Assembly: GCA_018057825.1 (NCBI GenBank)
Contig: JAGPCY010000013.1
Span: forward strand, 62,001-126,000
From: Kofleriaceae bacterium
GTDB lineage: Bacteria > Myxococcota_A > Polyangia > Haliangiales > Haliangiaceae
Direction: 5' to 3'
DNA length: 64,000 nucleotides
Of the stretch, positions 1-64,000 are shown piece by piece. Below the pieces are notes generated by a model. That model ran no database searches. It worked only from the letters and a program-made list of their open reading frames with translations, and was not told the origin of the DNA. Made by a program: the position numbers and the translations under genes. Every line of letters starts with the position of its first letter. Within the stretch, counting starts at the first letter, position 1.

Positions 1-618
1 GCAGCCGGACAGGCACATCACGCGGCGGAACGCCCACTCCAGGTTCTTCAGGAAGTGGTACGAGAAGAAGTACTTGATCGTCTGCATCCGGGTGAGCCAG
101 TTGTCACCCTTGTTGCGGACGTCGACCCAGCCGCCGACCGCGGCGATGTCGGGGCGGACGAAGCGCGCGACCAGCTCGCGGACCGCGACCCGATCGACCA
201 CGACGTCGGAGTCGACCGAGACGATGATCTCGGAGCGCGACTGCAGGACCGCGCGGTTGATCGACCGGCGCTTGCCCAGGTTGTGCTTGTTGCGCAGGAC
301 CCGCACGCGCATGGGCGCGGCGGCGGCGACCGCCTGGGCGTGGGCGAAGCTGTCGTCGGTCGAGCAGTCGTCGACCACCACGATCTCGAGCTTGCCGGCC
401 GGGTACTCGAGGCCGAGCAGGCTCTCGATCGTGCGGCGGATGCCCTCGCCCTCGTTGAACATCGGCACGACCACGGTCACGGTCGGCTGGTAGCTGTAGT
501 CGGCCTCGTCGAAGGCCTTGCGCTTGAGGAAGCGCAGCATGACGCCGGCGACGAACCGGTTGAAGAACAGCACCGCGCCCAGGAGCTGGAGCAGGATGGC
601 GAGCGCGTTGTTCAGCAT
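1..618 (-). CDS. Family 2 glycosyltransferase (N-terminal part; gene runs off the window)
   Basis: Partial gene: 206 codons from the ATG at 618 to the window edge. After one N-terminal hydrophobic segment (residues 1-27) comes a GT-A nucleotide-binding fold with VVVPMFNEGEG, then EIVVVDDCSTDDS, and the DxD-like metal site SVDSDVVVD near residue 145. This is the layout of processive membrane glycosyltransferases of the NodC, hyaluronan or poly-GlcNAc synthase kind, which polymerise a sugar chain at the inner membrane. The acceptor (QxxRW) region lies outside the window, so the substrate cannot be judged. The ATG overlaps the stop of the upstream gene (612-2663) by 7 nt, suggesting translational coupling. 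Confidence 0.88.
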   Translation of the reverse strand, partial: MLNNALAILLQLLGAVLFFNRFVAGVMLRFLKRKAFDEADYSYQPTVTVVVPMFNEGEGIRRTIESLLGLEYPAGKLEIVVVDDCSTDDSFAHAQAVAAAAPMRVRVLRNKHNLGKRRSINRAVLQSRSEIIVSVDSDVVVDRVAVRELVARFVRPDIAAVGGWVDVRNKGDNWLTRMQTIKYFFSYHFLKNLEWAFRRVMCLSGC

Positions 619-2663
619 CGCGCCTCCCGCCGCGGCGCGCGCGCCGCCACCGCCGGGGTGCCGTCGGGCACGACCAGGCGCTTGCGCACCAGGCCGACCG
701 TCGACCGGTCGGTGCCGCGCACCACGGTGATCGACACCGACGAGCCGGCGGTGCCGCGCAGCCGGGCGACGATGTCGTCGAGGGCCGCGGTCGCGACGTC
801 GGTGCCGTCGACCTCGGCGATCACGTCGCCGGGCGCGAGCTTGCCCTCGGCCGGGCTGCCCGGCAGGACGTTGGCGACGATCGCGCCCCGCGGCGCCGGG
901 CCGAGCACCAGGCCGATGCCGTCGACCTGGGCGCCGGTGGCCCGCAGCTCGAGTTCGATCGGCTTGGCGTCGGCGTCGGCGACCGCGCCGGCCCAGGCGC
1001 TGCCGAAGCCGGTCTTCGTGACCGCGATCGCGATCGGCCCGGCGGCGACGTCGGCGATGGTCCAGCGGCCGCGAGCGTCGGTGAACGCGACCCGCGCTCC
1101 GATCGTCACCTGGGCGCCTGCCACCGGCTGGCCGCTGCTGCGGACCAGACCGCGCACGGCGACTGGCGCGGCCAGCGCGACGTCGATGGTGCGGCTCGCG
1201 CCCTCCTCGATGATCACGCGCGGCACGCGGGTCGCCCCGGCGCCGTCGGTGCTGATGGTCAGATCGTAGGTGCCGGGCTCGAGGTCGGGCAGGGTCACGG
1301 TACCGCTGCCGCCGCGGAACCGCCCCACCGCGGGCGCGCGGGGCGCCGCCTCGCCGGTCGGCAGGAAGCTCTCGACCGCGGCGGTGACCTCGCCCGCGCC
1401 GGCGACCTTCACCGTCAGGCTGCCGAAGCGGCGCAGGACGAAGGTCGGCTCGCCGGCCCAGCCGGTGAGCTGGCGCTCGAGCTGGCCGTCGGAGTGCTTG
1501 ATCTTGATCAGGTACGCCTGGTCGCCGGGGGCGGCGATCTCGAAGCTGCCGTCGGACCCCGAGGCGCCGTCGTAGACCGCGTGCGCGACCAGACGGACCT
1601 TGGCCCCGACCACCGGCGTGCCGTCGGAGGTCATGACCTTGCCGCGCAGCGCGACCGGCGGCGCGACGGTGATGACCAGGGCGTCGTGGCGCTCGCCCGA
1701 GCCGTACCAGGCGGCGGTCGCCGGCGACAGGGCGTCGCCCTTCTTGGCCTCGAGGCGGATCCAGCCCGCCGGCGACGTCCCGGCGAAGGTGCCGGCGGCG
1801 TCGGTCGAGAACGTGAACTTCTCCGTCGGGCCGCCGTTGGCGATGGTCGCGGCGACGAGGACCTTGGCGTCGGGCACGGCGGCGCCCTCGGCGTCGACCA
1901 CGCGGCCCGCGAGCGTGACGGGATCGCGGACCTGGAGCTGGAGCGTGAGGCTGCCGCCGGGCGCCAGCGCCGTGACCTCGGCGGCGCCCTGGGCGTGGCC
2001 GCGGGCCGCCTTGACCTTGAACGTCCCGGGGATGGTCGCCAGCTCGAAGCGGCCGGCGTCGTCGGCGGTGGTCGACATCGGCAGGGCGCCCTCGAGGAGC
2101 CCGCGATCGGCGGCGTCGACCTCGATCGAGATCATCGCGCCGGGGACCGCCGCGCCGCGCATGTCGATCACGGAGCCCGCGATCGTCGCGGTCGGCTGGA
2201 CCTCGAGGTCGCGCGTCGAGTTTTCGGCGCTCGGGGTGAACGCCTCCGGATATCCGACGGCTGCGTCGGTCCGAGCGTGGACTTTCCACCGCACCCCCGA
2301 GCCCACCTGGATCGAGTAGCGTCCGGAATCATCGGCGGTTACGGAGTTCTCGCCGGTCTCGTTCATGAACGCGACCTCCGCCCGAGCAACCGGCGTGCCG
2401 GCCCCCGCCAGCCGGACGGTGCCGGTCACCGTCACCGGCGGTCCGGCTGCGCGAAACCGGAGCCCCATCGGACCCGCGGCCGCCGCGCGAGGTGCCGTCG
2501 CGCCCGCCGGCGTCGCCCAGGGATCGGCCGCGGGCGGCGCGGCGGTCGCAGCCTGGCGCCGCCCCGAGCTCCCTGATCGCCTCGCGAGCCCGATGACCGC
2601 GGCGATCACCGCGAGCGCCGCGATCGCGCTGAGGAAGATTGCCCGTCGACGATGGGGGGCCAA
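612..2663 (-). CDS. Membrane-anchored protein with carboxypeptidase-regulatory repeats and a C-terminal PDZ domain
   Basis: 683 aa. A basic N-terminus and one hydrophobic segment (about residues 9-27) anchor it, with the rest outside the cytoplasm. The middle holds five or six beta-sandwich repeats of the carboxypeptidase-regulatory (CarboxypepD_reg) type, recognisable by G.V.D..G.PV.GA.V motifs, for example VDAEGAAVPDAKV and MTSDGTPVVGAKV. The last ~95 residues form a PDZ domain (GAIVANVLPGSPAEGKLAPGD, then a GSSVSITVVRG strand). No catalytic domain is visible, so a structural, adhesive or protein-docking role is most likely. The start is a TTG; no ATG is available nearby. It is coupled to the glycosyltransferase behind it, so it may act in the same surface-polysaccharide process (inference). 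Confidence 0.8.
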   Translation of the reverse strand: MAPHRRRAIFLSAIAALAVIAAVIGLARRSGSSGRRQAATAAPPAADPWATPAGATAPRAAAAGPMGLRFRAAGPPVTVTGTVRLAGAGTPVARAEVAFMNETGENSVTADDSGRYSIQVGSGVRWKVHARTDAAVGYPEAFTPSAENSTRDLEVQPTATIAGSVIDMRGAAVPGAMISIEVDAADRGLLEGALPMSTTADDAGRFELATIPGTFKVKAARGHAQGAAEVTALAPGGSLTLQLQVRDPVTLAGRVVDAEGAAVPDAKVLVAATIANGGPTEKFTFSTDAAGTFAGTSPAGWIRLEAKKGDALSPATAAWYGSGERHDALVITVAPPVALRGKVMTSDGTPVVGAKVRLVAHAVYDGASGSDGSFEIAAPGDQAYLIKIKHSDGQLERQLTGWAGEPTFVLRRFGSLTVKVAGAGEVTAAVESFLPTGEAAPRAPAVGRFRGGSGTVTLPDLEPGTYDLTISTDGAGATRVPRVIIEEGASRTIDVALAAPVAVRGLVRSSGQPVAGAQVTIGARVAFTDARGRWTIADVAAGPIAIAVTKTGFGSAWAGAVADADAKPIELELRATGAQVDGIGLVLGPAPRGAIVANVLPGSPAEGKLAPGDVIAEVDGTDVATAALDDIVARLRGTAGSSVSITVVRGTDRSTVGLVRKRLVVPDGTPAVAARAPRREARC

Positions 2664-3169
2664 GGGGTCGCTCGAAGGTGAGGCTAGAGAGTCACGGTCG
2701 GCCGCGGTCGCTGTTGGGCGTACCGCGTCAAAGGCAATGGTCGCAAGCTATTACGGCGCCCCCGGGAGTACAAGCAAACGATGACAGCAATGCGGCGGCG
2801 GCGTGACGCACGTCGTCCCGCCCCGTCGGGCGCTGCGATCTGAGGGAATCTCGGACGTTACGGCGAGGCTCGGCGGGGCGAGAGAGGGGGGAGGGAGGCC
2901 GAGGCCGAGGCGGAGACGAGGCGGAGACCGAGGCGGAGACCGAGACCGAGACCGAGGCCGAGGCAGAGGCCGAGGCGGAGACCGAGACCGAGACCGAGGC
3001 CGAGGCAGAGGCCGAGGCGGAGACCGAGACCGAGACCGAGGCGGAGACCGAGACCGAGGCCGAGACCGAGACCGAGACCGAGGCCGAGGCCGAGACCAAG
3101 ACCGAGACTGAGACCGAGGCCGAGACCGAGACCGAGGCCGAGACCGAGACCGGGCTCGCGATGCAGCGG
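2664..3169. other. 506-bp intergenic stretch without a gene
   Basis: Lies between the start of the PDZ protein and the stop of the immunity-like gene at 3170. It holds a GAGACC-type hexanucleotide tract (2895-3153). The rest, about 230 bp upstream of the TTG at 2663, should contain that gene's promoter, but I see no convincing promoter or hairpin. Open frames here translate to Arg/Ser- or Arg/Pro-dipeptide runs and are products of the repeat. Confidence 0.7.
2895..3153. repeat. Degenerate hexanucleotide tract (GAGACC/GAGGCC/GAGGCG), copy 1
   Basis: About 43 hexamer units, almost all GAGACC, GAGGCC, GAGGCG or GAGGCA in a shuffled order, with no unique spacers. It begins 16 bp after the stop codon of the minus-strand gene ending at 3170. 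The same units make up tracts at 9588-9680, 13309-13458 and 58642-58815. Variation at the fourth and sixth positions suggests slippage expansion followed by point changes. Confidence 0.9.
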
Positions 3170-3961
3170 CTACGGGCGGCCTTCGGGAGGCAGGAGCGGC
3201 GTCGCCAGGGCGCGGAAGGCGTCCTGCTTCGCGAGGGCCTCGGGCGAGCCCGCCGTGGCGATGCTCTCGGTGAGCTGGAGGTAGAGGCCACCCGACAGCT
3301 CGACGACCTTGGCCGGCTCGACCGCCGCCTCGATCGCGGCGCGGCCCCCGAGCGCGGCGAGGTGCGCATGGCCGACCAGCGTCCCCCAGCGCGGGAAGCG
3401 CATGTAGCGCGTGCCCATGTCGTGCAGGTGAAACTTCATGCGCTTCGCCTCCTCTGGCCACGGGTGACAGGGGACGCCGTCGCGCGAGATGCTGCCGGTC
3501 GAGCACTCGGTGATCACCTCGGCGCGCGTCGGAAGCGAGGTCACCACGCCGGCCACGCTCCGGGTCCGATCGAAGTAGGTGAGCACGTCGCTCACCCAGG
3601 CGTCGGTGCCGGCCTCGGCGTGGGCGCGGACGCCATGGCAATGGACGACCGGCGGGCCCCAGTCGAGTCGCGCCTCGAACTCGAAGAGCTCGGAGTCCGG
3701 TCGCGTCTCGCGCGCGGTGCAGAGGGTCAGGGACCAAGTCGAGTTCGTCGTGAGGAGCGCGGTCAGCTCCTCGCGCAGCTTCTTGGCCGGGATCATGCCG
3801 GGCCGCCGCGGTCGCGGCTGGCCTGGGGTGATCAGAAGCCACAGGAAGCGGAGCTGCGCGTGCCAGTGGCCCAGCGTCAGGAGATCGAGCGTCGCTGCCC
3901 GCACGCCTTCGTCGTCCCAGGCCGAGCGCTCGTGGTTGGCGCCGAACCCCGCGAAGGCCAT
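3170..3961 (-). CDS. Probable immunity protein of the TsiV/DUF3396 type
   Basis: 263 aa, cytoplasmic, no signal peptide. The C-terminal half carries a conserved-looking block (YMRFPRWGTLVGHAHLAALGG, then GGLYLQLTES) that I associate with the DUF3396 family, described in Pfam as type VI immunity proteins for VRR-NUC nucleases; this is recalled, not searched. The ATG at 3961 overlaps the stop of the preceding gene by one base (TGATG), so the two are translationally coupled. The partner encodes a secreted helical protein with a C-terminal PD-(D/E)XK-like nuclease, which fits an effector-immunity pair. Codon use is less GC-biased than in neighbouring housekeeping genes. Alternative: an unrelated conserved protein that merely travels with the toxin. 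Confidence 0.62.
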   Translation of the reverse strand: MAFAGFGANHERSAWDDEGVRAATLDLLTLGHWHAQLRFLWLLITPGQPRPRRPGMIPAKKLREELTALLTTNSTWSLTLCTARETRPDSELFEFEARLDWGPPVVHCHGVRAHAEAGTDAWVSDVLTYFDRTRSVAGVVTSLPTRAEVITECSTGSISRDGVPCHPWPEEAKRMKFHLHDMGTRYMRFPRWGTLVGHAHLAALGGRAAIEAAVEPAKVVELSGGLYLQLTESIATAGSPEALAKQDAFRALATPLLPPEGRP

Positions 3962-6177
3962 CACTCGCCGGCCTCCGCCGCCACCGCAGGCTCGGGCACC
4001 GGGGCGACCAGGGTCTCCGCCGTGATGCCGGCGCAGAAGGGGTAGTCGTCGACGTTCACGTCCAGAACGAGTCGTCCATTCGATACGCACTGCGCGAAGT
4101 AGCTCAGGCTGCCTCGAAACATCGCATCCTTGTCCCGCTCGTACTTGCGGATCAAAGCGGTGCGGTAGGCGTTCGCTTGCCGAAAGCCAAGGTCCTCCTG
4201 CGAGTCCGGCTTGATCTCGACCACCGTACAGCCCCGCATGCAGTCGAGCTTGCAGTCCGTCCGCTTCGGATGCGGGTTGTCGCAGTCGCCCTGGATCAGG
4301 ATCTCCTTGGCGTCGCATGAGCCCTGCCGACGTCCATGCTCGGCCTGGCCGTACGACGCATACGCCTTGAGCAGCGGGTTGTTCGCGCCCTGGAGCTGGT
4401 GCGCGCGGACCTTGTCGAGGCTCGACATCGTCGCGTCGATGCGCGCCTTCACCTTCTCCATGCGGTCGCGGCTGCGGCCCCGGCCGATCAGGTCGTCGGC
4501 CGCGTTCTTGAGCTGGCCGGCGCGCCCCGCGATCGTCCCGTACTTCGAGTTGAGCTGGGAGGCCCACCGATCGGCCACCGCGTAGACCTCCTCGTACTCG
4601 CCGGCGTCGGGCGCGCGGCAGAAGGCCTGGCGGATGTCCTCGACGTCGCGCGCGCTCCAGTCGCGCAGGGTCCGGATCTCGGCCTCCCAGTCGCGCAGCT
4701 CGGCGTAAAACGCGCCCGACTTCTGGCTGACGCTCGATAGGTCGCGGCCGAGCTGCGTGAGCGCCGCCGCCAGATCGGGGTTCTCGGGGCCCCGCGCCAG
4801 CGGCCCACACGCCGCGACCGCCGCGCCGTAGTTCGTCTTCCAGTGGTTCAGGATGTCGTTGGCCGAGCTCTCGAGGCGATCGCGGATCGCGCGCCAGGGG
4901 CCGTCGTCGCGACGGAACGCCACGGCGACCTGGTGGCCCTGACGCAGCTCGCGGTCTCCCTGCTCAGCCTTCTCGAGCCGTGGCTGCCATTCGGACCGCA
5001 GGCGGTTGCCGTAGGCGGTCAGCTCCGCCGCGCCCCCGGCGTGACGGGTCGGCGTCGACAAGATGGTCTTGATGAGCTCTTGCAGCTCGCGCTCGGCCGC
5101 CTGGCACTTGCTGGCGCCTTCGTCGGTGCCGCGCTGCCGTCGCTTGGCCTCGCGCAGGCCCTCGAGCGCCACTCGCAGCTCCTCGTTCCAGGCCGGCCAC
5201 TCGGCTGCGATCCGCTTGGCCTCCGCGTCGTCGCCCTGGGCCGAGCGCAGGCGCTCGAGCAGCGACCCGACCTCTCGGGTCAGCTCGATCGCGCCGGTGA
5301 CGTTCGACTCGCTCGAGTGCGAGTCGACGTCGTTCACGCGGTCGGCGATCAGCGCCAGCATCTCACCCAGCCGCTTGCGCAGCTCGGCGCGCCCCGCGGT
5401 GTTGTTGGCCAACCGCCCGAGGGCCTCCTCGATCGCGCTGTGGCGCTCGCGGCGCACCACCTGCTCGCAGGCCTTGACCGCGTCCTGGTAGTCGCGGTCC
5501 CAGCCTCGCCACATCGCGTCGCCGCTCCGTCGCGTCACGTCGGTGACCTTCGACCAGCCGCCGTCGCTCACCGAGAAGTCGTCGACCTCGTCGGCCGCAT
5601 CCTCGAGCTGGTCGCGCAGCCGCCGGGCGTCGTTCAGCAGGTCCTCGCCCTGGCGACCCACTGACTTCGCGAACGAGCTCAGCTCCTCCGCCGCGTTCGG
5701 TGCGTCCTTCGCGGTGCGCGCGCGCTCGCGCATGGCCTCGTCCCAGGCCTTGCACGACGTGACGTAGCCCGCCGCGACGCGCTGCTTGTCCTTGAGCTGG
5801 CGCAGATAGCCTGCGGCCTCGTACCAGTCGGTGACGTAGCGCGGGTAGCGCGACGCCACCTCCTTGGCCTGGCTGTCGTCGCCCTTCACGTCGTCGAGGC
5901 GGTCGACCAGCGACTCGACCTCGCGGATGTAGTTGCGCGCGTCGTCCAGATCGCCGGCGTCCGAGTCGCTCTCGAAGCCTGACAGCTCACTCGCCGCCGA
6001 CCCGAGCTTGCTCTCGATGTCCGCCAGGTAGCGACGCCGGTCGGACTCATCATCGGCCCGGGGCGCCGTCGTCGACCGGCACACCAGCAGCAAGGACAAC
6101 CCGACCGCGGCCCAGGTCGTCAGGCTCACGCGGCGAGCGGGCCGGCTAGACCCCGGAGGAGCCAATCGTCTCACCAT
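3961..6177 (-). CDS. Secreted helical-repeat protein with C-terminal PD-(D/E)XK-like nuclease domain (candidate toxin)
   Basis: 738 aa from the ATG at 6177; an in-frame GTG at 6216 lies inside a palindrome and is less likely. An N-terminal signal or anchor (about residues 15-32) is followed by roughly 550 residues of charged helices in at least two ~210-aa tandem repeats: GDDSQAKEVASRYPRYVTDW matches GDDAEAKRIAAEWPAWNEEL, and the block around WSKVTDVTRR matches that around PWRAIRDRLE. The last ~120 residues are different and Cys-rich. They contain TDC..DC...CTVVEIKPDS followed by GFRQANAYRTAL, a D-EXK-Q..Y pattern typical of restriction-endonuclease-fold (VRR-NUC-like) toxins. With the coupled DUF3396-like gene behind it, I infer a polymorphic toxin. 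No secretion-system marker domain is visible. Confidence 0.6.
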   Translation of the reverse strand: MVRRLAPPGSSRPARRVSLTTWAAVGLSLLLVCRSTTAPRADDESDRRRYLADIESKLGSAASELSGFESDSDAGDLDDARNYIREVESLVDRLDDVKGDDSQAKEVASRYPRYVTDWYEAAGYLRQLKDKQRVAAGYVTSCKAWDEAMRERARTAKDAPNAAEELSSFAKSVGRQGEDLLNDARRLRDQLEDAADEVDDFSVSDGGWSKVTDVTRRSGDAMWRGWDRDYQDAVKACEQVVRRERHSAIEEALGRLANNTAGRAELRKRLGEMLALIADRVNDVDSHSSESNVTGAIELTREVGSLLERLRSAQGDDAEAKRIAAEWPAWNEELRVALEGLREAKRRQRGTDEGASKCQAAERELQELIKTILSTPTRHAGGAAELTAYGNRLRSEWQPRLEKAEQGDRELRQGHQVAVAFRRDDGPWRAIRDRLESSANDILNHWKTNYGAAVAACGPLARGPENPDLAAALTQLGRDLSSVSQKSGAFYAELRDWEAEIRTLRDWSARDVEDIRQAFCRAPDAGEYEEVYAVADRWASQLNSKYGTIAGRAGQLKNAADDLIGRGRSRDRMEKVKARIDATMSSLDKVRAHQLQGANNPLLKAYASYGQAEHGRRQGSCDAKEILIQGDCDNPHPKRTDCKLDCMRGCTVVEIKPDSQEDLGFRQANAYRTALIRKYERDKDAMFRGSLSYFAQCVSNGRLVLDVNVDDYPFCAGITAETLVAPVPEPAVAAEAGE

Positions 6178-6212
6178 GAGGCGCACAGTACCGGGCCCGC
6201 CTCGATCCCGCC

Positions 6213-6229
6213 TCACCCCGTCGGGGTGA
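6213..6229 (-). promoter_or_regulatory. 17-bp palindrome TCACCCC-GTC-GGGGTGA upstream of the nuclease-toxin gene
   Basis: Perfect 7-bp arms around a 3-bp centre, starting 36 bp upstream of the ATG at 6177. A near-copy of the same total length (39236-39252) sits at exactly the same distance from the start of the DUF4157 toxin gene, and a third copy with one arm mismatch is at 30047-30063. The fixed spacing favours an operator or activator site over a terminator. There is no T-run. Confidence 0.55.
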
Positions 6230-6270
6230 TGGCTGTCGTTCTGCGGCGGGCATCGTGCGGTCTTCGTCCG

Positions 6271-6879
6271 TCACGGCCCGTAGGCGATCGCCATCGTGTA
6301 GTCGACGACGCCCTCGTACGCCGCCAGAAACGGTCGACGCTCCGTCGTCGCGGCGACCTCGTCGCGTCCACGCAGCACCTCGGCCACACACGCCAACGCG
6401 GCGTCGTCGAGCGGCGGCCCCTCCATCACCTCACCGGGCTGCGGGTCGCCGATGACCAGGAGCTCCGCCGTCGAGATCACCGCCACGGGCAGCCGAACCC
6501 GCAAGAGCGCGTTCGTGAGCGGGGCGCAGGCCCGCACGTCGGCATCGACCTGGCGGCGCCGCGCCTCGAGCGCGGCGATCACCGCGGTCTTGGTCGTCTC
6601 AGCGGCGTCCGGATCGTCACGCCACGCCGCGATGAACGGCGTGACCGTCTGGTCGTCCTGACGAGGGACCGCGGCGGTGGTCCCCGGCCCGGTCGGTGGC
6701 CTCGCCGCGTCGCGGTCCCCTCGGGCGTCGTCCGCCGGGCCCACCAGGGGCGTCGCCGGTGGCGTCGGGAGCCCCCGGGCCTGGGGCGAGCGGGCCGGCG
6801 CGCCGGGCCACGCCCGACCCGCGACGAACGCCGCGGCGCTCGCGCCCAGGATGACCGCCACCCGCAGCGTCGTGCTCAT
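6271..6879 (-). CDS. Hypothetical membrane-anchored protein
   Basis: 202 aa. One N-terminal hydrophobic segment (residues 5-21, VAVILGASAAAFVAG), then a Pro/Ala/Arg-rich linker to about residue 85, then a compact extracytoplasmic domain with a Cys pair (VRACAPLTNAL and DDAALACVAEVL) and the end AAYEGVVDYTMAIAYGP. I do not recognise the domain. The ATG overlaps the stop of the upstream gene (ATGA), and both proteins share the same design (short anchor, linker, small globular domain with cysteines), so they look like a pair of diverged relatives. The 90-bp gap to the toxin gene downstream contains the palindrome at 6213-6229. Confidence 0.65.
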   Translation of the reverse strand: MSTTLRVAVILGASAAAFVAGRAWPGAPARSPQARGLPTPPATPLVGPADDARGDRDAARPPTGPGTTAAVPRQDDQTVTPFIAAWRDDPDAAETTKTAVIAALEARRRQVDADVRACAPLTNALLRVRLPVAVISTAELLVIGDPQPGEVMEGPPLDDAALACVAEVLRGRDEVAATTERRPFLAAYEGVVDYTMAIAYGP

Positions 6880-7568
6880 CGCTCGGCCTCGTCACGACGG
6901 TCCACGTCGTCGAGAAACGTGCGCATCTGTTCGAGGCCACCGGGGAACCGCCCCGCCATCTCGACCCGCCATCGGGTGATGAGCGTCCCGACGTCGCGCC
7001 ACTCGGGAGCGAAGCGAGCGTAGGCCGCCACACGCCAGGTGCCCGGCTCCTCGGATCGCTCCGCGGTCGGCGACACGCCGTCGGCCACCACCATCGCTTG
7101 CGATCGCATATAGGCCGAGGAGGTGGCTTCTTCGGGCACCTCGAACGACACTTTGCACAGCGTCTCCTTGCAGTGGACCTCGAGCTTCGACGCCTGCGGG
7201 AGCACGACCGGCATCATCGCTTCCCACTCGGCCCGGATATGCGTCTCGACCGGCTCCGCCCAGGCCTCATCGCGGCGCTGGGCGTCGTAGATCTCTTGCA
7301 CTCGTTGACCGGCTGCCATCGCTTCGCGAACCTTGTCGTGAGACCCGCCATCGTTCGCTCCTCGGACCGCCCCACGCGCGAACCGCGCCTCAGGCCGCCG
7401 AGCCGCCGAGCCGGAGGACCTCGGCCCCTGGTCCTCCGTGCCCGCGATCGTGGGCTCCCCTGCAGCCAACGCCGCATCGTCCGCGCCCTTCTTCTCTCGC
7501 GTCATGACCCCGGCCACGAAGCTGGCGCTCACCGCGACCAACCCGACGCTCCACCATACCGCGCGCAT
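6876..7568 (-). CDS. Hypothetical membrane-anchored protein with CKETLCKV motif
   Basis: 230 aa from the ATG at 7568; a TTG one codon earlier is the alternative. An N-terminal hydrophobic anchor (WWSVGLVAVSASFVAGV) precedes a charged linker and a C-terminal domain of ~140 residues. That domain has the motif VHCKETLCKVSFEVPEE, a C-x5-C beta-strand pattern I have seen in many uncharacterised myxobacterial envelope proteins. No catalytic motif is visible. It is the first gene of a two-gene overlapping unit with 6271-6879. Codon choice is relaxed relative to the surrounding genome, as in the toxin pair that follows, so the whole 3170-7568 block may have been acquired together. Confidence 0.65.
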   Translation of the reverse strand: MRAVWWSVGLVAVSASFVAGVMTREKKGADDAALAAGEPTIAGTEDQGPRSSGSAARRPEARFARGAVRGANDGGSHDKVREAMAAGQRVQEIYDAQRRDEAWAEPVETHIRAEWEAMMPVVLPQASKLEVHCKETLCKVSFEVPEEATSSAYMRSQAMVVADGVSPTAERSEEPGTWRVAAYARFAPEWRDVGTLITRWRVEMAGRFPGGLEQMRTFLDDVDRRDEAER

Positions 7569-7794
7569 CAACGTGCCTCCATCGAGGTCGCCAAGCGTAC
7601 CTCAGCCGACCGTGATCCGAACCGCGGGACGCGCTCGAAGCGGAGAACCTGAACCATCAGCTTGCAGCGTCCGGGGGCGCAGTCTCCTCGAAGTGGTTCC
7701 CGCAAGTGAAAGGTGACGTCCTCCTCCCGTACCTCGACTCGATCGGGATCCTTCTCTGTCGACCCATCGAGGCGCGAAGCGCTGGCGCCGAGGG

Positions 7795-9078
7795 TCAGCT
7801 CCGAGCGGTGGCGCGGCGGATGCGCTGGAGGACCTCGGGGGACTCGGCGACGGCCATGCCGACCAGGCGCAGGCCTTCGCGGAAGTGGTCGAGGCCGATG
7901 CGGGTGAGCTCGGGGCTGGCGGCGCCGACCTCGGGGAAGCCGTGGCCGGCGGGGTCGGCGGCGACCTTGCCCCAGTTGGCGAACAGGCGGCCCCAGTCGC
8001 TCTCGAGGACGGCCTTGATGCGCTTCTCGCCGACGTACGGGTACCAGTACAGATCGTGGTACGCGACCGAGGCCACGTAGGCCCAGGGCGCGAGCCAGGT
8101 CTTGAGCGACCACTCGATCGGCTTCTTGAGCGGCCCCCAGTAGATCTTGTGCTGCATGTTGGAGGCGAAGGTCATCTTCTTGAAGGGACCCTCGAAGTGC
8201 CAGGACTGGCTGGCGGCGTCGACGTCGCCGACCAGCTCGATGTCCTTCACGTCGCCGCAGCCCAGGCCGCGCTCGTGGGCCAGGCGGATGAACTTGCAGT
8301 CGGTCAGCGGGTCGAAGCCCATGAGCTTGGCGGCCACCGCATCGATCGCCACCTGATCCGCCGAGGCCAGGATCACGTTCTTGACGTGGGGGATCATGCA
8401 GCGCGGACCCGGGCCGTCGCCGGCGAAGGTGCCGTCCATGACCGCGAAGACCCCGCGGTGGATCTTCTTCTGGATCATCAGGAGATCGACCAGGGTCTCG
8501 TGGATGACCGGGTGGGTCCAGTGGCGGTGCTCGTTGAGCAGCCCGCCGAAGGCGTTCTTCATCGCCCCGGTAGTGGTGGTGAAGACGTGGGTCTTCACCG
8601 TCGGCAGGTGGATGATGTTCTCGCCGATGAAGCGGCGCGGGATCGAGAAGCCCTTGGGGTAGACCTCGTTCAGGCAGAGGAAGTCCTTGGTCAGGTCGCC
8701 GACCGCGTCGCGGACGTTGACCCACTCCTCGCCCTCGTAGAGGTGGACGTTGCGCAGGCCGTGGGCCTGGACGACGTCGAGCTGCTTGTTCTCGCGCTCG
8801 CCCAGGTGGGCGTCGATCACCACCGTGCGGTTGTGGCAGGCGTGGATCAGGTCGGCGCGGTAGCCGTCCTTCTTCATCGCCCGGATCACGCCATCGAGCT
8901 GCCACGGCGTCGTCGACGACGCCGGGTAGAAGAAGTGCCACGAGATGTTGACCTTGAGCGCGGTGTCCGCGTCCTTGGCGATCACGTCCTGGTAGCCGGC
9001 CAGGTTCATCGCCCGGTGGTAGTCGGCGAGGACGGTGGCGGGAGTGGTGCGGAGGATGGCGACCTTGGCGCTGGCCAT
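7795..9078 (-). CDS. DUF362 domain-containing protein
   Basis: 427 aa, no signal peptide. It matches the DUF362 pattern: an N-terminal AKVAILRTTP strand, a central block IIHLPTVKTHVFTTTTGAMKNAFGGLL, and a later VILASADQVAIDAVAAKLMGFDP segment (the conserved D-AxD.v...l.G stretch of the family). Many DUF362 proteins carry a C-terminal 2[4Fe-4S] ferredoxin domain. This one does not; instead it has ~120 extra residues rich in aromatic residues (WLAPWAYVASVAYHDLYWYPYVG). The function of the family is poorly defined, with an iron-sulfur or redox link often proposed. The gene stands alone: 223 bp separate it from the genes on one side and about 55 bp from the fragment at 9134 on the other. Confidence 0.85.
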   Translation of the reverse strand: MASAKVAILRTTPATVLADYHRAMNLAGYQDVIAKDADTALKVNISWHFFYPASSTTPWQLDGVIRAMKKDGYRADLIHACHNRTVVIDAHLGERENKQLDVVQAHGLRNVHLYEGEEWVNVRDAVGDLTKDFLCLNEVYPKGFSIPRRFIGENIIHLPTVKTHVFTTTTGAMKNAFGGLLNEHRHWTHPVIHETLVDLLMIQKKIHRGVFAVMDGTFAGDGPGPRCMIPHVKNVILASADQVAIDAVAAKLMGFDPLTDCKFIRLAHERGLGCGDVKDIELVGDVDAASQSWHFEGPFKKMTFASNMQHKIYWGPLKKPIEWSLKTWLAPWAYVASVAYHDLYWYPYVGEKRIKAVLESDWGRLFANWGKVAADPAGHGFPEVGAASPELTRIGLDHFREGLRLVGMAVAESPEVLQRIRRATARS

Positions 9079-9133
9079 GGATCGCGCTTACCACACTCCG
9101 TCGGGCCGCGCAGGACCGACCGGCGGGGCCGGG

Positions 9134-9562
9134 TCAGTACTCCCAGTCGCGCTCGGCCGCGCGGTCGTCGTGGCGGGCGGCGTCGGCCTCGTAGCGGTCG
9201 GCGATGGCCTCGAGGACGGCGCCGGTGCGCGGGTGGGTGCGGCGGACCGCGTCGGCCCAGGCCCGGTAGCGGGCGGCCTCGGTTCGTTCGAGGGCGCCGC
9301 CGTCGTCGAGACCGCGGGTCGTGACGCCGCGCCGGTTGTAGACGCCGGTCCTGAAGCCTGACTCGAGTTCCTTGCTCCGTGTGCGATCGATGGCGTCTCG
9401 CACCGCTTCGGCCGGCCAGTGGCCGTCCTCGCCCTTCGGCGAGGCGGCGAGGACCTTGCCGATGTGCAGGTCGGCGACCGCGAGGCGTCCTGCCGCTATC
9501 GCCAGCGCGCGGGCCTCCTCGATCCAGGCCTCGAGCGCGCCGCATCTGGAGGCGTGGCGATG
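9134..9562 (-). pseudogene. C-terminal fragment of a conserved hypothetical protein, 5' end lost at a repeat tract
   Basis: The frame from about 9562 to the stop at 9134 encodes a convincing domain: GHWPAEAVRDAIDRTRSKEL, then GVYNRRGVTTR, ERTEAARYRAWADAVRRTHP and IADRYEADAARHDDRAAERD. I recognise this as the C-terminus of longer uncharacterised bacterial proteins, though I cannot name the family. There is no ATG, GTG or TTG near the start of the conserved part. The frame stays open upstream through the hexanucleotide tract, as an Arg-Pro run, to an ATG at 9724, only 7 bp from the divergent kinase start. Either the 5' part was lost where the repeat expanded, or a 196-aa protein with an Arg-Pro leader is made. 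I favour loss. Confidence 0.5.
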
Positions 9563-9587
9563 ACGAAGCGACCGGGCGCGGGATTGG

Positions 9588-9681
<94 letters not shown>

Positions 9682-9730
9682 CCGCACGCGCTCCCGGGGG
9701 TTGGCGCGGATCGTGCTTGGCCATGATCCT

Positions 9731-11904
9731 ATGGGAGAGCCCGCCCCGGCGTTGGACCGGGTCCGCAAGGTCACGGTCGGCCAGTGGTTGATCGTGCTGG
9801 TGGCCGTGCTGTTCGTGGGGCCGCTGTTCATCTCGAACCTGTGGGGCTACCTGAAGACGCGGCGGGCGTTGACGGCGACGGCCGAGCGCAACCTGCGCGA
9901 CGTGGCGGCGGTGGAGGCGGCGACCACCGATGACTTCGTGCGCCAGGCGGCGGAGCTGGTGCCGGCCCTGGTCAGCGGCGCGCCGGGGATGGTCGAGCTG
10001 ATCGGGGCGGCGGCCGGACCCGACGCGGGGGCGGCGCGCACCCGGCTCCACGAGCAGCTCCGCGTCGGGGTGGCCGGGGTGCCGGAGCTCGACGAGCTGC
10101 AGGTGGTCGGCGCCGGCGGCGAGGTGCTGGCGTCGTCGCGCGGCGCGGTGACGGGGCCCGATCTGGCGGCGGCGCTGTGCCTGGGGCGCGGTCGTACGCA
10201 GCCGGCGGTGGTCGGGTTCGAGCGCGGCGATGGTCCGCCCGAGCTCCTGGTCGCGACGCCGGTGGCCGGCGGCGCGGTGTTCTGCGCGCGCTTTCGGTTC
10301 GCGGTGTACGAGCGGCTCCTGGCCACGCTCAGCCGCGGCCGCGCGGTCGCGGTCCGCTATCTCCTCGACGAGGACCGCCGGGTGATCGCGGCCGCGCCGG
10401 CCGGCGTGGCGGTGGCGACCGGGGAGCGGCTGGCCTGGTTGCCGCGACCCGCGGCGGCCACGGCGTGGTCGGCGCGCGGCCGCGGTCCTGACGGCGCGGC
10501 GCTGTCGATCGCGTACAGCCCGGTGCCGCGGGTCGGCTGGGCCATCGTGGTCGCGATCCCGGTCGACGCCGCGCTGGCCGACCTCGAGGCCCTCAAGCGC
10601 CAGGCCCTCGTCGGCTTCGCGACCTTGGTCCTGGTCGCGGCGCTGGCGATCTTCCTGACCTGGCGGACTCTGGTCGGCCCGATGCGCGCAGTGTCTGCGG
10701 CGGCCGAGCGGATCGCCGACGGTGGCGCGGCGGGTGCGACGGTGGCGCCCTCGGGGCCGCGCGAGCTGATCGAGCTGGCCCACGCCTTCAATCGCATGAG
10801 CCTGGCGCTGCGCGAGTCCCACGACACGATGGCCGATCGCATCGCGGCCCGGACCCGCGAGCTGCGCGATAGCGAGGAGTTCCTCGAGCTGCTCCTCAAC
10901 TCGATCGATCAGCGCGTGGTCGTGACCGATCGCGACTACCGCATCGTCAAGGCCAACAACGCCGCCGAGCGCATGCACGGTGACGAGCTGGTCGGCGCGG
11001 TCTGCTACCAGCGCTTCGAGGGGCGGACCAGCCCATGCGAGGACTGCCCGGCCGCGCACACCTTCGCGACCGGGGCGCCGGCCACCGCCGAGCGCTCGCA
11101 GCACACCGTCAACGGCCAGGAGCCGCTGTCGATCGAGACCTACCCGGTGCGCAGCGACGGCGGCGCGGTCGACTCGGTGATCGCGATCAGCCGCGTGACC
11201 AGCCGCGAGAAGCAGCTCCAGGCTCACCTGGCGTTCCAGGAGAAGATGGCGGCGCTCGGTCAGCTCGCCGCCGGCGTCGCCCACGAGCTCGGCAACCCGC
11301 TGGCGTCGATCGACGCCCAGCTCCAGCGCGCCGAGCGCGATCCCGCCGGAGCTGCGACCGCGGTGCCGATCGTCCGCAAGGAGGTCGGGCGCATGGGGCG
11401 GATGTTGCGCGAGCTGGTCGATCTGGCCCGGCGCAAGCGCGACAAGGTCGGGCTGGCCGCGCCCAACCAGATCGTCGACGACGTGGTCCGCCTCATCGAG
11501 CACGATCCGCGGGCGCGCAACGTGGAGCTCGCGCGCGACCTGGCGCCGGCGCTGCCCGGGGTGCGGCTGGTCGAGGATCATCTGGTCCAGGTGCTCTTGA
11601 ACCTCGGCCTCAACGCCCTCGACGCCTTGGGCGGGGCCGGCACGATCACCTTCGCCACCCGGGTCGCTGGCGATCGGGTCGAGGTCCGGGTCAGCGACAC
11701 CGGCCCCGGGGTCGCCCGCGAGGCCTTGGCCCGGCTGTTCGAGCCGTTTCACACCACCAAGCCGCCGGGCCGCGGCACCGGCCTCGGCCTGTTCGTGTCC
11801 AAGCGCATCATCGACGAGCTGGGCGGCGAGCTCGAGCTCGAGGCCACCGGGCCGACCGGCACCACCTTCATCATCAAGCTGCCGGCGGTGCCGGTGGAGG
11901 ATCC

Positions 11905-11908
<4 letters not shown>
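9731..11908 (+). CDS. Transmembrane sensor histidine kinase (Cache-HAMP-PAS-HisKA-HATPase)
   Basis: 725 aa from the ATG at 9731, which starts just before the first membrane segment; an earlier ATG at 9558 would add a repeat-coded Arg-Ser tail and is rejected. Order: TM1 (about 15-37), a ~260-aa periplasmic sensor of the double-Cache kind, TM2 (about 297-317), HAMP, PAS (about 380-480), HisKA with GVAHELGNPLASI (phospho-His near 518), HATPase with DTGPGVA and GTGLGLFVSKRII. The PAS carries C...FEGR.SPCEDCP; such Cys sets can bind metal or sense redox. It is coupled to the next gene (ATGA) and forms a two-component system of the NtrB/NtrC type. The cytochrome locus nearby has sigma-54-type promoters, making it the likely target. 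Confidence 0.93.
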
Positions 11909-13251
<1,343 letters not shown>

Positions 13252-13607
13252 GGCGGCGTGGGAGGGCGGGGACCGGGGCCGCGGTGCGGCGTGGCGGCGT
13301 GACGAGAGCGAGGCGGAGGGGGAGACCGAGGCGGAGGCCGAGACCGAGACCGAGGCGGAGGCCGAGACCGAGACCGAGGCGGAGGCCGAGACCGAGACCG
13401 AGTCCGAGACCGAGGCGGCGGCCGAGACCGAGACCGAGACCGAGACCGAGGCCGAGACGTGGCGGGGTGAAACCGAGCGCGCTGCGCAGGCATCGTACAG
13501 GGGCAGGAGGGAGTGCGTCGGGCTGGCACGGCGGCCCGGCCGGGGAGCCCTCGAGCCCAGCTCGCAGGGTTGCGAGGCCGATCCGGGGCGGCTCGCAGGG
13601 CTGCGAG
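13252..13607. other. 356-bp gap between convergent genes
   Basis: Separates the regulator stop (13251) from the stop of the cytochrome lipoprotein (13608). It is mostly filled by the hexanucleotide tract at 13309-13458. The remainder (13459-13607) is unstructured GC-rich sequence in which I see no gene or terminator. Confidence 0.7.
13309..13458. repeat. Degenerate hexanucleotide tract (GAGACC/GAGGCG/GAGGCC), copy 3
   Basis: About 25 units in which a higher-order 24-bp pattern, GAGGCGGAGGCCGAGACC followed by one more GAGACC, recurs three times. It uses the same units as the other three tracts and begins ~57 bp after the stop of the response regulator. Confidence 0.88.
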
Positions 13608-14252
13608 TCAGCGGCCGAAGCCGCGGACGACCTCGCGCATGGCGGCGAGCAGCTCGGGCTTGCCCGACAGGTCGCCGTGGGGCGGCATGAGCGGGCTCTT
13701 GCCGACCGCGGGACCGCCCTGGAGGATCGCCTTCTCGATGTGGAGATCGGTGACCGTGCGCTGCCACGACCGATCGGTGAAGTTGCGCGGCTTGGGCGTG
13801 AGCGCGACGCCGGTGGGGCCATCGCCCTTGCCGGAGGCGCCGTGGCAGGGCACGCAGCGCCCGGCGTAGAACTTCTTGGCGTCGGGCAAGAGCGGATTGG
13901 CCGCAGGCTTTGCCGGCTTGTCGGCAGGCGATGCGGCCGGCTTGGTCGCGGCGACGTGGTCCGCGTGCTCATCGGCTGGCCGGGTCGCGGGCTTAGCGTG
14001 CCGATGGGGCCCGGGCGCAGGACCTGCTGCGCGCGACGCATCGTTTGCGTCGGCGCTCGCGATCGCGCCTTCGCCGACCACCGAGGTCCAGGTCTCGTCG
14101 GGACTCGCGGCCGCGACCGCGATCGTGCCGTCGTCGGGCGCGGCGGTCGGCGCGGCGCTGGCCGCGGTGGTCGGCGACCACGGCTTGCAGATCGGTTGAC
14201 GCGCACACGCGCCGACGAGCAGCGCGAACGACAGGGTGAGGATGCGGTTCAT
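13608..14252 (-). CDS. Monoheme c-type cytochrome lipoprotein
   Basis: 214 aa. The signal peptide ends in a lipobox-like LLVGAC (Cys16), so the protein is probably membrane-tethered. A Pro/Ala/His-rich linker of ~110 residues follows, then a small cytochrome c domain with CVPCH at 133-137 and a likely axial Met in SPLMPPHGDLS. The domain resembles that of the divergent gene at 14366 (both have GDGPxxxxLxPKPRxFxD and SPLMP), so the two are paralogs. The Lys/Ala/Pro linker would let the heme reach across the periplasm. The gene diverges from the electron-transfer operon, and a sigma-54-type promoter (14269-14284) lies 16 bp upstream of its ATG. Confidence 0.88.
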   Translation of the reverse strand: MNRILTLSFALLVGACARQPICKPWSPTTAASAAPTAAPDDGTIAVAAASPDETWTSVVGEGAIASADANDASRAAGPAPGPHRHAKPATRPADEHADHVAATKPAASPADKPAKPAANPLLPDAKKFYAGRCVPCHGASGKGDGPTGVALTPKPRNFTDRSWQRTVTDLHIEKAILQGGPAVGKSPLMPPHGDLSGKPELLAAMREVVRGFGR

Positions 14253-14268
14253 GGCGATCGATCACCCG

Positions 14269-14284
14269 TGCAACCGATATTCCC
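14269..14284 (-). promoter_or_regulatory. Sigma-54-type promoter for the cytochrome lipoprotein gene
   Basis: On the minus strand the site reads GGGAATATCGGTTGCA: GG, ten bases, then GC within a perfect TTGCA -12 box. Only the -24 side departs from consensus (GGGAAT for TGGCAC). It ends 16 bp before the ATG at 14252. Confidence 0.55.
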
Positions 14285-14300
14285 GCGCGCGCGGCGCTGT

Positions 14301-14316
14301 TGGTCCCGGCGTTGCA
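14301..14316 (+). promoter_or_regulatory. Sigma-54-type promoter for the cytochrome/cupredoxin operon
   Basis: TGGTCCCGGCGTTGCA: TGG at -24, exact GG-N10-GC spacing and a perfect TTGCA -12 box. It lies 49 bp upstream of the ATG at 14366. It faces away from the minus-strand element at 14269-14284; the two are 16 bp apart. An NtrC-type activator is encoded ~1 kb away (11905-13251). Confidence 0.62.
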
Positions 14317-14365
14317 AAGCTCGGCAGTCACGCACGCCGGTCGCGTGCAATCGAGGAGAAGACCC

Positions 14366-14776
14366 ATGTCGCACGTCTCGTTCGCTCGCACGCTCACCGT
14401 CGCCGCTCTCGGCGTCGGCCTCGCTCTCGGCTCCCTGGCGCTGCGCGCGCCGCGCGCCACCGCCGAGACTCGCGCGCCCAGCCCGGCGCCGATCGCGCTC
14501 GCCGACAGCGGCGCCGAGCTGTTCACGACCAACTGCGCCACCTGCCACGGCGCCAAGGGCGACGGCGACGGCCCGGCCTCGCCCGGCTTGAACCCCAAGC
14601 CGCGCAAGTTCTCCGACAAGGCGATCATGAGCAAGCTGACCGACGCCAAGCTGACCGCGGTGATCAAGGGTGGCGGTGCGGCCAACGGCCTGAGCCCGCT
14701 GATGCCGGCCTTCGGTCATCTGACGGAGGCCCAGGTGAAGTCGCTGGTCACGCACATCCGCAGCCTCGCCAAGTAG
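14366..14776 (+). CDS. Periplasmic monoheme cytochrome c
   Basis: 136 aa, start set by GAGGAGAA eight bases before the ATG at 14366. A cleavable signal peptide (residues 1-33, ending ATAETRA) precedes a class I-like cytochrome c domain: heme motif CATCH at 57-61, axial Met in SPLMPAFGHLT, and a C-terminal helix LTEAQVKSLVTHIRSL. It is a soluble electron carrier and the first gene of an eight-gene, same-strand run ending at 24043, 20 bp ahead of the pentaheme gene. Close similarity to the divergent lipoprotein cytochrome suggests the two exchange roles or electrons. Confidence 0.93.
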   Translation: MSHVSFARTLTVAALGVGLALGSLALRAPRATAETRAPSPAPIALADSGAELFTTNCATCHGAKGDGDGPASPGLNPKPRKFSDKAIMSKLTDAKLTAVIKGGGAANGLSPLMPAFGHLTEAQVKSLVTHIRSLAK

Positions 14777-14796
14777 CTCGCTCGCCGGAGGTCCTC

Positions 14797-17700
14797 GTGT
14801 CCATCGCCGCTCGCTTGCTGTCTCGCCTCGCGCTCGTGGTCGTCGCCGGCCTCGGCGCTGGGCTGTCCGGGCTCACCGGACTCTCGGGTTGTACCTGTGA
14901 GTCCAGTCGCGAGGCCTGCACCCGGGACGGCGAGTGCGGCGACGGCGAGGTCTGCTACGGCGATGATCGGTGCGTGCCGCGCGAGGTCGCGCAGCGGGTC
15001 GGCGCGGTGGTCGGCGAGGAGTGCGCGGTGGTCGGCGGGGTCGAGGTCGGGTGCGAGGCCGACGAGTGGTGTCGGATGGGCTTCTGCCGCGGCGCCGACG
15101 ACGTCGACGGGGGGCACGGCCACGAGGTCGACGGCGGGATCGACGGGGCGATGGTCGGCTGCTCGACGGGCACCGCGGCCGACATGGCGCCGCTGTTCGG
15201 TGGCGCGGCCGAGGCCAGCGCCGACGGCGCGGACGCCGTGGTGGTGTCGTGGATCGCGGCCGCCGATGAGACCCTGCCGGCCGATCTCCGCTACCACGTG
15301 TACGTCGCGACCACCGCCGGGGCGCAGGACCTCACGGCGCCGACCACCACCGTGGTCGGCCAGACCACCGCGCGCCTGACCGGGCTCACCGCCGGCACGA
15401 CCTACCACGTCGTGGTCCGCGCCGAGGACGCCGCCGGCCAGATCGACTGCAACACCACCGAGCGCTCGGCGACCCCGCGGGCAGCCGGCGCGTGCGTGTC
15501 GTACACCGCCGACGTCAAGCCGATCCTCGACGGTCGGTGCCTCGGCTGCCACAGCGGCTCGGCGCCGCCAGCCGGGCTGCGGCTCGACAGTCACGCCAAC
15601 GTCCTGGCCGGCGGCATCACCGGCACCGAGGTGGTCGCGTGTCAGCCGACGGCCAGCCTGATCTATCTGAAGGTGTCGTCGGACACGCCGCCGGTCGGGG
15701 TGCGCATGCCGCAGGGCGGGCCGTACCTGAGCGCGGCGCAGATCCAGACCATCCACGACTGGATCGCGGGCGGCGCGCCCCTCGACTGTCCGACCGATCC
15801 AGGCGCCTGCAGCGACGCCACCGCGCCGACCTTCGCCGGGTTGACCAGCGCGACCTTGACCAACGACAGCACGGCGCGGCTGTGCTGGGCCGCCGGCGCC
15901 GATGACGTGACCCCCGCCGGCCAGCTCTTGTACGACGTCTACCAGGCGACCGCGCCCGGCGGTCAGGTGTTCACGTCGCCGCCCGAGACCACGACCGCGC
16001 CCGGCGCGACCTGCGTCGACGTCGCTGGGCTGACGCCCGCCCAGCAATACTGCTGGGTGACCCGCGCGCGCGATGGCGCGGGCAATCGCGACGGCAACAC
16101 CGTCGAGCGCTGCCTCACCACGCCGACCGCGAGCTGCATCGACTACGCGACCGTCGTCCAGCCGGTGTTCAACGCCGAGTGCGTGCACTGCCACGCCGGG
16201 GCCGCGGCGCCGCGCGGGCTGCGGCTCGACAGCTACGCCGGCGTGATCGCCGGCGGCCAGACCGGCAACACCGTGGTGTCGTGTCAGCCGTCGTCGAGCT
16301 TGCTGTATCAGAAGGTGTCGATGGCGACGCCGCCGGTCGGGGTTCGGATGCCAGCGGACGGGCCGCCGTACCTGACCGCGGCGCAGCAGAGCGCGATCCA
16401 GCAGTGGATCAGCGAGGGCGCGCGCAGCTCGTGTGGCGCTCCCGATCCGTGCAGCGACACCACCCCGCCGAGCTTCGCCGGCGCCACCACCGCGACCGCG
16501 ATCAACGCCACCACGATCGAGGTGTGCTGGGCGCCGGGCAGCGACAACCTGACTCCGGCCGCGGGGCTCATCTACGACGCCTACACCGCCTCTGCGCCAG
16601 GGGGCCAGGCCCTGACCGGCGCGCCGACCAAGTCGAGCGCGGCCGGCGCCACCTGCGTCCGCATCGACGCGCTCAGTCCTTCGAGCCAGCAGTGCGTCGT
16701 GGTCCGGGCCCGCGACGGCGCCGGCAACCGCGACAGCAACCGGGTCGAGCGCTGCGTCACCACGCCGGCCGTGCCGCCGGGGTGCGTCGACTACGCGACG
16801 ATGATCCAGCCGCTGTTCGATCGCAACTGCACGCGGTGCCACGCTGGCGATCGTCCGCCGCAGTGGCTGCGGCTCGACAGCTACGATCACGCGCTGGCCG
16901 GCAGCGCCAAGCGCAACGCGGTCGCCGCGTGCAACGCCGGCGCGAGCCTGATCGTGAACAAGATCGGCGCGACGCCGACCGCCGGACGGCGCATGCCCTA
17001 CGACGGCCCGCCGTACCTGACCAGCGCGCAGCTCGCGATGGTCAGTCAGTGGATCAACCAGGGCGCGCAGCGGACCTGCGGTGAGCCCGCGGCCTGCGGC
17101 GACACCACCGCGCCGAGCTTCATCGGTGCGGCGTCGGCGAGCGCGGTCGACTCGACCACGGTCCGGGTGTGCTGGCCCCAGGCCACCGACGCCGTGACCG
17201 CGGCGGCGTCCTTGCGCTACGACGTCTACCAGAGCGCGACCGCGGGTGGCGAGAACTACAGCCTGCCGCCCGCCGATAGCGTGGTCGGTCAGCTCTGCAC
17301 CGACGTCCGGGTCGGCCCGGCCTCGACCACCTGCTTCGTCGTCCGCGCCCGCGACCTGGCCGGCAACCGCAGCGTCAACACTGTCGAGCGCTGCGCGACC
17401 ACCGCGGCCGCGACCTGCGCGGTCGAGTACGACGCGCTGATCCAGCCGATCCTGACCGCTCGCTGCACCCACTGCCACCAGGGCGAGGACGGGCCGCGGT
17501 TCCTCGATCTGCGCACCTATGGCGGGGCCTTGGCCGGCGGCGCGATCCGCGACGCGGTCGACGCCTGCGACTGGGCCGGCAGCCTGCTCAACACCAAGAC
17601 CGCGGGCGCGGCGTGTGGCGCGCGCATGCCGGCCGACGGGCCACCGTGGCTCGCGGCGTCCGAGCGATCGCTCTTGAAGGCCTGGATCGACAGCGGCGCG

Positions 17701-18351
17701 CGGCGCACCTGCGCCGACCCGGCGGTGTGCGGCGACACCACCGCGCCGAGCTTCGCCGGGGCGACCACCGCGACCGCGACCTCGGCCACGACGATCGAGG
17801 TGTGCTGGAGCCCGGCGAGCGACGCCGGGAGCGCCGCCGACAGCGTGGTCTACGAGGTCTACGATGGCGCCACCGCGGCCGGCATCGCCTTCAACCGCGC
17901 AGCGCCCTACGCGGTCGCCGGTGGCGCCACCTGCCTCGCGGTCACCGTGCCCACCGGCCAGCAGACCTGCCTGGCGGTGCGGGCCCGCGACCTGGCCGGC
18001 AACCGCGATGGCAACACCGTGGCGCGGTGCGCGACGCCGGCTGGCGCGTGCTTCGCGTACGACGACGTGATCCAGCCGCTGTTCGATGCGCGGTGCGTCC
18101 ACTGTCACAGCGGCAGCAACCCGCCGCGCGGCATCCGCTGGGACAGCTACGCCAACGCGGTCGCCAACGACGGCGAGGTCCGGCCGTGCGACGCCGGCAG
18201 CAAGCTGCTCGACGTGGTCGACGCTTGCGACATGCCCGCCGATACCACCAGCGGCGCGTGCCGCGCGTGCCTGACCAGCTCTCAGAACCGCCTGTTGCGG
18301 CAATGGGTGCTGGGCGGCGCCGACGCGGCCTGCCCGTGGGGAGGATGCTGA
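14797..18351 (+). CDS. Lipoprotein of five alternating fibronectin-III-like and single-heme cytochrome domains
   Basis: 1184 aa; GTG start at 14797 preceded by CCGGAGG. Lipobox LSGC (Cys32) is followed by a Cys-rich segment (about 33-115) and an Asp/Gly spacer. Five ~212-aa modules follow. Each starts with a fibronectin-III-like sandwich (D.TAPSFAGAT.A....TT..VCW.P..D, ending V.RARD.AGNRD.NTVERC) and ends with a PSCyt1-like heme domain (IQPLFD..C..CH....PP..LRLDSY, an RMP axial Met, then a WI..GA helix). Heme motifs: CLGCH ~248, CVHCH ~462, CTRCH ~678, CTHCH ~890, CVHCH ~1100. Heme 5 has CDMPAD in place of RMP. The even spacing implies a rigid string of hemes outside the inner membrane, most likely at the cell surface. 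An electron-relay role is inferred from hemes and operon context. Confidence 0.88.
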   Translation: MSIAARLLSRLALVVVAGLGAGLSGLTGLSGCTCESSREACTRDGECGDGEVCYGDDRCVPREVAQRVGAVVGEECAVVGGVEVGCEADEWCRMGFCRGADDVDGGHGHEVDGGIDGAMVGCSTGTAADMAPLFGGAAEASADGADAVVVSWIAAADETLPADLRYHVYVATTAGAQDLTAPTTTVVGQTTARLTGLTAGTTYHVVVRAEDAAGQIDCNTTERSATPRAAGACVSYTADVKPILDGRCLGCHSGSAPPAGLRLDSHANVLAGGITGTEVVACQPTASLIYLKVSSDTPPVGVRMPQGGPYLSAAQIQTIHDWIAGGAPLDCPTDPGACSDATAPTFAGLTSATLTNDSTARLCWAAGADDVTPAGQLLYDVYQATAPGGQVFTSPPETTTAPGATCVDVAGLTPAQQYCWVTRARDGAGNRDGNTVERCLTTPTASCIDYATVVQPVFNAECVHCHAGAAAPRGLRLDSYAGVIAGGQTGNTVVSCQPSSSLLYQKVSMATPPVGVRMPADGPPYLTAAQQSAIQQWISEGARSSCGAPDPCSDTTPPSFAGATTATAINATTIEVCWAPGSDNLTPAAGLIYDAYTASAPGGQALTGAPTKSSAAGATCVRIDALSPSSQQCVVVRARDGAGNRDSNRVERCVTTPAVPPGCVDYATMIQPLFDRNCTRCHAGDRPPQWLRLDSYDHALAGSAKRNAVAACNAGASLIVNKIGATPTAGRRMPYDGPPYLTSAQLAMVSQWINQGAQRTCGEPAACGDTTAPSFIGAASASAVDSTTVRVCWPQATDAVTAAASLRYDVYQSATAGGENYSLPPADSVVGQLCTDVRVGPASTTCFVVRARDLAGNRSVNTVERCATTAAATCAVEYDALIQPILTARCTHCHQGEDGPRFLDLRTYGGALAGGAIRDAVDACDWAGSLLNTKTAGAACGARMPADGPPWLAASERSLLKAWIDSGARRTCADPAVCGDTTAPSFAGATTATATSATTIEVCWSPASDAGSAADSVVYEVYDGATAAGIAFNRAAPYAVAGGATCLAVTVPTGQQTCLAVRARDLAGNRDGNTVARCATPAGACFAYDDVIQPLFDARCVHCHSGSNPPRGIRWDSYANAVANDGEVRPCDAGSKLLDVVDACDMPADTTSGACRACLTSSQNRLLRQWVLGGADAACPWGGC

Positions 18352-18809
18352 TGCGCACCGGGTTCACCACTGTCACGACGATCGCCCTCGGGTTCGCGCT
18401 GTCGGTCGGCTGCGTCGACTTCGGCTTTCGCGTCCCGCCGCCCGAGGTCGAGGTCGACGCCACGCCGGTCGACGCCGATGGCGACGGCGCGACCGCCTGC
18501 GTCGAGGGGGCGACCACCCCGACCAGCGATGGGCCGCAGATCGCGTTCACCACGCTCAACGTCGATCGGCCGATCGTCAACGTGATGGTCGGCGACGTGG
18601 TGACCTGGACCAACGGCGACACGATGACCCACACGGTGACCGCCGGCGTGCCCGGCGCGCCGCAGCCTCCGCCGGCCGGCTTCGACAGCGGCGACCTCGC
18701 GCCCGGCGCGCGCTGGGCCTACCGGTTCTGCACGCCGCGCACGGCGATCTACTTCTGTCGGCCCCACGCCAACCAGATGAACGGCTATCGCGTGATCGTC
18801 GCGCCATGA
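18351..18809 (+). CDS. Cupredoxin-like copper lipoprotein
   Basis: 152 aa from the ATG at 18351, which overlaps the previous stop (TGATG) and has GGAGG six bases upstream. The signal peptide ends LSVGC (Cys21). After an Asp/Ala-rich linker comes a plastocyanin-like domain: VMVGDVVTWTNGDTMTHTVTAG supplies the first His ligand, and YFCRPHANQM supplies Cys, His and Met in the classic C-x2-H-x3-M order of a type 1 copper site. It is expected to carry single electrons in the periplasm or on the outer membrane, and sits between the pentaheme protein and the PEGA protein in one overlapping operon. Confidence 0.88.
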   Translation: MRTGFTTVTTIALGFALSVGCVDFGFRVPPPEVEVDATPVDADGDGATACVEGATTPTSDGPQIAFTTLNVDRPIVNVMVGDVVTWTNGDTMTHTVTAGVPGAPQPPPAGFDSGDLAPGARWAYRFCTPRTAIYFCRPHANQMNGYRVIVAP

Positions 18810-19492
18810 CCACCCCGACTGGCACCCCCGACCGCCGCGCCGCGGCGCCCACGCCGCCGCGTGGCGTCAGCCGCGCGCGGCCGCTGTCGTGGCGCAACCC
18901 ATGGACCCTGGTCCTGGGAGCGCTCGCCGGCTTTCAGGCCGGGGTGATCGTGACGCTCTTGTGGACCTCGGGTGGTGACGGCAGCGGCGAGTCGACCGCG
19001 ACCGCGCCCGCGCCGACCCCGCCATCGACGACGCTGGCGCCTTCGGTGGCCGCTGCGCCGCCGGCGGCTGGGCCGGCGCCGGCGGTCGCGCCGCTCCCCA
19101 CCGTCGAGCCGCCGCCCGCGGTCGAGCCGCCGCCCGCGGTCGAGCCGCCGCCCACGGTCGAGCCCCCCCCCAGCGGACGTCGCAAGCGCCCGCCGCGGAC
19201 CCCGCCCGGGGTCGCGGCGCCTGGCCCGGACGCCGGAGCGGCCCCGGCCGATCCGACCCCGACCGGCACCGGCGCGCTCGTCGAGGTCGACGTCCACTCC
19301 GAGCCCGAGGGCGCCACCGTGCGCATCGCTGGCGCGGTGTGGGGCGTGACGCCGTTGACCGTGTACCTCCCTGATACCGCCCCGGTGGTGATCCGCCTCG
19401 AGCTCGACGGCCACGCGCCGGCGAAGCTGACCTGGTCACCCGCTGGCCGCCGCGCCCTGCGCGCGGTGCTCACGCCCACGGAGAACCCATGA
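18806..19492 (+). CDS. PEGA-domain membrane protein
   Basis: 228 aa. A cytoplasmic N-terminus (~35 residues), one TM helix (about 36-56), a long Pro/Ala/Val linker with four tandem VEPPP repeats (19102-19163), and a C-terminal ~75-residue PEGA domain (VDVHSEPEGATVRIAGAVWG ... ELDGHAP). PEGA domains are small beta-sandwiches on the outer face of membranes, often in myxobacterial kinases or S-layer-like proteins. The start overlaps the cupredoxin stop (ATGA), and the end overlaps the heme-barrel start. A scaffold that positions redox partners across the periplasm is plausible, but only inferred from the operon. Confidence 0.85.
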   Translation: MTTPTGTPDRRAAAPTPPRGVSRARPLSWRNPWTLVLGALAGFQAGVIVTLLWTSGGDGSGESTATAPAPTPPSTTLAPSVAAAPPAAGPAPAVAPLPTVEPPPAVEPPPAVEPPPTVEPPPSGRRKRPPRTPPGVAAPGPDAGAAPADPTPTGTGALVEVDVHSEPEGATVRIAGAVWGVTPLTVYLPDTAPVVIRLELDGHAPAKLTWSPAGRRALRAVLTPTENP

Positions 19493-20769
19493 GAGCCACG
19501 CTCCTGTTCGCCGCCCTCGCGGTCGCCGCCGCCTGGTCGCCAGCCCACGCGATCCCGCGCTTCGCCGCGCGCAACGGCAACGAGTGCATTCAGTGCCACG
19601 TGAGCCCGAGCGGCGGTGGGGTCCGCAACGCCTACGGGCGCAACGTGTTCGAGCGCACCTGGCTGCCGCGGACGGGCCGCCTGACCGCCGACGACTACGT
19701 GGTCAAGCCGGCCGACGCCGATGGCGCCGATGGCGATGATGCGGCTGCGCCGCCGCCGCCGGAGCCGGTGGTGTTCGATCCCGAGATCAATCAGTGGATG
19801 GTGCTGGGCGGCGATCTGCGCGCTGCCTTCATCTACATCCGCCCCGATCGCGGCCGCACTCCCGACGCCGACCCTGACGTCGTCAGCTCGTTCTTCCTGA
19901 TGCAGGCCGACCTGTATCACGCGATGACGCTCAACGAGCACGTCACCACCGTGCTCGACGTCGGCGCGTACTCGGGCTTCGAGGCCTGGGCGTTGTTCCA
20001 TCGCAAGCCCGAACCGGCGCGCTACGACGTCCTCGTGAAGGTCGGGCGGTTCATGCCGGCGTTCGGGATCCGCGAGGTCGAGCACCAGCTCTTCACCCGC
20101 GAGGGGGTTGGGCTCGGTCAGACCGATCGCGACACCGGTATCGAGGTCACGGGCTACGCCGGGCCGATGACGGCGATGGTGTCGCTGCTCAACGGCACGC
20201 TCGGCGACACCGGGTTCGATAGTCACGGCAGCGAGCGCACCCGGTTCGAGAAGGCGGTGGTCGGTCGGCTGAGCGCGCGCGGTGACGCCGGCTGGGCCCG
20301 CGGTCAGCTCGGGCTGTCGGCGTACTGGAATGACAACGGCAACCAGGCCAACCCGCTTTTGGCCGGCAGCGTGGATCCGGCCGACGCCGCCGAGGTCGGC
20401 GCCGGCGTCGACGAGCTGCGCCTGGGCGGCTTCGTCACCGCGAACCTCGGCCGCTTCACCTACCTGGCCGATCTGGTCTGGGTCCGCGACCGCTTCGCCA
20501 GCGATCGGCTACCGAGCTTGTCCGGCTACACCAGCTACCAGGAGCTGTCGTTCCTGCCGACCCAGGGGCTCGATGTGATCGGGACCTTCGAGTTCGCCGA
20601 CCCCGATCTCGACCTGGTCGACAACACCACCATGCGCGCCGGCCTGGTGGTCGAGTTCTTCCCGTGGCCGTTCACCGAGCTGCGCGCGATGGTGCGGCGG
20701 ACCTGGAGCGACACCGCCGCCACCGGTGGCGCCTGGGACGCGGTGTTCTTCACCCACCTGTTCATGTAG
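19489..20769 (+). CDS. Outer-membrane beta-barrel with an N-terminal c-type heme site
   Basis: 426 aa. Signal peptide MRATLLFAALAVAAAWSPAHA, then a single heme motif CIQCH at residues 33-37 within NECIQCHVSPSGGGVRNAYG, then an acidic spacer. From about residue 100 come alternating beta-strands typical of a porin (for example VLVKVGRFMPAFGIREVEHQ, GQLGLSAYWNDNG, LRLGGFVTANLGRFTY, MRAGLVVEFFPWPFTELRAMVRRTW), ending in FTHLFM, close to an outer-membrane insertion signature. A heme next to the barrel mouth suits a porin-cytochrome conduit in which electrons cross the outer membrane. The ATG overlaps the PEGA stop. Heme-bearing barrels of this type occur in other proteobacteria and myxobacteria, but I cannot name the family. 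Confidence 0.8.
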   Translation: MRATLLFAALAVAAAWSPAHAIPRFAARNGNECIQCHVSPSGGGVRNAYGRNVFERTWLPRTGRLTADDYVVKPADADGADGDDAAAPPPPEPVVFDPEINQWMVLGGDLRAAFIYIRPDRGRTPDADPDVVSSFFLMQADLYHAMTLNEHVTTVLDVGAYSGFEAWALFHRKPEPARYDVLVKVGRFMPAFGIREVEHQLFTREGVGLGQTDRDTGIEVTGYAGPMTAMVSLLNGTLGDTGFDSHGSERTRFEKAVVGRLSARGDAGWARGQLGLSAYWNDNGNQANPLLAGSVDPADAAEVGAGVDELRLGGFVTANLGRFTYLADLVWVRDRFASDRLPSLSGYTSYQELSFLPTQGLDVIGTFEFADPDLDLVDNTTMRAGLVVEFFPWPFTELRAMVRRTWSDTAATGGAWDAVFFTHLFM

Positions 20770-20778
20770 GAGCCGATC

Positions 20779-22356
20779 GTGAACTCCCCGATGATCTCTC
20801 GCAGGCTTTCGGGTGCGCGCTGGCTCGTGGCCGCGACGCTCGTGGCCTCGGCCGTGGTGCTGGGCCAGGCGGTCGCCGACGACGCCGAACCGCCGGCCGC
20901 GCCGACGGCGCCCGCGGTCGGCCGGATCGCTGGTCAGGTCCGGTTCGCCGGCACGGCGCCGCCGCCGGCCGAGCTCCACGCCCACCACGATCCCGAGGTG
21001 TGCGCCAAGGGCGGGCCGCTCATCGACGAGCGCCTGCTCGTCGATGGCGCGGGTGGCCTGGCCAACGTGGTGGTGGTGTTGCAGGGCGTGCCGGCCGCGC
21101 CGCCGCCGAGCCCGACCACCGCGACCCTCGACCAGAAGGCGTGCCGGTTCGTGCCGCACGTCCAGGCGGTGCCGCTCGGGACCACGCTCGCGATCACCTC
21201 GAGCGACCCGGTCCTGCACAACGTCCACGCCTTCCTGGGCAAGCGCACCGCGTTCAACCTGGCGATCCCGGTGCCGGGCAAGACCGTGCCGCGCAAGCTC
21301 GAGCAGTCGGGCATCCTGCGCATCCGCTGCGACTCTGGCCACGACTGGATGAGCGCCTACGTCGCGGTGGTGCCGCACCGCTTCTTCGCGGTGTCGGCGC
21401 CCGACGGTCGGTTCGCCCTCGACGACGTGCCGCCCGGCGAGTACCGGTTGCGGGCCTGGCACGAGTCGCTCGGCGCGGTCGAGCAGCGGGTGACGGTGGC
21501 GGCCGGGGTCGACGCGGCGGTCAGCCTGACCTTCAAGGAGCTCGAGGACGACGCCAAGCCGGCGCCGACCGATGCCCTGCGCGACGCGCTGGCCGCGACC
21601 AAGACCGCGGTCGAGGAGCTCGAGGCGCGGCAGCGCGCCGACGAGCGCGGCCGCCTGGCCCGCGAGGGCGCGCCGCTGTTTCGAAAGTTCTGCGCCACCT
21701 GCCACGGCCAGCGCGGCGATGGCCGGGGCCCGTCGGCGCAGTTCACCACCACGCCGCCGCGCGACCTGACCCGCGGCACGTTCAAGTTCCGCATGACGCC
21801 GGTGGGCGCGCCGCCGACCCAGGCCGACCTGATCCGCACGATCAACGCCGGCGTCCGCGGCACCCACATGCCGGCGTGGAAGGGCAAGCTGACCCCGACC
21901 CAGATCGAGACCCTGGCCCGCTACGTCACGACGCTGTCGGATCCGTTCTGGACGGGCGCGCCGCCGCCCGAGCTCCTGGTGATCCCGCCGGAGCCGGCCT
22001 ACGATCTAGCGTCGGTCGAGCGCGGCAAGGCGCTGTACGCCAAGATGCAGTGCGCGACGTGCCACGGTGAGCGCGGCGCGGGCGACGGTCCGGCCGCCGC
22101 GGCGCTCAAGGATGACTGGGGCCACAAGATCGCGCCGGCCGACTTCACGCGCGGGCGGATCAAGGGCGGTTGTTGTGGCGCCGCGATCTACCGGGCGATC
22201 TCGACCGGCCTGGGCGGCACGCCCATGCCGTCGTTCGGCGCCGCGATGTCCCCGGCCGAGCGCTGGGATCTGACGCACTACGTGTTGTCTCTGGGCCACG
22301 AGCGACCGGCGGTCGACTATCTCTTGCGCGACCCGGTCGGGAGGATCTCGCCATGA
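20779..22356 (+). CDS. Fusion of cupredoxin-like, carboxypeptidase-regulatory and two cytochrome c domains
   Basis: 525 aa. Signal peptide (about 1-34, ending GQAVADD). Residues ~45-200 form a cupredoxin-like fold with VLHNVHAF and IRCDSGHDWMSAYV, supplying His, Cys, His and Met copper ligands. Residues ~205-255 are a carboxypeptidase-regulatory strand set (APDGRFALDDVPPGEYRLRAWHE). A short coiled segment (265-295) leads to two cytochrome c domains with CATCH at 305-309 (axial Met in GTHMPAWKGKL) and CATCH at 425-429 (TPMPSFGAAM). One polypeptide would therefore hold one copper and two hemes in the periplasm. It lies 9 bp after the heme-barrel gene and is coupled to the next gene. Nitrite or nitric oxide reductase signatures are absent. 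Confidence 0.87.
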   Translation: MNSPMISRRLSGARWLVAATLVASAVVLGQAVADDAEPPAAPTAPAVGRIAGQVRFAGTAPPPAELHAHHDPEVCAKGGPLIDERLLVDGAGGLANVVVVLQGVPAAPPPSPTTATLDQKACRFVPHVQAVPLGTTLAITSSDPVLHNVHAFLGKRTAFNLAIPVPGKTVPRKLEQSGILRIRCDSGHDWMSAYVAVVPHRFFAVSAPDGRFALDDVPPGEYRLRAWHESLGAVEQRVTVAAGVDAAVSLTFKELEDDAKPAPTDALRDALAATKTAVEELEARQRADERGRLAREGAPLFRKFCATCHGQRGDGRGPSAQFTTTPPRDLTRGTFKFRMTPVGAPPTQADLIRTINAGVRGTHMPAWKGKLTPTQIETLARYVTTLSDPFWTGAPPPELLVIPPEPAYDLASVERGKALYAKMQCATCHGERGAGDGPAAAALKDDWGHKIAPADFTRGRIKGGCCGAAIYRAISTGLGGTPMPSFGAAMSPAERWDLTHYVLSLGHERPAVDYLLRDPVGRISP

Positions 22357-22787
22357 CTCGCTATCGCCTGTCCTGCATCGTCGCCCTCGCCGGCGCCTGC
22401 GCCGCGGGCGGGGGCCCGCCCGGCGAAGCGCCCGGCACGATCACCGGCGTGGTCGACTACGCCCGGCCCGCGGCCGGCACCCTCCGGGTCGCGGTGTTCG
22501 CCTCGTTCCCGCCGGTCGGCGAGCCGATCGCCGAGGTCGCGATCGACGAGCCGCGCTTCCCGCAGGCCTATCAGGTCCGCGGCGTGCCGCCGGGGCGCTA
22601 CTTCGTCCTGGCCATGGTCGACGGCGACCCCGACGACGGCGATCGCTATCGGCCGCGGACCGATCCCGGCGGCGCGTTCGGTACCTACCTGAGTCCGGCG
22701 GCGGTGACGATCACGACCCTCGGTCCGGCGTCGGCGGTCGACATCACCCTCGAGCCGCCGATGGCGGGGTCGCCGTGGGATCGGTAG
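22353..22787 (+). CDS. Small lipoprotein with a carboxypeptidase-regulatory-like domain
   Basis: 144 aa. Signal peptide with LAGAC, then a single beta-sandwich: GTITGVVDYARPAAGTLRVAVF, YQVRGVPPGRYFVLAMVDGDPDD, ending in strands with AVTITTLGPASAVDITLEPP. This resembles the carboxypeptidase-regulatory or transthyretin-like folds used as structural modules in secreted proteins. No metal or heme site is visible. The ATG overlaps the preceding stop (ATGA), so it is translated with the redox proteins; a structural or adaptor role is inferred. Confidence 0.8.
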   Translation: MTRYRLSCIVALAGACAAGGGPPGEAPGTITGVVDYARPAAGTLRVAVFASFPPVGEPIAEVAIDEPRFPQAYQVRGVPPGRYFVLAMVDGDPDDGDRYRPRTDPGGAFGTYLSPAAVTITTLGPASAVDITLEPPMAGSPWDR

Positions 22788-24043
22788 GCCGGCCACCGCC
22801 GCCGCCGCCCGGCCGGCCGCGCACCGAGCCGGGCGCGACCTCGGCCACCGTCGACGCGGTCACGACCCCGGGGCGCGGGGTGCCGATGGCGGCGGGCGCG
22901 ATCGGTCCGTACGAGGTGATCGCCGAGATCGCGCGCGGTGGGATGGGCGTGGTCTACCTGTGCCGGCGCGCGGGCGAGGCCGGGTTCGAGCGGCTGTTCG
23001 CGGTCAAGGAGATGCACCCGCACCTGGCCACCGATCACGACTTCGTGACCATGCTGCTCGACGAGGCGCGCCTGGCCGCGCGCATCCATCACCACAACGT
23101 CGCCAGCGTCGTCGAGCTGGGAAAGTCCGAGCGCGGCTACTACCTGGTCATGCCTTACGTCGAGGGGTGTTCGCTCGATCAGCTCCTGGCGCGCAACCCG
23201 ACCTATCGCCCGCCCAGCTTGCTGGTGCCGATCTTGATCGGCGCCCTCAATGGCCTGCACGCCGCCCACGCGCTCGAGGGCGACGACGGTCGCCCGGTTG
23301 GCCTGGTCCACCGCGACGTGTCACCGCACAACGTGCTGATCGGCATCGACGGCGACGCCCGCATCACCGACTTCGGCGTGGCCAAGGCCAAGGCTCGCAT
23401 CACGTCGACCCAGCCAGGGATGATCAAGGGCAAGCTGTGCTACTGCGCCCCCGAGCTCCTGGGCGCCGGCGGTCGCGTCGACCACCGCGCCGATCAGTTC
23501 GCGGCCGGCGCGGTCTTGTGGAGCGCGCTGACCGGACGGGCGCTGTTTCGCGGCGACACCGACGCCGAGACCGTGCAGCGCGTCTTGCACCTGGAGGTGC
23601 CGCCGCCGAGCGCGATCGGCCTGGCTCCGACCGCGGTGTTCGATCAGGTGATCCTGCGGTCCTTGGCCCGTGACCCAGACAAGCGGTTCCCCAGCGCCGG
23701 GGCGATGGCCGAGGCCCTGCGGGCGGCGGCGCTGACGGCCGGCATGCTCGGGGCGCCGACCCGGATCGCGCGCTGGGTGCGCGACACGTTCGCCGACGAT
23801 CTGGCCGAGCGGCATCGGCTGATCCGCGCGGCCCGGCCGTCGAGCTCCGGCGCGGTACCGGTCCTGCCGCAGTTCGTGCCCGACGTGGTTCACCCGCCGC
23901 AGCCGACCCCGCCGCCGATCTCGCTCGACGAGGTCGACCCGCCGCCGGCGACCGGCGGCGACCTCGCGCGGTTCGTGGCGGTGGTGGCGGCGGCGTTCGG
24001 CCTCGGGGTCTACGTGACCCTGTACGCGCGCGGCGGGTGGTGA
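22775..24043 (+). CDS. Hanks-type Ser/Thr protein kinase with C-terminal membrane anchor
   Basis: 422 aa from the GTG at 22775, inside the previous gene (13-bp overlap); an ATG at 22886 would give 385 aa and start just before the kinase domain. Kinase domain about 44-310: glycine loop ARGGMGVVYL, catalytic Lys in FAVKEMHPHL, HRDVSPHN catalytic loop, DFGVAK, and the P+1 region KGKLCYCAPE. All active-site residues are present. A Pro-rich stretch precedes one C-terminal TM helix (FVAVVAAAFGLGVYVTLYA) with only a few residues outside, so any sensing outside the cell must come from partners. It is the last member of the electron-transfer operon, suggesting that phosphorylation is tied to that system. 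Confidence 0.92.
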   Translation: MGSVGRPPPPPPGRPRTEPGATSATVDAVTTPGRGVPMAAGAIGPYEVIAEIARGGMGVVYLCRRAGEAGFERLFAVKEMHPHLATDHDFVTMLLDEARLAARIHHHNVASVVELGKSERGYYLVMPYVEGCSLDQLLARNPTYRPPSLLVPILIGALNGLHAAHALEGDDGRPVGLVHRDVSPHNVLIGIDGDARITDFGVAKAKARITSTQPGMIKGKLCYCAPELLGAGGRVDHRADQFAAGAVLWSALTGRALFRGDTDAETVQRVLHLEVPPPSAIGLAPTAVFDQVILRSLARDPDKRFPSAGAMAEALRAAALTAGMLGAPTRIARWVRDTFADDLAERHRLIRAARPSSSGAVPVLPQFVPDVVHPPQPTPPPISLDEVDPPPATGGDLARFVAVVAAAFGLGVYVTLYARGGW

Positions 24044-24044
24044 C

Positions 24045-24368
24045 GTGCGACCGAGCGCCGCGCCGGCCGCTACCCCACCGCGACCTGTTCCGGGGCTGGG
24101 GGAGGTCGACCCTCCCGACATGGCCACCCGCGTCGATCCCCCTGGCTCCCGTCATTGGCTCGGTGCGCAACCGCTGGCGCGCGAGATCCCGGTCGCGAAC
24201 CTCGAGCTGGTCGGCTTCGGTGACTACGACGTGGTGATCGCGGCGGACCGCGACGGCGTGGTGGTCACGGCCAACGACGATCGCGGGGTGGTGTCGCGGG
24301 TGGCGTGCGAGCGGTCCGAGCTGATCGACCTGTCGTCGGTCCTGGCCTGCCTCCCGGCCCGGCGCTGA
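24045..24368 (+). CDS. Small hypothetical protein
   Basis: 107 aa from a GTG one base after the kinase stop; an ATG at 24120 would give 82 aa and contains all the folded-looking part (IPVANLELVGFGDYDVVIAADRDGVVVTAND, then RSELIDLSSVLACLP). No known domain, signal or TM segment. It may be the tail of the cytochrome/kinase operon. Its stop abuts the stop of the convergent LysR gene with no base between, which leaves no room for a terminator. Confidence 0.5.
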   Translation: MRPSAAPAATPPRPVPGLGEVDPPDMATRVDPPGSRHWLGAQPLAREIPVANLELVGFGDYDVVIAADRDGVVVTANDDRGVVSRVACERSELIDLSSVLACLPARR

Positions 24369-25250
24369 CTAGCGCGCGGACGCGGCCGCGGCCAGCCGGG
24401 CCTTGAGCTCGCGCTCGAGCAGCGCGGCGAGCTCGGCGTGGAGCCGGCCGTAGTGACGCTGCGGCCGGTAGTACAGATAGACCGGGCGGGTCACGGCGTT
24501 GAACCGCGGATCGACGCGGACCGCGCCGCCGCGCGGCACGCTGTGGCGCGGCATGACCGCGCGCCCGAGGCCGAGGGACACGCCGAGCAAGATGCCGGCG
24601 TCGTCGTCGAGGAACGAGCGCTGCCAGCGGCGCGGTCGGGCCTTGGCCGGCTGGCGGGCGAAGAACCAGTCGGTGGCGCGATCGGCGGTCGAGGTGTCGA
24701 GGAACACGTCGGGCCGCGCCGGGCCGCGGGCCCGCTCGATGACCACGTACTCCTCGACGCCGATCGCGACCCGGACCAAGGACGGATGATCGGGCTCGTC
24801 GTAGGACAGCGCGAAGTCGGCGGCGCCACGGGCCACGGTGGCGCCGCGCGCGTCGTCGTCGACGTGGTGGAGATCGAGCTGGACCGCCGGGTTGGCCAGG
24901 AGGTACGGCGCGACCACCGGCACGACCTGATCGGGCACCAGCGACGAGGTGCCGACCAGGCGGACCACGCCGCGGACCTGGCCCGGGCGCGGCGCCAGCT
25001 CGGCCAGGAGCTCGTCCTCGAGGGCGCGCTGGGCCAGGATGAAGCCGAGCAGGCGCTGGCCGGCGTCGGTCAGGGTCAAGTGGCGCGGGCCGCGGACGAT
25101 CAGCGCGGTCGCCAGGTGGGTCTCGAGGTTGGCGATCCGGCGCGACAGGGCCGGTTGGGTCAGGTGCAGCTCGCGCGCGGCGGCGGTGAACGAGCCGGCG
25201 CGGACCACCGCCGCGAAGGCCGCGAGCTGATCTTGCGACAGGGGTTGCAT
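24369..25250 (-). CDS. LysR-family transcriptional regulator
   Basis: 293 aa. The N-terminal winged helix-turn-helix (residues 1-60) is typical: LAAFAAVVRAGSFTAAARELHLTQPALSRRIANLE. It is followed by the linker helix and a periplasmic-binding-protein-like effector domain (about 90-285). It diverges from the small DMT transporter at 25343 across a 92-bp region holding two ATGC-N7-GCAT boxes, which match the T-N11-A rule for LysR operators. It probably controls itself and the transporter; the effector is unknown. Confidence 0.95.
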   Translation of the reverse strand: MQPLSQDQLAAFAAVVRAGSFTAAARELHLTQPALSRRIANLETHLATALIVRGPRHLTLTDAGQRLLGFILAQRALEDELLAELAPRPGQVRGVVRLVGTSSLVPDQVVPVVAPYLLANPAVQLDLHHVDDDARGATVARGAADFALSYDEPDHPSLVRVAIGVEEYVVIERARGPARPDVFLDTSTADRATDWFFARQPAKARPRRWQRSFLDDDAGILLGVSLGLGRAVMPRHSVPRGGAVRVDPRFNAVTRPVYLYYRPQRHYGRLHAELAALLERELKARLAAAASAR

Positions 25251-25270
25251 CGTCGCGAGGGTACCTCAGC

Positions 25271-25287
25271 CATGCGTCACGCGCATG
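25271..25287. promoter_or_regulatory. LysR-type operator box 1
   Basis: CATGCG-TCACG-CGCATG, a perfect palindrome with 6-bp arms that contains a T-N11-A core. It is centred 30 bp (about three helical turns) from box 2 and lies 21 bp upstream of the LysR ATG. Confidence 0.55.
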
Positions 25288-25301
25288 GGACGATGATAAA
25301 C

Positions 25302-25316
25302 ATGCAATGGACGCAT
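25302..25316. promoter_or_regulatory. LysR-type operator box 2
   Basis: ATGC-AATGGAC-GCAT, again T-N11-A with the same ATGC/GCAT arms as box 1, 27 bp upstream of the transporter ATG. Paired sites of this kind are usual for LysR activators. Confidence 0.5.
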
Positions 25317-25342
25317 CGCTCGCGGATCGCTAGGTTGCGCGC

Positions 25343-25762
25343 ATGTTCCCGCTCGTCCTCCCTCTCGCCCTGGTCATCGGCGGCGGCGTCGCCTACCACC
25401 TGGCCCTGCGCGCGGCGGCCGCCGCGTCGCCGTGGGCGATCCTCACGCCGGCCTACGGCCTGGCCTTCCTGGTGTGTGGCGGCCTGTGGTGGCGCAGCGG
25501 CCGGGCCGCGGCGGTCTTGCCGGGGGGCGCCCTGGCGGTGGCCGCGGTGCTGGCGGTGGCGCTGATCGCGATCGAGGGCGGTTACCTGTGGGCCTACCGC
25601 TCCGGGGTGGCCATGAGCCACGCGACCGCGCTGACCAACACCGCGGTGATCGCCGCGCTCGCCGTGCTCGGGGTCGTGGTCCTCGGGGAGTCGCTGACCG
25701 CCAGCCGCGGGCTGGGGCTGGCGATCGCGGCCGCCGGCGTGTGGCTGGTGACCCGCGGGTGA
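25343..25762 (+). CDS. Small four-helix transporter of the DMT/EamA type
   Basis: 139 aa, nearly all hydrophobic, with four predicted TM helices (about 3-22, 33-52, 60-82, 95-137 with a break). The last part (AVLGVVVLGESLTASRGLGLAIAAAGVWLVTRG) matches the end of an EamA repeat, where a G/E-E-x-L-T motif precedes the last helix. Its size is half that of a typical ten-helix DMT exporter, so it would work as a dimer, like SMR proteins. It diverges from a LysR gene that probably regulates it; the exported compound is unknown. Confidence 0.82.
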   Translation: MFPLVLPLALVIGGGVAYHLALRAAAAASPWAILTPAYGLAFLVCGGLWWRSGRAAAVLPGGALAVAAVLAVALIAIEGGYLWAYRSGVAMSHATALTNTAVIAALAVLGVVVLGESLTASRGLGLAIAAAGVWLVTRG

Positions 25763-25821
25763 GGGTGGCTCGCCGCCGCGTCGGTTCCAACCGCCGGCGC
25801 GATCCTGCTAGGCTTGCCATC

Positions 25822-26814
25822 GTGGTCCCGTCGTCCGCTGGTCGGTCGTCGCCGCGCCGCGCTCGGTCGCCGCGGGCCGTGGCGATCGCGGCCGGGCTGG
25901 TCGTGATCGGCTTCGCCGCGCCTGCGGTCGGTCAGCGCCGCCAGAGCGCCGACGAGGTCAAGGCCGCGGCGGCCTTCGATCGCGGTCGGGCCTTGCTCAA
26001 GGCCGGCGACTGGGACGGCGCGTGCGCGGCCTTCGGCGAGAGCGAGCGCCTGGCGCCGGCCGTCGGCACCGAGCTCAACCTGGCGCCGTGCCTGGCGCGG
26101 GCCGGTCAGCTCCTGGCCGCGGTCGAGCTCCTGGCCAAGGCCGAGGCCGGGGCCTCCGCCCTCGGCGAGTCGGCCAAGCTGGCCCGGGCCCGCGCCGATC
26201 TCGCGGCGCTGCGGGCGCGGATCCCGACGGTGGTGGCCCGGGTCCCGGCCGGGCGTACGATCGCGCTGGCGATCGACGGGGCCGCGGTCGCGTCGCCGAC
26301 CGCGCCGACCCCGGTGGATCCCGGTCCCCGGGTCCTCACGATCACCTGGAGCGGCGGCGCCCCGATCGAACGCACCGTGGTCCTGGCCGAAGGCGAGGCC
26401 CTGGTCCTCGAGGCGCCGCCGATCGAGGTCGTGGCGGCGTCGACCTCTCGGCGGTCCCCGGCGCGTCCGGCGCCGCGGGGCTCCGGTCGGAGGATCGCGG
26501 CCTACGCGGTGGGCGGCGTCGGGCTCGCCGCGGTGGTCGGTGGCGCGGCGGCGCTGGCGATCGGCCTCGGTGATCGCGCCGACGCTGAAGACCTGGCTCT
26601 GGATCCCAGCGCCGGCGACGAGCGCTTCGCGCGGGCCAGCGAGCTCCACGCCGATGGCACCGCCACCGCCAACCTCGGCGTCGGGCTCATGCTCGGCGGC
26701 GGCGCGGCGGTGGTCGGCGCGACCTACCTGTGGCTGACCGGTCGGAGCTCGACCGCTCCGACCGTGTCGGTCGGCAGCGGCGGGCTGCTCGTGGGCTACG
26801 CGGGAGCGTTCTAG
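25822..26814 (+). CDS. Secreted or membrane-tethered TPR-like protein paired with a kinase
   Basis: 330 aa from the GTG at 25822 (best signal-peptide position; no ATG nearby). Signal segment AVAIAAGLVVIGFAAPAVGQ, then TPR-like helices (AAAFDRGRALLKAGDWDGACAAFGESERLAPAVG), a beta-rich middle section resembling a PEGA-like repeat (about 130-205), and two hydrophobic C-terminal segments (AAYAVGGVGLAAVVGGAAALAIG and LGVGLMLGGGAAVVGATYLWL). The design is common in myxobacteria, where it is often encoded directly before a Hanks kinase, as here (2-bp gap to 26817). It may be an envelope partner or sensor for that kinase. Confidence 0.75.
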   Translation: MVPSSAGRSSPRRARSPRAVAIAAGLVVIGFAAPAVGQRRQSADEVKAAAAFDRGRALLKAGDWDGACAAFGESERLAPAVGTELNLAPCLARAGQLLAAVELLAKAEAGASALGESAKLARARADLAALRARIPTVVARVPAGRTIALAIDGAAVASPTAPTPVDPGPRVLTITWSGGAPIERTVVLAEGEALVLEAPPIEVVAASTSRRSPARPAPRGSGRRIAAYAVGGVGLAAVVGGAAALAIGLGDRADAEDLALDPSAGDERFARASELHADGTATANLGVGLMLGGGAAVVGATYLWLTGRSSTAPTVSVGSGGLLVGYAGAF

Positions 26815-26816
26815 GC

Positions 26817-28937
26817 GTGGCCGTCGGCCGCGGTACCTACGAGCTGGTGCGTCACCTCGCGACCGGCGGGATGGCCGAGCTGTACCTGGCGCGGGCGCCG
26901 GGCGCGGCCGCCGGGGAACCCTGGGTCGTGCTCAAGCGGATCTTGCCCGACCACGCGCGCAACCCGGCGTTCGTCGCCATGTTCCTCGACGAGGCGCGCC
27001 TCGCAGCGCGCCTGCACCACCCCAACATCGCCGGGGTGATCGACGTCGGTCGCACCGGCGACACCTACTTCTACGCGCTCGAGTACGTCCACGGGCAGAA
27101 CCTGCGCGACGTGCTCCAGCGCTCGGGCCAGACCCGGCGGCGGATCCCGACCGGCGTCGCGGTGGCGATCCTGCTCGGCGCGGCCGCCGGGCTCCACGCC
27201 GCCCACGAGGCCCGCGGTCGCGATGGCTCGCCGCTCGAGATCGTGCATCGCGACGTCTCGCCGTCGAACCTGATGGTCGCCTACGACGGCACGATCAAGG
27301 TGGTCGACTTCGGCGTGGCCAAGGCCGCCGATCGCATGACCGAGACGCGCTCGGGCACGGTCAAGGGCAAGATCGCGTATCTGTCGCCCGAGCAGTGCTT
27401 GCTGCGCGCCCTCGATCGCCGCAGCGACGTCTTCGCGCTCGGGGTGTGCGCGTGGGAGCTGGTGACCCAGCGCCGGCTGTTCAAGCGCGACAGCGACTAC
27501 GAGAGCATGCGGGCGATCATCGAGGAGCCGCTGCCGCGGCCGTCGCAGACGCCCGGGGTCGAGCCGGCCCTCGATCCGATCATCCTGCGGGCCCTGGCGC
27601 GGGAGCCCGACAGCCGCTACCCGACGGCGGCCGCCTTCGCCGATGAGCTGCGCGCGGTCGCGGCGACGCTGGGGCTCGACACCAGCCCGGACCGGGTCGC
27701 CGACTACGTCCGCGGGTTGTTCGGCTCGCCGCCGCTGCCGTGGTTCGAGGGCGACGTCGACGTGACCGACACCCACGTCGTCTCGATCGGCGAGCTGTCG
27801 GTCGACGACCTGCTGGTGGAGCCCGATGATGGCGACCTGGGCGCGGTGCCGGTCGCGCTGCCGATGAGCGTGCAGCCGACGGCGCGGCTGCGTCCCCTCC
27901 CCTCGCCGGCGCGGCCGCCCGAGGTGCTCGCGTCCCCGGCCGTCCTGGCGGAGCGCGCGGTGGTCGCGACCTTCACCACCGAGGCGGCAGCGCCGACGCT
28001 CCGGCCGAGCGCGCCCGCGTTGGGACCACCTCGACCCGAGGCCGCGCCGGCGGCGCCGGTGGTCGCTGCCGCGATCGGGCCGCGGGCGACCCTGACCGGT
28101 CCGGCCCCGGCGCCGGTGGTGCCGCCGTCGCTCGCGCCGTCGCCTCCGCCATCGGTGGCGGCGCCGAACGCGCCGTTGTCGCTCGCGCTCTTTCCATCGA
28201 GCGCCCCGTCGGTGGGGCCGCTCGTGCCGCCGTCGCGCGACGCGACCGCGAGCGTGTCCGCAGCGTGGGCCATCCCGACGCCGCCGGTGGCTCGGCGCCG
28301 CGCCGGACCGTGGATCGCGGTGGTCGCCGGGGCGTCGATCGCCGCGATCGCGATCGCGGTCGCGGTCTCGGGTGGGGCGGACGGTGGTCCGGTCGAGGGC
28401 CCCGCGCTGGCGCCGACCGCGGCGGTCGCGCCCGCTCCTGCCACGCCCGCGGTCGGGTCCGCGGCGGTCGCGCCGGCCCTGGCCCCGACGGTCACCGACG
28501 CTGGGCCGGCGATCGCGGCCGCCCCGGTCGCGCCGACGCCAGCCGAGCCCGACCCGGGCGCGCCGACGCCAGCCGAGCCCGACCCGGCCACGCCGACGCC
28601 GGCCGAGCCCGGGCCGGTCGCGCCGACACCGGTCGAGCCCGGGGTGCTGGCGACGCGGCCACGCACGCCGCTCGACGAGGTCCGGGCCGCCGCCGGTCGC
28701 AGCGCGCGCGAGGCCGCCGAGGCCTGTCGTCGCCTCTTGGCCAGCGGCGCCCGCGACGGCGAGCTGTGGTCCTTGTGCGGGCGGATGTTCTGCGCGACCC
28801 GGCAGGCAGCGCTCGCGCGCAGCGCCATGCGCCGGGTCTCGACGCGCCGCGCCGCCGAGATCGAGCGGCAGTGCCTGGCGTCGGGGGCGTTCTCGTCCGC
28901 CACCGAATGCGACGACGATCCGACCGCGTGTCGGTAG
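26817..28937 (+). CDS. Hanks-type Ser/Thr protein kinase with extracytoplasmic C-terminal tail
   Basis: 706 aa, GTG start two bases after the preceding stop. Kinase domain about 6-275: ATGGMAELYLA, Lys in VVLKRILPDH, HRDVSPSN, DFGVAKAADR, KGKIAYLSPEQ. All catalytic residues are intact. A ~200-aa Pro/Ala-rich juxtamembrane region leads to one TM helix (WIAVVAGASIAAIAIAVAVSG, about 500-520). Outside lie a low-complexity spacer with tandem PTPAEPDP-like repeats (28537-28640) and a small domain with six cysteines (ACRRLLAS ... LCGRMFCA ... QCLASGAF ... ECDDDPTAC). The exposed Cys domain may sense envelope state. Confidence 0.92.
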   Translation: MAVGRGTYELVRHLATGGMAELYLARAPGAAAGEPWVVLKRILPDHARNPAFVAMFLDEARLAARLHHPNIAGVIDVGRTGDTYFYALEYVHGQNLRDVLQRSGQTRRRIPTGVAVAILLGAAAGLHAAHEARGRDGSPLEIVHRDVSPSNLMVAYDGTIKVVDFGVAKAADRMTETRSGTVKGKIAYLSPEQCLLRALDRRSDVFALGVCAWELVTQRRLFKRDSDYESMRAIIEEPLPRPSQTPGVEPALDPIILRALAREPDSRYPTAAAFADELRAVAATLGLDTSPDRVADYVRGLFGSPPLPWFEGDVDVTDTHVVSIGELSVDDLLVEPDDGDLGAVPVALPMSVQPTARLRPLPSPARPPEVLASPAVLAERAVVATFTTEAAAPTLRPSAPALGPPRPEAAPAAPVVAAAIGPRATLTGPAPAPVVPPSLAPSPPPSVAAPNAPLSLALFPSSAPSVGPLVPPSRDATASVSAAWAIPTPPVARRRAGPWIAVVAGASIAAIAIAVAVSGGADGGPVEGPALAPTAAVAPAPATPAVGSAAVAPALAPTVTDAGPAIAAAPVAPTPAEPDPGAPTPAEPDPATPTPAEPGPVAPTPVEPGVLATRPRTPLDEVRAAAGRSAREAAEACRRLLASGARDGELWSLCGRMFCATRQAALARSAMRRVSTRRAAEIERQCLASGAFSSATECDDDPTACR

Positions 28938-29057
28938 CGCCGCCCGCACAAGTTGCGCCGGCCGGACCGGTGTGCCCGAGCTCTCGCAGACCTTGCGCGG
29001 TCGCCCCGTCGATCGCCCCGTCGATCGCCCGGCCAGCGCCTTGCAGAGCCATCGGCC

Positions 29058-30041
29058 ATGACGATGGAGCCCATCCACATCCTCCGCGGCGCGGTGGCCT
29101 GTGCGATCCAGGCCCCCAGCTCCCACAACAGCCAGCCCTGGCGGTTCCGGCGGGTCGGCGATCGGCTGGAGATCCGCGCCGATCTCGAACGCCACCTCGA
29201 GGTCATCGATCCTCTCAAGCGCCAGCTCCTGGTGAGCGTGGGCTGCGCGCTCTATAACGCCCGGGTGGCGCTGCGCGCCGCCGGCTACGCCGGGTTCGTC
29301 GAGCTGTTTCCCGACCCGGCCGACCCCGCGCTCATCGCCCGGCTCCGCCTCGGCCTGGCGCGCAGCCCGACCGACGACGATCGGGCCTTGCTCGACGCGG
29401 TGGGTCGCCGCCACACCAACCGCCGGCCGTTCCTCGATCGGCCGGTCGGCGAGGACGTGAGCGACGCCTTGATCCACGCCGCGCGCGCCGAGCGCACGAC
29501 CCTGGTGCGCCTGAGTCCGGTGCGCAAGCGCGAGCTGGCCGAGCTGGTCGCCGAGTGCGATCGCCGCCGGTTTGGCGAAGCGACCTACCGCGAGCAGGTC
29601 GGCGAGTGGCTGGTGCCGGCCGGCCGCTGGCGCAAGGACGGCATCCCGTTCGCCGAGAAGGAGTACGGGTCGTCGGCGTGGTTCGGGTTGCGCCGCACTC
29701 TCGAGGAGCCCGCGCTCGGCGAGCACGTCGGCTCGATCGAGCGCGATCGCGTGGTGTCGGCGCCGATGGTGGCGGTGTTCGCGACCTCGGGTGACGACGA
29801 CCTCGACTACGTCGATTGCGGCCAGGCCCTCGAGGCGGTGCTCTTGCGGGCGACCGCGCTCGGCCTGTCGGCGGCCTTCGTCGATCAGCTCCTCGAGTTC
29901 GAGGACCTCCACGCCGCGGTGACGACGATGCTCCCGCCCGACCGCGTGCCGCAGATGGTGGTGCGCTTCGGCTATGCCCCGCCGGTCGAGCGCATCGCGC
30001 CCCGCCGCGACCTGGCCGACGTCTTCGAGGAGATCGACTGA
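29058..30041 (+). CDS. Nitroreductase-family oxidoreductase (Acg-like)
   Basis: 327 aa. The N-terminal motif AIQAPSSHNSQPWRFR is diagnostic of FMN-dependent nitroreductases, specifically the duplicated Acg-type group of ~330 aa; RRHTNRRPFLDRPV and a second-half motif (LDYVDCGQALEAVLLRATALGLSAAF, then PQMVVRFGYAP) support this. Acg-like proteins keep an FMN fold with a lid that can block NAD(P)H, and in mycobacteria they belong to the dormancy regulon; a flavin-storage role has been proposed there. An upstream ATG at 28953 would add 35 unlikely residues. Confidence 0.88.
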   Translation: MTMEPIHILRGAVACAIQAPSSHNSQPWRFRRVGDRLEIRADLERHLEVIDPLKRQLLVSVGCALYNARVALRAAGYAGFVELFPDPADPALIARLRLGLARSPTDDDRALLDAVGRRHTNRRPFLDRPVGEDVSDALIHAARAERTTLVRLSPVRKRELAELVAECDRRRFGEATYREQVGEWLVPAGRWRKDGIPFAEKEYGSSAWFGLRRTLEEPALGEHVGSIERDRVVSAPMVAVFATSGDDDLDYVDCGQALEAVLLRATALGLSAAFVDQLLEFEDLHAAVTTMLPPDRVPQMVVRFGYAPPVERIAPRRDLADVFEEID

Positions 30042-30046
30042 GCCGC

Positions 30047-30089
30047 TCACCCCAGCGGGGTCATAGCCGGGGCTTCCGTTCGCACGGAA
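30047..30089. other. Two adjacent stem-loops between nitroreductase and GNAT genes
   Basis: First TCACCCC-AGC-GGGGTCA (30047-30063), a third version of the palindrome found upstream of both toxin-like genes, here with one arm mismatch. Then TTCCGT-TCGC-ACGGAA (30074-30089), a perfect 6-bp stem. Neither has a T-run. They could terminate the nitroreductase transcript or regulate the GNAT gene starting at 30110. Confidence 0.4.
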
Positions 30090-30109
30090 CCTAGGCGATC
30101 CTCGCAGCC

Positions 30110-30658
30110 ATGGTGGTCCCGCCTGCGATCGAGGTCCCGACGCTGGAGACCGCGCGCCTGCGGCTGCGCGCCCATCGCGCCGACGATCTGTCGGCCTGCC
30201 TGGCGCTGTGGAGCGACGCCGAGGTGGTCCGCTACATCGGCGGCCAGCCCTCGGCCAAGGACGCGGTGTGGATGCGGATGATGCAGTACCGCGGTCACTG
30301 GGCCTTGACCGGCTACGGCTACTGGCTCGTCGAGGAGCGCGCGACCGGAGCCTTCGTCGGCGAGGTCGGGGTCGCCGACTTCAAGCGCGATCTCCAGCCC
30401 TCGATCGAGGGCGTACCTGAGGCCGGCTGGGCGATCGCCACCGACAAACAGGGGCGCGGCTACGCCACCGAGGCGGTGACCGGCGCGCTGGCGTGGGTCG
30501 AGGCCAACCTCGACGATCCCGAGCTGGCCTGCATCATCGACCCCGCCAACGTGGCGTCGCTGCGGGTCGCGACCAAGCTCGACTTCCGCCAGGTCGCCCA
30601 CACCACCTGGCGCGACCTGCCGACGATCGTCTTCCGTCGACCGCCGCGTCGGGGCTGA
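30110..30658 (+). CDS. GNAT-family N-acetyltransferase (RimJ/RimL-like)
   Basis: 182 aa. It starts with the Acetyltransf_3 signature PTLETARLRLRAHRADDLSACLALWSD; the acetyl-CoA loop is in TDKQGRGYATEAVTGAL (Q/R-x-x-G-x-G/A pattern) and the C-terminal part has IDPANVASLRVATKLDF. These are the hallmarks of the RimJ/RimL branch, which acetylates N-termini of ribosomal proteins or small amine substrates. The substrate is not predictable here. The gene stands alone. Confidence 0.93.
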   Translation: MVVPPAIEVPTLETARLRLRAHRADDLSACLALWSDAEVVRYIGGQPSAKDAVWMRMMQYRGHWALTGYGYWLVEERATGAFVGEVGVADFKRDLQPSIEGVPEAGWAIATDKQGRGYATEAVTGALAWVEANLDDPELACIIDPANVASLRVATKLDFRQVAHTTWRDLPTIVFRRPPRRG

Positions 30659-30677
30659 CCGCCGGCGCGGCCACCCG

Positions 30678-32471
<1,794 letters not shown>

Positions 32472-32486
32472 GCCGGCAGTGTCGAT

Positions 32487-32858
32487 CTAGCCCGCGACGA
32501 GCGCCAGCGCTGCGGTCAGGGCGATGACCGCGACCGCGACCCCCAGGACCGCGTGGGCCTCGCCCGGCGGGCGCGGGCGCGCCTCGAGGATCTGGGTCAG
32601 GGACACCGCCGAGACCAGGAGGCCGAGCGGCGGCAGGGCGAAGGCCAGGACCAGCCCGACGGTGGCCAGGCGCGCGCGCGGCGGTGGGGCGGGGGGCGCG
32701 GGCGGGGCGGGCGGGGCGGCGAACACCGGGCGGGGCACCGCCGGGGCGGCCAGGGCAGCCAGCGCCGCGACCGCCTGGGGATCTTGGACCTGCACCGTCG
32801 CGAGGACGGCGGGACCGTAGACGGTGGCGCGGAGCGGATCGACGGTGGAGGAGGTCAT
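32487..32858 (-). CDS. Small DUF4190-like membrane protein
   Basis: 123 aa. A cytoplasmic Ala/Pro-rich N-terminal half with a run of PPAP repeats, then two TM helices (ATVGLVLAFALPPLGLLVSAVSL and AVLGVAVAVIALTAALALVAG) separated by a short loop with RPRPPGEAHA. This helix-loop-helix pattern resembles DUF4190 (two helices with an intervening R.G.G.A motif). Function unknown. It lies 15 bp upstream of the acyl-CoA dehydrogenase and may be co-transcribed. Confidence 0.7.
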   Translation of the reverse strand: MTSSTVDPLRATVYGPAVLATVQVQDPQAVAALAALAAPAVPRPVFAAPPAPPAPPAPPPRARLATVGLVLAFALPPLGLLVSAVSLTQILEARPRPPGEAHAVLGVAVAVIALTAALALVAG

Positions 32859-32924
32859 GGCCCCGGTATCGGCCGGCCGGTGCCCGCGGTTGCGTCCCGC
32901 GCGCCGAATCCGAGGGCGCGTGGC

Positions 32925-33389
32925 TCAGGCCGGCGGCGGGGCCGGGTACCACCACCACCAGTGCGAGGTCGGCGTGCCCGGCGGGATCTGCTCGGGGCGC
33001 AGGCCGCCCTCGTGCTCGCCCTTTCGTCGGAGCAGATCGTCGACGCCCTCGCAGTCGAAGAACAGCAGGCCCATCTGTTCGAGGGCCTGCGGCCAGAACG
33101 TGCGCAGGGCCTCGAGCTGGGACCGCCGCTCGCAGGCGCTCAGCCACTCGTCGGAGTAGAACGTCGACACCAGCAGGCTCTCGAGACGGTCCACACAGCC
33201 GGCGATCGCGAGTTCAGCGGGGGCGATATGTGGTGCTGCGGCGGTGACGAACGGGACCCGGTCGTAGGTGGCGTCGCCGCGGACGATCGCGACCGCGACG
33301 GTGAGAAATGGCCAGAGGTCGGTCGCGGCGCTCATGTCCTTCGCGGCTGCGTTGCGCAGCGCCGTCAGGGCCTCGTGAGCCGAAAACAC
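32925..33389 (-). CDS. Candidate immunity protein, paralog C (GTPTSHWWWWYP family)
   Basis: 154 aa; GTG start at 33389 chosen because AGAGGA lies 6 bases upstream. Helical, soluble, no signal. The N-terminal ~100 residues follow the pattern FLTVAVAIVRGD..YD ... STFYSDEWLSACERRSQLEALRTFW. The C-terminal ~45 residues (DCEGVDDLLRRKGEHEGGLR ... GTPTSHWWWWYPAPPPA) are almost identical in the two neighbouring paralogs. It is last in a minus-strand row: toxin-like gene, then three paralogs. Multiple tandem immunity copies behind a polymorphic toxin are a known arrangement, but I do not recognise this family, so immunity is inferred from position. Confidence 0.55.
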   Translation of the reverse strand: MFSAHEALTALRNAAAKDMSAATDLWPFLTVAVAIVRGDATYDRVPFVTAAAPHIAPAELAIAGCVDRLESLLVSTFYSDEWLSACERRSQLEALRTFWPQALEQMGLLFFDCEGVDDLLRRKGEHEGGLRPEQIPPGTPTSHWWWWYPAPPPA

Positions 33390-33405
33390 CGACAGTCCTC
33401 TTGGC

Positions 33406-33891
33406 TCAGGCCGGCGGCGGGGCCGGGTACCACCACCACCAGTGCGAGGTCGGCGTGCCCGGCGGGATCTGCTCCGGTCGCAGGCCGCCCTCGTGATCTC
33501 CCTTCTGCCGGAGCAGATCATCGACGGTCTCGCAGTCTAGGTGCGGCGCGCCCGGGCCACCGAGCTCTTCGGCCCACAGCGAACACGCAGCCTGGAGCCG
33601 CGACCGGCGCTCACACGCGGCGATCCACTCGTCGCCGTAGAACGTCGTCGTCAGGAGTTCATCGAGAGACAACATGTACTCGACCAATGCGGAGCGCGCC
33701 GCGTCGACGTACGGGGCGGCGTTGCCGACGAACTCATCATCTCGCAGCGCGCCACGCACGAGTGCCCAGGCGTAGCCAAGGAAGGGCTCGAGTTCCGCAT
33801 TGGGCCTCTCCATCGTAGCGGCCGCGCGTAGGGTCGCGAGGGCGGAAGCGGCGTCGCGCGACGTGGACGTTGACGCAGGACTCGCGGTCAT
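33406..33891 (-). CDS. Candidate immunity protein, paralog B (GTPTSHWWWWYP family)
   Basis: 161 aa from the ATG at 33891, overlapping the stop of paralog A (ATGA). Same plan as its neighbours: ELEPFLGYAWALVRGAL, TTTFYGDEWIAACERRSRLQ, LGGPGAPHLDCETVDDLLRQKGDHEGG, ending GTPTSHWWWWYPAPPPA. It is the most diverged of the three in the N-terminal half, while its last ~120 bp are nearly identical to theirs at DNA level. Four consecutive Trp in a short acidic protein is striking and may form the surface that occludes a toxin. Confidence 0.55.
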   Translation of the reverse strand: MTASPASTSTSRDAASALATLRAAATMERPNAELEPFLGYAWALVRGALRDDEFVGNAAPYVDAARSALVEYMLSLDELLTTTFYGDEWIAACERRSRLQAACSLWAEELGGPGAPHLDCETVDDLLRQKGDHEGGLRPEQIPPGTPTSHWWWWYPAPPPA

Positions 33892-34361
33892 GCGGGCGGC
33901 GTCGCCGGGTACCACCACCACCAGTGCGAGGTCGGCGTGCCCGGCGGGATCTGCTCGGGGCGCAGGCCGCCTTCGTGATCGCCCTTTCGTCGGAGCAGAT
34001 CGTCGACGCCCTCACAGTCGAGGTAAGGCGCCCCGGGGCCGCCGAGTTGCTCGGCCCACAATGTCCGGACCGCTTCGAGCTTCGAGCGCCGCTCGCAGGC
34101 CCAGCGCCACTCTTGATCGTAGAACGTGCTCGTGAGCAGACCCTCAAGGGCATTGAGTGCCGCCGCGAGCCCGCCCTCGTTGTCCGCCACGAGGGGGGCG
34201 GCCGCTGCGACCATCGCCTCGCGATCGTAGCCGGGTTCGCCGCGGACGATCGCGACCGCGACGTCCAGGAAAGGCGTGAGCTCCTGCTCGGGCACGTCGG
34301 CCGCGATGGCGGTTCGCAAGGCGGCAAGCGCGTCCAGCACGTGGGTGGCGTGGTCAGTCAT
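33888..34361 (-). CDS. Candidate immunity protein, paralog A (GTPTSHWWWWYP family)
   Basis: 157 aa, starting 12 bp after the stop of the toxin-like gene (34374-39200), so it is the cognate-position copy. It is acidic and helical; key stretches are ELTPFLDVAVAIVRGEPGYD, TSTFYDQEWRWACERRSKLEAVRTLWAEQLGGPG, DCEGVDDLLRRKGDHEGGLR and GTPTSHWWWWYPATPPA. Its tight linkage to the toxin C-terminus and its relaxed codon use, shared with that C-terminus, favour a toxin-immunity unit. Other possibilities are a toxin chaperone or loading adaptor. Confidence 0.58.
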   Translation of the reverse strand: MTDHATHVLDALAALRTAIAADVPEQELTPFLDVAVAIVRGEPGYDREAMVAAAAPLVADNEGGLAAALNALEGLLTSTFYDQEWRWACERRSKLEAVRTLWAEQLGGPGAPYLDCEGVDDLLRRKGDHEGGLRPEQIPPGTPTSHWWWWYPATPPA

Positions 34362-34373
34362 CGAGGCTCTCGT

Positions 34374-37300
34374 CTATTGGCCGGACATGTACGTCGCGAG
34401 CACGACCGTACCATCGGTGTTGACACGAACGATGGCCCGCATCGGCCTATCGCCGTAGGTGCGGGCAAAGATCACGCTGTAACTCCCATCCTGGTTGTGG
34501 GCGATCGTCGACGTTCCGCCGCTGATCGTCTCCGACGCTGAGCGCAGATAGCGCGAGACGTCGTTGGAACCAAACCCGGGATCGCGATGGATCGACGGCA
34601 GCTCGCGGTAGTGCTTGTTGGCGTGGTAGGTGGCCGACGACTCGCTGCCGAACTGTAGGTTCGGCATGGCCTGCACCTGACTCGCCAAGCGGGCGGGATC
34701 GACCGCGGCCCCTAGCGGCGTCGCGCCGGCACGACCGGCGAGGTCTGTGGCGAGGGTCGTCGCCCGTGTGGTGACAGCAGCGTCGCTGACCCCCGCGTAG
34801 CTGGATCCCGGGGAGCCCTCAAGGACGGCAACATTGAACGCGTTGCCGAAGCCCTGGACCGGTCGTCCGAGGATCTCTGTGCTCGCCTGTCGCTCGGCGG
34901 CCGCCCGGCTGAGCGGCGGAGTCCCGGTGGTCAACGCGGTAGTTCTCGCACGTATCTGGGCGTCCAGATCGGCGCGCCGCCGCATGTACTCCGAGACGAA
35001 CATCTCGAACTGGTTGACGAACTCGGCAGCGTTGGCGGGGTTGCGGTCTAGCGCATAGCCAGCGGCGCGCTCGCGGAGGGCCGTCGCCACGCCGCCCGGA
35101 AGCTGCGCGTTCACCAGATCGGTCAATCGGGCCAGGCTGCGCGCGTCGGTCCCTAGTGACGCTTCCAGGCGCGTAGCGGTCGCTTGCCGGGCTGGCGTGT
35201 TGCACACCGACGGGTTGTTGACGTTGGTCGTGAACCAGGTTGCGTTCCCGTCGAGCTGGAACTGGAAGCGGAAGCGATAGCTTCCCGAGCGCGTGAACGG
35301 CGTGAGACGGGCCTGATCGACCGGTGACGCGCCGGTGGCCTCCAGGATCGTCCTGACGTCGGCGGCGTCGACCTCGGCCAGCCGGCTCGGGTGGATCTCG
35401 AGCTGGCCGTTGATCCGGAGCTGGCCGCCGGCGCCGGCCTCGATGCGGTGGGGCAGGAAGTCGAGGCCGACCTTCTTCAAGAGCACCGACGCGCCGGCCG
35501 GGCTCAGATCGCACACCCGAGCGACGCCGTCGAGCTGGGCGGCGCTGGCGCGCTCGAGGGCGCGCAGGGCGTCGTCGTCGAGGCCGGCCAGGCGGGTCCA
35601 GAAGGTCTCGGGGCGATCGGGCCACTTGGCGCGCAGGGCGGCGCGGGGATCGCGGGCGAAGTGCGGGTCGGGGCGCCCGTGGGCCCGGGCCAGCGCGCTC
35701 TCGATGGTCTGGCGGTGGGCCGGCGCGATCCCGGCCAGGCCGTCCATCTCGCGCATCGCCTCGGGCATGCGGTTGGCGGCGATGTGCTCGTCGATCGTGT
35801 GCAGCCGGCGCAGGGTGGCGTCGTCGAGGCCGTGGAGGGCGGCGCCCGACAGGCCCGACTCGCGGAGCGCGGTGGCGATCCGCCCGGCCGGCTCGGGGGC
35901 CAGGCCGAGATCGCCGGTCATGCGCGCGCGCACCAGCTCGGCCTCGAGCTCGACGATCGAGTGGCCGGTGGTGCGCTGGAGCGCGCCCAGGAGGTGGGCG
36001 CGGCGCTGGATCAGGCGGGTCAGCGCCGCCGGATCGTCGCGCATCATCGCGACCAGGCGCTCGAGCTGAGGCGCGTCGGCGCCGCGCAACGCGCGCAGGG
36101 TGTCGGCGTCGAAGTGCGACAAGGTCATGCGGGTCGAGTTGGTGAGCTGGCCCTCGACGTCGGGGCCGACGCCGGTCCGCACCTTCTCGGCCATCTGGGT
36201 CATCTGCCGCACCGACAAGACCAGGAGGCCGCCGGTCAGGATCAGGTTGGCGACCACCGAGGCGATCGCCCGGGTCTTGTCCTCGCCCGACAGGCCCGAG
36301 TCCATGATCTGCGAGATCTGGCGGGCGCCGTCGACCGACACCAGGACGCCGGAGATGACGTCGGTGGTGAAGGCGCTCCACAGGAGGAACTGGCCCTGGC
36401 GGGTCGCGGTCAGGACCACCGGGCCCTCGCGCATCGCCATGAACGCGGCCCGGGTGTTGAGGAAGCTGGCCGCGATCGACACCACGTCGATCGAGATCGC
36501 CAGGGTGTCGAGCCGCGAGTTCTGCAGGTGATCGATGAGCGACAGCGTGCCGGCCGCGGCGCCGGCGACGCCCGAGCCGATGATCAGCGCGGTCGCGACC
36601 ATCGAGCCGCCGCCGGTGAACGGGATCGCGGCGACGCCCAGGACCAGGGCCAGGCCGCCGAGCAGACCGGCGGCGGTGCCGAGCGACGAGTTGCCGGTGG
36701 TGTGGATCGTGCGGGTCGAGGCCGCGACGCCGGGCACCACGCCACCTGCGACGCGCAGCGCGACGTCGCCGGTCGGCAGGTGGTTGCGATCGCCGAACTG
36801 GCCGAGGACATCGTCGACCGAGCCGCCCTCGAAGCGCAGGGTCTCGTGGCTGGGGTCGAGGCCGGCGGTGGCGTGGACCAGGAGGTAGCGCGAGGTGTCG
36901 GCGGCCTTGCGCCCGAGGTACAGGTGGAGCCGGGTCTCGGCGCCGGTGGTCGCGTTGACGTGGATCGCGGTCACCGGGGCGGCCAGCGGCCGGGTCCGGC
37001 CGTCGCTGGTCGTGGTCTCGAACTCGGCGGTCGCGGCGTCGACCACGGCGAGCTCATCGCGCAGGCGGCGCGCGGCGTCGATGGTCTGCTGCGACTGCAC
37101 CGACTGCGTGTAGTTGTGCTCGGCGACCTTCTGGCCGCCGCGCAGGACGTGACACGTGATCGCGTAGGTGTTGGCGTAGCGGGCGCGGAACTGCGCGACG
37201 TCGGTCGTGCCGAGATCGAACATCTCGACGCCGTTGATCGTCGTGCGGGCGTGACCGTCGAGCTGGGCCGGCATGCCGTCCCACGACAGCGGCGCCGCAT

Positions 37301-39200
37301 ACCAGTGCTTGGTCTCGTCGGCGGGCGCGGCGTCGGGGCGCACCAGCTCGAACATCATGATGCCGCCCGGGTCGCTGACGGTCTGGGGGTTGGGGGCGGT
37401 GCCGCGGACGCGGGTGGCGGCGGTGGTGTCGTTGGTCGGCGCGACCAGGGCCAGCCCGAGATCCTGCATGGCCCGGTGCGAGGCCAGGGACTCGTCGGTG
37501 GTGCCGGCCAGGACCGCGGTGGCGCGGTTGGCGGCGGTGACCGCCGGGAACGTGGTCTCGATCCACTCCCATTCGATCGTGTTGTTCTCGAGGTGGCCGA
37601 TCTTGGCGCGCACGGTCCAGTTGCCGGCGGCGCCGATCAAGACGCGCTGGGTCTCGCCCGGCGCCGACAAGGTCAGGCGGCCCAGCGGATCGACCGCCTC
37701 CCAGCGGTAGACCATCACGCTGCGCGCCAGCGCGCCGTCGGTGAGCGCGAGCTGCGGCGACGAGCCGACGATCGCCGGATGCTCGGTCGACGGCGTCGGG
37801 GTGAGCACGATGCCGACGCCGTGGCGAGCGCCGATGCCCGGGGTCTCGACCCACGACGCCGGGGTGCAGCGCTGGAGCGAGAGATCGGCGCGCACCGACG
37901 GGCGGTCGATCGCGGCGCTGCGGTCGCGTCCGCCCCACAGCCGGGCCAGGAGGCCGCCGGCGGCGCGGTTGGCGTCGCCCTCGGCGGCGGTGTCGTCCTT
38001 GCGCGCGAGCTGGGCGTGAGGATCGGCGTCGCGCTGCTGGACGACGTGGGCCAGCTCGTGGGCGATCATGGCGTCGCCCTCGGGGGTGCCGGGGTTGTAC
38101 GCGCCGGGGGCGAAGGCCAGGTCGCTGCCGAAGGCCACCGCCGGCGCGTCGTGGGCGCGGGCGAGCTGCGCGGCGGCGTCGCCGGTGTGGACCCGGACGT
38201 GATCGACCGAGGTGCCGTAGGCGTCGCCGACCGCGCCGGCCAGGCGAGCGTCGAGAGCGGCGCCGTCGCCCAGCGCGGCCTTGGCGTGAGCGCCGGTCGC
38301 CGGGGTGGTGGTGGCGGCGGCGGCCGGCCCGCCCTCCTCGAGGCCGACCAGGTCGGGCGGCATCCCGCCGGTGGCGCGCCAGTGCTGCACGCCTTGCCGG
38401 ACCCGAGCCACCACCGCAGGGATCAGGTCGCTGGCGGCGCGGGCGCCGCGGGTCGCCGGCGCGAAGCGCTTGAGCAGCGCCTCGCCGTCGGCCGCCGGGC
38501 GATCGGCGTAGCGGCGGAAGTACTGATCGATGTACGGGCAGCCGATCGCTGAGTACATCGGCCCGAGCTCGGCGTCGGCCGCGGCGGTGACCTCGGCGCG
38601 GAGCTGGGCGATGAAGGTGCTCTTCAGCATCTGCCCGGCGGCCACCGGGCCGTCGTCGACGAGCAGGCCGGCCGGCGGCGCTCCGGCGGTCACCGCGCCG
38701 GCCACCGCGTCGGCCTCGCGCTCGGCCGGGCTGTCGGCGGCGCCGACCTCGACCTGGCGCTGCGGCAGGCGCTGGCCGGCCGCGCCCTGCTGGGCGACGT
38801 GGGTCAGCTCGTGGGCCATGAGGCCGAGGTCGCCGTCGGACTCGCCGGCGCCCAGGAACACGTCGCCGCCGTAGGCGAAGGCCCGCGCGCCCATCGCGGC
38901 GTTGGCCTCCTGGGCCAGGGGATCGTCGTGGACCCGGACCGCGCCGAAGTCGGCGCCGAGGTGCGCGCCGACCTGGGCCGCGACCGCGCCGTCGACCGGG
39001 CGGCCGCCGCCCTTGCCGTCCACCGCGGCGGTGGCAGCGTCGTGGATGGTCGGGCCGTCGCCGTCGCCGTCGGGGCGGAGCGCGCGGGCGAGGGATGGGT
39101 AGCTGGCCGCCACCCGGTCGCGTCGACCCGGGACCCCGCCCGCGCTTGGGCCATCGCTCGGGGCCGAGCCGGCGTTGGGGCGCTTGCCTTCGAGATCCAT
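34374..39200 (-). CDS. Giant double-DUF4157 protein with toxin-like C-terminus
   Basis: 1608 aa from the ATG at 39200; an in-frame start 13 codons earlier overlaps the palindrome. No signal peptide. Two DUF4157 domains (about 50-145 and 310-395), each with a zincin motif (HELTH, HELAH); this domain is a marker of cargo of extracellular contractile injection systems. A beta-rich middle (~440-830) is followed by a hydrophobic Gly/Ala segment (~830-1000) and helices. Roughly the last 310 residues have markedly lower GC and include the tail YHANKHYRELP ... YLRSASETISGG ... GSYSVIFARTYGD ... MRAIVRVNTDGTVVLATYM. That tail resembles compact ribonuclease toxins of the BECR/EndoU kind (H..KH plus terminal strands). 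Toxin activity is inferred. Confidence 0.72.
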   Translation of the reverse strand: MDLEGKRPNAGSAPSDGPSAGGVPGRRDRVAASYPSLARALRPDGDGDGPTIHDAATAAVDGKGGGRPVDGAVAAQVGAHLGADFGAVRVHDDPLAQEANAAMGARAFAYGGDVFLGAGESDGDLGLMAHELTHVAQQGAAGQRLPQRQVEVGAADSPAEREADAVAGAVTAGAPPAGLLVDDGPVAAGQMLKSTFIAQLRAEVTAAADAELGPMYSAIGCPYIDQYFRRYADRPAADGEALLKRFAPATRGARAASDLIPAVVARVRQGVQHWRATGGMPPDLVGLEEGGPAAAATTTPATGAHAKAALGDGAALDARLAGAVGDAYGTSVDHVRVHTGDAAAQLARAHDAPAVAFGSDLAFAPGAYNPGTPEGDAMIAHELAHVVQQRDADPHAQLARKDDTAAEGDANRAAGGLLARLWGGRDRSAAIDRPSVRADLSLQRCTPASWVETPGIGARHGVGIVLTPTPSTEHPAIVGSSPQLALTDGALARSVMVYRWEAVDPLGRLTLSAPGETQRVLIGAAGNWTVRAKIGHLENNTIEWEWIETTFPAVTAANRATAVLAGTTDESLASHRAMQDLGLALVAPTNDTTAATRVRGTAPNPQTVSDPGGIMMFELVRPDAAPADETKHWYAAPLSWDGMPAQLDGHARTTINGVEMFDLGTTDVAQFRARYANTYAITCHVLRGGQKVAEHNYTQSVQSQQTIDAARRLRDELAVVDAATAEFETTTSDGRTRPLAAPVTAIHVNATTGAETRLHLYLGRKAADTSRYLLVHATAGLDPSHETLRFEGGSVDDVLGQFGDRNHLPTGDVALRVAGGVVPGVAASTRTIHTTGNSSLGTAAGLLGGLALVLGVAAIPFTGGGSMVATALIIGSGVAGAAAGTLSLIDHLQNSRLDTLAISIDVVSIAASFLNTRAAFMAMREGPVVLTATRQGQFLLWSAFTTDVISGVLVSVDGARQISQIMDSGLSGEDKTRAIASVVANLILTGGLLVLSVRQMTQMAEKVRTGVGPDVEGQLTNSTRMTLSHFDADTLRALRGADAPQLERLVAMMRDDPAALTRLIQRRAHLLGALQRTTGHSIVELEAELVRARMTGDLGLAPEPAGRIATALRESGLSGAALHGLDDATLRRLHTIDEHIAANRMPEAMREMDGLAGIAPAHRQTIESALARAHGRPDPHFARDPRAALRAKWPDRPETFWTRLAGLDDDALRALERASAAQLDGVARVCDLSPAGASVLLKKVGLDFLPHRIEAGAGGQLRINGQLEIHPSRLAEVDAADVRTILEATGASPVDQARLTPFTRSGSYRFRFQFQLDGNATWFTTNVNNPSVCNTPARQATATRLEASLGTDARSLARLTDLVNAQLPGGVATALRERAAGYALDRNPANAAEFVNQFEMFVSEYMRRRADLDAQIRARTTALTTGTPPLSRAAAERQASTEILGRPVQGFGNAFNVAVLEGSPGSSYAGVSDAAVTTRATTLATDLAGRAGATPLGAAVDPARLASQVQAMPNLQFGSESSATYHANKHYRELPSIHRDPGFGSNDVSRYLRSASETISGGTSTIAHNQDGSYSVIFARTYGDRPMRAIVRVNTDGTVVLATYMSGQ

Positions 39201-39235
39201 CGCGGGATGATACGAGCGAGCGGTGGACTTGGACG

Positions 39236-39252
39236 TCACCCCGCTCGGGTGA
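39236..39252 (-). promoter_or_regulatory. 17-bp palindrome TCACCCCGCTCGGGTGA upstream of the DUF4157 toxin gene
   Basis: TCACCC and GGGTGA arms around a 5-bp centre. It starts 36 bp upstream of the ATG at 39200, the same length and distance as the TCACCCC-GTC-GGGGTGA element before the nuclease-toxin gene (6213-6229). It lies between the recD2 stop (39316) and the toxin start. Confidence 0.55.
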
Positions 39253-39315
39253 TGCGTGAGTTTGCCAGGTCGGCTGGCCCGCGCGCGACCGCGTGCGCGG
39301 CGCGGGTCACGTGGG

Positions 39316-41562
39316 TCACGCCGGGTCGCCGGGCTCGAGCTCGGCGCGGATCCGCTCGGCCAGGTAGGTCCAGCGCGCGCGCGCGGTGGCGTTGCCGACC
39401 GCCAGCGCGATGGCGCGGCGCGAGCCGACCACGACGACCAGGCGCTTGCCGCGGGTGACCGCGGTGTAGAGCAGCGACCGGCCGAGCATGACGAAGTGCT
39501 GGGTCGACAGCGACAGCACGACCGCCGGGTACTCCGAGCCCTGGCTCTTGTGGATCGAGACCGCGTAGGCGTGGACGAGCTGGTCGAGCTCGTTGCGCTC
39601 GTAGTCTGCGACCCGGCCGTCGCCGAAGCTGACCTTGAGCCGGGCGCCGTCGGCGTCGATCGAGTCGATCACGCCGATGTCGCCGTTGTACACGGCGCGG
39701 TCGTAGTCGTTCTTCTGCTGCATGACCTTGTCGCCGGCGCGGAAGGTGCGGTCGCCGCGGACGATCACGGTCGCGCCGTCGCGCGGCGGGTTGAGGCGGG
39801 TCTGCAGCGCCGCGTTGAGCGCGGTGGTGCCCAGCTCGCCGCGGTGCATCGGCACCAACACCTGGATCTCGGTGGTCGGGTCGAGGCCGAACCGGGCCGG
39901 GATGCGCTCGGCGACCAGCTCGACGATCGTGGCGACCGCGGCGGCCGGCTCGTCGCGGGCGATGAAGTAGAAGTCGGCGTCGGGGGTCGCGGTCAGATCC
40001 GGAACCTCGCCGCGGTTGATCTGGTGGGCGCTGGTGACGATCCGCGAGGCCGCGGCCTGGCGGAAGATCTCGGTCAGGCGAACCACGGTGGCGGCGCCCG
40101 ACGCGATGACGTCGGCCAGGACCGCGCCGGCGCCGACCGACGGGAGCTGATCGATGTCGCCGACCAGGATGAGCTGGGCGGTCGGACGGACCGCGACCAC
40201 CAGGGCGTGGAACAGCGCCAGATCGACCATCGACACCTCGTCGATGACGATCACGTCGGCGTCGAGCGGGTTGTCGCGATCGCGGGCGAAGCTGCCGAGC
40301 TGCGGCTGATACTCGAGCAGGCGATGCAGGGTGACGGCCTCGGTTTTGGTCGACTCGGCCAGGCGCTTGGCGGCCCGGCCGGTCGGCGCGGCCAGGGCGA
40401 TCGGCCGACGGCTGCGCGCGGCCAGGCCGACGATGGCCTTGACGATCGTGGTCTTGCCGACGCCGGGACCGCCGGTGATGACGACGCACTTGTCGACCGC
40501 GGCGGCGGCCACCGCCTGGCGCTGCTGCGGCGCCAGGGTCAGGCCCGAGCCGACCTCGAACTGGCCGATCGCGGCGTCGACGTCGAGCACGGTGATGCGG
40601 GTCGGGGTCGCGACCAGCTCGGCGAAGGCCGCGGCCGCGGCCGACTCGAGCTGGGTGATCGCGGCCAGGGCGATGCACCGGCCGCGCGCGCCGAGGATCT
40701 CGCGGGTGATGAGGCCCCGGGCCAGCAGATCCTCGAGGCGGTCGGGCAGCGTGGTGCGCGGCACCGCGAGCAGCTCGCCGGCGCGCTCGACCAGCACGTC
40801 CTCGGGGACGTGGGCGTGGCCGTCCTCGACGTGCTCGCCGAGGACGTGGACCAGGCCGGCCTCGAGGCGGGCCGGCGCGTCCTTGGCCTGGCCCAGGCGC
40901 TCGGCGATCGCGTCGGCGGTGCGGAAGCCGATGCCCCAGACCTCGAGGGCCAGCCGGTACGGGTTGTCGCTGACGATCCGGATCGCGTCCTTGCCGTAGC
41001 GCTTGACGATGCGCGCGGCGAAGGCGATCGACACGCCGTGGCCAAGCAGGAACACCATCACGTCCTGGACGTAGCGGTGCTCGGCGAACGCAGCCGCGAT
41101 CTTGTCGGCGCGGGCGCGGCCGATGCCGTCGACCTCGGTGAGCCGCTCGGGGGCGCCCTCGATCACGCTCAAGGTGTCCATCTTGAAGTGCGCGACCATC
41201 CGCCGGGCCAGCTCGCCGCCGATGCCGGGGATGATGCCCGAGCCGAGGAAGCGCTCGATGCCGGCCAGGGTCTCGGGCGTCCGCGTGGTGTAGCCGGCCA
41301 GCTTGAGCTGGCGGCCGAACTTCTTGTCGTCGACCCACTGGCCGCGCACGGTCAGCGGCATGCCCGGCGGCAGCTCGGGCAGCTCGCCGACGATCGTGGC
41401 CTCGGTGCCGTCGGCCTGGATCAGGCGGGCCACCGTCCACAGGGTCTCGGGGTTGCGGTAGACGATGCGACCCAGCTCGCCGGCCAGGGACGCGGTCGGA
41501 GGCTCCGGCCCGGCGAACAGCCGGGTCTGGTCGCCGCTGCCGGACGGGCGATCGCTGGCCAC
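39316..41562 (-). CDS. recD2: RecD2-type SF1B DNA helicase
   Basis: 748 aa, the usual RecD2 length. An N-terminal OB-like region and tandem helix-hairpin-helix motifs ([34 protein letters not shown]) precede Walker A in [19 protein letters not shown], Walker B/DExx in [18 protein letters not shown], motif [17 protein letters not shown], motif IV region [18 protein letters not shown], and motifs [23 protein letters not shown] and [17 protein letters not shown]. RecD2 is a 5'-3' helicase acting in DNA repair without RecBC. The GTG start lies 7 bp from a TATA-like -10 element, so the mRNA may be leaderless. Confidence 0.95.
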
Positions 41563-41568
41563 GCCGCA

Positions 41569-41578
41569 CTATATATAG
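41569..41578. promoter_or_regulatory. CTATATATAG palindrome, shared -10-like element
   Basis: A perfect 10-bp AT palindrome in very GC-rich DNA, in the 42-bp gap between the divergent recD2 (GTG at 41562) and WbsX-like (GTG at 41605) genes. On the minus strand TATAGT ends 5 bases before the recD2 GTG, which implies a leaderless transcript; on the plus strand TATATA/TATAGG suits the other gene. Confidence 0.45.
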
Positions 41579-41604
41579 GTCGGGCGCGGTAGGGTCGGTC
41601 GGCC

Positions 41605-42693
41605 GTGCGCGTCCTCGCCTACGTCTATCCGGGCTGGCATCCGATCCCCGAGCGCGACGCGAGCTTCTACCCCGGCTTCACCGAGTGGGACCTGGTCTAC
41701 GACTCGCCGCCGCGCTTCCCCGGCCACGTCCAGCCGCGGTTGCCGGCCTGGGGCCGCTACGACGATCGCGATCCGGTCGCGGTCGAGCGGCGGATCGCGC
41801 TGTGTCGCGACCACGGCGTCGACGGCTGGGTCTACGGCTTCTTCTGGTGCCGCGGCAAGCGCGTGTTCCAGGACGCCCTCGACCAGGGCTTCCTGGGGGC
41901 GCCGTCGGGCGATCGCTATCCGTTCGCGCTCATGTGGGCCAACCGCATGCCGCGCCGGGTCTTGCCGGTCCGCCGCGTCGACCTGCCGGTGATCGAGGCC
42001 GACCGCCTGGTGCCGTCCGACCTCGACGACTTCGTGGCGTTCGTGCGCTACGTCGCCGAGCGCTACTTCGTGCGGCCCAACTACCTGCGGGTCGATGGTC
42101 GCGCGTACTTCTCGATCTTCGACGCGACCTACTTCGTGAAGGAGCTGGGCGTCGACGGCGCGCGCGCCGCGATCGCCGCGGCCCGGGCCATGCTGGCGTC
42201 GGCCGGCCTGCCCGGGATGTACCTGACGGCGATCGAGCCCAACGCCGACGTGATCGGTCAGGTCGCGGCGATCGGCTTCGACGCGGTCACCAACTACGTG
42301 CTCCTGCCGGAGTGGAAGGGCGAGTTCCTCCAGGACTACGACGCCTGCGTCGAGCGGCGGGTGGCGCAGTGGCCCGGGATCGCCGCGGCCGCCGGCCTGC
42401 CGTACCATCCGGCGGTGACCCCGGGCTGGGACGCGTCGCCGCGCGGCGCCGACTTCGGGCCGAGCCGCCCCGACAAGTACCCGTGGTCGCCGGTGGTGAC
42501 CGGCGAGCACCCAGAGCGGTTCCGCGCCGCGGTGGCGCGCGCGGTGGCCTACGCGCGGGCGAGCGCGCCGACGTCGGACCAGGCCCTGGTGTTCGTCGCG
42601 TCGCTCAACGAGTGGAGCGAGGGCCACTACCTCGAGCCCGACACCCGATTCGGCACCGGGTGGATCGAGGCGGTGCGCGACGGTCGAGCATGA
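41605..42693 (+). CDS. WbsX-like (GH99-like) glycan biosynthesis protein
   Basis: 362 aa, GTG start. Features of the WbsX/GH99-like family: an N-terminal AYVYPGWHPIPERD strand, FTEWDLVYDSPPRFPGHVQP, then GVDGWVYGFFWCRGKRVFQDAL, and the C-terminal ASLNEWSEGHYLEPDTRFGTGW that is nearly universal in the group. Such proteins are found in O-antigen and capsule clusters and are annotated either as glycosyltransferases or as endo-mannosidase-like hydrolases; the true activity is unsettled. Its stop overlaps the rmlC start (ATGA), tying it to dTDP-rhamnose synthesis and so to a rhamnose-containing surface glycan. Confidence 0.85.
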   Translation: MRVLAYVYPGWHPIPERDASFYPGFTEWDLVYDSPPRFPGHVQPRLPAWGRYDDRDPVAVERRIALCRDHGVDGWVYGFFWCRGKRVFQDALDQGFLGAPSGDRYPFALMWANRMPRRVLPVRRVDLPVIEADRLVPSDLDDFVAFVRYVAERYFVRPNYLRVDGRAYFSIFDATYFVKELGVDGARAAIAAARAMLASAGLPGMYLTAIEPNADVIGQVAAIGFDAVTNYVLLPEWKGEFLQDYDACVERRVAQWPGIAAAAGLPYHPAVTPGWDASPRGADFGPSRPDKYPWSPVVTGEHPERFRAAVARAVAYARASAPTSDQALVFVASLNEWSEGHYLEPDTRFGTGWIEAVRDGRA

Positions 42694-43199
42694 TCGACGG
42701 CGTCCGGCGCTTCGAGCTGGCGGTCCACGCCGATCACCGCGGCGCGCTGACCGAGGTGTGCCCGGCGGGGCGCGCCGACGAGCTGGGCGTGGCCTTCGTC
42801 CAGGACAACCTGTCGGTCACGCGGCGCGGCGTGGTCCGCGGGCTGCACTACCAGCGGCGCGCGCCTCAGGGCAAGCTGGTGACGGTGGTGGCCGGCGCGA
42901 TCTTCGACGTCGCGGTCGATCTTCGCCGCGCCTCGCCGAGCTTCGGCCGGTGGTCGGCGGTCGAGCTCGGCCCCGGCGCGCAGCTCTGGTTGCCGCCCGG
43001 GTGCGCCCACGGCCTGCAGGCGATCTCCGACGATGACGCGGTGGTGCTGTACAAGCTGACCGCGCCCTACGCGCCGGGTGACGAGGGCGCGATCCGCTGG
43101 GACGATCCGACGCTCGCGATCCCGTGGCCAGTCGCGCCGGCGGTGGTGTCGGCGCGCGACGCCGCGGCGCCGCGTTGGGCCGAGGCCGAGCTGCCATGA
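42690..43199 (+). CDS. rfbC: dTDP-4-dehydrorhamnose 3,5-epimerase
   Basis: 169 aa, cupin fold. RmlC signatures: HADHRGALTEV, then SVTRRGVVRGLHYQ with the catalytic His, QGKLVTVVAGAIFDVAVDLRRASPSFGRW with the conserved Lys and the FDVAVDLR strand, LWLPPGCAHGLQAISDDAVV-type turn, and YAPGDEGAIRWDDPTLAIPWP. It epimerises C3 and C5 of dTDP-4-keto-6-deoxyglucose to dTDP-4-keto-rhamnose. The start overlaps the preceding stop and the end overlaps rfbD. rfbA and rfbB are not in the window. Confidence 0.95.
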   Translation: MIDGVRRFELAVHADHRGALTEVCPAGRADELGVAFVQDNLSVTRRGVVRGLHYQRRAPQGKLVTVVAGAIFDVAVDLRRASPSFGRWSAVELGPGAQLWLPPGCAHGLQAISDDDAVVLYKLTAPYAPGDEGAIRWDDPTLAIPWPVAPAVVSARDAAAPRWAEAELP

Positions 43200-44038
43200 C
43201 CGCGCTGGTGGTCGGCGCCGGCGGGCAGCTCGGGCGCGCGCTCGTGCGGCGCGGCGCGGTGGCGGGGCTGCCGGTGGTCGGCCTGACGCGGGCCGACCTC
43301 GACCTCACCGACCCCGACGCGATCGCGGCGGCTCTCGACGCGCATCGGCCGTCGCTGGTGATCAACGCCGCGGCCTTCACCGCGGTCGATCGCGCTGAGC
43401 GTGAGCGGCTCGCGGCCTTCGCGGTCAACGCGACCGCGGTCGGTCATCTGGCCGCGGCGTGCGCGGCGCGGTCGAGCCGGCTAGTCCACGTCTCGACCGA
43501 TCACGTCTTCGCAGGCGAGCGCGATCAGCCGATCGACGAGGACCAGCCGCCGGCGCCGGTCAACGTCTACGGCGCCAGCAAGCTGGCCGGTGAGCGCGCC
43601 GCGCGCGCCGCCGGCGCGACCGTGATCCGCACCTCGTGGCTGTTCGCCCCCGACGGCTGGGGCTTCGTGCCGGCGATCGTGCGCGCCGCCCGGGCCGGAC
43701 AGGTGATCCGCGCGATCGCCGATCGTCACGGTCGGCCGACCAGCGTCGAGCACCTGGCGGCGGCGATCGACACCCTGGCGGTGGCGCCGGTCGGCGTCTA
43801 CCACGTCGCCGGCGCCGAGCCGACCACCTGGCACGGCCTGGCCGAGGCGATCGTCGGGGCGCTCGGCGTCGCGGCCGAGGTCACGGCGGTCCCGGCGTCG
43901 GCCTATCCCCAGGCCGCGCCGCGCCCGCGGTTCGCGGTGCTGGCGACGGCGCGGGCCGAGGCGCTGGGGGTGGAGATGCCGTCGTGGCGCCCGGCGCTGG
44001 CGGCAGTGGTGGCGGCGCGGGCGCTGGCCGGGCGGTGA
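43196..44038 (+). CDS. rfbD: dTDP-4-dehydrorhamnose reductase
   Basis: 280 aa, short-chain (extended SDR) reductase. The N-terminal dinucleotide motif is VVGAGGQLGRALVRR; INAAAFTAVDRAE, then LVHVSTDHVFAGE, the catalytic YGASKLAGE (Y-x3-K) and IRTSWLFAPDGWGFVPAIV are all RmlD marks. It reduces dTDP-4-keto-rhamnose with NAD(P)H to dTDP-L-rhamnose. It is coupled to rfbC (ATGA) and is the last gene of this plus-strand unit; the next gene is convergent after 10 bp. Confidence 0.95.
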   Translation: MTALVVGAGGQLGRALVRRGAVAGLPVVGLTRADLDLTDPDAIAAALDAHRPSLVINAAAFTAVDRAERERLAAFAVNATAVGHLAAACAARSSRLVHVSTDHVFAGERDQPIDEDQPPAPVNVYGASKLAGERAARAAGATVIRTSWLFAPDGWGFVPAIVRAARAGQVIRAIADRHGRPTSVEHLAAAIDTLAVAPVGVYHVAGAEPTTWHGLAEAIVGALGVAAEVTAVPASAYPQAAPRPRFAVLATARAEALGVEMPSWRPALAAVVAARALAGR

Positions 44039-44048
44039 GCGCGGGCGA

Positions 44049-44873
44049 TCAAGGCGCGAACCGCGTCCACAGGCCGGTGCCGCACTCGTTGCGCGGCACG
44101 ATGCCGTTGCCCGAGACGTTGCGGAAGATGATCTCCTGGTAGCGCGTGTCGCTGTGGCAGACGTGATCGTTGGGGATGTAGCCGTAGCACGAGTCCTTCC
44201 ACGTCGCGTGGGGGTGCGGGCCTTCGCCCGGGCACGGGCAGTACTTGTTGATCGTGCGATCGTAGGCGGTCTCGCCGAGGCCCCCGGCCGCGGTCCAGCC
44301 GGTGACGATCGGCACCCGGTACATGATCATGTTGCCGTCGTCGGGGCCCGGGCCGTGGTTGCCGTGGTCGTTGTGCTTCACCTCGGCGACCTTGTAGTTC
44401 TTCAGGGTGGCGTCCCAGGTCGCCTTCCACTGCGTGATCCGGGTCGCCGAGTGCTCACCCAGGCGGCGCCCGCCGACCAGGAGCGGGCCGCTGAAGAAGC
44501 GGATGTCGGTCAGGTACTGGTCGGCCGGGCACACCGGGCCGGGCGCCGGCGCGCGCGCCAGATCGAGCGCTCGCTCGGGGCGGCGATCGTCGTAGATCGG
44601 ATCGGGCAGCGGCTCGATCGGCGTCTCGTTCACGCACAGCGGATCGAGGTCGCCGGCCTCCGGCGCCGGCGGCGGCTCGGGCGGCTCGTTGGGCTCGCCG
44701 CGCGAGTCGGGGGCGTCGAGCTCGGCGCAGGTCGCATCGCCGTCCTCGTCGAACCAGCCGACCTGATCGGGGCCGCACTCGACGTGGAAGAAGTCGCGCT
44801 CGAGGGGCTCGGCGCAGCCGGCGGCGGCGGTGAGGATGCTCAGGGTGATGGCGACGTGAATCGACTTGGTCAT
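44049..44873 (-). CDS. Hypothetical lipoprotein
   Basis: 274 aa; AAGGAG precedes the ATG at 44873. Signal peptide with AAAGC (Cys20), an acidic Pro-rich spacer (~45-85), then a globular domain with several Cys and His: FFSGPLLVGGRRLGEHSATRITQWKATWD, a HNDHGNHGPGPDDGN loop, NKYCPCPGEGPHPHATWKDSCYGY and HVCHSDTRYQEIIFRNVSG. The HNDHGNHG loop could bind metal. I do not recognise the family. It is third in a minus-strand set (46225 to 44049) and has its own sigma-54-like element (44902-44917). Confidence 0.75.
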   Translation of the reverse strand: MTKSIHVAITLSILTAAAGCAEPLERDFFHVECGPDQVGWFDEDGDATCAELDAPDSRGEPNEPPEPPPAPEAGDLDPLCVNETPIEPLPDPIYDDRRPERALDLARAPAPGPVCPADQYLTDIRFFSGPLLVGGRRLGEHSATRITQWKATWDATLKNYKVAEVKHNDHGNHGPGPDDGNMIMYRVPIVTGWTAAGGLGETAYDRTINKYCPCPGEGPHPHATWKDSCYGYIPNDHVCHSDTRYQEIIFRNVSGNGIVPRNECGTGLWTRFAP

Positions 44874-44897
44874 GGGGCTCTCCTTGGTCGACTGCGG

Positions 44898-45719
44898 TCA
44901 TTGCAAGGGCGCGGCCGCGATCGCCGCGCCGACTTCCGAGCGGTTAGGTGCGTCGCTGTCGCGCGGCGCAGGCGCCGACCGCCAGTCCGGCTTGCGGTCA
45001 TCGAGCGCGTCGGCGGCGCAGGTCGAGAATCGACCGACGGTGGTGAGCTCGACCGTCATGCACGGGCAGCGGTAGCGATCGTCGCGCACGCACGGGCCCT
45101 GGACGAACAGCGCGCCCAGGAGCGACAGCGGCGCCGACCAGTTCGGCAAGAGCGCGCGCCCGGCCGATGACGACGCGCCGAGGTCGCCGCCCGGCGGCGG
45201 TGGTTGATCGAGGTTGCGCCAGAACGCCGGCACCGGCGCGATCTCGGCCCGCGCCGGCAAGACCGCGTCGAGGAGCGGGCGTAGCTCGGTCGGGATCGCA
45301 CCGAGGGCGACCGCGGGGCCCGGGGTGGCCAGCGTCGTCAGGTAGTCGGCGACGCGGATCGGCAGCGCGTCGTCGCCGATGTGGACGTCGAGCGCGCGAT
45401 CGTCGGCGAGGAGCGCGACCAGCGGCGCCCCGTCGACGCCGTCGAACACCCGGGTGGCCAGGGGCAGCGGCGCGGTTGGCTCGACGCCGTAGGTGACCAC
45501 GAGCGGTCGGTCGTCGACGAGGACGCCGTACTCGACGACTCGGCCGGCGTAGGACACCGCCCGGTAGTCGACGTAGACCGTCGCTGGCAGCGGCGCCGCG
45601 ATGGTGAAGGTCTGGCCGATCTCCTCGACCACGGCGCTGTGATCGCGGTCGCGCTCGAGGGGCGCGGCGCAGCCAACGAGGGCGGCGCAGCCGGCCAAGG
45701 TCCAGCCTGCGGCGGTCAT
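44898..45719 (-). CDS. Hypothetical lipoprotein
   Basis: 273 aa from the ATG at 45719, which overlaps the stop of the upstream gene (ATGA). Signal peptide with LVGC (Cys17), then mostly beta-strand sequence (GQTFTIAAPLPATVYVDYRAVSYAGRVVEYGVLVDDRPLVVTYG) and a C-terminal Cys-containing part (GPCVRDDRYRCPCMTVELTTVGRFSTCAADAL). The RCPCM and TC pattern echoes the CPCP motif of the next lipoprotein (44049), suggesting related disulfide-rich tails. Function unknown. Confidence 0.75.
   Translation of the reverse strand: MTAAGWTLAGCAALVGCAAPLERDRDHSAVVEEIGQTFTIAAPLPATVYVDYRAVSYAGRVVEYGVLVDDRPLVVTYGVEPTAPLPLATRVFDGVDGAPLVALLADDRALDVHIGDDALPIRVADYLTTLATPGPAVALGAIPTELRPLLDAVLPARAEIAPVPAFWRNLDQPPPPGGDLGASSSAGRALLPNWSAPLSLLGALFVQGPCVRDDRYRCPCMTVELTTVGRFSTCAADALDDRKPDWRSAPAPRDSDAPNRSEVGAAIAAAPLQ
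44902..44917 (-). promoter_or_regulatory. Sigma-54-type promoter before the lipoprotein gene at 44873
   Basis: On the minus strand CGGCCGCGCCCTTGCA: GG-N10-GC with a perfect TTGCA -12 box, 28 bp upstream of the ATG. It overlaps the last codons of the upstream gene, so part of the match could reflect coding constraint. Confidence 0.4.
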
Positions 45720-46225
45720 GGCGCGCTCCCGTCGAGCGCCATGGCGGCGGTCAAGGTGCGCACCGCGTCGGCCAGCGGCACGGCGGTGGCGATCGCCGCG
45801 GCCCGGCCGGCGCGCAGGCGCACCAGCTCGCGGCCATCGATCACCTCGATCGCGAGCTTGCCTTCGCCCAGGCCGATCAAGCGCAGGCGTTCGCGCTGAC
45901 GCCGCAGGAGGACGACGACGCGCTCGCCCGGGGCGAAGCGCGGCATGCCGATCACCTCCATGGTGATGCCGTCGACCGAGCCGCCGGTGTGCTCGAACCA
46001 CACCACCGGCACCGCAGCGTCGTCCGCGCGCAGCGCGACCCGGGTGACGATGCGCGAGCCGACCCACCGCGACTCGGTGGCGAGCACGCGGCCGACCGCG
46101 ATCTGGTGGGCGCTGCGAGCGAGCTCGACGGTGGGCAGCTCGACGAAGGTCGTGGCGTGGGCCGGCGGCGCCGCGGCACCGGCCAGGCCGAGGGTGAGGA
46201 CCAGAGGCGTGAGGTGGTGCTTCAT
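45716..46225 (-). CDS. Small secreted protein with beta-rich fold
   Basis: 169 aa from the ATG at 46225 (signal peptide KHHLTPLVLTLGLAGAAAPPAHA). The mature part begins TTFVELPTVELARSAHQIAVGRVLATESRWVGSRIVTRVALR, continues VVWFEHTGGSVDGITMEVIGMPRFAPGERVVVLLRRQRERLRLIGLGEGKLAIE, and ends in a helix. This resembles a family of small secreted proteins often encoded beside matrixin-type proteases (ELAR.A..iv.G.V......w......t...l), as here, where such a protease diverges at 46411. A direct role such as inhibitor or folding partner is speculation. A sigma-54-type promoter ends 12 bp before its ATG. Confidence 0.72.
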   Translation of the reverse strand: MKHHLTPLVLTLGLAGAAAPPAHATTFVELPTVELARSAHQIAVGRVLATESRWVGSRIVTRVALRADDAAVPVVWFEHTGGSVDGITMEVIGMPRFAPGERVVVLLRRQRERLRLIGLGEGKLAIEVIDGRELVRLRAGRAAAIATAVPLADAVRTLTAAMALDGSAP

Positions 46226-46237
46226 GCCCGCCGTCGC

Positions 46238-46253
46238 TGCAAGGTCGACGCCA
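46238..46253 (-). promoter_or_regulatory. Sigma-54-type promoter, near-leaderless (gene at 46225)
   Basis: Minus strand TGGCGTCGACCTTGCA: TGGC at -24, exact spacing, perfect TTGCA. Only 12 bp separate its last A from the ATG, so transcription would start within about two bases of the start codon. The elements at 46383-46398 and 47337-47352 have the same 12-bp gap. Confidence 0.55.
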
Positions 46254-46382
46254 CGCCGAGACGCGATCGGCGCGGCGCTCAGCCCGGGCGCTGCCCGGCG
46301 GTCGCGACAGCCGCCGCCACCGCGGCTTGGCGGTCGGCGGGCGGGAGGGCCCGTCGGCGTTGCGGCGGCGGCGATCGCGGCT

Positions 46383-46398
46383 GGGAACGATCGGTGCA
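46383..46398 (+). promoter_or_regulatory. Sigma-54-type promoter, near-leaderless (protease gene at 46411)
   Basis: GGGAACGATCGGTGCA: GG-N10-GC with GTGCA in place of TTGCA. Its last A is 12 bp before the ATG. It is a weaker match than its neighbours and is supported mainly by the shared spacing. Confidence 0.4.
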
Positions 46399-46410
46399 AG
46401 AGCGCCCGCC

Positions 46411-47283
46411 ATGTCGCGTCGCACCCTCGCTCTCGTCGTGGCGGTCACCAGCGCGGCCGTCGCGCCGGCGGTCGCCTACGTCCGCAAGACCACCTCCGAC
46501 GGAACGCCTCAGGCGTGGGGCGGCGGCTGTCCCTCGCTGGTGGTGCGGGTCGGCGGCCCGGCGCCCTACGACGTCGCCGGGCTCCAGGACCTGATCGATC
46601 GCGCGGCGGCGGCCTGGCAGCAGGCGCCGGGGGCGTGCGCGGTGCCGCCGGTGACCGCGGTGACCGGCGACGCCGACGCTGAGCTCGGCCAGGACTACGA
46701 GAGCACGGTGGTGTGGCGGCCGGCCGAGTGGTGCCGCGATCCCGACCACGCCGACGACGAGGTCTGCCTGTCCCCCAACGTCGCGGCGGTGACCACGACC
46801 TACTACTACGATCGCGGCGCGCGCACCGGCGAGATCATCGAGACCGACCTGGAGATCAACGGCGCGCAGCCCTTCGCGCCCACGCCAGGTGGCGACGGCT
46901 TCGACGTCCTGTCGGCGCTGGTCCACGAGGTCGGCCACATCCTGGGCTTCGATCACACCTGCGAGACCGTGCCGGGGGCGGCGCCGAGCGTCGACGACGA
47001 CGGCCGCGCCGTGCCCGGGTGCTTCCCGACCGCGGCGCTACCCGCCGAGGTGCGCGACGCGACGATGTACCCGTACCTGCGACCGCGCGACCTCGGGCCC
47101 CAGACGCCGCTCGACGATGAGCTGGCCGGGTTGTGCGCGATCTATCGCGGCCGCGATCAGCGCTGCCAGGCGGTCGACGCCGGTTGTGGCTGCGCCGGGT
47201 CCCGAGGCCCGGCTGGGACCGGCCTGCTCGCGGTCGTGCTGGCGTCGATCCTCGGCCGTCGCCGGCGACGCGACAGGTGTTGA
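46411..47283 (+). CDS. Secreted matrixin-like zinc metalloprotease with MYXO-CTERM-like tail
   Basis: 290 aa. Signal peptide RTLALVVAVTSAAVAPAVA. Mature part: YVRKTTSDGTPQAWGGGCPSLVVR, then a helix (DLIDRAAAAWQQAPGACAVPP) and the metzincin site HEVGHILGFDH (HExxHxxGxxH) near residue 172, followed by a Met-turn candidate in DATMYPY. The C-terminus has CGCAGSRGPAG, a hydrophobic segment (TGLLAVVLASILG) and RRRRRDR: the Cys motif, helix and Arg-cluster pattern of MYXO-CTERM sorting signals. It should be exported, lipid- or surface-anchored, and cleave extracellular proteins. The nearest gene downstream is a sigma-54 activator. Confidence 0.9.
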   Translation: MSRRTLALVVAVTSAAVAPAVAYVRKTTSDGTPQAWGGGCPSLVVRVGGPAPYDVAGLQDLIDRAAAAWQQAPGACAVPPVTAVTGDADAELGQDYESTVVWRPAEWCRDPDHADDEVCLSPNVAAVTTTYYYDRGARTGEIIETDLEINGAQPFAPTPGGDGFDVLSALVHEVGHILGFDHTCETVPGAAPSVDDDGRAVPGCFPTAALPAEVRDATMYPYLRPRDLGPQTPLDDELAGLCAIYRGRDQRCQAVDAGCGCAGSRGPAGTGLLAVVLASILGRRRRRDRC

Positions 47284-47336
47284 TCGGCGCGCGACAGCGC
47301 GACCGGCCGCGGCGCGGCGGTGGCGTCGATGAGCGC

Positions 47337-47352
47337 GGGCACGGGCCGTGCA
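47337..47352 (+). promoter_or_regulatory. Sigma-54-type promoter, near-leaderless (activator gene at 47365)
   Basis: GGGCACGGGCCGTGCA: GGCACG matches the -24 consensus except its first T, and the -12 box is GTGCA. Its last A is again 12 bp before the ATG. If real, the activator gene would be under sigma-54 control itself. Confidence 0.5.
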
Positions 47353-47364
47353 GTCTCGGCGGTC

Positions 47365-48369
<1,005 letters not shown>

Positions 48370-48381
48370 GCGCCGGCGAGG

Positions 48382-49704
48382 TCAGCGCAGGCCGTGCTTC
48401 CACAGCAGACGATACAGGTGGGCGCGATCGATCGCGGCGGCGCGCGCGGCCGCGGTCAGGTTGTCGCCGTGGCGGCGCAGCAGATCGGTGAGGTACGCGC
48501 GCTCGAAGCTGGCGGTGGCGCGCTCGCGGGCCTCGCGCAACGGACCGCTGGCATCGACCGCGGGCCCGGCCTCGGTCGGCGCCGGCGCGGCGGGCGGTGG
48601 CGCCAGCGCCGCGCCCAGGGCGGCGCACCGCTCGAGGTAGTTGCGTAGCTCGCGGACGTTGCCGGGCCAGCGGTGGCGGGCCAGCTCGGCGACGAAGCCG
48701 GGCGCGGTCAGCTCGGCGCGCGTCGACGGCGGCAGGTCGGCGACCAGCCGCGCGACCAGGGCCGGGAGGTCGTCGGCGCGCTCGCGCAGCGGTGGCAGCG
48801 TGACCTCGACCACCGCCAGCCGATAGTACAGGTCGGCGCGGAAGCGCTTGCCGTTGACCTCGGCCCGGAGGTCGCGGTGGGTCGCGGCCAGCACCCGGAC
48901 GTCGACCGGGTGATAGTGATCGGCGCCGACCCGCTTGACCTCGCGGCGCTCGAGGGCGCGCAGGAGCTTGGGCTGGAGGTCGAGCGACAGCTCGCCGATC
49001 TCGTCGAGGAAGATCGTGCCGCCGCGCGCCGCCTCGAAGGCGCCGGCCCGGGCCGAGACCGCGCCGGTGAACGCGCCCTTGTCGTGGCCGAACAGCTCAG
49101 CCTCGAGGAGGGTCGGTGGGATCGCGCCACAGTCGACGACGACCAGCGGCCCGTCGGCGCGGGGGCTCGCGGCGTGGATCGACTCGGCCGCGGCCTCCTT
49201 GCCGGTGCCGGTCTCGCCGGTGAGGAGGATCGTGGCCTCGGTCGGGGCGGCGCGCTCGAGCAGAGCGTAGACCGCGCGCATCGCGGGCGAGGCGCCGGCC
49301 ATGCGCCCGAAGCCGGGGTGCGGCGACAGCGGGACCGCCAGGTGTTCGCCGTCGGGCGCGAAGCGGATCCGGGTCCGGCCCACCGTCACGACCGCGCCGG
49401 CGTGCAGCACCGCCTCGACCACGGTCACGCCGTCGACCACCGTGCCATTGCGGCTGCCGAGGTCGCGGATCCGCACGACGCCACCGTCGACGCGCAGCTC
49501 GCAGTGAAAGCGCGACACCGCGGGATCGGTCAAGACCAGCTCGGCGCGGTCGTCGGAGCCGATCACGAGCGCGGCGCCGCGCGAGTGGACCGCGCGGTCG
49601 AGATCGGGGCCGGCCTCGACCACCAGCTGAAAGCGCGGCACCGACAGCGCCGCCGCCGCGGGCGGGAGTTGCTCGGTGCGGCCGGGATCCGACGGCGCAG
49701 ACAT
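48382..49704 (-). CDS. FHA-domain sigma-54 activator
   Basis: 440 aa. N-terminal FHA domain (about 25-115): [42 protein letters not shown], with the SR/H and N-G-T phosphothreonine-binding residues. AAA+ domain: [58 protein letters not shown]-terminal Fis-type helix-turn-helix ([24 protein letters not shown]) follows. FHA-type activators are a myxobacterial speciality that couple Ser/Thr kinases to sigma-54 transcription. Two kinases encoded at 50370-54510 are likely upstream signals. It is convergent with the sensorless activator (12-bp gap). Confidence 0.95.
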
Positions 49705-50369
49705 CGCCCGCCGACTGTCGCACGAACCGCGACGGTGTTGACGGCGGCGCGACGTTCGAGGTCGCCCGAGGCGCGGCCGCGACCGAGGCGCGCCGGGCAC
49801 GCGGTGTGCAGCTCGAGCCGCCATGCTCGCCCCGACGATCCCGTTCTCCGCGCCGTTCGCGGCGCGTCCGCGCTGGCTGGTCGCCGGCCAGTCGCCCGCC
49901 GGTCGTCCGCCGGTGCCGGCCGCGTCGACCGCATCGGTGACCTGGTGTCGCGACGCGGCCGCCCTGTGGACCGAGCTCGGTCACGGGCCGGCCGAGGTGG
50001 TCTTGCTCGGGGCGCTGGCCGAGGCCGGGCTGGTCGACGCGCTGCGGTCCGACGGCCGGGCGGCGACGATCGTCGCGGTCACGACGGCGCGCCTCGCCCG
50101 GGTCGATCGCGAGCTGCGGCCGCGGGCGGCCGCCGCCGGGGAGCTGGCCGCGTTGATCCGCTACCTGGCCGGCGAGCCGACGCGCGCCAGCCCGCGGCGC
50201 GCCGCGCGGGGCTGGGTGACCTGGCTCGACCTCGGCCGGCGGGCGCGCTTGATCGATCTCAGCGAAGGCGGGGTCCGGGTCCGTGGCAGCGCCGGCCTCG
50301 CCGACGCCAGCGATCGGCCGCTGGCGATCGTGACCGACGACGGGCTGGCGCTCGCGGCGCGCGCCCGGG

Positions 50370-51363
<994 letters not shown>

Positions 51364-51371
<8 letters not shown>

Positions 51372-54300
51372 CGGCGGACTCCCATCGGCTGCGGCGGTTG
51401 ACGATCAAGGTCGGCAGGGCCGGCGACACGGTGCGCGCGCGGTGGGCCAGGGCCGCTGCCTCGGCGCGCCGCCCGGCCGCGCCGGCGACCTGGGCGGCCA
51501 GGGTCCACAGCTCGAAGGCCAGCTCGGGGTCGCCGGCGTCGAGCGCGGCGGCGGCCAGCGGCTCGACGCGATCGCGGTCGAGCTCGGCGGCCAGCGCTAG
51601 CTCGATCGCGGTCAGGGTCAGGTGGTCACCGGTCGCGCCGACCTCGTCGAGCGCGCTGGTCATCGCGGTCCGGGCGGCCGCCGCGTGCGCGGTCGCGGAA
51701 GCGCGGTCCCCGGCGCCCAGCGCGAGCGCGGCCAGGAGCAACGCCGCCCGGGGACGACGGAAGCGGGTCGGCGCGGCGCGCTCGAAGCTGAGGGCGGCGG
51801 CGGCGTGGGTCGTGGCGGCCTCGTGGTCCTCGCACCACCAGGCGACGATGGCCTGGCCGTAGTGGCCGCGGTACTCGGTGGCGTCGAGCCCGAGGCGCCG
51901 GGCCAGCGCGGTGAAGTCGGCGAGGGCCCGACGCGCGGCGACCTCGTCGCCGGCGGCGGCGTGGAGCGCGTAGCGGTTGTTGGCGACCGCGGCGAGGTGC
52001 AGCTCGTCGCCGTGAGCCGAGGCCAGGGCTTCGGCGCGCGCCAGGTGATCGGCGGCCTCATCGAGCGCGCCGAGGCCGGGCAGGATCCAGCCCAGCATCA
52101 GCCGCGCCGCGAGCTCCTGCTCGTAGCGATCGGCGGGGGCGAGCAGCGGGGTCATGGTCAGGACCTGCTCGAGGGCCGCGCGCGCCGCGGTCGGTTCGCG
52201 GCGACGCCACGCGGCGCGACCGCGCGCCAGGTCGAGGCCGCTGGCGACCGGCGGTGGCGGCTGCGGTCCGGCGGCGGCGACGGCGGCCGTGGTCCGCGCC
52301 TCGGCGTCGCGGTGACGACCGAGCCAGTCGAGCGCGGTGGCGGCCTCGAGGAGGAGCGCGGCCCGGGTCGGGCCGTCGGCGGCGTCGGCCGCGCGATCGA
52401 GATCCTCAAGGGCGCTGGCGTGGTGGCCGAGGCGGGCTCGGGCTCGACCGCGGGCCCGGCGCACGGACACACCGTCGGCGCCGGCGGCCAGCGCCGCGCT
52501 CGCCGCGCGCTCGGCGGTCAGGTAGTCGTGGCGGGCGAGGGCGTCGTCGGTCAACGCGCACCAGGCCAGGGCGGCGTCGTCGCCGGCGCCGGTCAGGTGG
52601 TGGGCGCGCTCGGCCAGGCTGAGGCGATCGCCGACCCGCAGGACCGCGCGGTGGATCGCCGCGGCCAGGCCAGGCGGTGCGGTCGCGGCGATGGCGTCGC
52701 GCACCAGGTCGTGACGGAACCGCGGCTCGGCGGCGCCGCCCAGCAGGCCGGCCCGGGTCAGGCGCTCGAGGGCGATCGTCGGGTCGAGGGTGAGCGCCAG
52801 GCTCGGGTCGTCGAGCACCGCGCGCAGGGTGGCGAGCGGCAGCGGCCCGGCGATCGCGACCGCCTGCGCCATCGCGACCAGCGCCGATGGGAGCTGGCGG
52901 AGGGTCCCGGCCACCGACCACGCCACGACGTCGCCGTCGGTCGACAGGTCGAGACCGTCGGTGGCCAGGGTCACGACCCCGTCGGCGTCGCGGGTCAGGC
53001 GACCGGTGGCGCGCAGCCGCGCGATCAGCTCGCCGAGCACCAGCGGACTGCCGCCGGCGCGCTCGACGAGTCGGCGCAAGACCTGCTCGGGCACCGCCAG
53101 CACGTCGGGCATGAGCGCGCGGGCCAACGCCGCCGCCGCATCCGGCGCCAGCGGCGTCAAGGTCAGCGTCGTCGCGGCCGGCGCGCGCTGGCCCCAGCGC
53201 GGGCGGGTCTGGAGCAAGCTCGGTCGCCCGGCGACGATCACCACCCCGGCCCAGCTCGCCTCGCCCGCGAGCAGCTCGAGGGCGTCGAGGAGGAGCGGGT
53301 CGGCGGCGTGGCCATCGTCGACGACGATCGCGGTCGTCGTCGCCAGCGCGGCGGCCAGGGCTCGGCTGGCCGCCCGTCGCAGCGCACCGGGCGCCAGGGC
53401 GGACCGCGGGGCGTCGCCGCCGCCGATGGCGTGGGCCAGGGCGGCGCGATCGTCGACCTCGCCGGCCGGCGGCAGCCCGGCGGCGACGGTCGCCAACCGA
53501 CGGCTACCGTCGAGGACGAGCACCGGCGTCGCGGCCGCCGCCACCGCCGCCGCCAGGAGCGCCGACTTGCCCAGCCCGGCGTCGGCCATCACGGTGATCA
53601 GGCGCGGCGTTGCGGTCGGGGCGGTCAAGGCCGCGATCAGCGCGGTCAGCTCGTCGTCCCGTCCCACGAGCGCGGCCTGAGGACGCGGGGGCGCGACCGC
53701 GCGCGGCGGACGGGTCCCACGGGCGAGCCGGGGGGCGCGCCGCGTGACGGCCGGCGCGGCGGGCGTGGGCGCGTCGATCGGCCGCGCCGCCGCGAGCGCC
53801 GAAGCCAGGGCTCGCGCGGTCGGCCGTCGCGCCGGCTCCTTGGCCAGGGCGGCGCGCAGCGCGTCGTCGCCGATGGCGTCGACCCAGGCCGCAAGGCTTG
53901 GCACCCGGCGATCGCGGTGGGCCAGCGCCGCGGCTCGGCCGCCCTCGCCGAAGGCCGGGCGCCCGGTCAGCACCTCGACGCCGATCGCGCCGAGGGCGTA
54001 GACGTCCAGGGCCGCGGTCGCGATCGTCGGCGCGAGGCGCTCGGGCGCCAGGTAGCCGCGGGTCGCCAGCGCGGGCGCTGGCGCGCCGATCGGGGTCGCG
54101 GCGCCGAAGTCGATCAGGCGCGGCCGCGGCCCGCCGTCGACGTCGACGACGATCACGTTGCGCGGCGACAGGTCGCCGTGGATCCAGCCGGCGTCGTGCA
54201 GCGCCGCGACCTGCTCGGCCAGCGCCGCCACGAGCGCCAGCGCCGCGCCGCGATCGGTCGGTCGCCAGCGCGCCAGGTCCGGGCCGTCGAAGCGCTCGAG

Positions 54301-54510
54301 CAAGAGCGCCGGTCGCCCGGCCAGCTCACCGGTGCGGTGGTCGGGCACGACGCCCGTCGCGGCCAAGGCGGTCAGCGCGCTCGCCTCGTCGGCCAGCGCG
54401 GCCTCGGCGCGGCCGCGACGATGCGCGACCTTGGCCACCCGGGTCGGGGCGTCGACCAGCGACCAGATCTCAGCGGTGCCGCCCCGCGCCCGGCGCTGGC
54501 CGACGATCAC
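51364..54510 (-). CDS. Kinase-AAA-TPR signalling protein (PknK/LuxR-ATPase type, no DNA-binding domain)
   Basis: 1048 aa, GTG start. Kinase-like domain (1-235): RRARGGTAEIWSLVD, Lys in RVAKVAHRR, HGDLSPRN in place of HRD, DFGAATPIG. A basic linker is followed by an STAND-type ATPase (about 280-640) with Walker A MADAGLGKSALLAAAV, Walker B TAIVVDDGHAADPLLLDALELLAG and VVIVAGRPSLL. The C-terminal ~400 residues are TPR-like helices (YLTAERAASAALAAGADG, HRDAEARTTAAVAAAG). Such proteins integrate ligand or partner binding with phosphorylation. HGD for HRD is common in atypical kinases and may still be active. The start overlaps the lipoprotein stop upstream (GTGA). Confidence 0.9.
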
Positions 54511-55892
54511 GGCGCCTCAGGCGGCGGCGCGCCGGGGCCATTGCAGGTCGGGGCCTCGGCCGGGGGAGCCTCGGCCGGGTGCGGGCAGTCGCCGGCACAC
54601 TCGGCGGAGGTCACCGGCGACACCATGGTGATGAGCCCGGTCGAGAAGCCGCTCACGCAGGTGCCCTCGGGCTCGCACACCGTGGTGCAGGTCGGCGGCG
54701 GCGGCGGGCCGGGCGGCGAGCCGGTGTCGACGGCGCGCGCGGTCGCGCCGCACACCTCGCGGCAGCAGCGCTCGCGATACGTGCCGACCATGCCCTCGAC
54801 CCAGGCGCGCTCCTCGGGCAGGAGCAGCTCACTCGGCGCCTGGACCGGGCCGACGGCGTGGCCCGCGACGCGCACCCAGTAGCTATCGGGATCGCCGGGG
54901 GCGAGCAGCTCGAGGGTCGGCCAGCCGACCGCGGCCATCGCCCGCTGCCACGGATCGCGCAGCACCTTGCGGACCGATGCCAGGTTGCCGGGCATCGGCC
55001 GGGTCCCGGCGGCGGTGAACGGCCGGACCCCGAGCGGCTGGTCGTCGACCTCGGCGCTCGACGGCACCAGCTCGACCACGCCCTCGGTGACCGCGTCTTG
55101 CCGCCACGCCAGCTCGCACGGGATCGTGTCCTTCAGCTCGATCGCCAGCGCCTCGAATGACAACCCGTCGCCGCGGCGTCGCGCCGGGATGATGCAGCGC
55201 TCGGGCTCGGCCTCGGCGACCCACTCGGCTAGCCCGAGCGACACGAACCGACGCGCGTCGTAGATCTCGCCGGGGATCAACAGAAACAGCGGCGCGACCT
55301 CCCAGTACTTGGGCGTGCCGTCGCGGTTCTCGCCGCACCGCCCGGCCTGGGACAGCGCCGTGTGGACCGCGAGCCCGAGGCCCCGCCAGTGGTTCAGATC
55401 GAGCGGCGCGCAGGTGGCCTCCCCGGGCTCGCCCAGATCCCAGCCGAAGCCGAACCGACCCTGGATGTAGCCGTGGCGCGCGAAGCCGATGGCCTCGGGC
55501 GGCTGGAAGATCTCGATCACCTTGCCGAGGGAGCCGACGTGGCTCGGCGAGTCGCGATACGGCGGCGGCAGCTCGGCCACCAGCACGACCTCACCCTCGA
55601 CCTCGGCGCGCTCGAGCGTGAGCGCGCGATAGAGATGCGAGACCACGCTGGGGAACGGGCGCAGGGCGCCGCTGGCGTCCACCATCGTCGGCAGCGCCGG
55701 GGCGCAGTTGCTGCCGTCGGGGCCGCCGCGCCGGGCCAGCGGATCGTCGGGCAGCCCCATCGTCGGCGACCGGTCCGGCTCGTCGGTCGGCGTGTCGTCG
55801 GCGATCGGCGCGATCGGATCGTCGCTGGTGGCGCACGCGGCAGCGGCGAGCAGGCACAGGCACAGGGGCGTCGTCGGGCGGACCAAGGTCAT
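54507..55892 (-). CDS. Hypothetical lipoprotein, upstream partner of the kinase-ATPase
   Basis: 461 aa. Signal peptide with LLAAAAC, an Asp/Pro-rich spacer (about 25-65), then a large domain of unknown family: YRALTLERAEVEGEVVLVAELPPPYRD, ARHGYIQGRFGFGWDLGEPG, LFLLIPGEIYDARRFVSLGLAEWVAE, WVEGMVGTYRERCCREVCGA, and a Cys/Pro-rich tail with TCTTVCEPEGTC. At least ten Cys in the second half suggest disulfides. It overlaps the kinase-ATPase start, so lipoprotein, kinase-ATPase and kinase form one coupled unit. An envelope signal feeding the kinases is conceivable (inference). Confidence 0.78.
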   Translation of the reverse strand: MTLVRPTTPLCLCLLAAAACATSDDPIAPIADDTPTDEPDRSPTMGLPDDPLARRGGPDGSNCAPALPTMVDASGALRPFPSVVSHLYRALTLERAEVEGEVVLVAELPPPYRDSPSHVGSLGKVIEIFQPPEAIGFARHGYIQGRFGFGWDLGEPGEATCAPLDLNHWRGLGLAVHTALSQAGRCGENRDGTPKYWEVAPLFLLIPGEIYDARRFVSLGLAEWVAEAEPERCIIPARRRGDGLSFEALAIELKDTIPCELAWRQDAVTEGVVELVPSSAEVDDQPLGVRPFTAAGTRPMPGNLASVRKVLRDPWQRAMAAVGWPTLELLAPGDPDSYWVRVAGHAVGPVQAPSELLLPEERAWVEGMVGTYRERCCREVCGATARAVDTGSPPGPPPPPTCTTVCEPEGTCVSGFSTGLITMVSPVTSAECAGDCPHPAEAPPAEAPTCNGPGAPPPEAP

Positions 55893-55979
55893 GGCGCGGT
55901 CTCCTCTTCGTTCTGGCCGTACGCGCGAGGTCGCGCCCCGGACCGGTCGGCGATCGCCGCCGACTCGGGGCGAGCCTTC

Positions 55980-55995
55980 AGCACCCGACGTGCCA
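55980..55995 (-). promoter_or_regulatory. Sigma-54-type promoter for the lipoprotein-kinase unit
   Basis: Minus strand TGGCACGTCGGGTGCT: a complete TGGCACG -24 box and GTGCT at -12 (consensus TTGCT), with correct spacing. It ends 87 bp upstream of the ATG at 55892. This is the best -24 match in the window. Confidence 0.55.
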
Positions 55996-56205
55996 GGGCC
56001 GCCACCGCGAAGTTCCCGCCGGTTGCGGGCCAGGTGCAGGCGCCGGCCCGCACCCCGGGGGACGATCGCTGCAGGTCGGCCCCCGCACCGCCGCATCGGC
56101 GCTTCCGTCCGGGCATCGGTCGCCACCGCCAAGGCCGCGGGCGGCCGCCGCCACCGTGGCTTGGCAGCGCGGACGGCAAGTAGGCGTCGCGCTTGGCGCG
56201 CCGCG

Positions 56206-56221
56206 CGGCCTTCGCGTTGCA
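56206..56221 (+). promoter_or_regulatory. Sigma-54-type promoter for the Cys-rich lipoprotein gene
   Basis: CGGCCTTCGCGTTGCA, followed by AA: GG-N10-GC with a perfect TTGCAA -12 region, 31 bp before the ATG at 56253. Confidence 0.5.
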
Positions 56222-56252
56222 AACGCCCCGGGACATCCACCAGGAGGAACTC

Positions 56253-57182
56253 ATGCTCGTCATCTCTTCTCGACTGCCGCGCGCGGGCGTCGGCACCTTG
56301 CGGCGGCTCGCCGTCGCGTTGGCCACGGTCGCGCTCTCTGCCTGCGGCAACGCGCCGTCCGAGGAACGCGATCCGATCGTCGGCGGGGCGATGGTCCAGG
56401 TGTGTCGCGACAACGGCGCGCCGTGCGTCACCGCCTGCCCGGCGGTCACGGTCTTCGACGGCCGCACCTGCACCTTCGACGCCGCCGAGACCAAGCTGCG
56501 CGAGAACGGCGCCTGCACCAACGGTGTCGACGGCCCGACCGGCCGTTGCTACTACGCGTGCCCGCAGGGTGCGCCGGGAGGCGGCGATGGCCTGGGCTCG
56601 GGTGGGCCCGGCGGGGTCGCCACCACCGAGGTCGTGGTCGGTCAGACCTTCACGATCTCGACCCAGTCGCCGGTGTGCTCGACCGCGGCCGGCCTGGCCG
56701 ATCCCGACGGCGCGTGCACCGCGGGCGTCGAGGACGATCCCGACTGCGAGCCGGCGCAGTGCGCCGACGACGACGCCTGCACCCTGGGCTACCTCGGCGA
56801 CGACGGCACCTGCCAATCCGCGGAGCTGCCGTGCGACGACGGTGACCTGTGCACCGCCGATGCCTGCGACCCGGCCACCGGCTGCCAGCGCACGCCGGTG
56901 ACGTGCGACGACGGCGATCCGTGCACCGCCGACGCCTGCGATCCGTCCCTCGGCTGCCGGGCGACGCCGGTGACCTGCGACGACGGCAACCCGTGCACCG
57001 CCGACGCCTGCGATCCGGTGCTCGGCTGCACCGCGGTCGCGGTCGCCGAGGGCACGCACTGCGACGACGGTGATGCGCTCACCGTCGGCGACGCCTGCGC
57101 CGCCGGCGCGTGCGTCGGCCAGCCGAGCTGCGTCATCGCCACCCCCACCGACGCGCCGACCGCGCGCGCCACCCGTCGCTAA
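56253..57182 (+). CDS. Cys-rich repeat lipoprotein
   Basis: 309 aa; AGGAGGAA sits 5-6 bases before the ATG at 56253. Lipobox ALSAC (Cys31). The N-terminal half has paired cysteines (VCRDNGAPCVTACP, GACTNGVDGPTGRCYYACPQG). The second half holds tandem ~22-residue repeats, C-D-D-G-(D/N)-x-C-T-A-D-A-C-D-P-x-x-G-C, three times plus a degenerate fourth, a motif typical of surface proteins of myxobacteria. The repeat unit likely forms small disulfide knots. It lies 10 bp upstream of another lipoprotein, with which it is probably co-transcribed. Confidence 0.82.
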   Translation: MLVISSRLPRAGVGTLRRLAVALATVALSACGNAPSEERDPIVGGAMVQVCRDNGAPCVTACPAVTVFDGRTCTFDAAETKLRENGACTNGVDGPTGRCYYACPQGAPGGGDGLGSGGPGGVATTEVVVGQTFTISTQSPVCSTAAGLADPDGACTAGVEDDPDCEPAQCADDDACTLGYLGDDGTCQSAELPCDDGDLCTADACDPATGCQRTPVTCDDGDPCTADACDPSLGCRATPVTCDDGNPCTADACDPVLGCTAVAVAEGTHCDDGDALTVGDACAAGACVGQPSCVIATPTDAPTARATRR

Positions 57183-57192
57183 GGAGAGTGCC

Positions 57193-58614
57193 ATGCGCCC
57201 CATCACCACGTTGCTCCTCACCCTGTCGCTGTCCGCTGGCGCCTGCGCCGAGCTCGTCGACGATCCGCGCGGTGCGCCGCGCCTCGACCCGGCCGCCCAG
57301 CCGGCCGATCGCCTGGCCGCGGCGATCGACGCCGGTCGCCTGCGCCCCTACCGCGAGATCCGGCCGGCCATCGTCGCCGCCTACGGCGAGGCCGCCGCGG
57401 TGGCGATCGATCGCCAGGTCGCCAGCGATGAACCGGTCGGCGCGGTGCCGCCCGAGTTCCTGCCGGTGGTGCTGCCGAGCGGGATGATCGAGGTGTCCCC
57501 CGACACCTTCGACCGCTACGTCGCCGGTGAGCTGTCCCCCGAGCGCGACATCGCCGGGTGGGCCGAGGCCGGCCTGCTGTCGACCGGCGACCGCGATCAA
57601 CTCGATCGCTACGCCGACGCGCTCGGGCTGCCCCGGCTGACTCCGCCGGCGTCCGACCTGGCGCGCGCGCCCGGCGACCCGGTCGCCTGCGGCGACGGCT
57701 GGAACTGCAAGGTCGTGCTGAGCCTGATGGTCACCAAGCGCGAGACCTCGTCGAAGGACGAGACCCGCAACAGCTTCTGTGGCCAGTACGCTGGCGAGAC
57801 CACCCGCGCCAAGTGGGGCGGCTCGGTGGCCGACTTCTTCGCCAATGGCGGCACGATCTGGCGCTACAACCTGTTCGCGTCGGACTCCTGCCTGGCCGAC
57901 ACCGACTCCCACGAGACCGGCAAGCGCGAGGTCACGGGCACGGTGGTCATGACCACCGAGGCCCTCGACGCGACCAAGCCCAAGAGCTGCCCGGGCGATC
58001 TGTCGGCCGGCGTCAACCTGTGGGGCGAGGCGCACCAGACCGCCGAGCTGCGCTGCGTGGCCAAGCACTCCGGCACCTGGGGCTTCTCGGTGTCCTCGGA
58101 GACCCCGTGGGACTGCTACGCCGTCGGCGGCGTCGGCTGCTCGGTGTCGGGGGTCGGCGAGCAACAGCTCATCTCCACCGTCGAGCACAAGCCCGACTGC
58201 CAGGAGAAGGACTCGACCAGCGTCAACGCCAAGTGGTCGGCCGACAAGGGCTGGGAGGTCAGCGGCGGCGCCGCCAGCGAGACCTCGTGCAAGAAGAACC
58301 TCGACAGCGAGTCGCGCGCGGCGATGGACTGCCAGATCGTGCGCGGCCCCGACATCGCGTGGCGCTCGGACGCCAACCCGCGGCCGACCGTGCAGGCCAC
58401 GATCGGCGGCAAGACCTTCCGCGCCAAGGCCAAGTCGCTCGGCTCGTACCGGGTCTCGGTGTGGGCGTTCGCCAAGAAGATCACCGCCGAGGGCGCGGCC
58501 AAGACCACCGCCAACTCGGCCAAGGTGTCGATCGCCGCGACCTGCTCGACCAACCACCCCAATGATCCGACCGTGGCCTGTGAGGTGCGCGGAGGACGGT
58601 CCGACGGGTACTGA
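57193..58614 (+). CDS. Hypothetical lipoprotein, disulfide-rich
   Basis: 473 aa; AAGGAGA precedes the ATG at 57193. Signal peptide with SAGAC, a helical part (~30-160, [40 protein letters not shown]), then a long beta-rich, Lys/Ser/Thr-rich domain with ~10 Cys: [68 protein letters not shown]. The repeated-looking Ser/Lys strands resemble jelly-roll or pore-forming surface proteins, but I cannot assign a family. A hexanucleotide tract begins soon after its stop. Confidence 0.75.
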
Positions 58615-58641
58615 CGGGTAGGGACGGGAGGCGGGGGCGGA

Positions 58642-58815
58642 GACGGAGACCGAGGCGGAGGCGGAGGCCGAGACGGAGGCCGAGACGGAGACCGAGGCCG
58701 AGGCCGAGACGGAGACCGAGACCGAGACCGAGGCGGAGACCGAGACCGAGACCGAGACCGAGGCCGAGACGGAGACCGAGACCGAGGCAGAGACGGAGGC
58801 GGAGACCGAGACGGC
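58642..58815. repeat. Degenerate hexanucleotide tract (GAGACC/GAGACG/GAGGCC/GAGGCG), copy 4
   Basis: About 29 units following the lipoprotein stop at 58614. It has more GAGACG units than the other tracts and no unique spacers. The next gene starts at 58890. Confidence 0.88.
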
Positions 58816-58889
58816 GCAGCAGGCACCTCAAACCGTTCGGTGCTCTCGTGGACGTGACGGGCGATGGGGGCCAAGGCTACGATGGTGGG

Positions 58890-60119
58890 GTGGAGCGCTT
58901 CGACGTGATCGTCCTCGGCGGCGGCCTGCTCGGCTCGGCCACCGCCATGCACCTGGCCGCGCGTGGCGTGAAGTCGATCGCGGTCCTCGACGTCGACCTC
59001 GGCGGTCGCTACTCGAGCTCCGAACTCAACGCCGGCGGGGTTCGCGCCACCTGGCGGTCGGAGATGAACGTCGCGCTGGCCCGGCCGTCGATCGAGTTCT
59101 TCGCCTCGGTGGCCGAAGAGATCGCGTTCGATCAGAAGGGCTACCTGTGGATGTACGGCCCCGAGACCTGGCCGGCGGCGCTCGAGGCGATGGAGTGGCA
59201 GAACCGGACCCACGGCCTCGGGGTCGTGGCGCTCACGCCGGAGCAGATCGCCGCTCACTGCCCGTACCTCGATCAGCTCGATGACGTCGCCGGCGCGACG
59301 TTCTCGCCCCGAGACGGCTTGCTCAACCCCAACCTGGTGAAGGAGCTGTACCGGCGCGAGGCTCGGCGGTTGTGTGGCGGCGGCCTGCGCCTCGAGAACT
59401 ACGCCTGCGTCACCGGCATCGACGTCGATCCCGACAAGGTCGTGGTCCGGGTGCTGAAGTTCCAGGAGTTCTCGCCGGCCGGGGACGCCGCGATCAAGGC
59501 GATCCTGTGTGACGCCATGCCGCCCGACGACGCCGCCAGCGTGAACCTGGCGGCCGACGTGATCGTCAACTGCACCGGCGCGTGGGCCCGGCGGGTCGCG
59601 CCGCTGTATGGCCACGCGGTGCCGGTGCGGCCGGTGCGCCGCCAGATCGCGATCGCCCACGCGCCCGAGGTCGACCTGCGGCCCTACGGCATGTTCGTCG
59701 ATCCGTCGGGCGTCTACTTTCACCGCGAGTCGACGCACATCCTGGCTGGCTGGGCCGATCCCGACGAGCCGTCGGACTACCGCTTCAACTACGACGGCCC
59801 GAGCTGGTTCGAAGAGCGGATCTGGCCGGCCCTCGCGGCGCGGATGTCGGGGTGCGCCCGCATGCGCCACCGCTCGGGCTGGAGCGGCCTCTACGAGTAC
59901 ACGCCCGACCTGTGCGGCATCATCGGGTTCGCGCCGGGTCACGAGCGCATCGTCGAGGCCTTCGGGTTCACCGGCCGCGGCGCGATGCAGTCGTGGGCCG
60001 CCGGGCGCGCCGCCGCCGAGCTGTGCACCGCGCGGCGGTTCGAGACCGTCGACTGCACGCCGCTCCGGCCGACCCGGTTCGCCGACGGCGCGCTGGTCCG
60101 CGAGAGCCTGCTCATCTGA
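58890..60119 (+). CDS. FAD-dependent oxidoreductase (DAO family)
   Basis: 409 aa from the GTG at 58890 (a GTG at 58848 would add 14 residues of Gly/Asp). N-terminal FAD-binding Rossmann motif FDVIVLGGGLLGSATAMHLAARG, then LNAGGVRATWRSEMNVALA and a second FAD segment in DVIVNCTGAWARRVA. The C-terminal substrate domain ends with GLYEYTPDLCGIIGFA, AFGFTGRGAMQSWAAGRAAAEL. This matches the D-amino acid oxidase/sarcosine oxidase-like superfamily (DAO). Such enzymes oxidise secondary or primary amines, or dehydrogenate hydroxy acids; the substrate is not predictable. It stands alone between the repeat tract and a lipoprotein. Confidence 0.9.
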   Translation: MERFDVIVLGGGLLGSATAMHLAARGVKSIAVLDVDLGGRYSSSELNAGGVRATWRSEMNVALARPSIEFFASVAEEIAFDQKGYLWMYGPETWPAALEAMEWQNRTHGLGVVALTPEQIAAHCPYLDQLDDVAGATFSPRDGLLNPNLVKELYRREARRLCGGGLRLENYACVTGIDVDPDKVVVRVLKFQEFSPAGDAAIKAILCDAMPPDDAASVNLAADVIVNCTGAWARRVAPLYGHAVPVRPVRRQIAIAHAPEVDLRPYGMFVDPSGVYFHRESTHILAGWADPDEPSDYRFNYDGPSWFEERIWPALAARMSGCARMRHRSGWSGLYEYTPDLCGIIGFAPGHERIVEAFGFTGRGAMQSWAAGRAAAELCTARRFETVDCTPLRPTRFADGALVRESLLI

Positions 60120-60192
60120 AACGCCGGCCGCGAGCGAGGGCCGTCGGCGCGCCCGACTTTCGCGCCGCGGCCTAGGGTGGCAGGATCGCGCC

Positions 60193-61209
60193 ATGCGCAT
60201 CCCTGCGGTGGCCCTCGCGGCCAGTCTGGTTCTCGGTTGTGGCGGCGACGGCTCGGGCGATCCGACCGGCGATGGTGGCGTCGACGCCGCGCCGCCGATC
60301 GGCGCTGGGGGGCCGTACTTTCCGCCCGGCGGGTTCTGGGATCGCGACGTCTCGGCCAGCGCGCCGGCCGCCAACTCCGACGCCATCATCGCCTCGCTGC
60401 GCGCCGCCGGCGGCTGGGGCAACGGCGATCGCTTTCAGATCGACTTCTCGTTCGACGTCCTGCGCGTCGACGGCGCCAGCCCGGCCAAGCGGACCTTCAC
60501 GCCGACCGAGGACTTCTACGAGCCCGACTGCGATCACGTGCCCATGCCGGTGCCGCCCGGCGGTAACCTCGAGGGCGAGGCCGGCTACGAGTGTACCAAC
60601 GACGGCGATTGTCACTTGCTGGTGTGGGCGCCCGACGAGCGCAAGCTGTACGAGATGTGGCGCGCCAACCTGGTCGGCGCGAACTTCGACGGCGGCTGCC
60701 TGGCGGTGTGGGACACCAGCGGCAACTACGGCCCGACCGGCCGCGGCGAGCAGTGCACGAGCGCCGACGCCGCCGGGTTCCCGATCGCGCCGCTCCTGTT
60801 CACCGCCGACGAGGTCGCCGCCGGCGAGATCGATCACGCCATCCGCTTCATCTTGCCCAACGACCGCGTGCGCCGCGGCTACGTGCGGCCGGCGACCCAC
60901 GGCACCAACACCACCGGCGGCGCGACCGCCCCCTACTACGGGGTCCACCTCCGGCTGCGCGCCGACTATCCGCTGGCGTCGCTGCCGACCGAGGGCGCGC
61001 GCGTCGTCGCCCGGGCGCTCCAGCGCTACGGCATGTATCACGCCGACGGTGGGCAGATCGCGCTCACCGCCCAGAGCGACCGCTACACCACCGCGCGGTG
61101 GGATGGCCTGCTCGGGCCCCGCGATCTGGCGGCGCTGCGGGTCGAGGACTTCGAGGTGATCGATCACGGCCCGCCGATCGACCTGACCTTCGACTGCGTG
61201 CGCGAGTGA
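60193..61209 (+). CDS. Secreted lipoprotein of an uncharacterised conserved family
   Basis: 338 aa; lipobox LVLGC (Cys16) and an Asp/Gly spacer. The mature domain has features I recognise from secreted actinobacterial and other bacterial proteins without an assigned function: DCHLLVWAPDERKLYEMWRA, AGFPIAPLLFTADEVAAGEI, DHAIRFILP, YYGVHLRLRADYPLASLPTE, ARALQRYGMYHADGG and WDGLLGPRDLAALRVEDFEV. The conserved order suggests an enzyme or carbohydrate-binding fold. It lies 73 bp after the oxidoreductase and just before a convergent lipoprotein gene. Confidence 0.78.
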   Translation: MRIPAVALAASLVLGCGGDGSGDPTGDGGVDAAPPIGAGGPYFPPGGFWDRDVSASAPAANSDAIIASLRAAGGWGNGDRFQIDFSFDVLRVDGASPAKRTFTPTEDFYEPDCDHVPMPVPPGGNLEGEAGYECTNDGDCHLLVWAPDERKLYEMWRANLVGANFDGGCLAVWDTSGNYGPTGRGEQCTSADAAGFPIAPLLFTADEVAAGEIDHAIRFILPNDRVRRGYVRPATHGTNTTGGATAPYYGVHLRLRADYPLASLPTEGARVVARALQRYGMYHADGGQIALTAQSDRYTTARWDGLLGPRDLAALRVEDFEVIDHGPPIDLTFDCVRE

Positions 61210-61215
61210 CGCTGG

Positions 61216-62547
61216 CTACCGGCAGTTGACGGTGGTCGTGATGGCGAGGTCGGTGAGTTCGGTCAGGTTGAGCTCGGTGGCGTCGACGCGCTCGGTCGTC
61301 GGGTTGACGAGGGTGGTCGCGGTCGCCGCGACCGTTGCGCCGACGCTGCTGAAGCCGGACACGGCGCAGGTCGACGAGCCGACCTCGTCCAGGGTGCGCT
61401 CGACGATCGTGGCGTTGCGCGGCGAGTAGAGGACCGCGCCGGTGGCGTTGGGGACCAGCGGCTGCGGCACCTGGTACGCGCTGGGTACGACGAAGTCGCC
61501 GTGGAGGATGGCGGTCAGGCAGTCGCCGGTGAGGCGGCCAGCGAACACGCCGCCGACCCCTGGCCCGGCGACCCACAGCGCGCCACCGGCGACCGAGGTC
61601 AAGCGGTGGAGCTGCGCGTTGGCGAAGCTCTTGACCGTCGCCACGGTGCCGGTCGTCGGGGCGATGGTAGCCAACATGCCGGCGGTGCCGAGATTGCCGC
61701 CGACCAAGAGCTGACCGTCGTCTAGCGCCGCCGCCACCACCGGGAACGGCAGCGTGGTCGCCCACGGCACCGTACCGGTCGTGAGGTCGTAGGCGAACAC
61801 CAGGGCGGTGGTGTTGCTGCTCGAGCCGACCACGTAGGCGCGGCCCGCGTCGGTCACGATCGAGCGCGGTCGCAGGTCGTGGGTTGGGTCGATGCTGAGC
61901 CCGATCCCGCGGTCGATCGTCCCGTCGGGGCCGACCAGTCCGATCCAGGCCGCGGACGTCATGGGTGGGCCCACCGTCCCGCGCAGGCGGCCGGCCACCA
62001 CCCAGCCGGCCGGCGAGGTCGCGACCGCGGTCGCGGCCAGGTTGTCGGTGGAGTGACGGAGCTGATACGAGACTGGCGCGCCGCTGACTGGGAGGAACGT
62101 CAAGAGCGCGCGATCGGGCTCGCCGACCGGGACCCCGGTGCGTGAGGTCCCGACCGCGAGCATGCTGGCGCCGTCGCTGGCGGCGGAGACCAGGAGCTCG
62201 CCGCCGGTGCCGCCGATCCGCCAGGCCTCGTTCGTGGTCGCGCCGGTCCGCCGGATGATGAGGCCGTCGAGGGCGTCGACGGCGCGCGCGACCCCGGCGA
62301 GCGCCCGATTGGAGCCGAGCTGGACCGCCGCCTGCGGCTCGAGGGTCCAGCCGACGGCCGACATCACGCGAGCGCCGCCGGGGTTGGTGCCGATCGCCGG
62401 GCCACAGGTCGGGACGGCGTCGCTCGGGTCGGCGTCGGTCGGGTCGGCGTCGGTCGGGTCGGCGTCCGTGCGGCCGGTCAGCGGGTCGAGGCCGAAGATC
62501 GGATTGCAGCCGATGGTGGCCAGCGCGAGCGAGACGACGAGCCGCAC
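61216..62547 (-). CDS. Lipoprotein with beta-propeller-like domain
   Basis: 443 aa. Signal peptide with ATIGC (Cys14), then a spacer with DADPTDADPTDADPSDA repeats. The mature part is made of ~45-residue blade-like repeats with G..VV.G...G and W.....G motifs (GGTGGELLVSAASDGASMLAVG, SPAGWVVAGRLRGTV, DAGRAYVVGSSSN, DDGQLLVGGNLGTAG, AGGALWVAGPGVGGVFAG), suggesting a six- or seven-bladed propeller. It is probably a cell-surface binding protein. It is convergent with 60193-61209 (6-bp gap) and diverges from 62679. Confidence 0.78.
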   Translation of the reverse strand: MRLVVSLALATIGCNPIFGLDPLTGRTDADPTDADPTDADPSDAVPTCGPAIGTNPGGARVMSAVGWTLEPQAAVQLGSNRALAGVARAVDALDGLIIRRTGATTNEAWRIGGTGGELLVSAASDGASMLAVGTSRTGVPVGEPDRALLTFLPVSGAPVSYQLRHSTDNLAATAVATSPAGWVVAGRLRGTVGPPMTSAAWIGLVGPDGTIDRGIGLSIDPTHDLRPRSIVTDAGRAYVVGSSSNTTALVFAYDLTTGTVPWATTLPFPVVAAALDDGQLLVGGNLGTAGMLATIAPTTGTVATVKSFANAQLHRLTSVAGGALWVAGPGVGGVFAGRLTGDCLTAILHGDFVVPSAYQVPQPLVPNATGAVLYSPRNATIVERTLDEVGSSTCAVSGFSSVGATVAATATTLVNPTTERVDATELNLTELTDLAITTTVNCR

Positions 62548-62620
62548 GTTCGCTCGACGATACCCCAGACGCCGGGGCGCGTCAGCGGCCGCGGTCGGAC
62601 CGGGTCGGCTGGCCTGATAG

Positions 62621-62637
62621 TTAGTTCGACGAACGAA
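62621..62637. promoter_or_regulatory. Operator-like palindrome in a divergent promoter region
   Basis: TTAGTTCG-A-CGAACGAA: a 17-bp inverted repeat with one mismatched pair and a perfect GTTCG-A-CGAAC core. It is the only A/T-rich part of the 131-bp gap between the divergent lipoprotein genes starting at 62547 and 62679. The size and symmetry are like TetR-family operators. Confidence 0.4.
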
Positions 62638-62678
62638 TTTGATGGACGACCCGGGCCCGGTCGCGGTACCCGAGCGGC

Positions 62679-64000
62679 ATGCGCAGCTACCTCCTGGTCA
62701 GCCTCGGTCTCGGCGCCGCCCTCGCGTGCGGCGACGGCGGCCGCACCACCGTCGACGCGCCGGTCGCCGACGCGCCGGTCACCGACGCCGCCACCATCGA
62801 CGCCGCCCCCGGGCCCGGCGTCGGCCAGCTCACCACCCGGGCCGCGGACGCGGTGTGCGCGGCGCTGTTTCGCTGTTGCGACGACGATCTCGTCACCTAC
62901 TTCGCGCCCTTCGCCGCCGACGAGCGCCTGGCGGCGTTCGCGCCGCGCCTGCCGCCGCGGGCCAGCCTCGACGAGGCCGGTTGCCGCGCGGTGGTGCGCG
63001 AGATGTTCGACGTCGCGCCCTTCGCCGACTGGGTGCGCGAGGTCCAGGCCGGCCGGGTCGACTACCTGCCGAGCCAGACCGACGCCTGTGTCGCCGAGCT
63101 GTCCGCGGCGGCGTGCGGCGCGCCGGCCCGGGCCGCGCTCTACGACTCGACGTGCTTCGCCTACGCCGCGCCGGCCGGCGGCGACGAGCAACGGCGGATG
63201 TTCGCCCGCACCGCGACCGCGGGCGCCGCCTGTGGGCCGATCCGCGACGGCATCGGCGCCACCTTCTACGGCACCTGCGATCCGACGGCAGCGTTTTGCT
63301 GCTACCAGGCGGCGGGCGCGACGGGTTGCCAGTTCCCCTTCGGCTCCGGCGGCGTGCCGCGCCCCGGGACGTGCCAGGCGGTGGCGGCGGTCGGTCAGGC
63401 CTGCTCGGCCGCGTTGCCGCTACAGCTCTGCGCCACCGGCAGCGACTGCGACGCCGCGACCGATCGCTGCCGGCCGCCGGCCACCGCGCCGCTGGCCAAC
63501 GGCCAGGCCTGCGCCGATGACGCCTTCAACCTGCTGGGCGAGTGCGCCGACGGTTGGTGCGACGTCCTCGGCAGCAAGCGCTGCGAGCCGCGGCGCGCCG
63601 ACGGCGCGGCCTGCAGCGGCGGCGACGAGTGCGGGTCGGGTTACTGCCAGGGCACCTGCCAGGCCAACCCGGTGTGCGCGGCGACCGGCCCTGGACCTGA
63701 CGCCGGCATGCCCGACGCCGCGATGGCGCTCGACGCTGGCGCCGCCGACGCCGCGATGCCGACCGACGCCGCGACCGCCACCGACGCTGCGATCGCCACC
63801 GACGCCGCCGCCGGCGACGGCGAGCGGTGCGCCACCGCCCTCGACCTGCTCTCGTCCTCGAGCCCGTCGCCGCTGGCCACCTACACCCACCGGGTCGCGA
63901 CCAGCTTCGGCGCCAGCGACGACTACAACCCGCTGACCAGCGCCGGTCGGCCGCCGGCCTGCTCCGTGGTCTACGACGCCCGCGGCCGCGAGCGGGTGTT
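62679..64000 (+). CDS. Cys-rich lipoprotein (partial, runs off the window)
   Basis: At least 440 codons from the ATG at 62679; the stop is outside. Lipobox ALAC (Cys17), Asp/Ala spacer, then a Cys-rich helical domain beginning TRAADAVCAALFRCCDDDLVTYFAPF, continuing DEAGCRAVVREMFDVAPFADWVREV and GTCDPTAAFCCYQAAGATGCQF. A Cys-spaced region (GQACADDAFNLLGECADGWCD, GAACSGGDECGSGYCQGTC) resembles the DKK/EB-like Cys modules frequent in myxobacterial lipoproteins. After a long Asp/Ala linker (MPDAAMALDAGAADAAMPTD and onward), a second domain starts near residue 385 (CATALDLLSSSSPSPLATYT), probably a binding sandwich. Confidence 0.82.
   Translation, partial: MRSYLLVSLGLGAALACGDGGRTTVDAPVADAPVTDAATIDAAPGPGVGQLTTRAADAVCAALFRCCDDDLVTYFAPFAADERLAAFAPRLPPRASLDEAGCRAVVREMFDVAPFADWVREVQAGRVDYLPSQTDACVAELSAAACGAPARAALYDSTCFAYAAPAGGDEQRRMFARTATAGAACGPIRDGIGATFYGTCDPTAAFCCYQAAGATGCQFPFGSGGVPRPGTCQAVAAVGQACSAALPLQLCATGSDCDAATDRCRPPATAPLANGQACADDAFNLLGECADGWCDVLGSKRCEPRRADGAACSGGDECGSGYCQGTCQANPVCAATGPGPDAGMPDAAMALDAGAADAAMPTDAATATDAAIATDAAAGDGERCATALDLLSSSSPSPLATYTHRVATSFGASDDYNPLTSAGRPPACSVVYDARGRERV

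Follow-up and report, generated by a model that had tools for sequence, protein, structure and literature searches.

In a Kofleriaceae bacterium we found a nine-gene cluster, A-I, that we read with moderate confidence as a sigma-54-regulated operon for outer-membrane electron transfer through a Cyc2-like, heme-bearing barrel protein, F. The source genome is 8.9 Mb and 99.7% complete, and the genes span positions 13608-24043 of the window, by which we mean the whole 64-kb stretch of DNA that was analyzed (Table 1).

Table 1. Genes of the cluster, the neighboring regulatory genes and the candidate promoters, with positions in the window.
Feature	Position	Strand	Evidence and remarks
Sensor histidine kinase: HAMP, PAS, HisKA, HATPase	9419-11908 (start codon uncertain)	+	Pfam; beside the cluster in L046 and L047
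NtrC-type response regulator: receiver, sigma-54 activator, Fis-type HTH	11908-13251	+	PF00158 3.3e-63, PF00072, PF02954
A: monoheme cytochrome c lipoprotein, divergent	13608-14252	-	PF00034, one CXXCH, lipobox-like VGAC; conserved in L039/L040
Candidate sigma-54 promoter for A, GGGAATATCGGTTGCA	14269-14284	-	GG-N10-GC; stronger copies at the corresponding position of L046 and L047
Candidate sigma-54 promoter for B-I, TGGTCCCGGCGTTGCA	14301-14316	+	TGGNNC-N5-TTGCA; ~50 bases before B, in the 113-base A-B gap
B: monoheme cytochrome c with signal peptide	14366-14776	+	PF00034 8e-15
C: 1184-aa lipoprotein, FN3 and PSCyt1 domains, 5 CXXCH	14797-18351	+	PF07635 2.4e-26, PF00041 1.6e-11
D: cupredoxin lipoprotein	18351-18809	+	PF00127; type-1 Cu ligands H94, C136, H139, M143
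E: membrane-anchored PEGA-domain protein	18806-19492	+	PF08308
F: one CXXCH fused to a predicted 16-stranded barrel, Cyc2-like architecture, own family	19489-20769	+	AF2 model, OprO match
G: cupredoxin and carboxypeptidase-regulatory-like domain fused to diheme cytochrome c	20791 (GTG at 20779 possible)-22356	+	
H: small lipoprotein	22353-22787	+	Without Pfam match
I: Ser/Thr protein kinase, C-terminal TM-like segment	22775-24043 or 22886-24043	+	PF00069 2.8e-30

All nine genes named in the first-pass annotation were recovered with the domains it had given them, by Pfam and NCBIfam profiles and by reading CXXCH motifs. Together they hold 10 CXXCH motifs and two cupredoxin domains with type-1 copper sites. 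Neighboring genes overlap by 1-4 bases at four junctions (TGATG at C/D; ATGA at D/E, E/F and G/H). B/C and F/G are short gaps, and H and I overlap only if I starts at the GTG at 22775, a less likely start than the ATG at 22886. The annotation had described nearly all junctions as overlapping; the count is 4 of 7, perhaps 5 of 7. It had also overlooked the histidine kinase and response regulator genes (9419-13251) and the promoters of sigma-54 type. Past the other end of the cluster, a LysR-type regulator gene (24369-25250, minus strand) is convergent with the kinase gene I.

The single CXXCH of F lies at residue 33, shortly after the signal peptide. The protein has no Pfam or NCBIfam match, and a search of its sequence against solved structures gave nothing significant, OprO at E 0.44 being too weak to serve as evidence. 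An AF2 model from 86 sequences (pLDDT 86.7, pTM 0.85), which superseded a poor model built on six (pLDDT 53), predicts 16 strands over residues 104-425. The closest structural matches of this model were OprO (Z 27.4) and OprP (Z 27.0), with rmsd of 2.7-2.8 over 308 residues; other porins scored Z 24.6 and less. Pfam profiles matched few of the 86 F relatives, Porin_4 in 5 and Porin_O_P in 2. F is presumably located in the outer membrane, with an equally presumptive topology and heme position. H199, M138 and H423 are conserved family-wide and are our guess at candidate distal heme ligands.

A scan of the genome collection detected 361 F-family loci in several phyla. We kept the 79 best distinct ones for comparison; as labeled in their records, these come from Myxococcota, Nitrospirota, Ignavibacteria/Bacteroidota, Zixibacteria, Eisenbacteria, Krumholzibacteriota and others. 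The family motif is AxPRFAxRxGxxCxxCHVNP[ST]GGG, or more fully A-x-P-R-F-[AS]-x-R-x-G-x-x-C-x-x-C-H-V-N-P-[ST]-G-G-G-M-R-N. All 83 N-termini compared have the CXXCH, then P at +3 and G at +5 after His; CH[VI][NS]P[SAT]GGG was one of the scan's two search patterns, which means that this part of the consensus was partly selected for. Our literature search found no description of the barrel family, though absence of a paper is not proof, and no paper combining Kofleriaceae, extracellular electron transfer and cytochrome.

The source genome also carries three distant F paralogs (L043:7517-8635, L044:7446-8540 and L045:7859-8986). Two have the N-terminus YPxxxxxTGAxxCxECHxxPxGGGLL and the third a variant of it. 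Paralogs of this distant type are numerous in the family, with up to 7 matches in a single genome (G021).

The gene set is not a chance grouping, since its order and content are kept in two other genomes. The search for conserved synteny found all of A-I, in the same order and with the same divergence, in Kofleriaceae bacterium G010 (L039/L046) and Myxococcales bacterium G002 (L040/L047), and the first-pass proposal thereby passed a refutation test that it had set itself, lack of conservation in relatives. Barrel F is 72% and 66% identical in these two closest relatives, C is 67-69% identical in L039/L040, and the upstream histidine kinase and response regulator accompany the set in L046 and L047. 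Of 30 family genomes screened, three had a close F: the source genome, G010 and G002. The distribution of the cluster is patchy, yet it travels as a unit.

Farther out the set thins. One locus, L048, retains B, a C-like protein, D, F, the diheme and H. Partial sets occur in distant Myxococcota (L041/L049, L042/L055, L050-L053) and in a Nitrospirae genome (L054); the diheme is present in all of these, and D, the G-type cupredoxin and H vary. In the more distant Myxococcota, D- and G-type genes adjoin F, and H adjoining F is conserved in six loci. E and I do not extend beyond the closest clusters: E was found only in the two closest, and I is conserved in L039 and L040. At L041:361-20000 (G034), two F copies flank a kinase/NtrC regulator pair, each copy with its own diheme and cupredoxin genes.

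What is new here is a conserved pair of divergent, putative sigma-54-type promoters between A and B, beside the kinase/regulator pair. A single sigma-54 site is weak evidence: TGGNNCN5TTGCW matched once in the 64 kb where 0.29 matches were expected, and one or more turned up in 27 of 100 shuffled sequences. Both orthologous A-B gaps (L046, L047) have both elements at corresponding places, with much of the remaining gap diverged. Six placed elements in three genomes (whose A-B gaps share ancestry and are not independent draws), together with a sigma-54 activator, make good evidence for sigma-54 control. Two features expected of an NtrC/sigma-54 operon were found, an activator domain with the GAFTGA motif, read in the regulator's sequence and with orthologs in L046 and L047, and a conserved upstream -24/-12 candidate element (GG-N10-GC). 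The adjacent NtrC-type regulator would be the one acting on the A and B promoters, and the histidine kinase is likely part of the system. The kinase PAS domain has the motif CY..F...PC..CP, its cysteines conserved in L046 and L047, and may sense redox state or metals. On the strand opposite the kinase and regulator genes, large open frames showed apparent tblastn conservation and were rejected as shadow frames.

The accessory gene set around F is variable. Among the best 79 loci, PSCyt1-type cytochromes resembling C lie on the same strand within 1.5 kb of F in 33, from several phyla, and in 42 no same-strand ORF with a CXXCH directly adjoins F; the assemblies counted were draft metagenomes with contig ends, taken without dereplication. 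Among 112 sampled neighbors, PSCyt1 was the most frequent Pfam family (9 members), followed by YceI (5), the underlying gene calls being crude. Each of the three distant F paralogs in the source genome adjoins a small monoheme lipoprotein cytochrome or a PSCyt1 hit. YceI-like periplasmic proteins recur beside F in several phyla (L049, L059, L062, L063, L072, L089). In a Nitrospiraceae locus (L056:8358-9995), the ORF just upstream of F has three CXXCH and matches cytochrome P460 (PF16694) in three stretches.

Among the carriers themselves, type-1 Cu ligands are present in 8-10 of 10 aligned sequences for D and in 11 of 11 for G. G is a fusion of two neighboring genes: its halves are separate but adjacent in L041 and L042, and they probably work together. 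A similarity of A and B to cytochrome 579 (NF033864) was set aside, at 40-44 bits against a cut-off of 280.

We infer the electron transfer itself and its direction as follows. F would hold a single c-type heme on its short N-terminal peptide, carried by, and probably inside, the 16-stranded OprO/OprP-type pore. Electrons would pass through F between a donor or acceptor outside and the periplasmic carriers. These would be the two cupredoxin proteins, D as a lipoprotein and G with its diheme half, the cytochromes B and A (the latter divergent), and C, the FN3 lipoprotein with five hemes. Uptake is more likely than export by analogy with Cyc2-cytochrome-rusticyanin chains, and inward flow would end at an oxidase encoded elsewhere. 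Expression of A and of B-I would be turned on at the divergent promoters by the adjacent histidine kinase and its NtrC-type regulator. The first-pass annotation had proposed a complete conduit from periplasm to surface. A 16-strand barrel with a heme, encoded beside carriers of periplasmic type, fits such a path across the outer membrane; the word complete goes further than the gene content, as no gene for an inner-membrane quinone link or terminal oxidase was recognized in the locus. Its remark that a terminal oxidase is missing is right for COX1-family oxidases in the window, and such genes are present at three places elsewhere in the genome.

The same conduit might run outward, with periplasmic cytochromes and cupredoxins passing electrons, by way of F and the pentaheme C, to an acceptor outside the cell. 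Neither the regulator type nor the gene set fixes the direction, and ten hemes, including a pentaheme lipoprotein, together with the summed similarity of C to PccH, would suit export. We nevertheless think it unlikely: cupredoxins are mostly high-potential carriers, and the locus has no inner-membrane quinol-oxidizing cytochrome. Oxidation of Fe(II) is the role of those fused monoheme porins that have been characterized, namely Cyc2 (PMC8406198).

A different role for the carriers is suggested by the diheme half of G, which is homologous to chain B of PDB 6h5l (E 2.2e-48), a protein we take to be Kuenenia kustc0457. In anammox, kustc0457 has been described as the redox partner of octaheme kustc0458, a proposed reducer of nitrite to NO (PMC6423088). 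On this view the carriers might work for an enzyme of the periplasm whose gene lies elsewhere, such as one that converts nitrite or NO, and F would be a porin or redox-sensing channel that has a structural heme. An NrfA-family gene is indeed present in the source genome, on contig C18, another contig than the cluster's; in the examined clusters, however, no nitrite- or NO-converting enzyme was recognized. Both G halves are widespread in Myxococcota genomes without a close F, and the homology of the diheme half therefore tells the type of carrier rather than one pathway. We consider this explanation unlikely. Very improbable, in our judgment, is a module for envelope or metal homeostasis, handling copper or heme rather than respiring. 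It would accommodate the two cupredoxin domains, one of which (in G) carries a carboxypeptidase-regulatory-like domain, and the signaling that the kinase and PEGA protein suggest; it sits poorly with ten hemes, with type-1 Cu ligand sets that are complete, as is usual in electron carriers, and with a cluster annotation that includes neither a copper pump nor a chaperone.

We prefer electron uptake through F to these alternatives. A broader proposal we hold only tentatively. F may be the founder of a new class of outer-membrane cytochrome-porins parallel to Cyc2, a simple module in which a monoheme barrel and a cytochrome of PSCyt1 type, in many cases a lipoprotein, exchange electrons with the outside of the cell. 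Its carriers would include Myxococcota, Nitrospirota, Ignavibacteria/Bacteroidota, Zixibacteria, Eisenbacteria and others, and searches by Cyc2 motif would miss it. Cyc2 serves as an iron-oxidation marker; if the proposal is true, an architecture akin to it but with its own heme motif, found in several phyla and repeatedly next to a PSCyt1-type cytochrome, would widen the set of suspected electron-exchanging bacteria. The operon A-I offers a defined, probably inducible system in which to test electron exchange with the surroundings.

Cyc2 is a fused cytochrome-porin iron oxidase, an N-terminal cytochrome with a 16-stranded OprO/OprP-like porin, defined by the motifs AXPXFAR[Q/K][T/Y] upstream of CXXCH and PXL downstream (Keffer et al. 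2021, PMC8406198). F resembles it in having a signal peptide with a single CXXCH close after it, a 16-stranded OprO/OprP-type barrel (in the predicted model), a length >365 aa, and a heme peptide, A-x-P-x-F-A...G-x-x-C-x-x-C-H, that is probably related to that of Cyc2. F reads AIPRFAARN-GNE-CIQCH-VSPSGGG, and so departs from the upstream motif; downstream, CHVSPSGGG in F and CHVNP[ST]GGG in the family lack PXL. AXPXFAR[Q/K][T/Y] occurs nowhere in the source genome, and the Cyc2 motif was absent from the 16 F-bearing genomes searched. Between profiles of the F family and of 29 full-length proteins bearing the Cyc2 motif, alignment was confined to the heme peptides (E 1.3e-10; without the signal peptide, probability 97%, E 1.9e-11), whereas control class I cytochromes aligned with F over only 12 columns round CXXCH (50%, 1.6e-4). 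Barrel-to-barrel homology was not detectable in profile comparison (E 0.023, probability 2%). Because the heme peptides align and the barrels do not match by sequence, we file F as Cyc2-like, not Cyc2; membership of Cyc2 itself was rejected for want of the motif. F thus appears Cyc2-like in its modeled architecture, and differs in its own motif, in a barrel not alignable by sequence and in its partner genes.

Other known systems share parts of this design. The diheme half of G is homologous over its full length to the kustc0457-type diheme (214 residues, the whole half aligned, E ~5e-49), but is fused to a cupredoxin domain. The locus has no recognized octaheme partner for it; a genome search with PF13447 (octaheme HAO-like) had no match, the control being equally silent. 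MtrAB/PioAB share the concept of heme with an outer-membrane barrel, whereas here one heme and a 16-strand barrel are in one polypeptide and the largest cytochrome in the cluster has 5 CXXCH. An MtrAB-type conduit was rejected on the 16 strands and the missing decaheme partner. The Acidithiobacillus rus-type chain comprises Cyc2, Cyc1, rusticyanin, Cup and an aa3 oxidase (PMC10654088). As in that chain, an outer-membrane cytochrome-porin is here encoded with cytochromes c and cupredoxins; the operon differs in having no oxidase, and in having a pentaheme FN3 lipoprotein and a cupredoxin-diheme fusion as the carriers. Cyc2, a fused porin with one heme, is the closest working analog, rather than a conduit of the multiheme MtrCAB type.

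Follow-up and report, generated by a model that had tools for sequence, protein, structure and literature searches.

A five-module fibronectin-III/monoheme cytochrome lipoprotein in an operon with a Cyc2-like heme barrel in Kofleriaceae, a possible tethered-heme relay

Proteins that carry several separate hemes on one chain have only recently been recognized as a class of their own, the first described (in 2024) being PgcA of Geobacter sulfurreducens (PMC11520253). PgcA bears three monoheme domains on PT linkers, has a maximum span of 180 A and relies on tethered diffusion to move electrons (PMC5732950, PMC11520253), and its homologues were reported to hold 1 to 6 (PMC5732950) or 3-14 hemes (PMC11520253). 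Two of its three domains have His/Met ligation, and the domains lie at about -48 to -106 mV (PMC11520253), so we did not take His/Met ligation as proof of high potential. In packed-heme chains, edge distances are typically below 15 A (PMC11520253). A second relevant system is the rus operon of Acidithiobacillus, cyc2-cyc1-cup-cox-rus (PMC10654088). Fibronectin-III (FN3) domains are also on record in proteins of extracellular electron transfer, namely oetF of syntrophic sulfate reducers (PMC10553843) and Geobacter transcripts (PMC6199725), and are attached to the OmpB multicopper oxidase (PMC5566968). Tethered monoheme proteins and FN3 domains in electron-transfer proteins are thus already known, and it is folded FN3 spacers that differ from flexible PT linkers.

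We examined a window of 64,000 nucleotides (positions 62,001 to 126,000 of contig JAGPCY010000013.1, assembly GCA_018057825.1) from a Kofleriaceae bacterium, a myxobacterium of the type that lives in sludge and soil. The window encodes a protein, here called the string, that a sequence-only reading had described as a lipoprotein with five near-evenly spaced CxxCH motifs, each in a PSCyt1-like domain with an axial Met and each preceded by an FN3-like sandwich. The gene runs from a GTG start at 14797 to a stop at 18351 (1184 aa), and the coordinates given in that reading were exact, as were the spacings: the CxxCH motifs lie at aa 248, 462, 678, 890 and 1100, which is 214, 216, 212 and 210 residues apart. 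The N-terminus, VSIAARLLSRLALVVVAGLGAGLSGLTGLSGC, reads in translation as a signal peptide with a lipobox-like LSGC at aa 29-32, and is followed by a Cys-rich head that gave no match above cut-off in a Pfam scan and is also present in one- and two-module relatives. A Met-Pro pair follows each CxxCH by ~45-55 residues, in the contexts VRMP, VRMP, RRMP, ARMP and CDMP from module 1 to module 5, just as had been read. Overall, we confirmed the string as a five-module lipoprotein in which each module joins an FN3-like sandwich to a monoheme cytochrome domain; its features and neighbors are collected in Table 1.

Table 1. Features of the string locus, with positions in the window.
Feature	Position	Strand	Basis or remark
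Sensor histidine kinase (HAMP, PAS, HisKA)	9731..11908	+	Kept upstream in G010 and G002
Sigma-54 (NtrC-type) response regulator	11905..13251	+	78-79% identical in G010 and G002
Divergent lipoprotein monoheme cytochrome c	13608..14252	-	Cytochrom_C 28.2 bits; kept in G010, G002
Small secreted monoheme cytochrome c	14366..14776	+	Cytochrom_C 56.4 bits; adjoins string in relatives too
Five-module FN3/monoheme cytochrome lipoprotein (string), 1184 aa	14797..18351	+	Orthologues 68-70% identical
Lipoprotein signal, LSGC lipobox (Cys aa 32, 14890-14892), Cys-rich head	14797..15171	+	Read from translation
Module 1, FN3 + PSCyt1, CxxCH 15538-15552; ancestral type, FN3 without extra Cys	15172..15807	+	Pfam; groups with one-module relatives
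Module 2, CxxCH 16180-16194	15808..16449	+	PSCyt1 33.5 bits; modelled FN3 fold
Module 3, CxxCH 16828-16842	16450..17094	+	Homology to module 2; modelled FN3 fold
Module 4, CxxCH 17464-17478	17095..17727	+	Homology to modules 2 and 3
Module 5, CxxCH 18094-18108, CDMP, CRAC	17728..18348	+	Alignment, tree
Lipoprotein cupredoxin, predicted type-1 Cu ligands H96, C138, H141, M145	18345..18809	+	Copper-bind 22.6 bits; ligands kept
PEGA-domain protein, one transmembrane-like segment	18806..19492	+	Kept in G010, G002
Outer-membrane barrel-like protein, Cyc2-like N-terminal heme segment AIPRFAARNGNECIQCH	19489..20769	+	Profile-profile match to Cyc2
Predicted type-1 Cu domain (LHNVH...CDSGHxWM), CarboxypepD-like part, two cytochrome c domains	20791..22356	+	Domain matches, ligand alignment
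Small lipoprotein-like protein of locus	22353..22787	+	Conserved in locus
Serine/threonine protein kinase, end of conserved block	22886..24043	+	Domain matches, synteny

To evaluate the modules, the string was divided into five parts of 207-215 residues, each consisting of a sandwich half and a cytochrome half. All five retrieved one another (phmmer E 1e-26 to 1e-72, Z = 10,000), so they are mutually homologous and the repeat is certain rather than a chance pattern. The domain assignments were less even along the chain, and Pfam by itself supported them less well than the earlier reading had supposed. When the modules were scanned singly against Pfam (cut-offs of 25 bits for fn3 and 22 bits for PSCyt1, PF07635), PSCyt1 passed in modules 1 and 2 (33.0 and 33.5 bits), fell under the cut-off in modules 3 and 4 (19.8 and 17.6 bits) and was unreported for module 5; fn3 passed in module 1 only (31.9 bits). 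The entire protein scored 92.6 bits for PSCyt1 and 44.7 bits for fn3. An AlphaFold2 model of modules 2-3, built from eight two-module sequences (pLDDT 75.9), contained two beta-sandwiches of FN3 fold (VIA Z of about 11-12 against FN3 chains), each followed by a short-helix domain with the CxxCH, in which the loop round the missing heme was poorly modelled; in a fold search for the cytochrome half, the matches were swamped by FN3 chains. The proposed sandwich before each cytochrome therefore stands on Pfam for module 1, on the model for modules 2-3, as the structure prediction called for by the earlier reading bore out, and on homology only for modules 4-5.

The cysteines of the string are a further regularity. 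Modules 2-5 have additional Cys in FN3 and a Cys at both module borders, and the cytochrome half always keeps C159 and C209, a pattern that suggests disulfides and an oxidising compartment. The many conserved Cys of the FN3 spacers probably staple the chain. The FN3-cytochrome linkers comprise ~10 residues with a modelled pLDDT near 80. Module 5, which is terminal, is the most divergent in both the alignment and the module tree, with its CDMP and an extra Cys pair (CRAC), and by analogy with domain III of PgcA it may be a specialised tip.

Full five-module orthologues were found in two other Kofleriaceae (Myxococcota) genomes, G002 from the same genus and G010 from a different one, with 68-70% identity, and both CxxCH and Met-Pro are invariant in the alignment of all 15 modules of the three proteins, in line with the axial Met that had been proposed. 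The modules are predicted to be loaded with heme. Pairwise Nei-Gojobori dN/dS was below 1 for every module (0.26-0.63; rough estimates, because the DNA is strongly GC-rich), which indicates that the modules evolve under purifying selection. These data also bear on whether the string is an adhesin-like surface protein, whose cytochrome domains would serve binding, sensing or redox buffering with no net electron export or import. Strings of FN3 and Ig-like domains are typical of adhesins, and several FN3 domains with one terminal cytochrome are a common arrangement in the class; however, both heme ligands are retained in 15 of 15 modules and other redox proteins are constant company in the operon, and we regard this explanation as very unlikely.

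In the module tree, the modules of the five-module proteins grouped by position, each falling with its counterparts from the other two proteins. Modules 2-5 formed one clade with the second module of a two-module relative (G266), and module 1 fell with one-module relatives, several inner forks of the tree being weakly supported. The family is rare among the Myxococcota genomes sampled. Searching for repeated FN3/PSCyt1 modules, as had been suggested, recognised them in only four genomes (G000, G002, G010 and G266) among 290 of the class and 379 of the phylum, and no further multi-module string was found at E <= 1e-33 in the phylum sample of 379 genomes. Of 30 Kofleriaceae genomes, 3 have both string and barrel, and in the remaining 27 neither gave a match of comparable strength.

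We also compared the gene neighborhood. G010 and G002 share an unbroken block that runs from the histidine kinase, the NtrC-type regulator, the divergent cytochrome lipoprotein and the small cytochrome to the string, and from there through the cupredoxin lipoprotein, PEGA protein, heme barrel, copper-site/diheme protein and small lipoprotein to the Ser/Thr kinase. In other families, the place of the string gene is held by a protein with no FN3 and one heme, with one module, or with two modules. Specifically, a one-module protein precedes the cupredoxin, barrel, copper-site and diheme genes in G031, and another is accompanied by a small cytochrome, cupredoxin, barrel, diheme and small lipoprotein genes in G174; the two-module protein of G266 adjoins a cupredoxin at the point where the contig ends; both loci of G060 have an FN3-less one-heme lipoprotein directly before the barrel; and in G034 and G279 the barrel and diheme parts are present but no string was recognised. 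Since one-, two- and five-module forms occur at the same gene position, the string probably grew by module duplication, and duplication from a one-module ancestor, with the other parts of the locus constant, is the simplest history.

This series also bears on a periplasm-spanning relay, in which the outer-membrane-anchored chain would hang inward and link inner-membrane carriers to the periplasmic heme of the barrel. We estimate the maximum reach of a completely stretched string at about 35 nm, it has a lipobox with no sign of surface export, the heme segment of the barrel is N-terminal as in Cyc2, and the soluble cytochromes and the diheme protein are presumably periplasmic. Against this, one-module and FN3-less forms hold the same place in relatives, so a length matched to the periplasm is not conserved, and we consider such a relay unlikely. 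We infer instead that the string is exposed at the surface, although a periplasmic position of the chain is also conceivable.

The most informative neighbor of the string is the Cyc2-like heme barrel (19489-20769), which was absent from the sequence-only reading, as was the one-to-five module series. After its signal, the protein begins with AIPRFAARNGNECIQCHVSPSGGGVRNAYGR and it ends in HLFM like outer-membrane barrels. In Cyc2, a 16-stranded outer-membrane porin is fused to the heme segment; for the barrel, the C-terminal aromatic HLF[MF] fits an outer-membrane protein, but the structure model reached a pLDDT of only 29.5. We built a Cyc2 profile from six Cyc2-type proteins that were found in plasmid records with a short consensus query and then aligned. 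The barrel profile matched it in hhalign (probability 96%, E 4.3e-9) over 41 columns round the heme, whereas controls among CxxCH proteins gave 4.5% (Cyc2 profile against string modules) and 0.7% (string against barrel), so the match goes beyond the heme motif and, as judged from these profiles, the heme segment is homologous to Cyc2. The strict Cyc2 signature is AXPXFAR[Q/K][T/Y] with PXL around CXXCH (PMC8406198). The segment AIPRFAARNGNECIQCH reads AIPRFAARN against it and PXL is absent, and we therefore name the barrel Cyc2-like and not a Cyc2. No relatives of the barrel were found in plasmid records by tblastn.

The co-encoded copper proteins that had been noted are borne out by two conserved sets of type-1-like ligands. 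In the cupredoxin (18345-18809), His96, Cys138 and His141 are conserved and Met145 is kept in 6 of 7 sequences, one relative having a Gln nearby, which is the predicted ligand set of type-1 copper. The N-terminal part of the protein at 20791-22356 conserves [LF]H[NT]VH and CDxGHxWM ahead of two cytochrome c domains, and is a second predicted set of type-1-like ligands. Similar to the rus operon, the string locus thus encodes a cupredoxin, a diheme cytochrome and an N-terminal Cyc2-like segment with a single heme. The porin part of the barrel does not align with that of Cyc2, and unlike the rus operons described in PMC10654088, in which an FN3 string is unmentioned, oxidase genes are missing from the operon. 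A rus operon is recognized by cyc2, cyc1, cupredoxin and terminal oxidase together, and the lack of oxidase genes in the conserved block sets this locus apart from it. Heme-copper oxidases were present outside the block in all genomes tested. RuBisCO was absent in all 16 genomes checked, so a rus-like reading draws no support from Calvin-cycle autotrophy; together, the oxidases and the missing RuBisCO fit an auxiliary role in a respiring heterotroph. By analogy, the resemblance of the gene set to cyc2/cyc1/rus weakly favors electron uptake over export, the two being close to balanced.

Taken with the conserved operon, the string may be an outer-membrane-anchored, length-expanded tethered-heme relay with five predicted His/Met monoheme domains on one lipoprotein, an explanation that we favor with a little better than even confidence. 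Within a conserved operon for outer-membrane electron transfer, it would supply the variable outer part; the core would consist of the heme-headed Cyc2-like barrel, the blue-copper lipoprotein and the copper-site/diheme cytochrome. The string would extend the reach and the number of redox contact sites of the barrel conduit. Electrons would move from one heme domain to the next when neighbouring or hinged domains, or neighbouring molecules, touch, with the co-encoded cupredoxin and small cytochromes also carrying them, probably by collision and not by tunnelling down the length of a stretched chain. The folded spacers and the short linkers would favor contact with neighbouring strings, the cupredoxin, the small cytochromes or an external substrate, and the short, well-modelled linkers, unlike the long disordered PT linkers of PgcA, may restrict free diffusion of the heme domains.

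The earlier idea of a possible new kind of extracellular wire gained no support in that form. Its premise was sound, as about 212 residues per heme, with FN3 between cytochromes, is too sparse for a packed-heme wire; but continuous heme-heme conduction is unsupported, and nanometre-spaced monohemes in one lipoprotein are already described for PgcA (PMC11520253, PMC5732950). A true wire would need chains that pack side by side or fold, bringing neighbouring hemes close enough for tunnelling and so creating an unbroken conductor. The regular period of 210-216 residues and the short linkers would suit such an ordered lateral assembly, but a whole FN3 domain stands between successive cytochromes, and the number of modules varies at the same locus, whereas a packed wire is expected to need a fixed interface; a wire is thus quite unlikely. 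The string shares with MtrC and OmcS c-type hemes proposed for extracellular electron transfer, but its hemes lie in separate domains and form no stacked array.

The tethered-heme explanation places the string closest to PgcA, its best-studied analogue, as both are secreted lipoproteins with several separate monoheme domains and nanometre spacers, the heme number varies among homologues of each (1, 2 and 5 modules at the string locus), and the terminal domain is unlike the others. They differ in the spacers: where PgcA has disordered (PT)x repeats, the string has folded Cys-rich FN3 domains, and it lacks flexible linkers of the (PT)x or (PA)x type. PgcA was not among the solved-structure matches of the string module profile, so that search showed no sequence kinship between the two. 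The string shares with oetF and OmpB the presence of FN3 domains on extracellular redox proteins, but descriptions of those proteins report neither single FN3 and monoheme domains in strict alternation nor tandem amplification.

The FN3/monoheme string is real and rare. In line with the sequence-only reading, which knew of no described family, its alternation was found as no named family in Pfam, NCBIfam or PHROGs, and in the full-text literature, mostly papers outside subscription, no strict FN3/monoheme alternation repeated five times was found; nor did the literature searched describe an FN3-spaced tethered-heme/Cyc2-like barrel pathway in Myxococcota. We tentatively propose, at somewhat less than even confidence, that the string represents a second, independent tethered-heme class with FN3 spacers, which arose by stepwise duplication and gives a Cyc2-like barrel conduit with copper shuttles an adjustable surface extension in Myxococcota. 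If true, nanometre spacing of single hemes along one surface protein has more than one origin, with folded as well as floppy spacers, and the natural series of 1, 2 and 5 modules in the same operon would make it possible to measure how chain length and spacer stiffness affect long-range electron transfer. The locus further draws attention to a Cyc2-like conduit in Myxococcota that has two predicted copper sites and is so far unstudied.

Other combinations of beta-sandwiches with PSCyt1-type monoheme domains resemble the string. These include FN3(n)-CX4CH lipoproteins, in which FN3 domains precede a single terminal cytochrome and which are common in the class, and a Big_1/PSCyt1 string carried by a sister Kofleriaceae genome (L146); they differ from the string in another sandwich family, in irregular spacing, or in having one terminal heme only. 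From the Big_1/PSCyt1 string, it seems that monoheme strings with sandwich spacers had at least two origins in the group.

A second sandwich-cytochrome string, unrelated to the FN3 string of the window, is encoded at locus L146 in a sister Kofleriaceae genome, where PSCyt1 cytochromes (CxxCH at aa 204, 406, and 1116) alternate with Ig-like domains, judged by eye to be of the Big_1 type, and the C-terminal end is a DUF1549-like part. Ig-like domains also alternate with two PSCyt1-like domains in a 608-aa open frame at locus L150 (G014:C77).

Lipoproteins with 3-5 FN3 domains and one C-terminal cytochrome each (L104, L106, L107, L108, L109, L110, and L112), the heme motif of which is often CX4CH instead of CxxCH, are common in a further large family of the class; their gene surroundings are similar. 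In genome G266, the two-module string has two neighbours (L101), one a diheme cytochrome, the other a bd-oxidase-like membrane subunit, which are a possible link to the quinone pool.

Within the window, a CarboxypepD-annotated protein has a type-1-copper-like ligand set and is fused to two cytochrome c domains; its copper and diheme parts form one gene here and separate genes in relatives. Several Ser/Thr protein kinase genes lie within these 64 kb, the first tabulated belonging to the conserved electron-transfer block. The protein with an eCIS core domain points to a connection with an extracellular contractile injection system.

Coordinates of the features described
Feature	Location	Strand	Details
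Copper-site/diheme protein	window 20791-22356
Ser/Thr protein kinase gene	window 22886-24043
Ser/Thr protein kinase gene	window 26817-28937
Ser/Thr protein kinase gene	window 50370-51371
Ser/Thr protein kinase gene	window 51364-54510
Protein with eCIS core domain	window 34374-39200	-	1608 aa; eCIS core domain at 148 bits
L146 sandwich-cytochrome string	G018:C128:3500-13500		open frame from base 2548; 1789 aa
L101 diheme cytochrome and bd-oxidase-like subunit	G266:C761, 5271-7789
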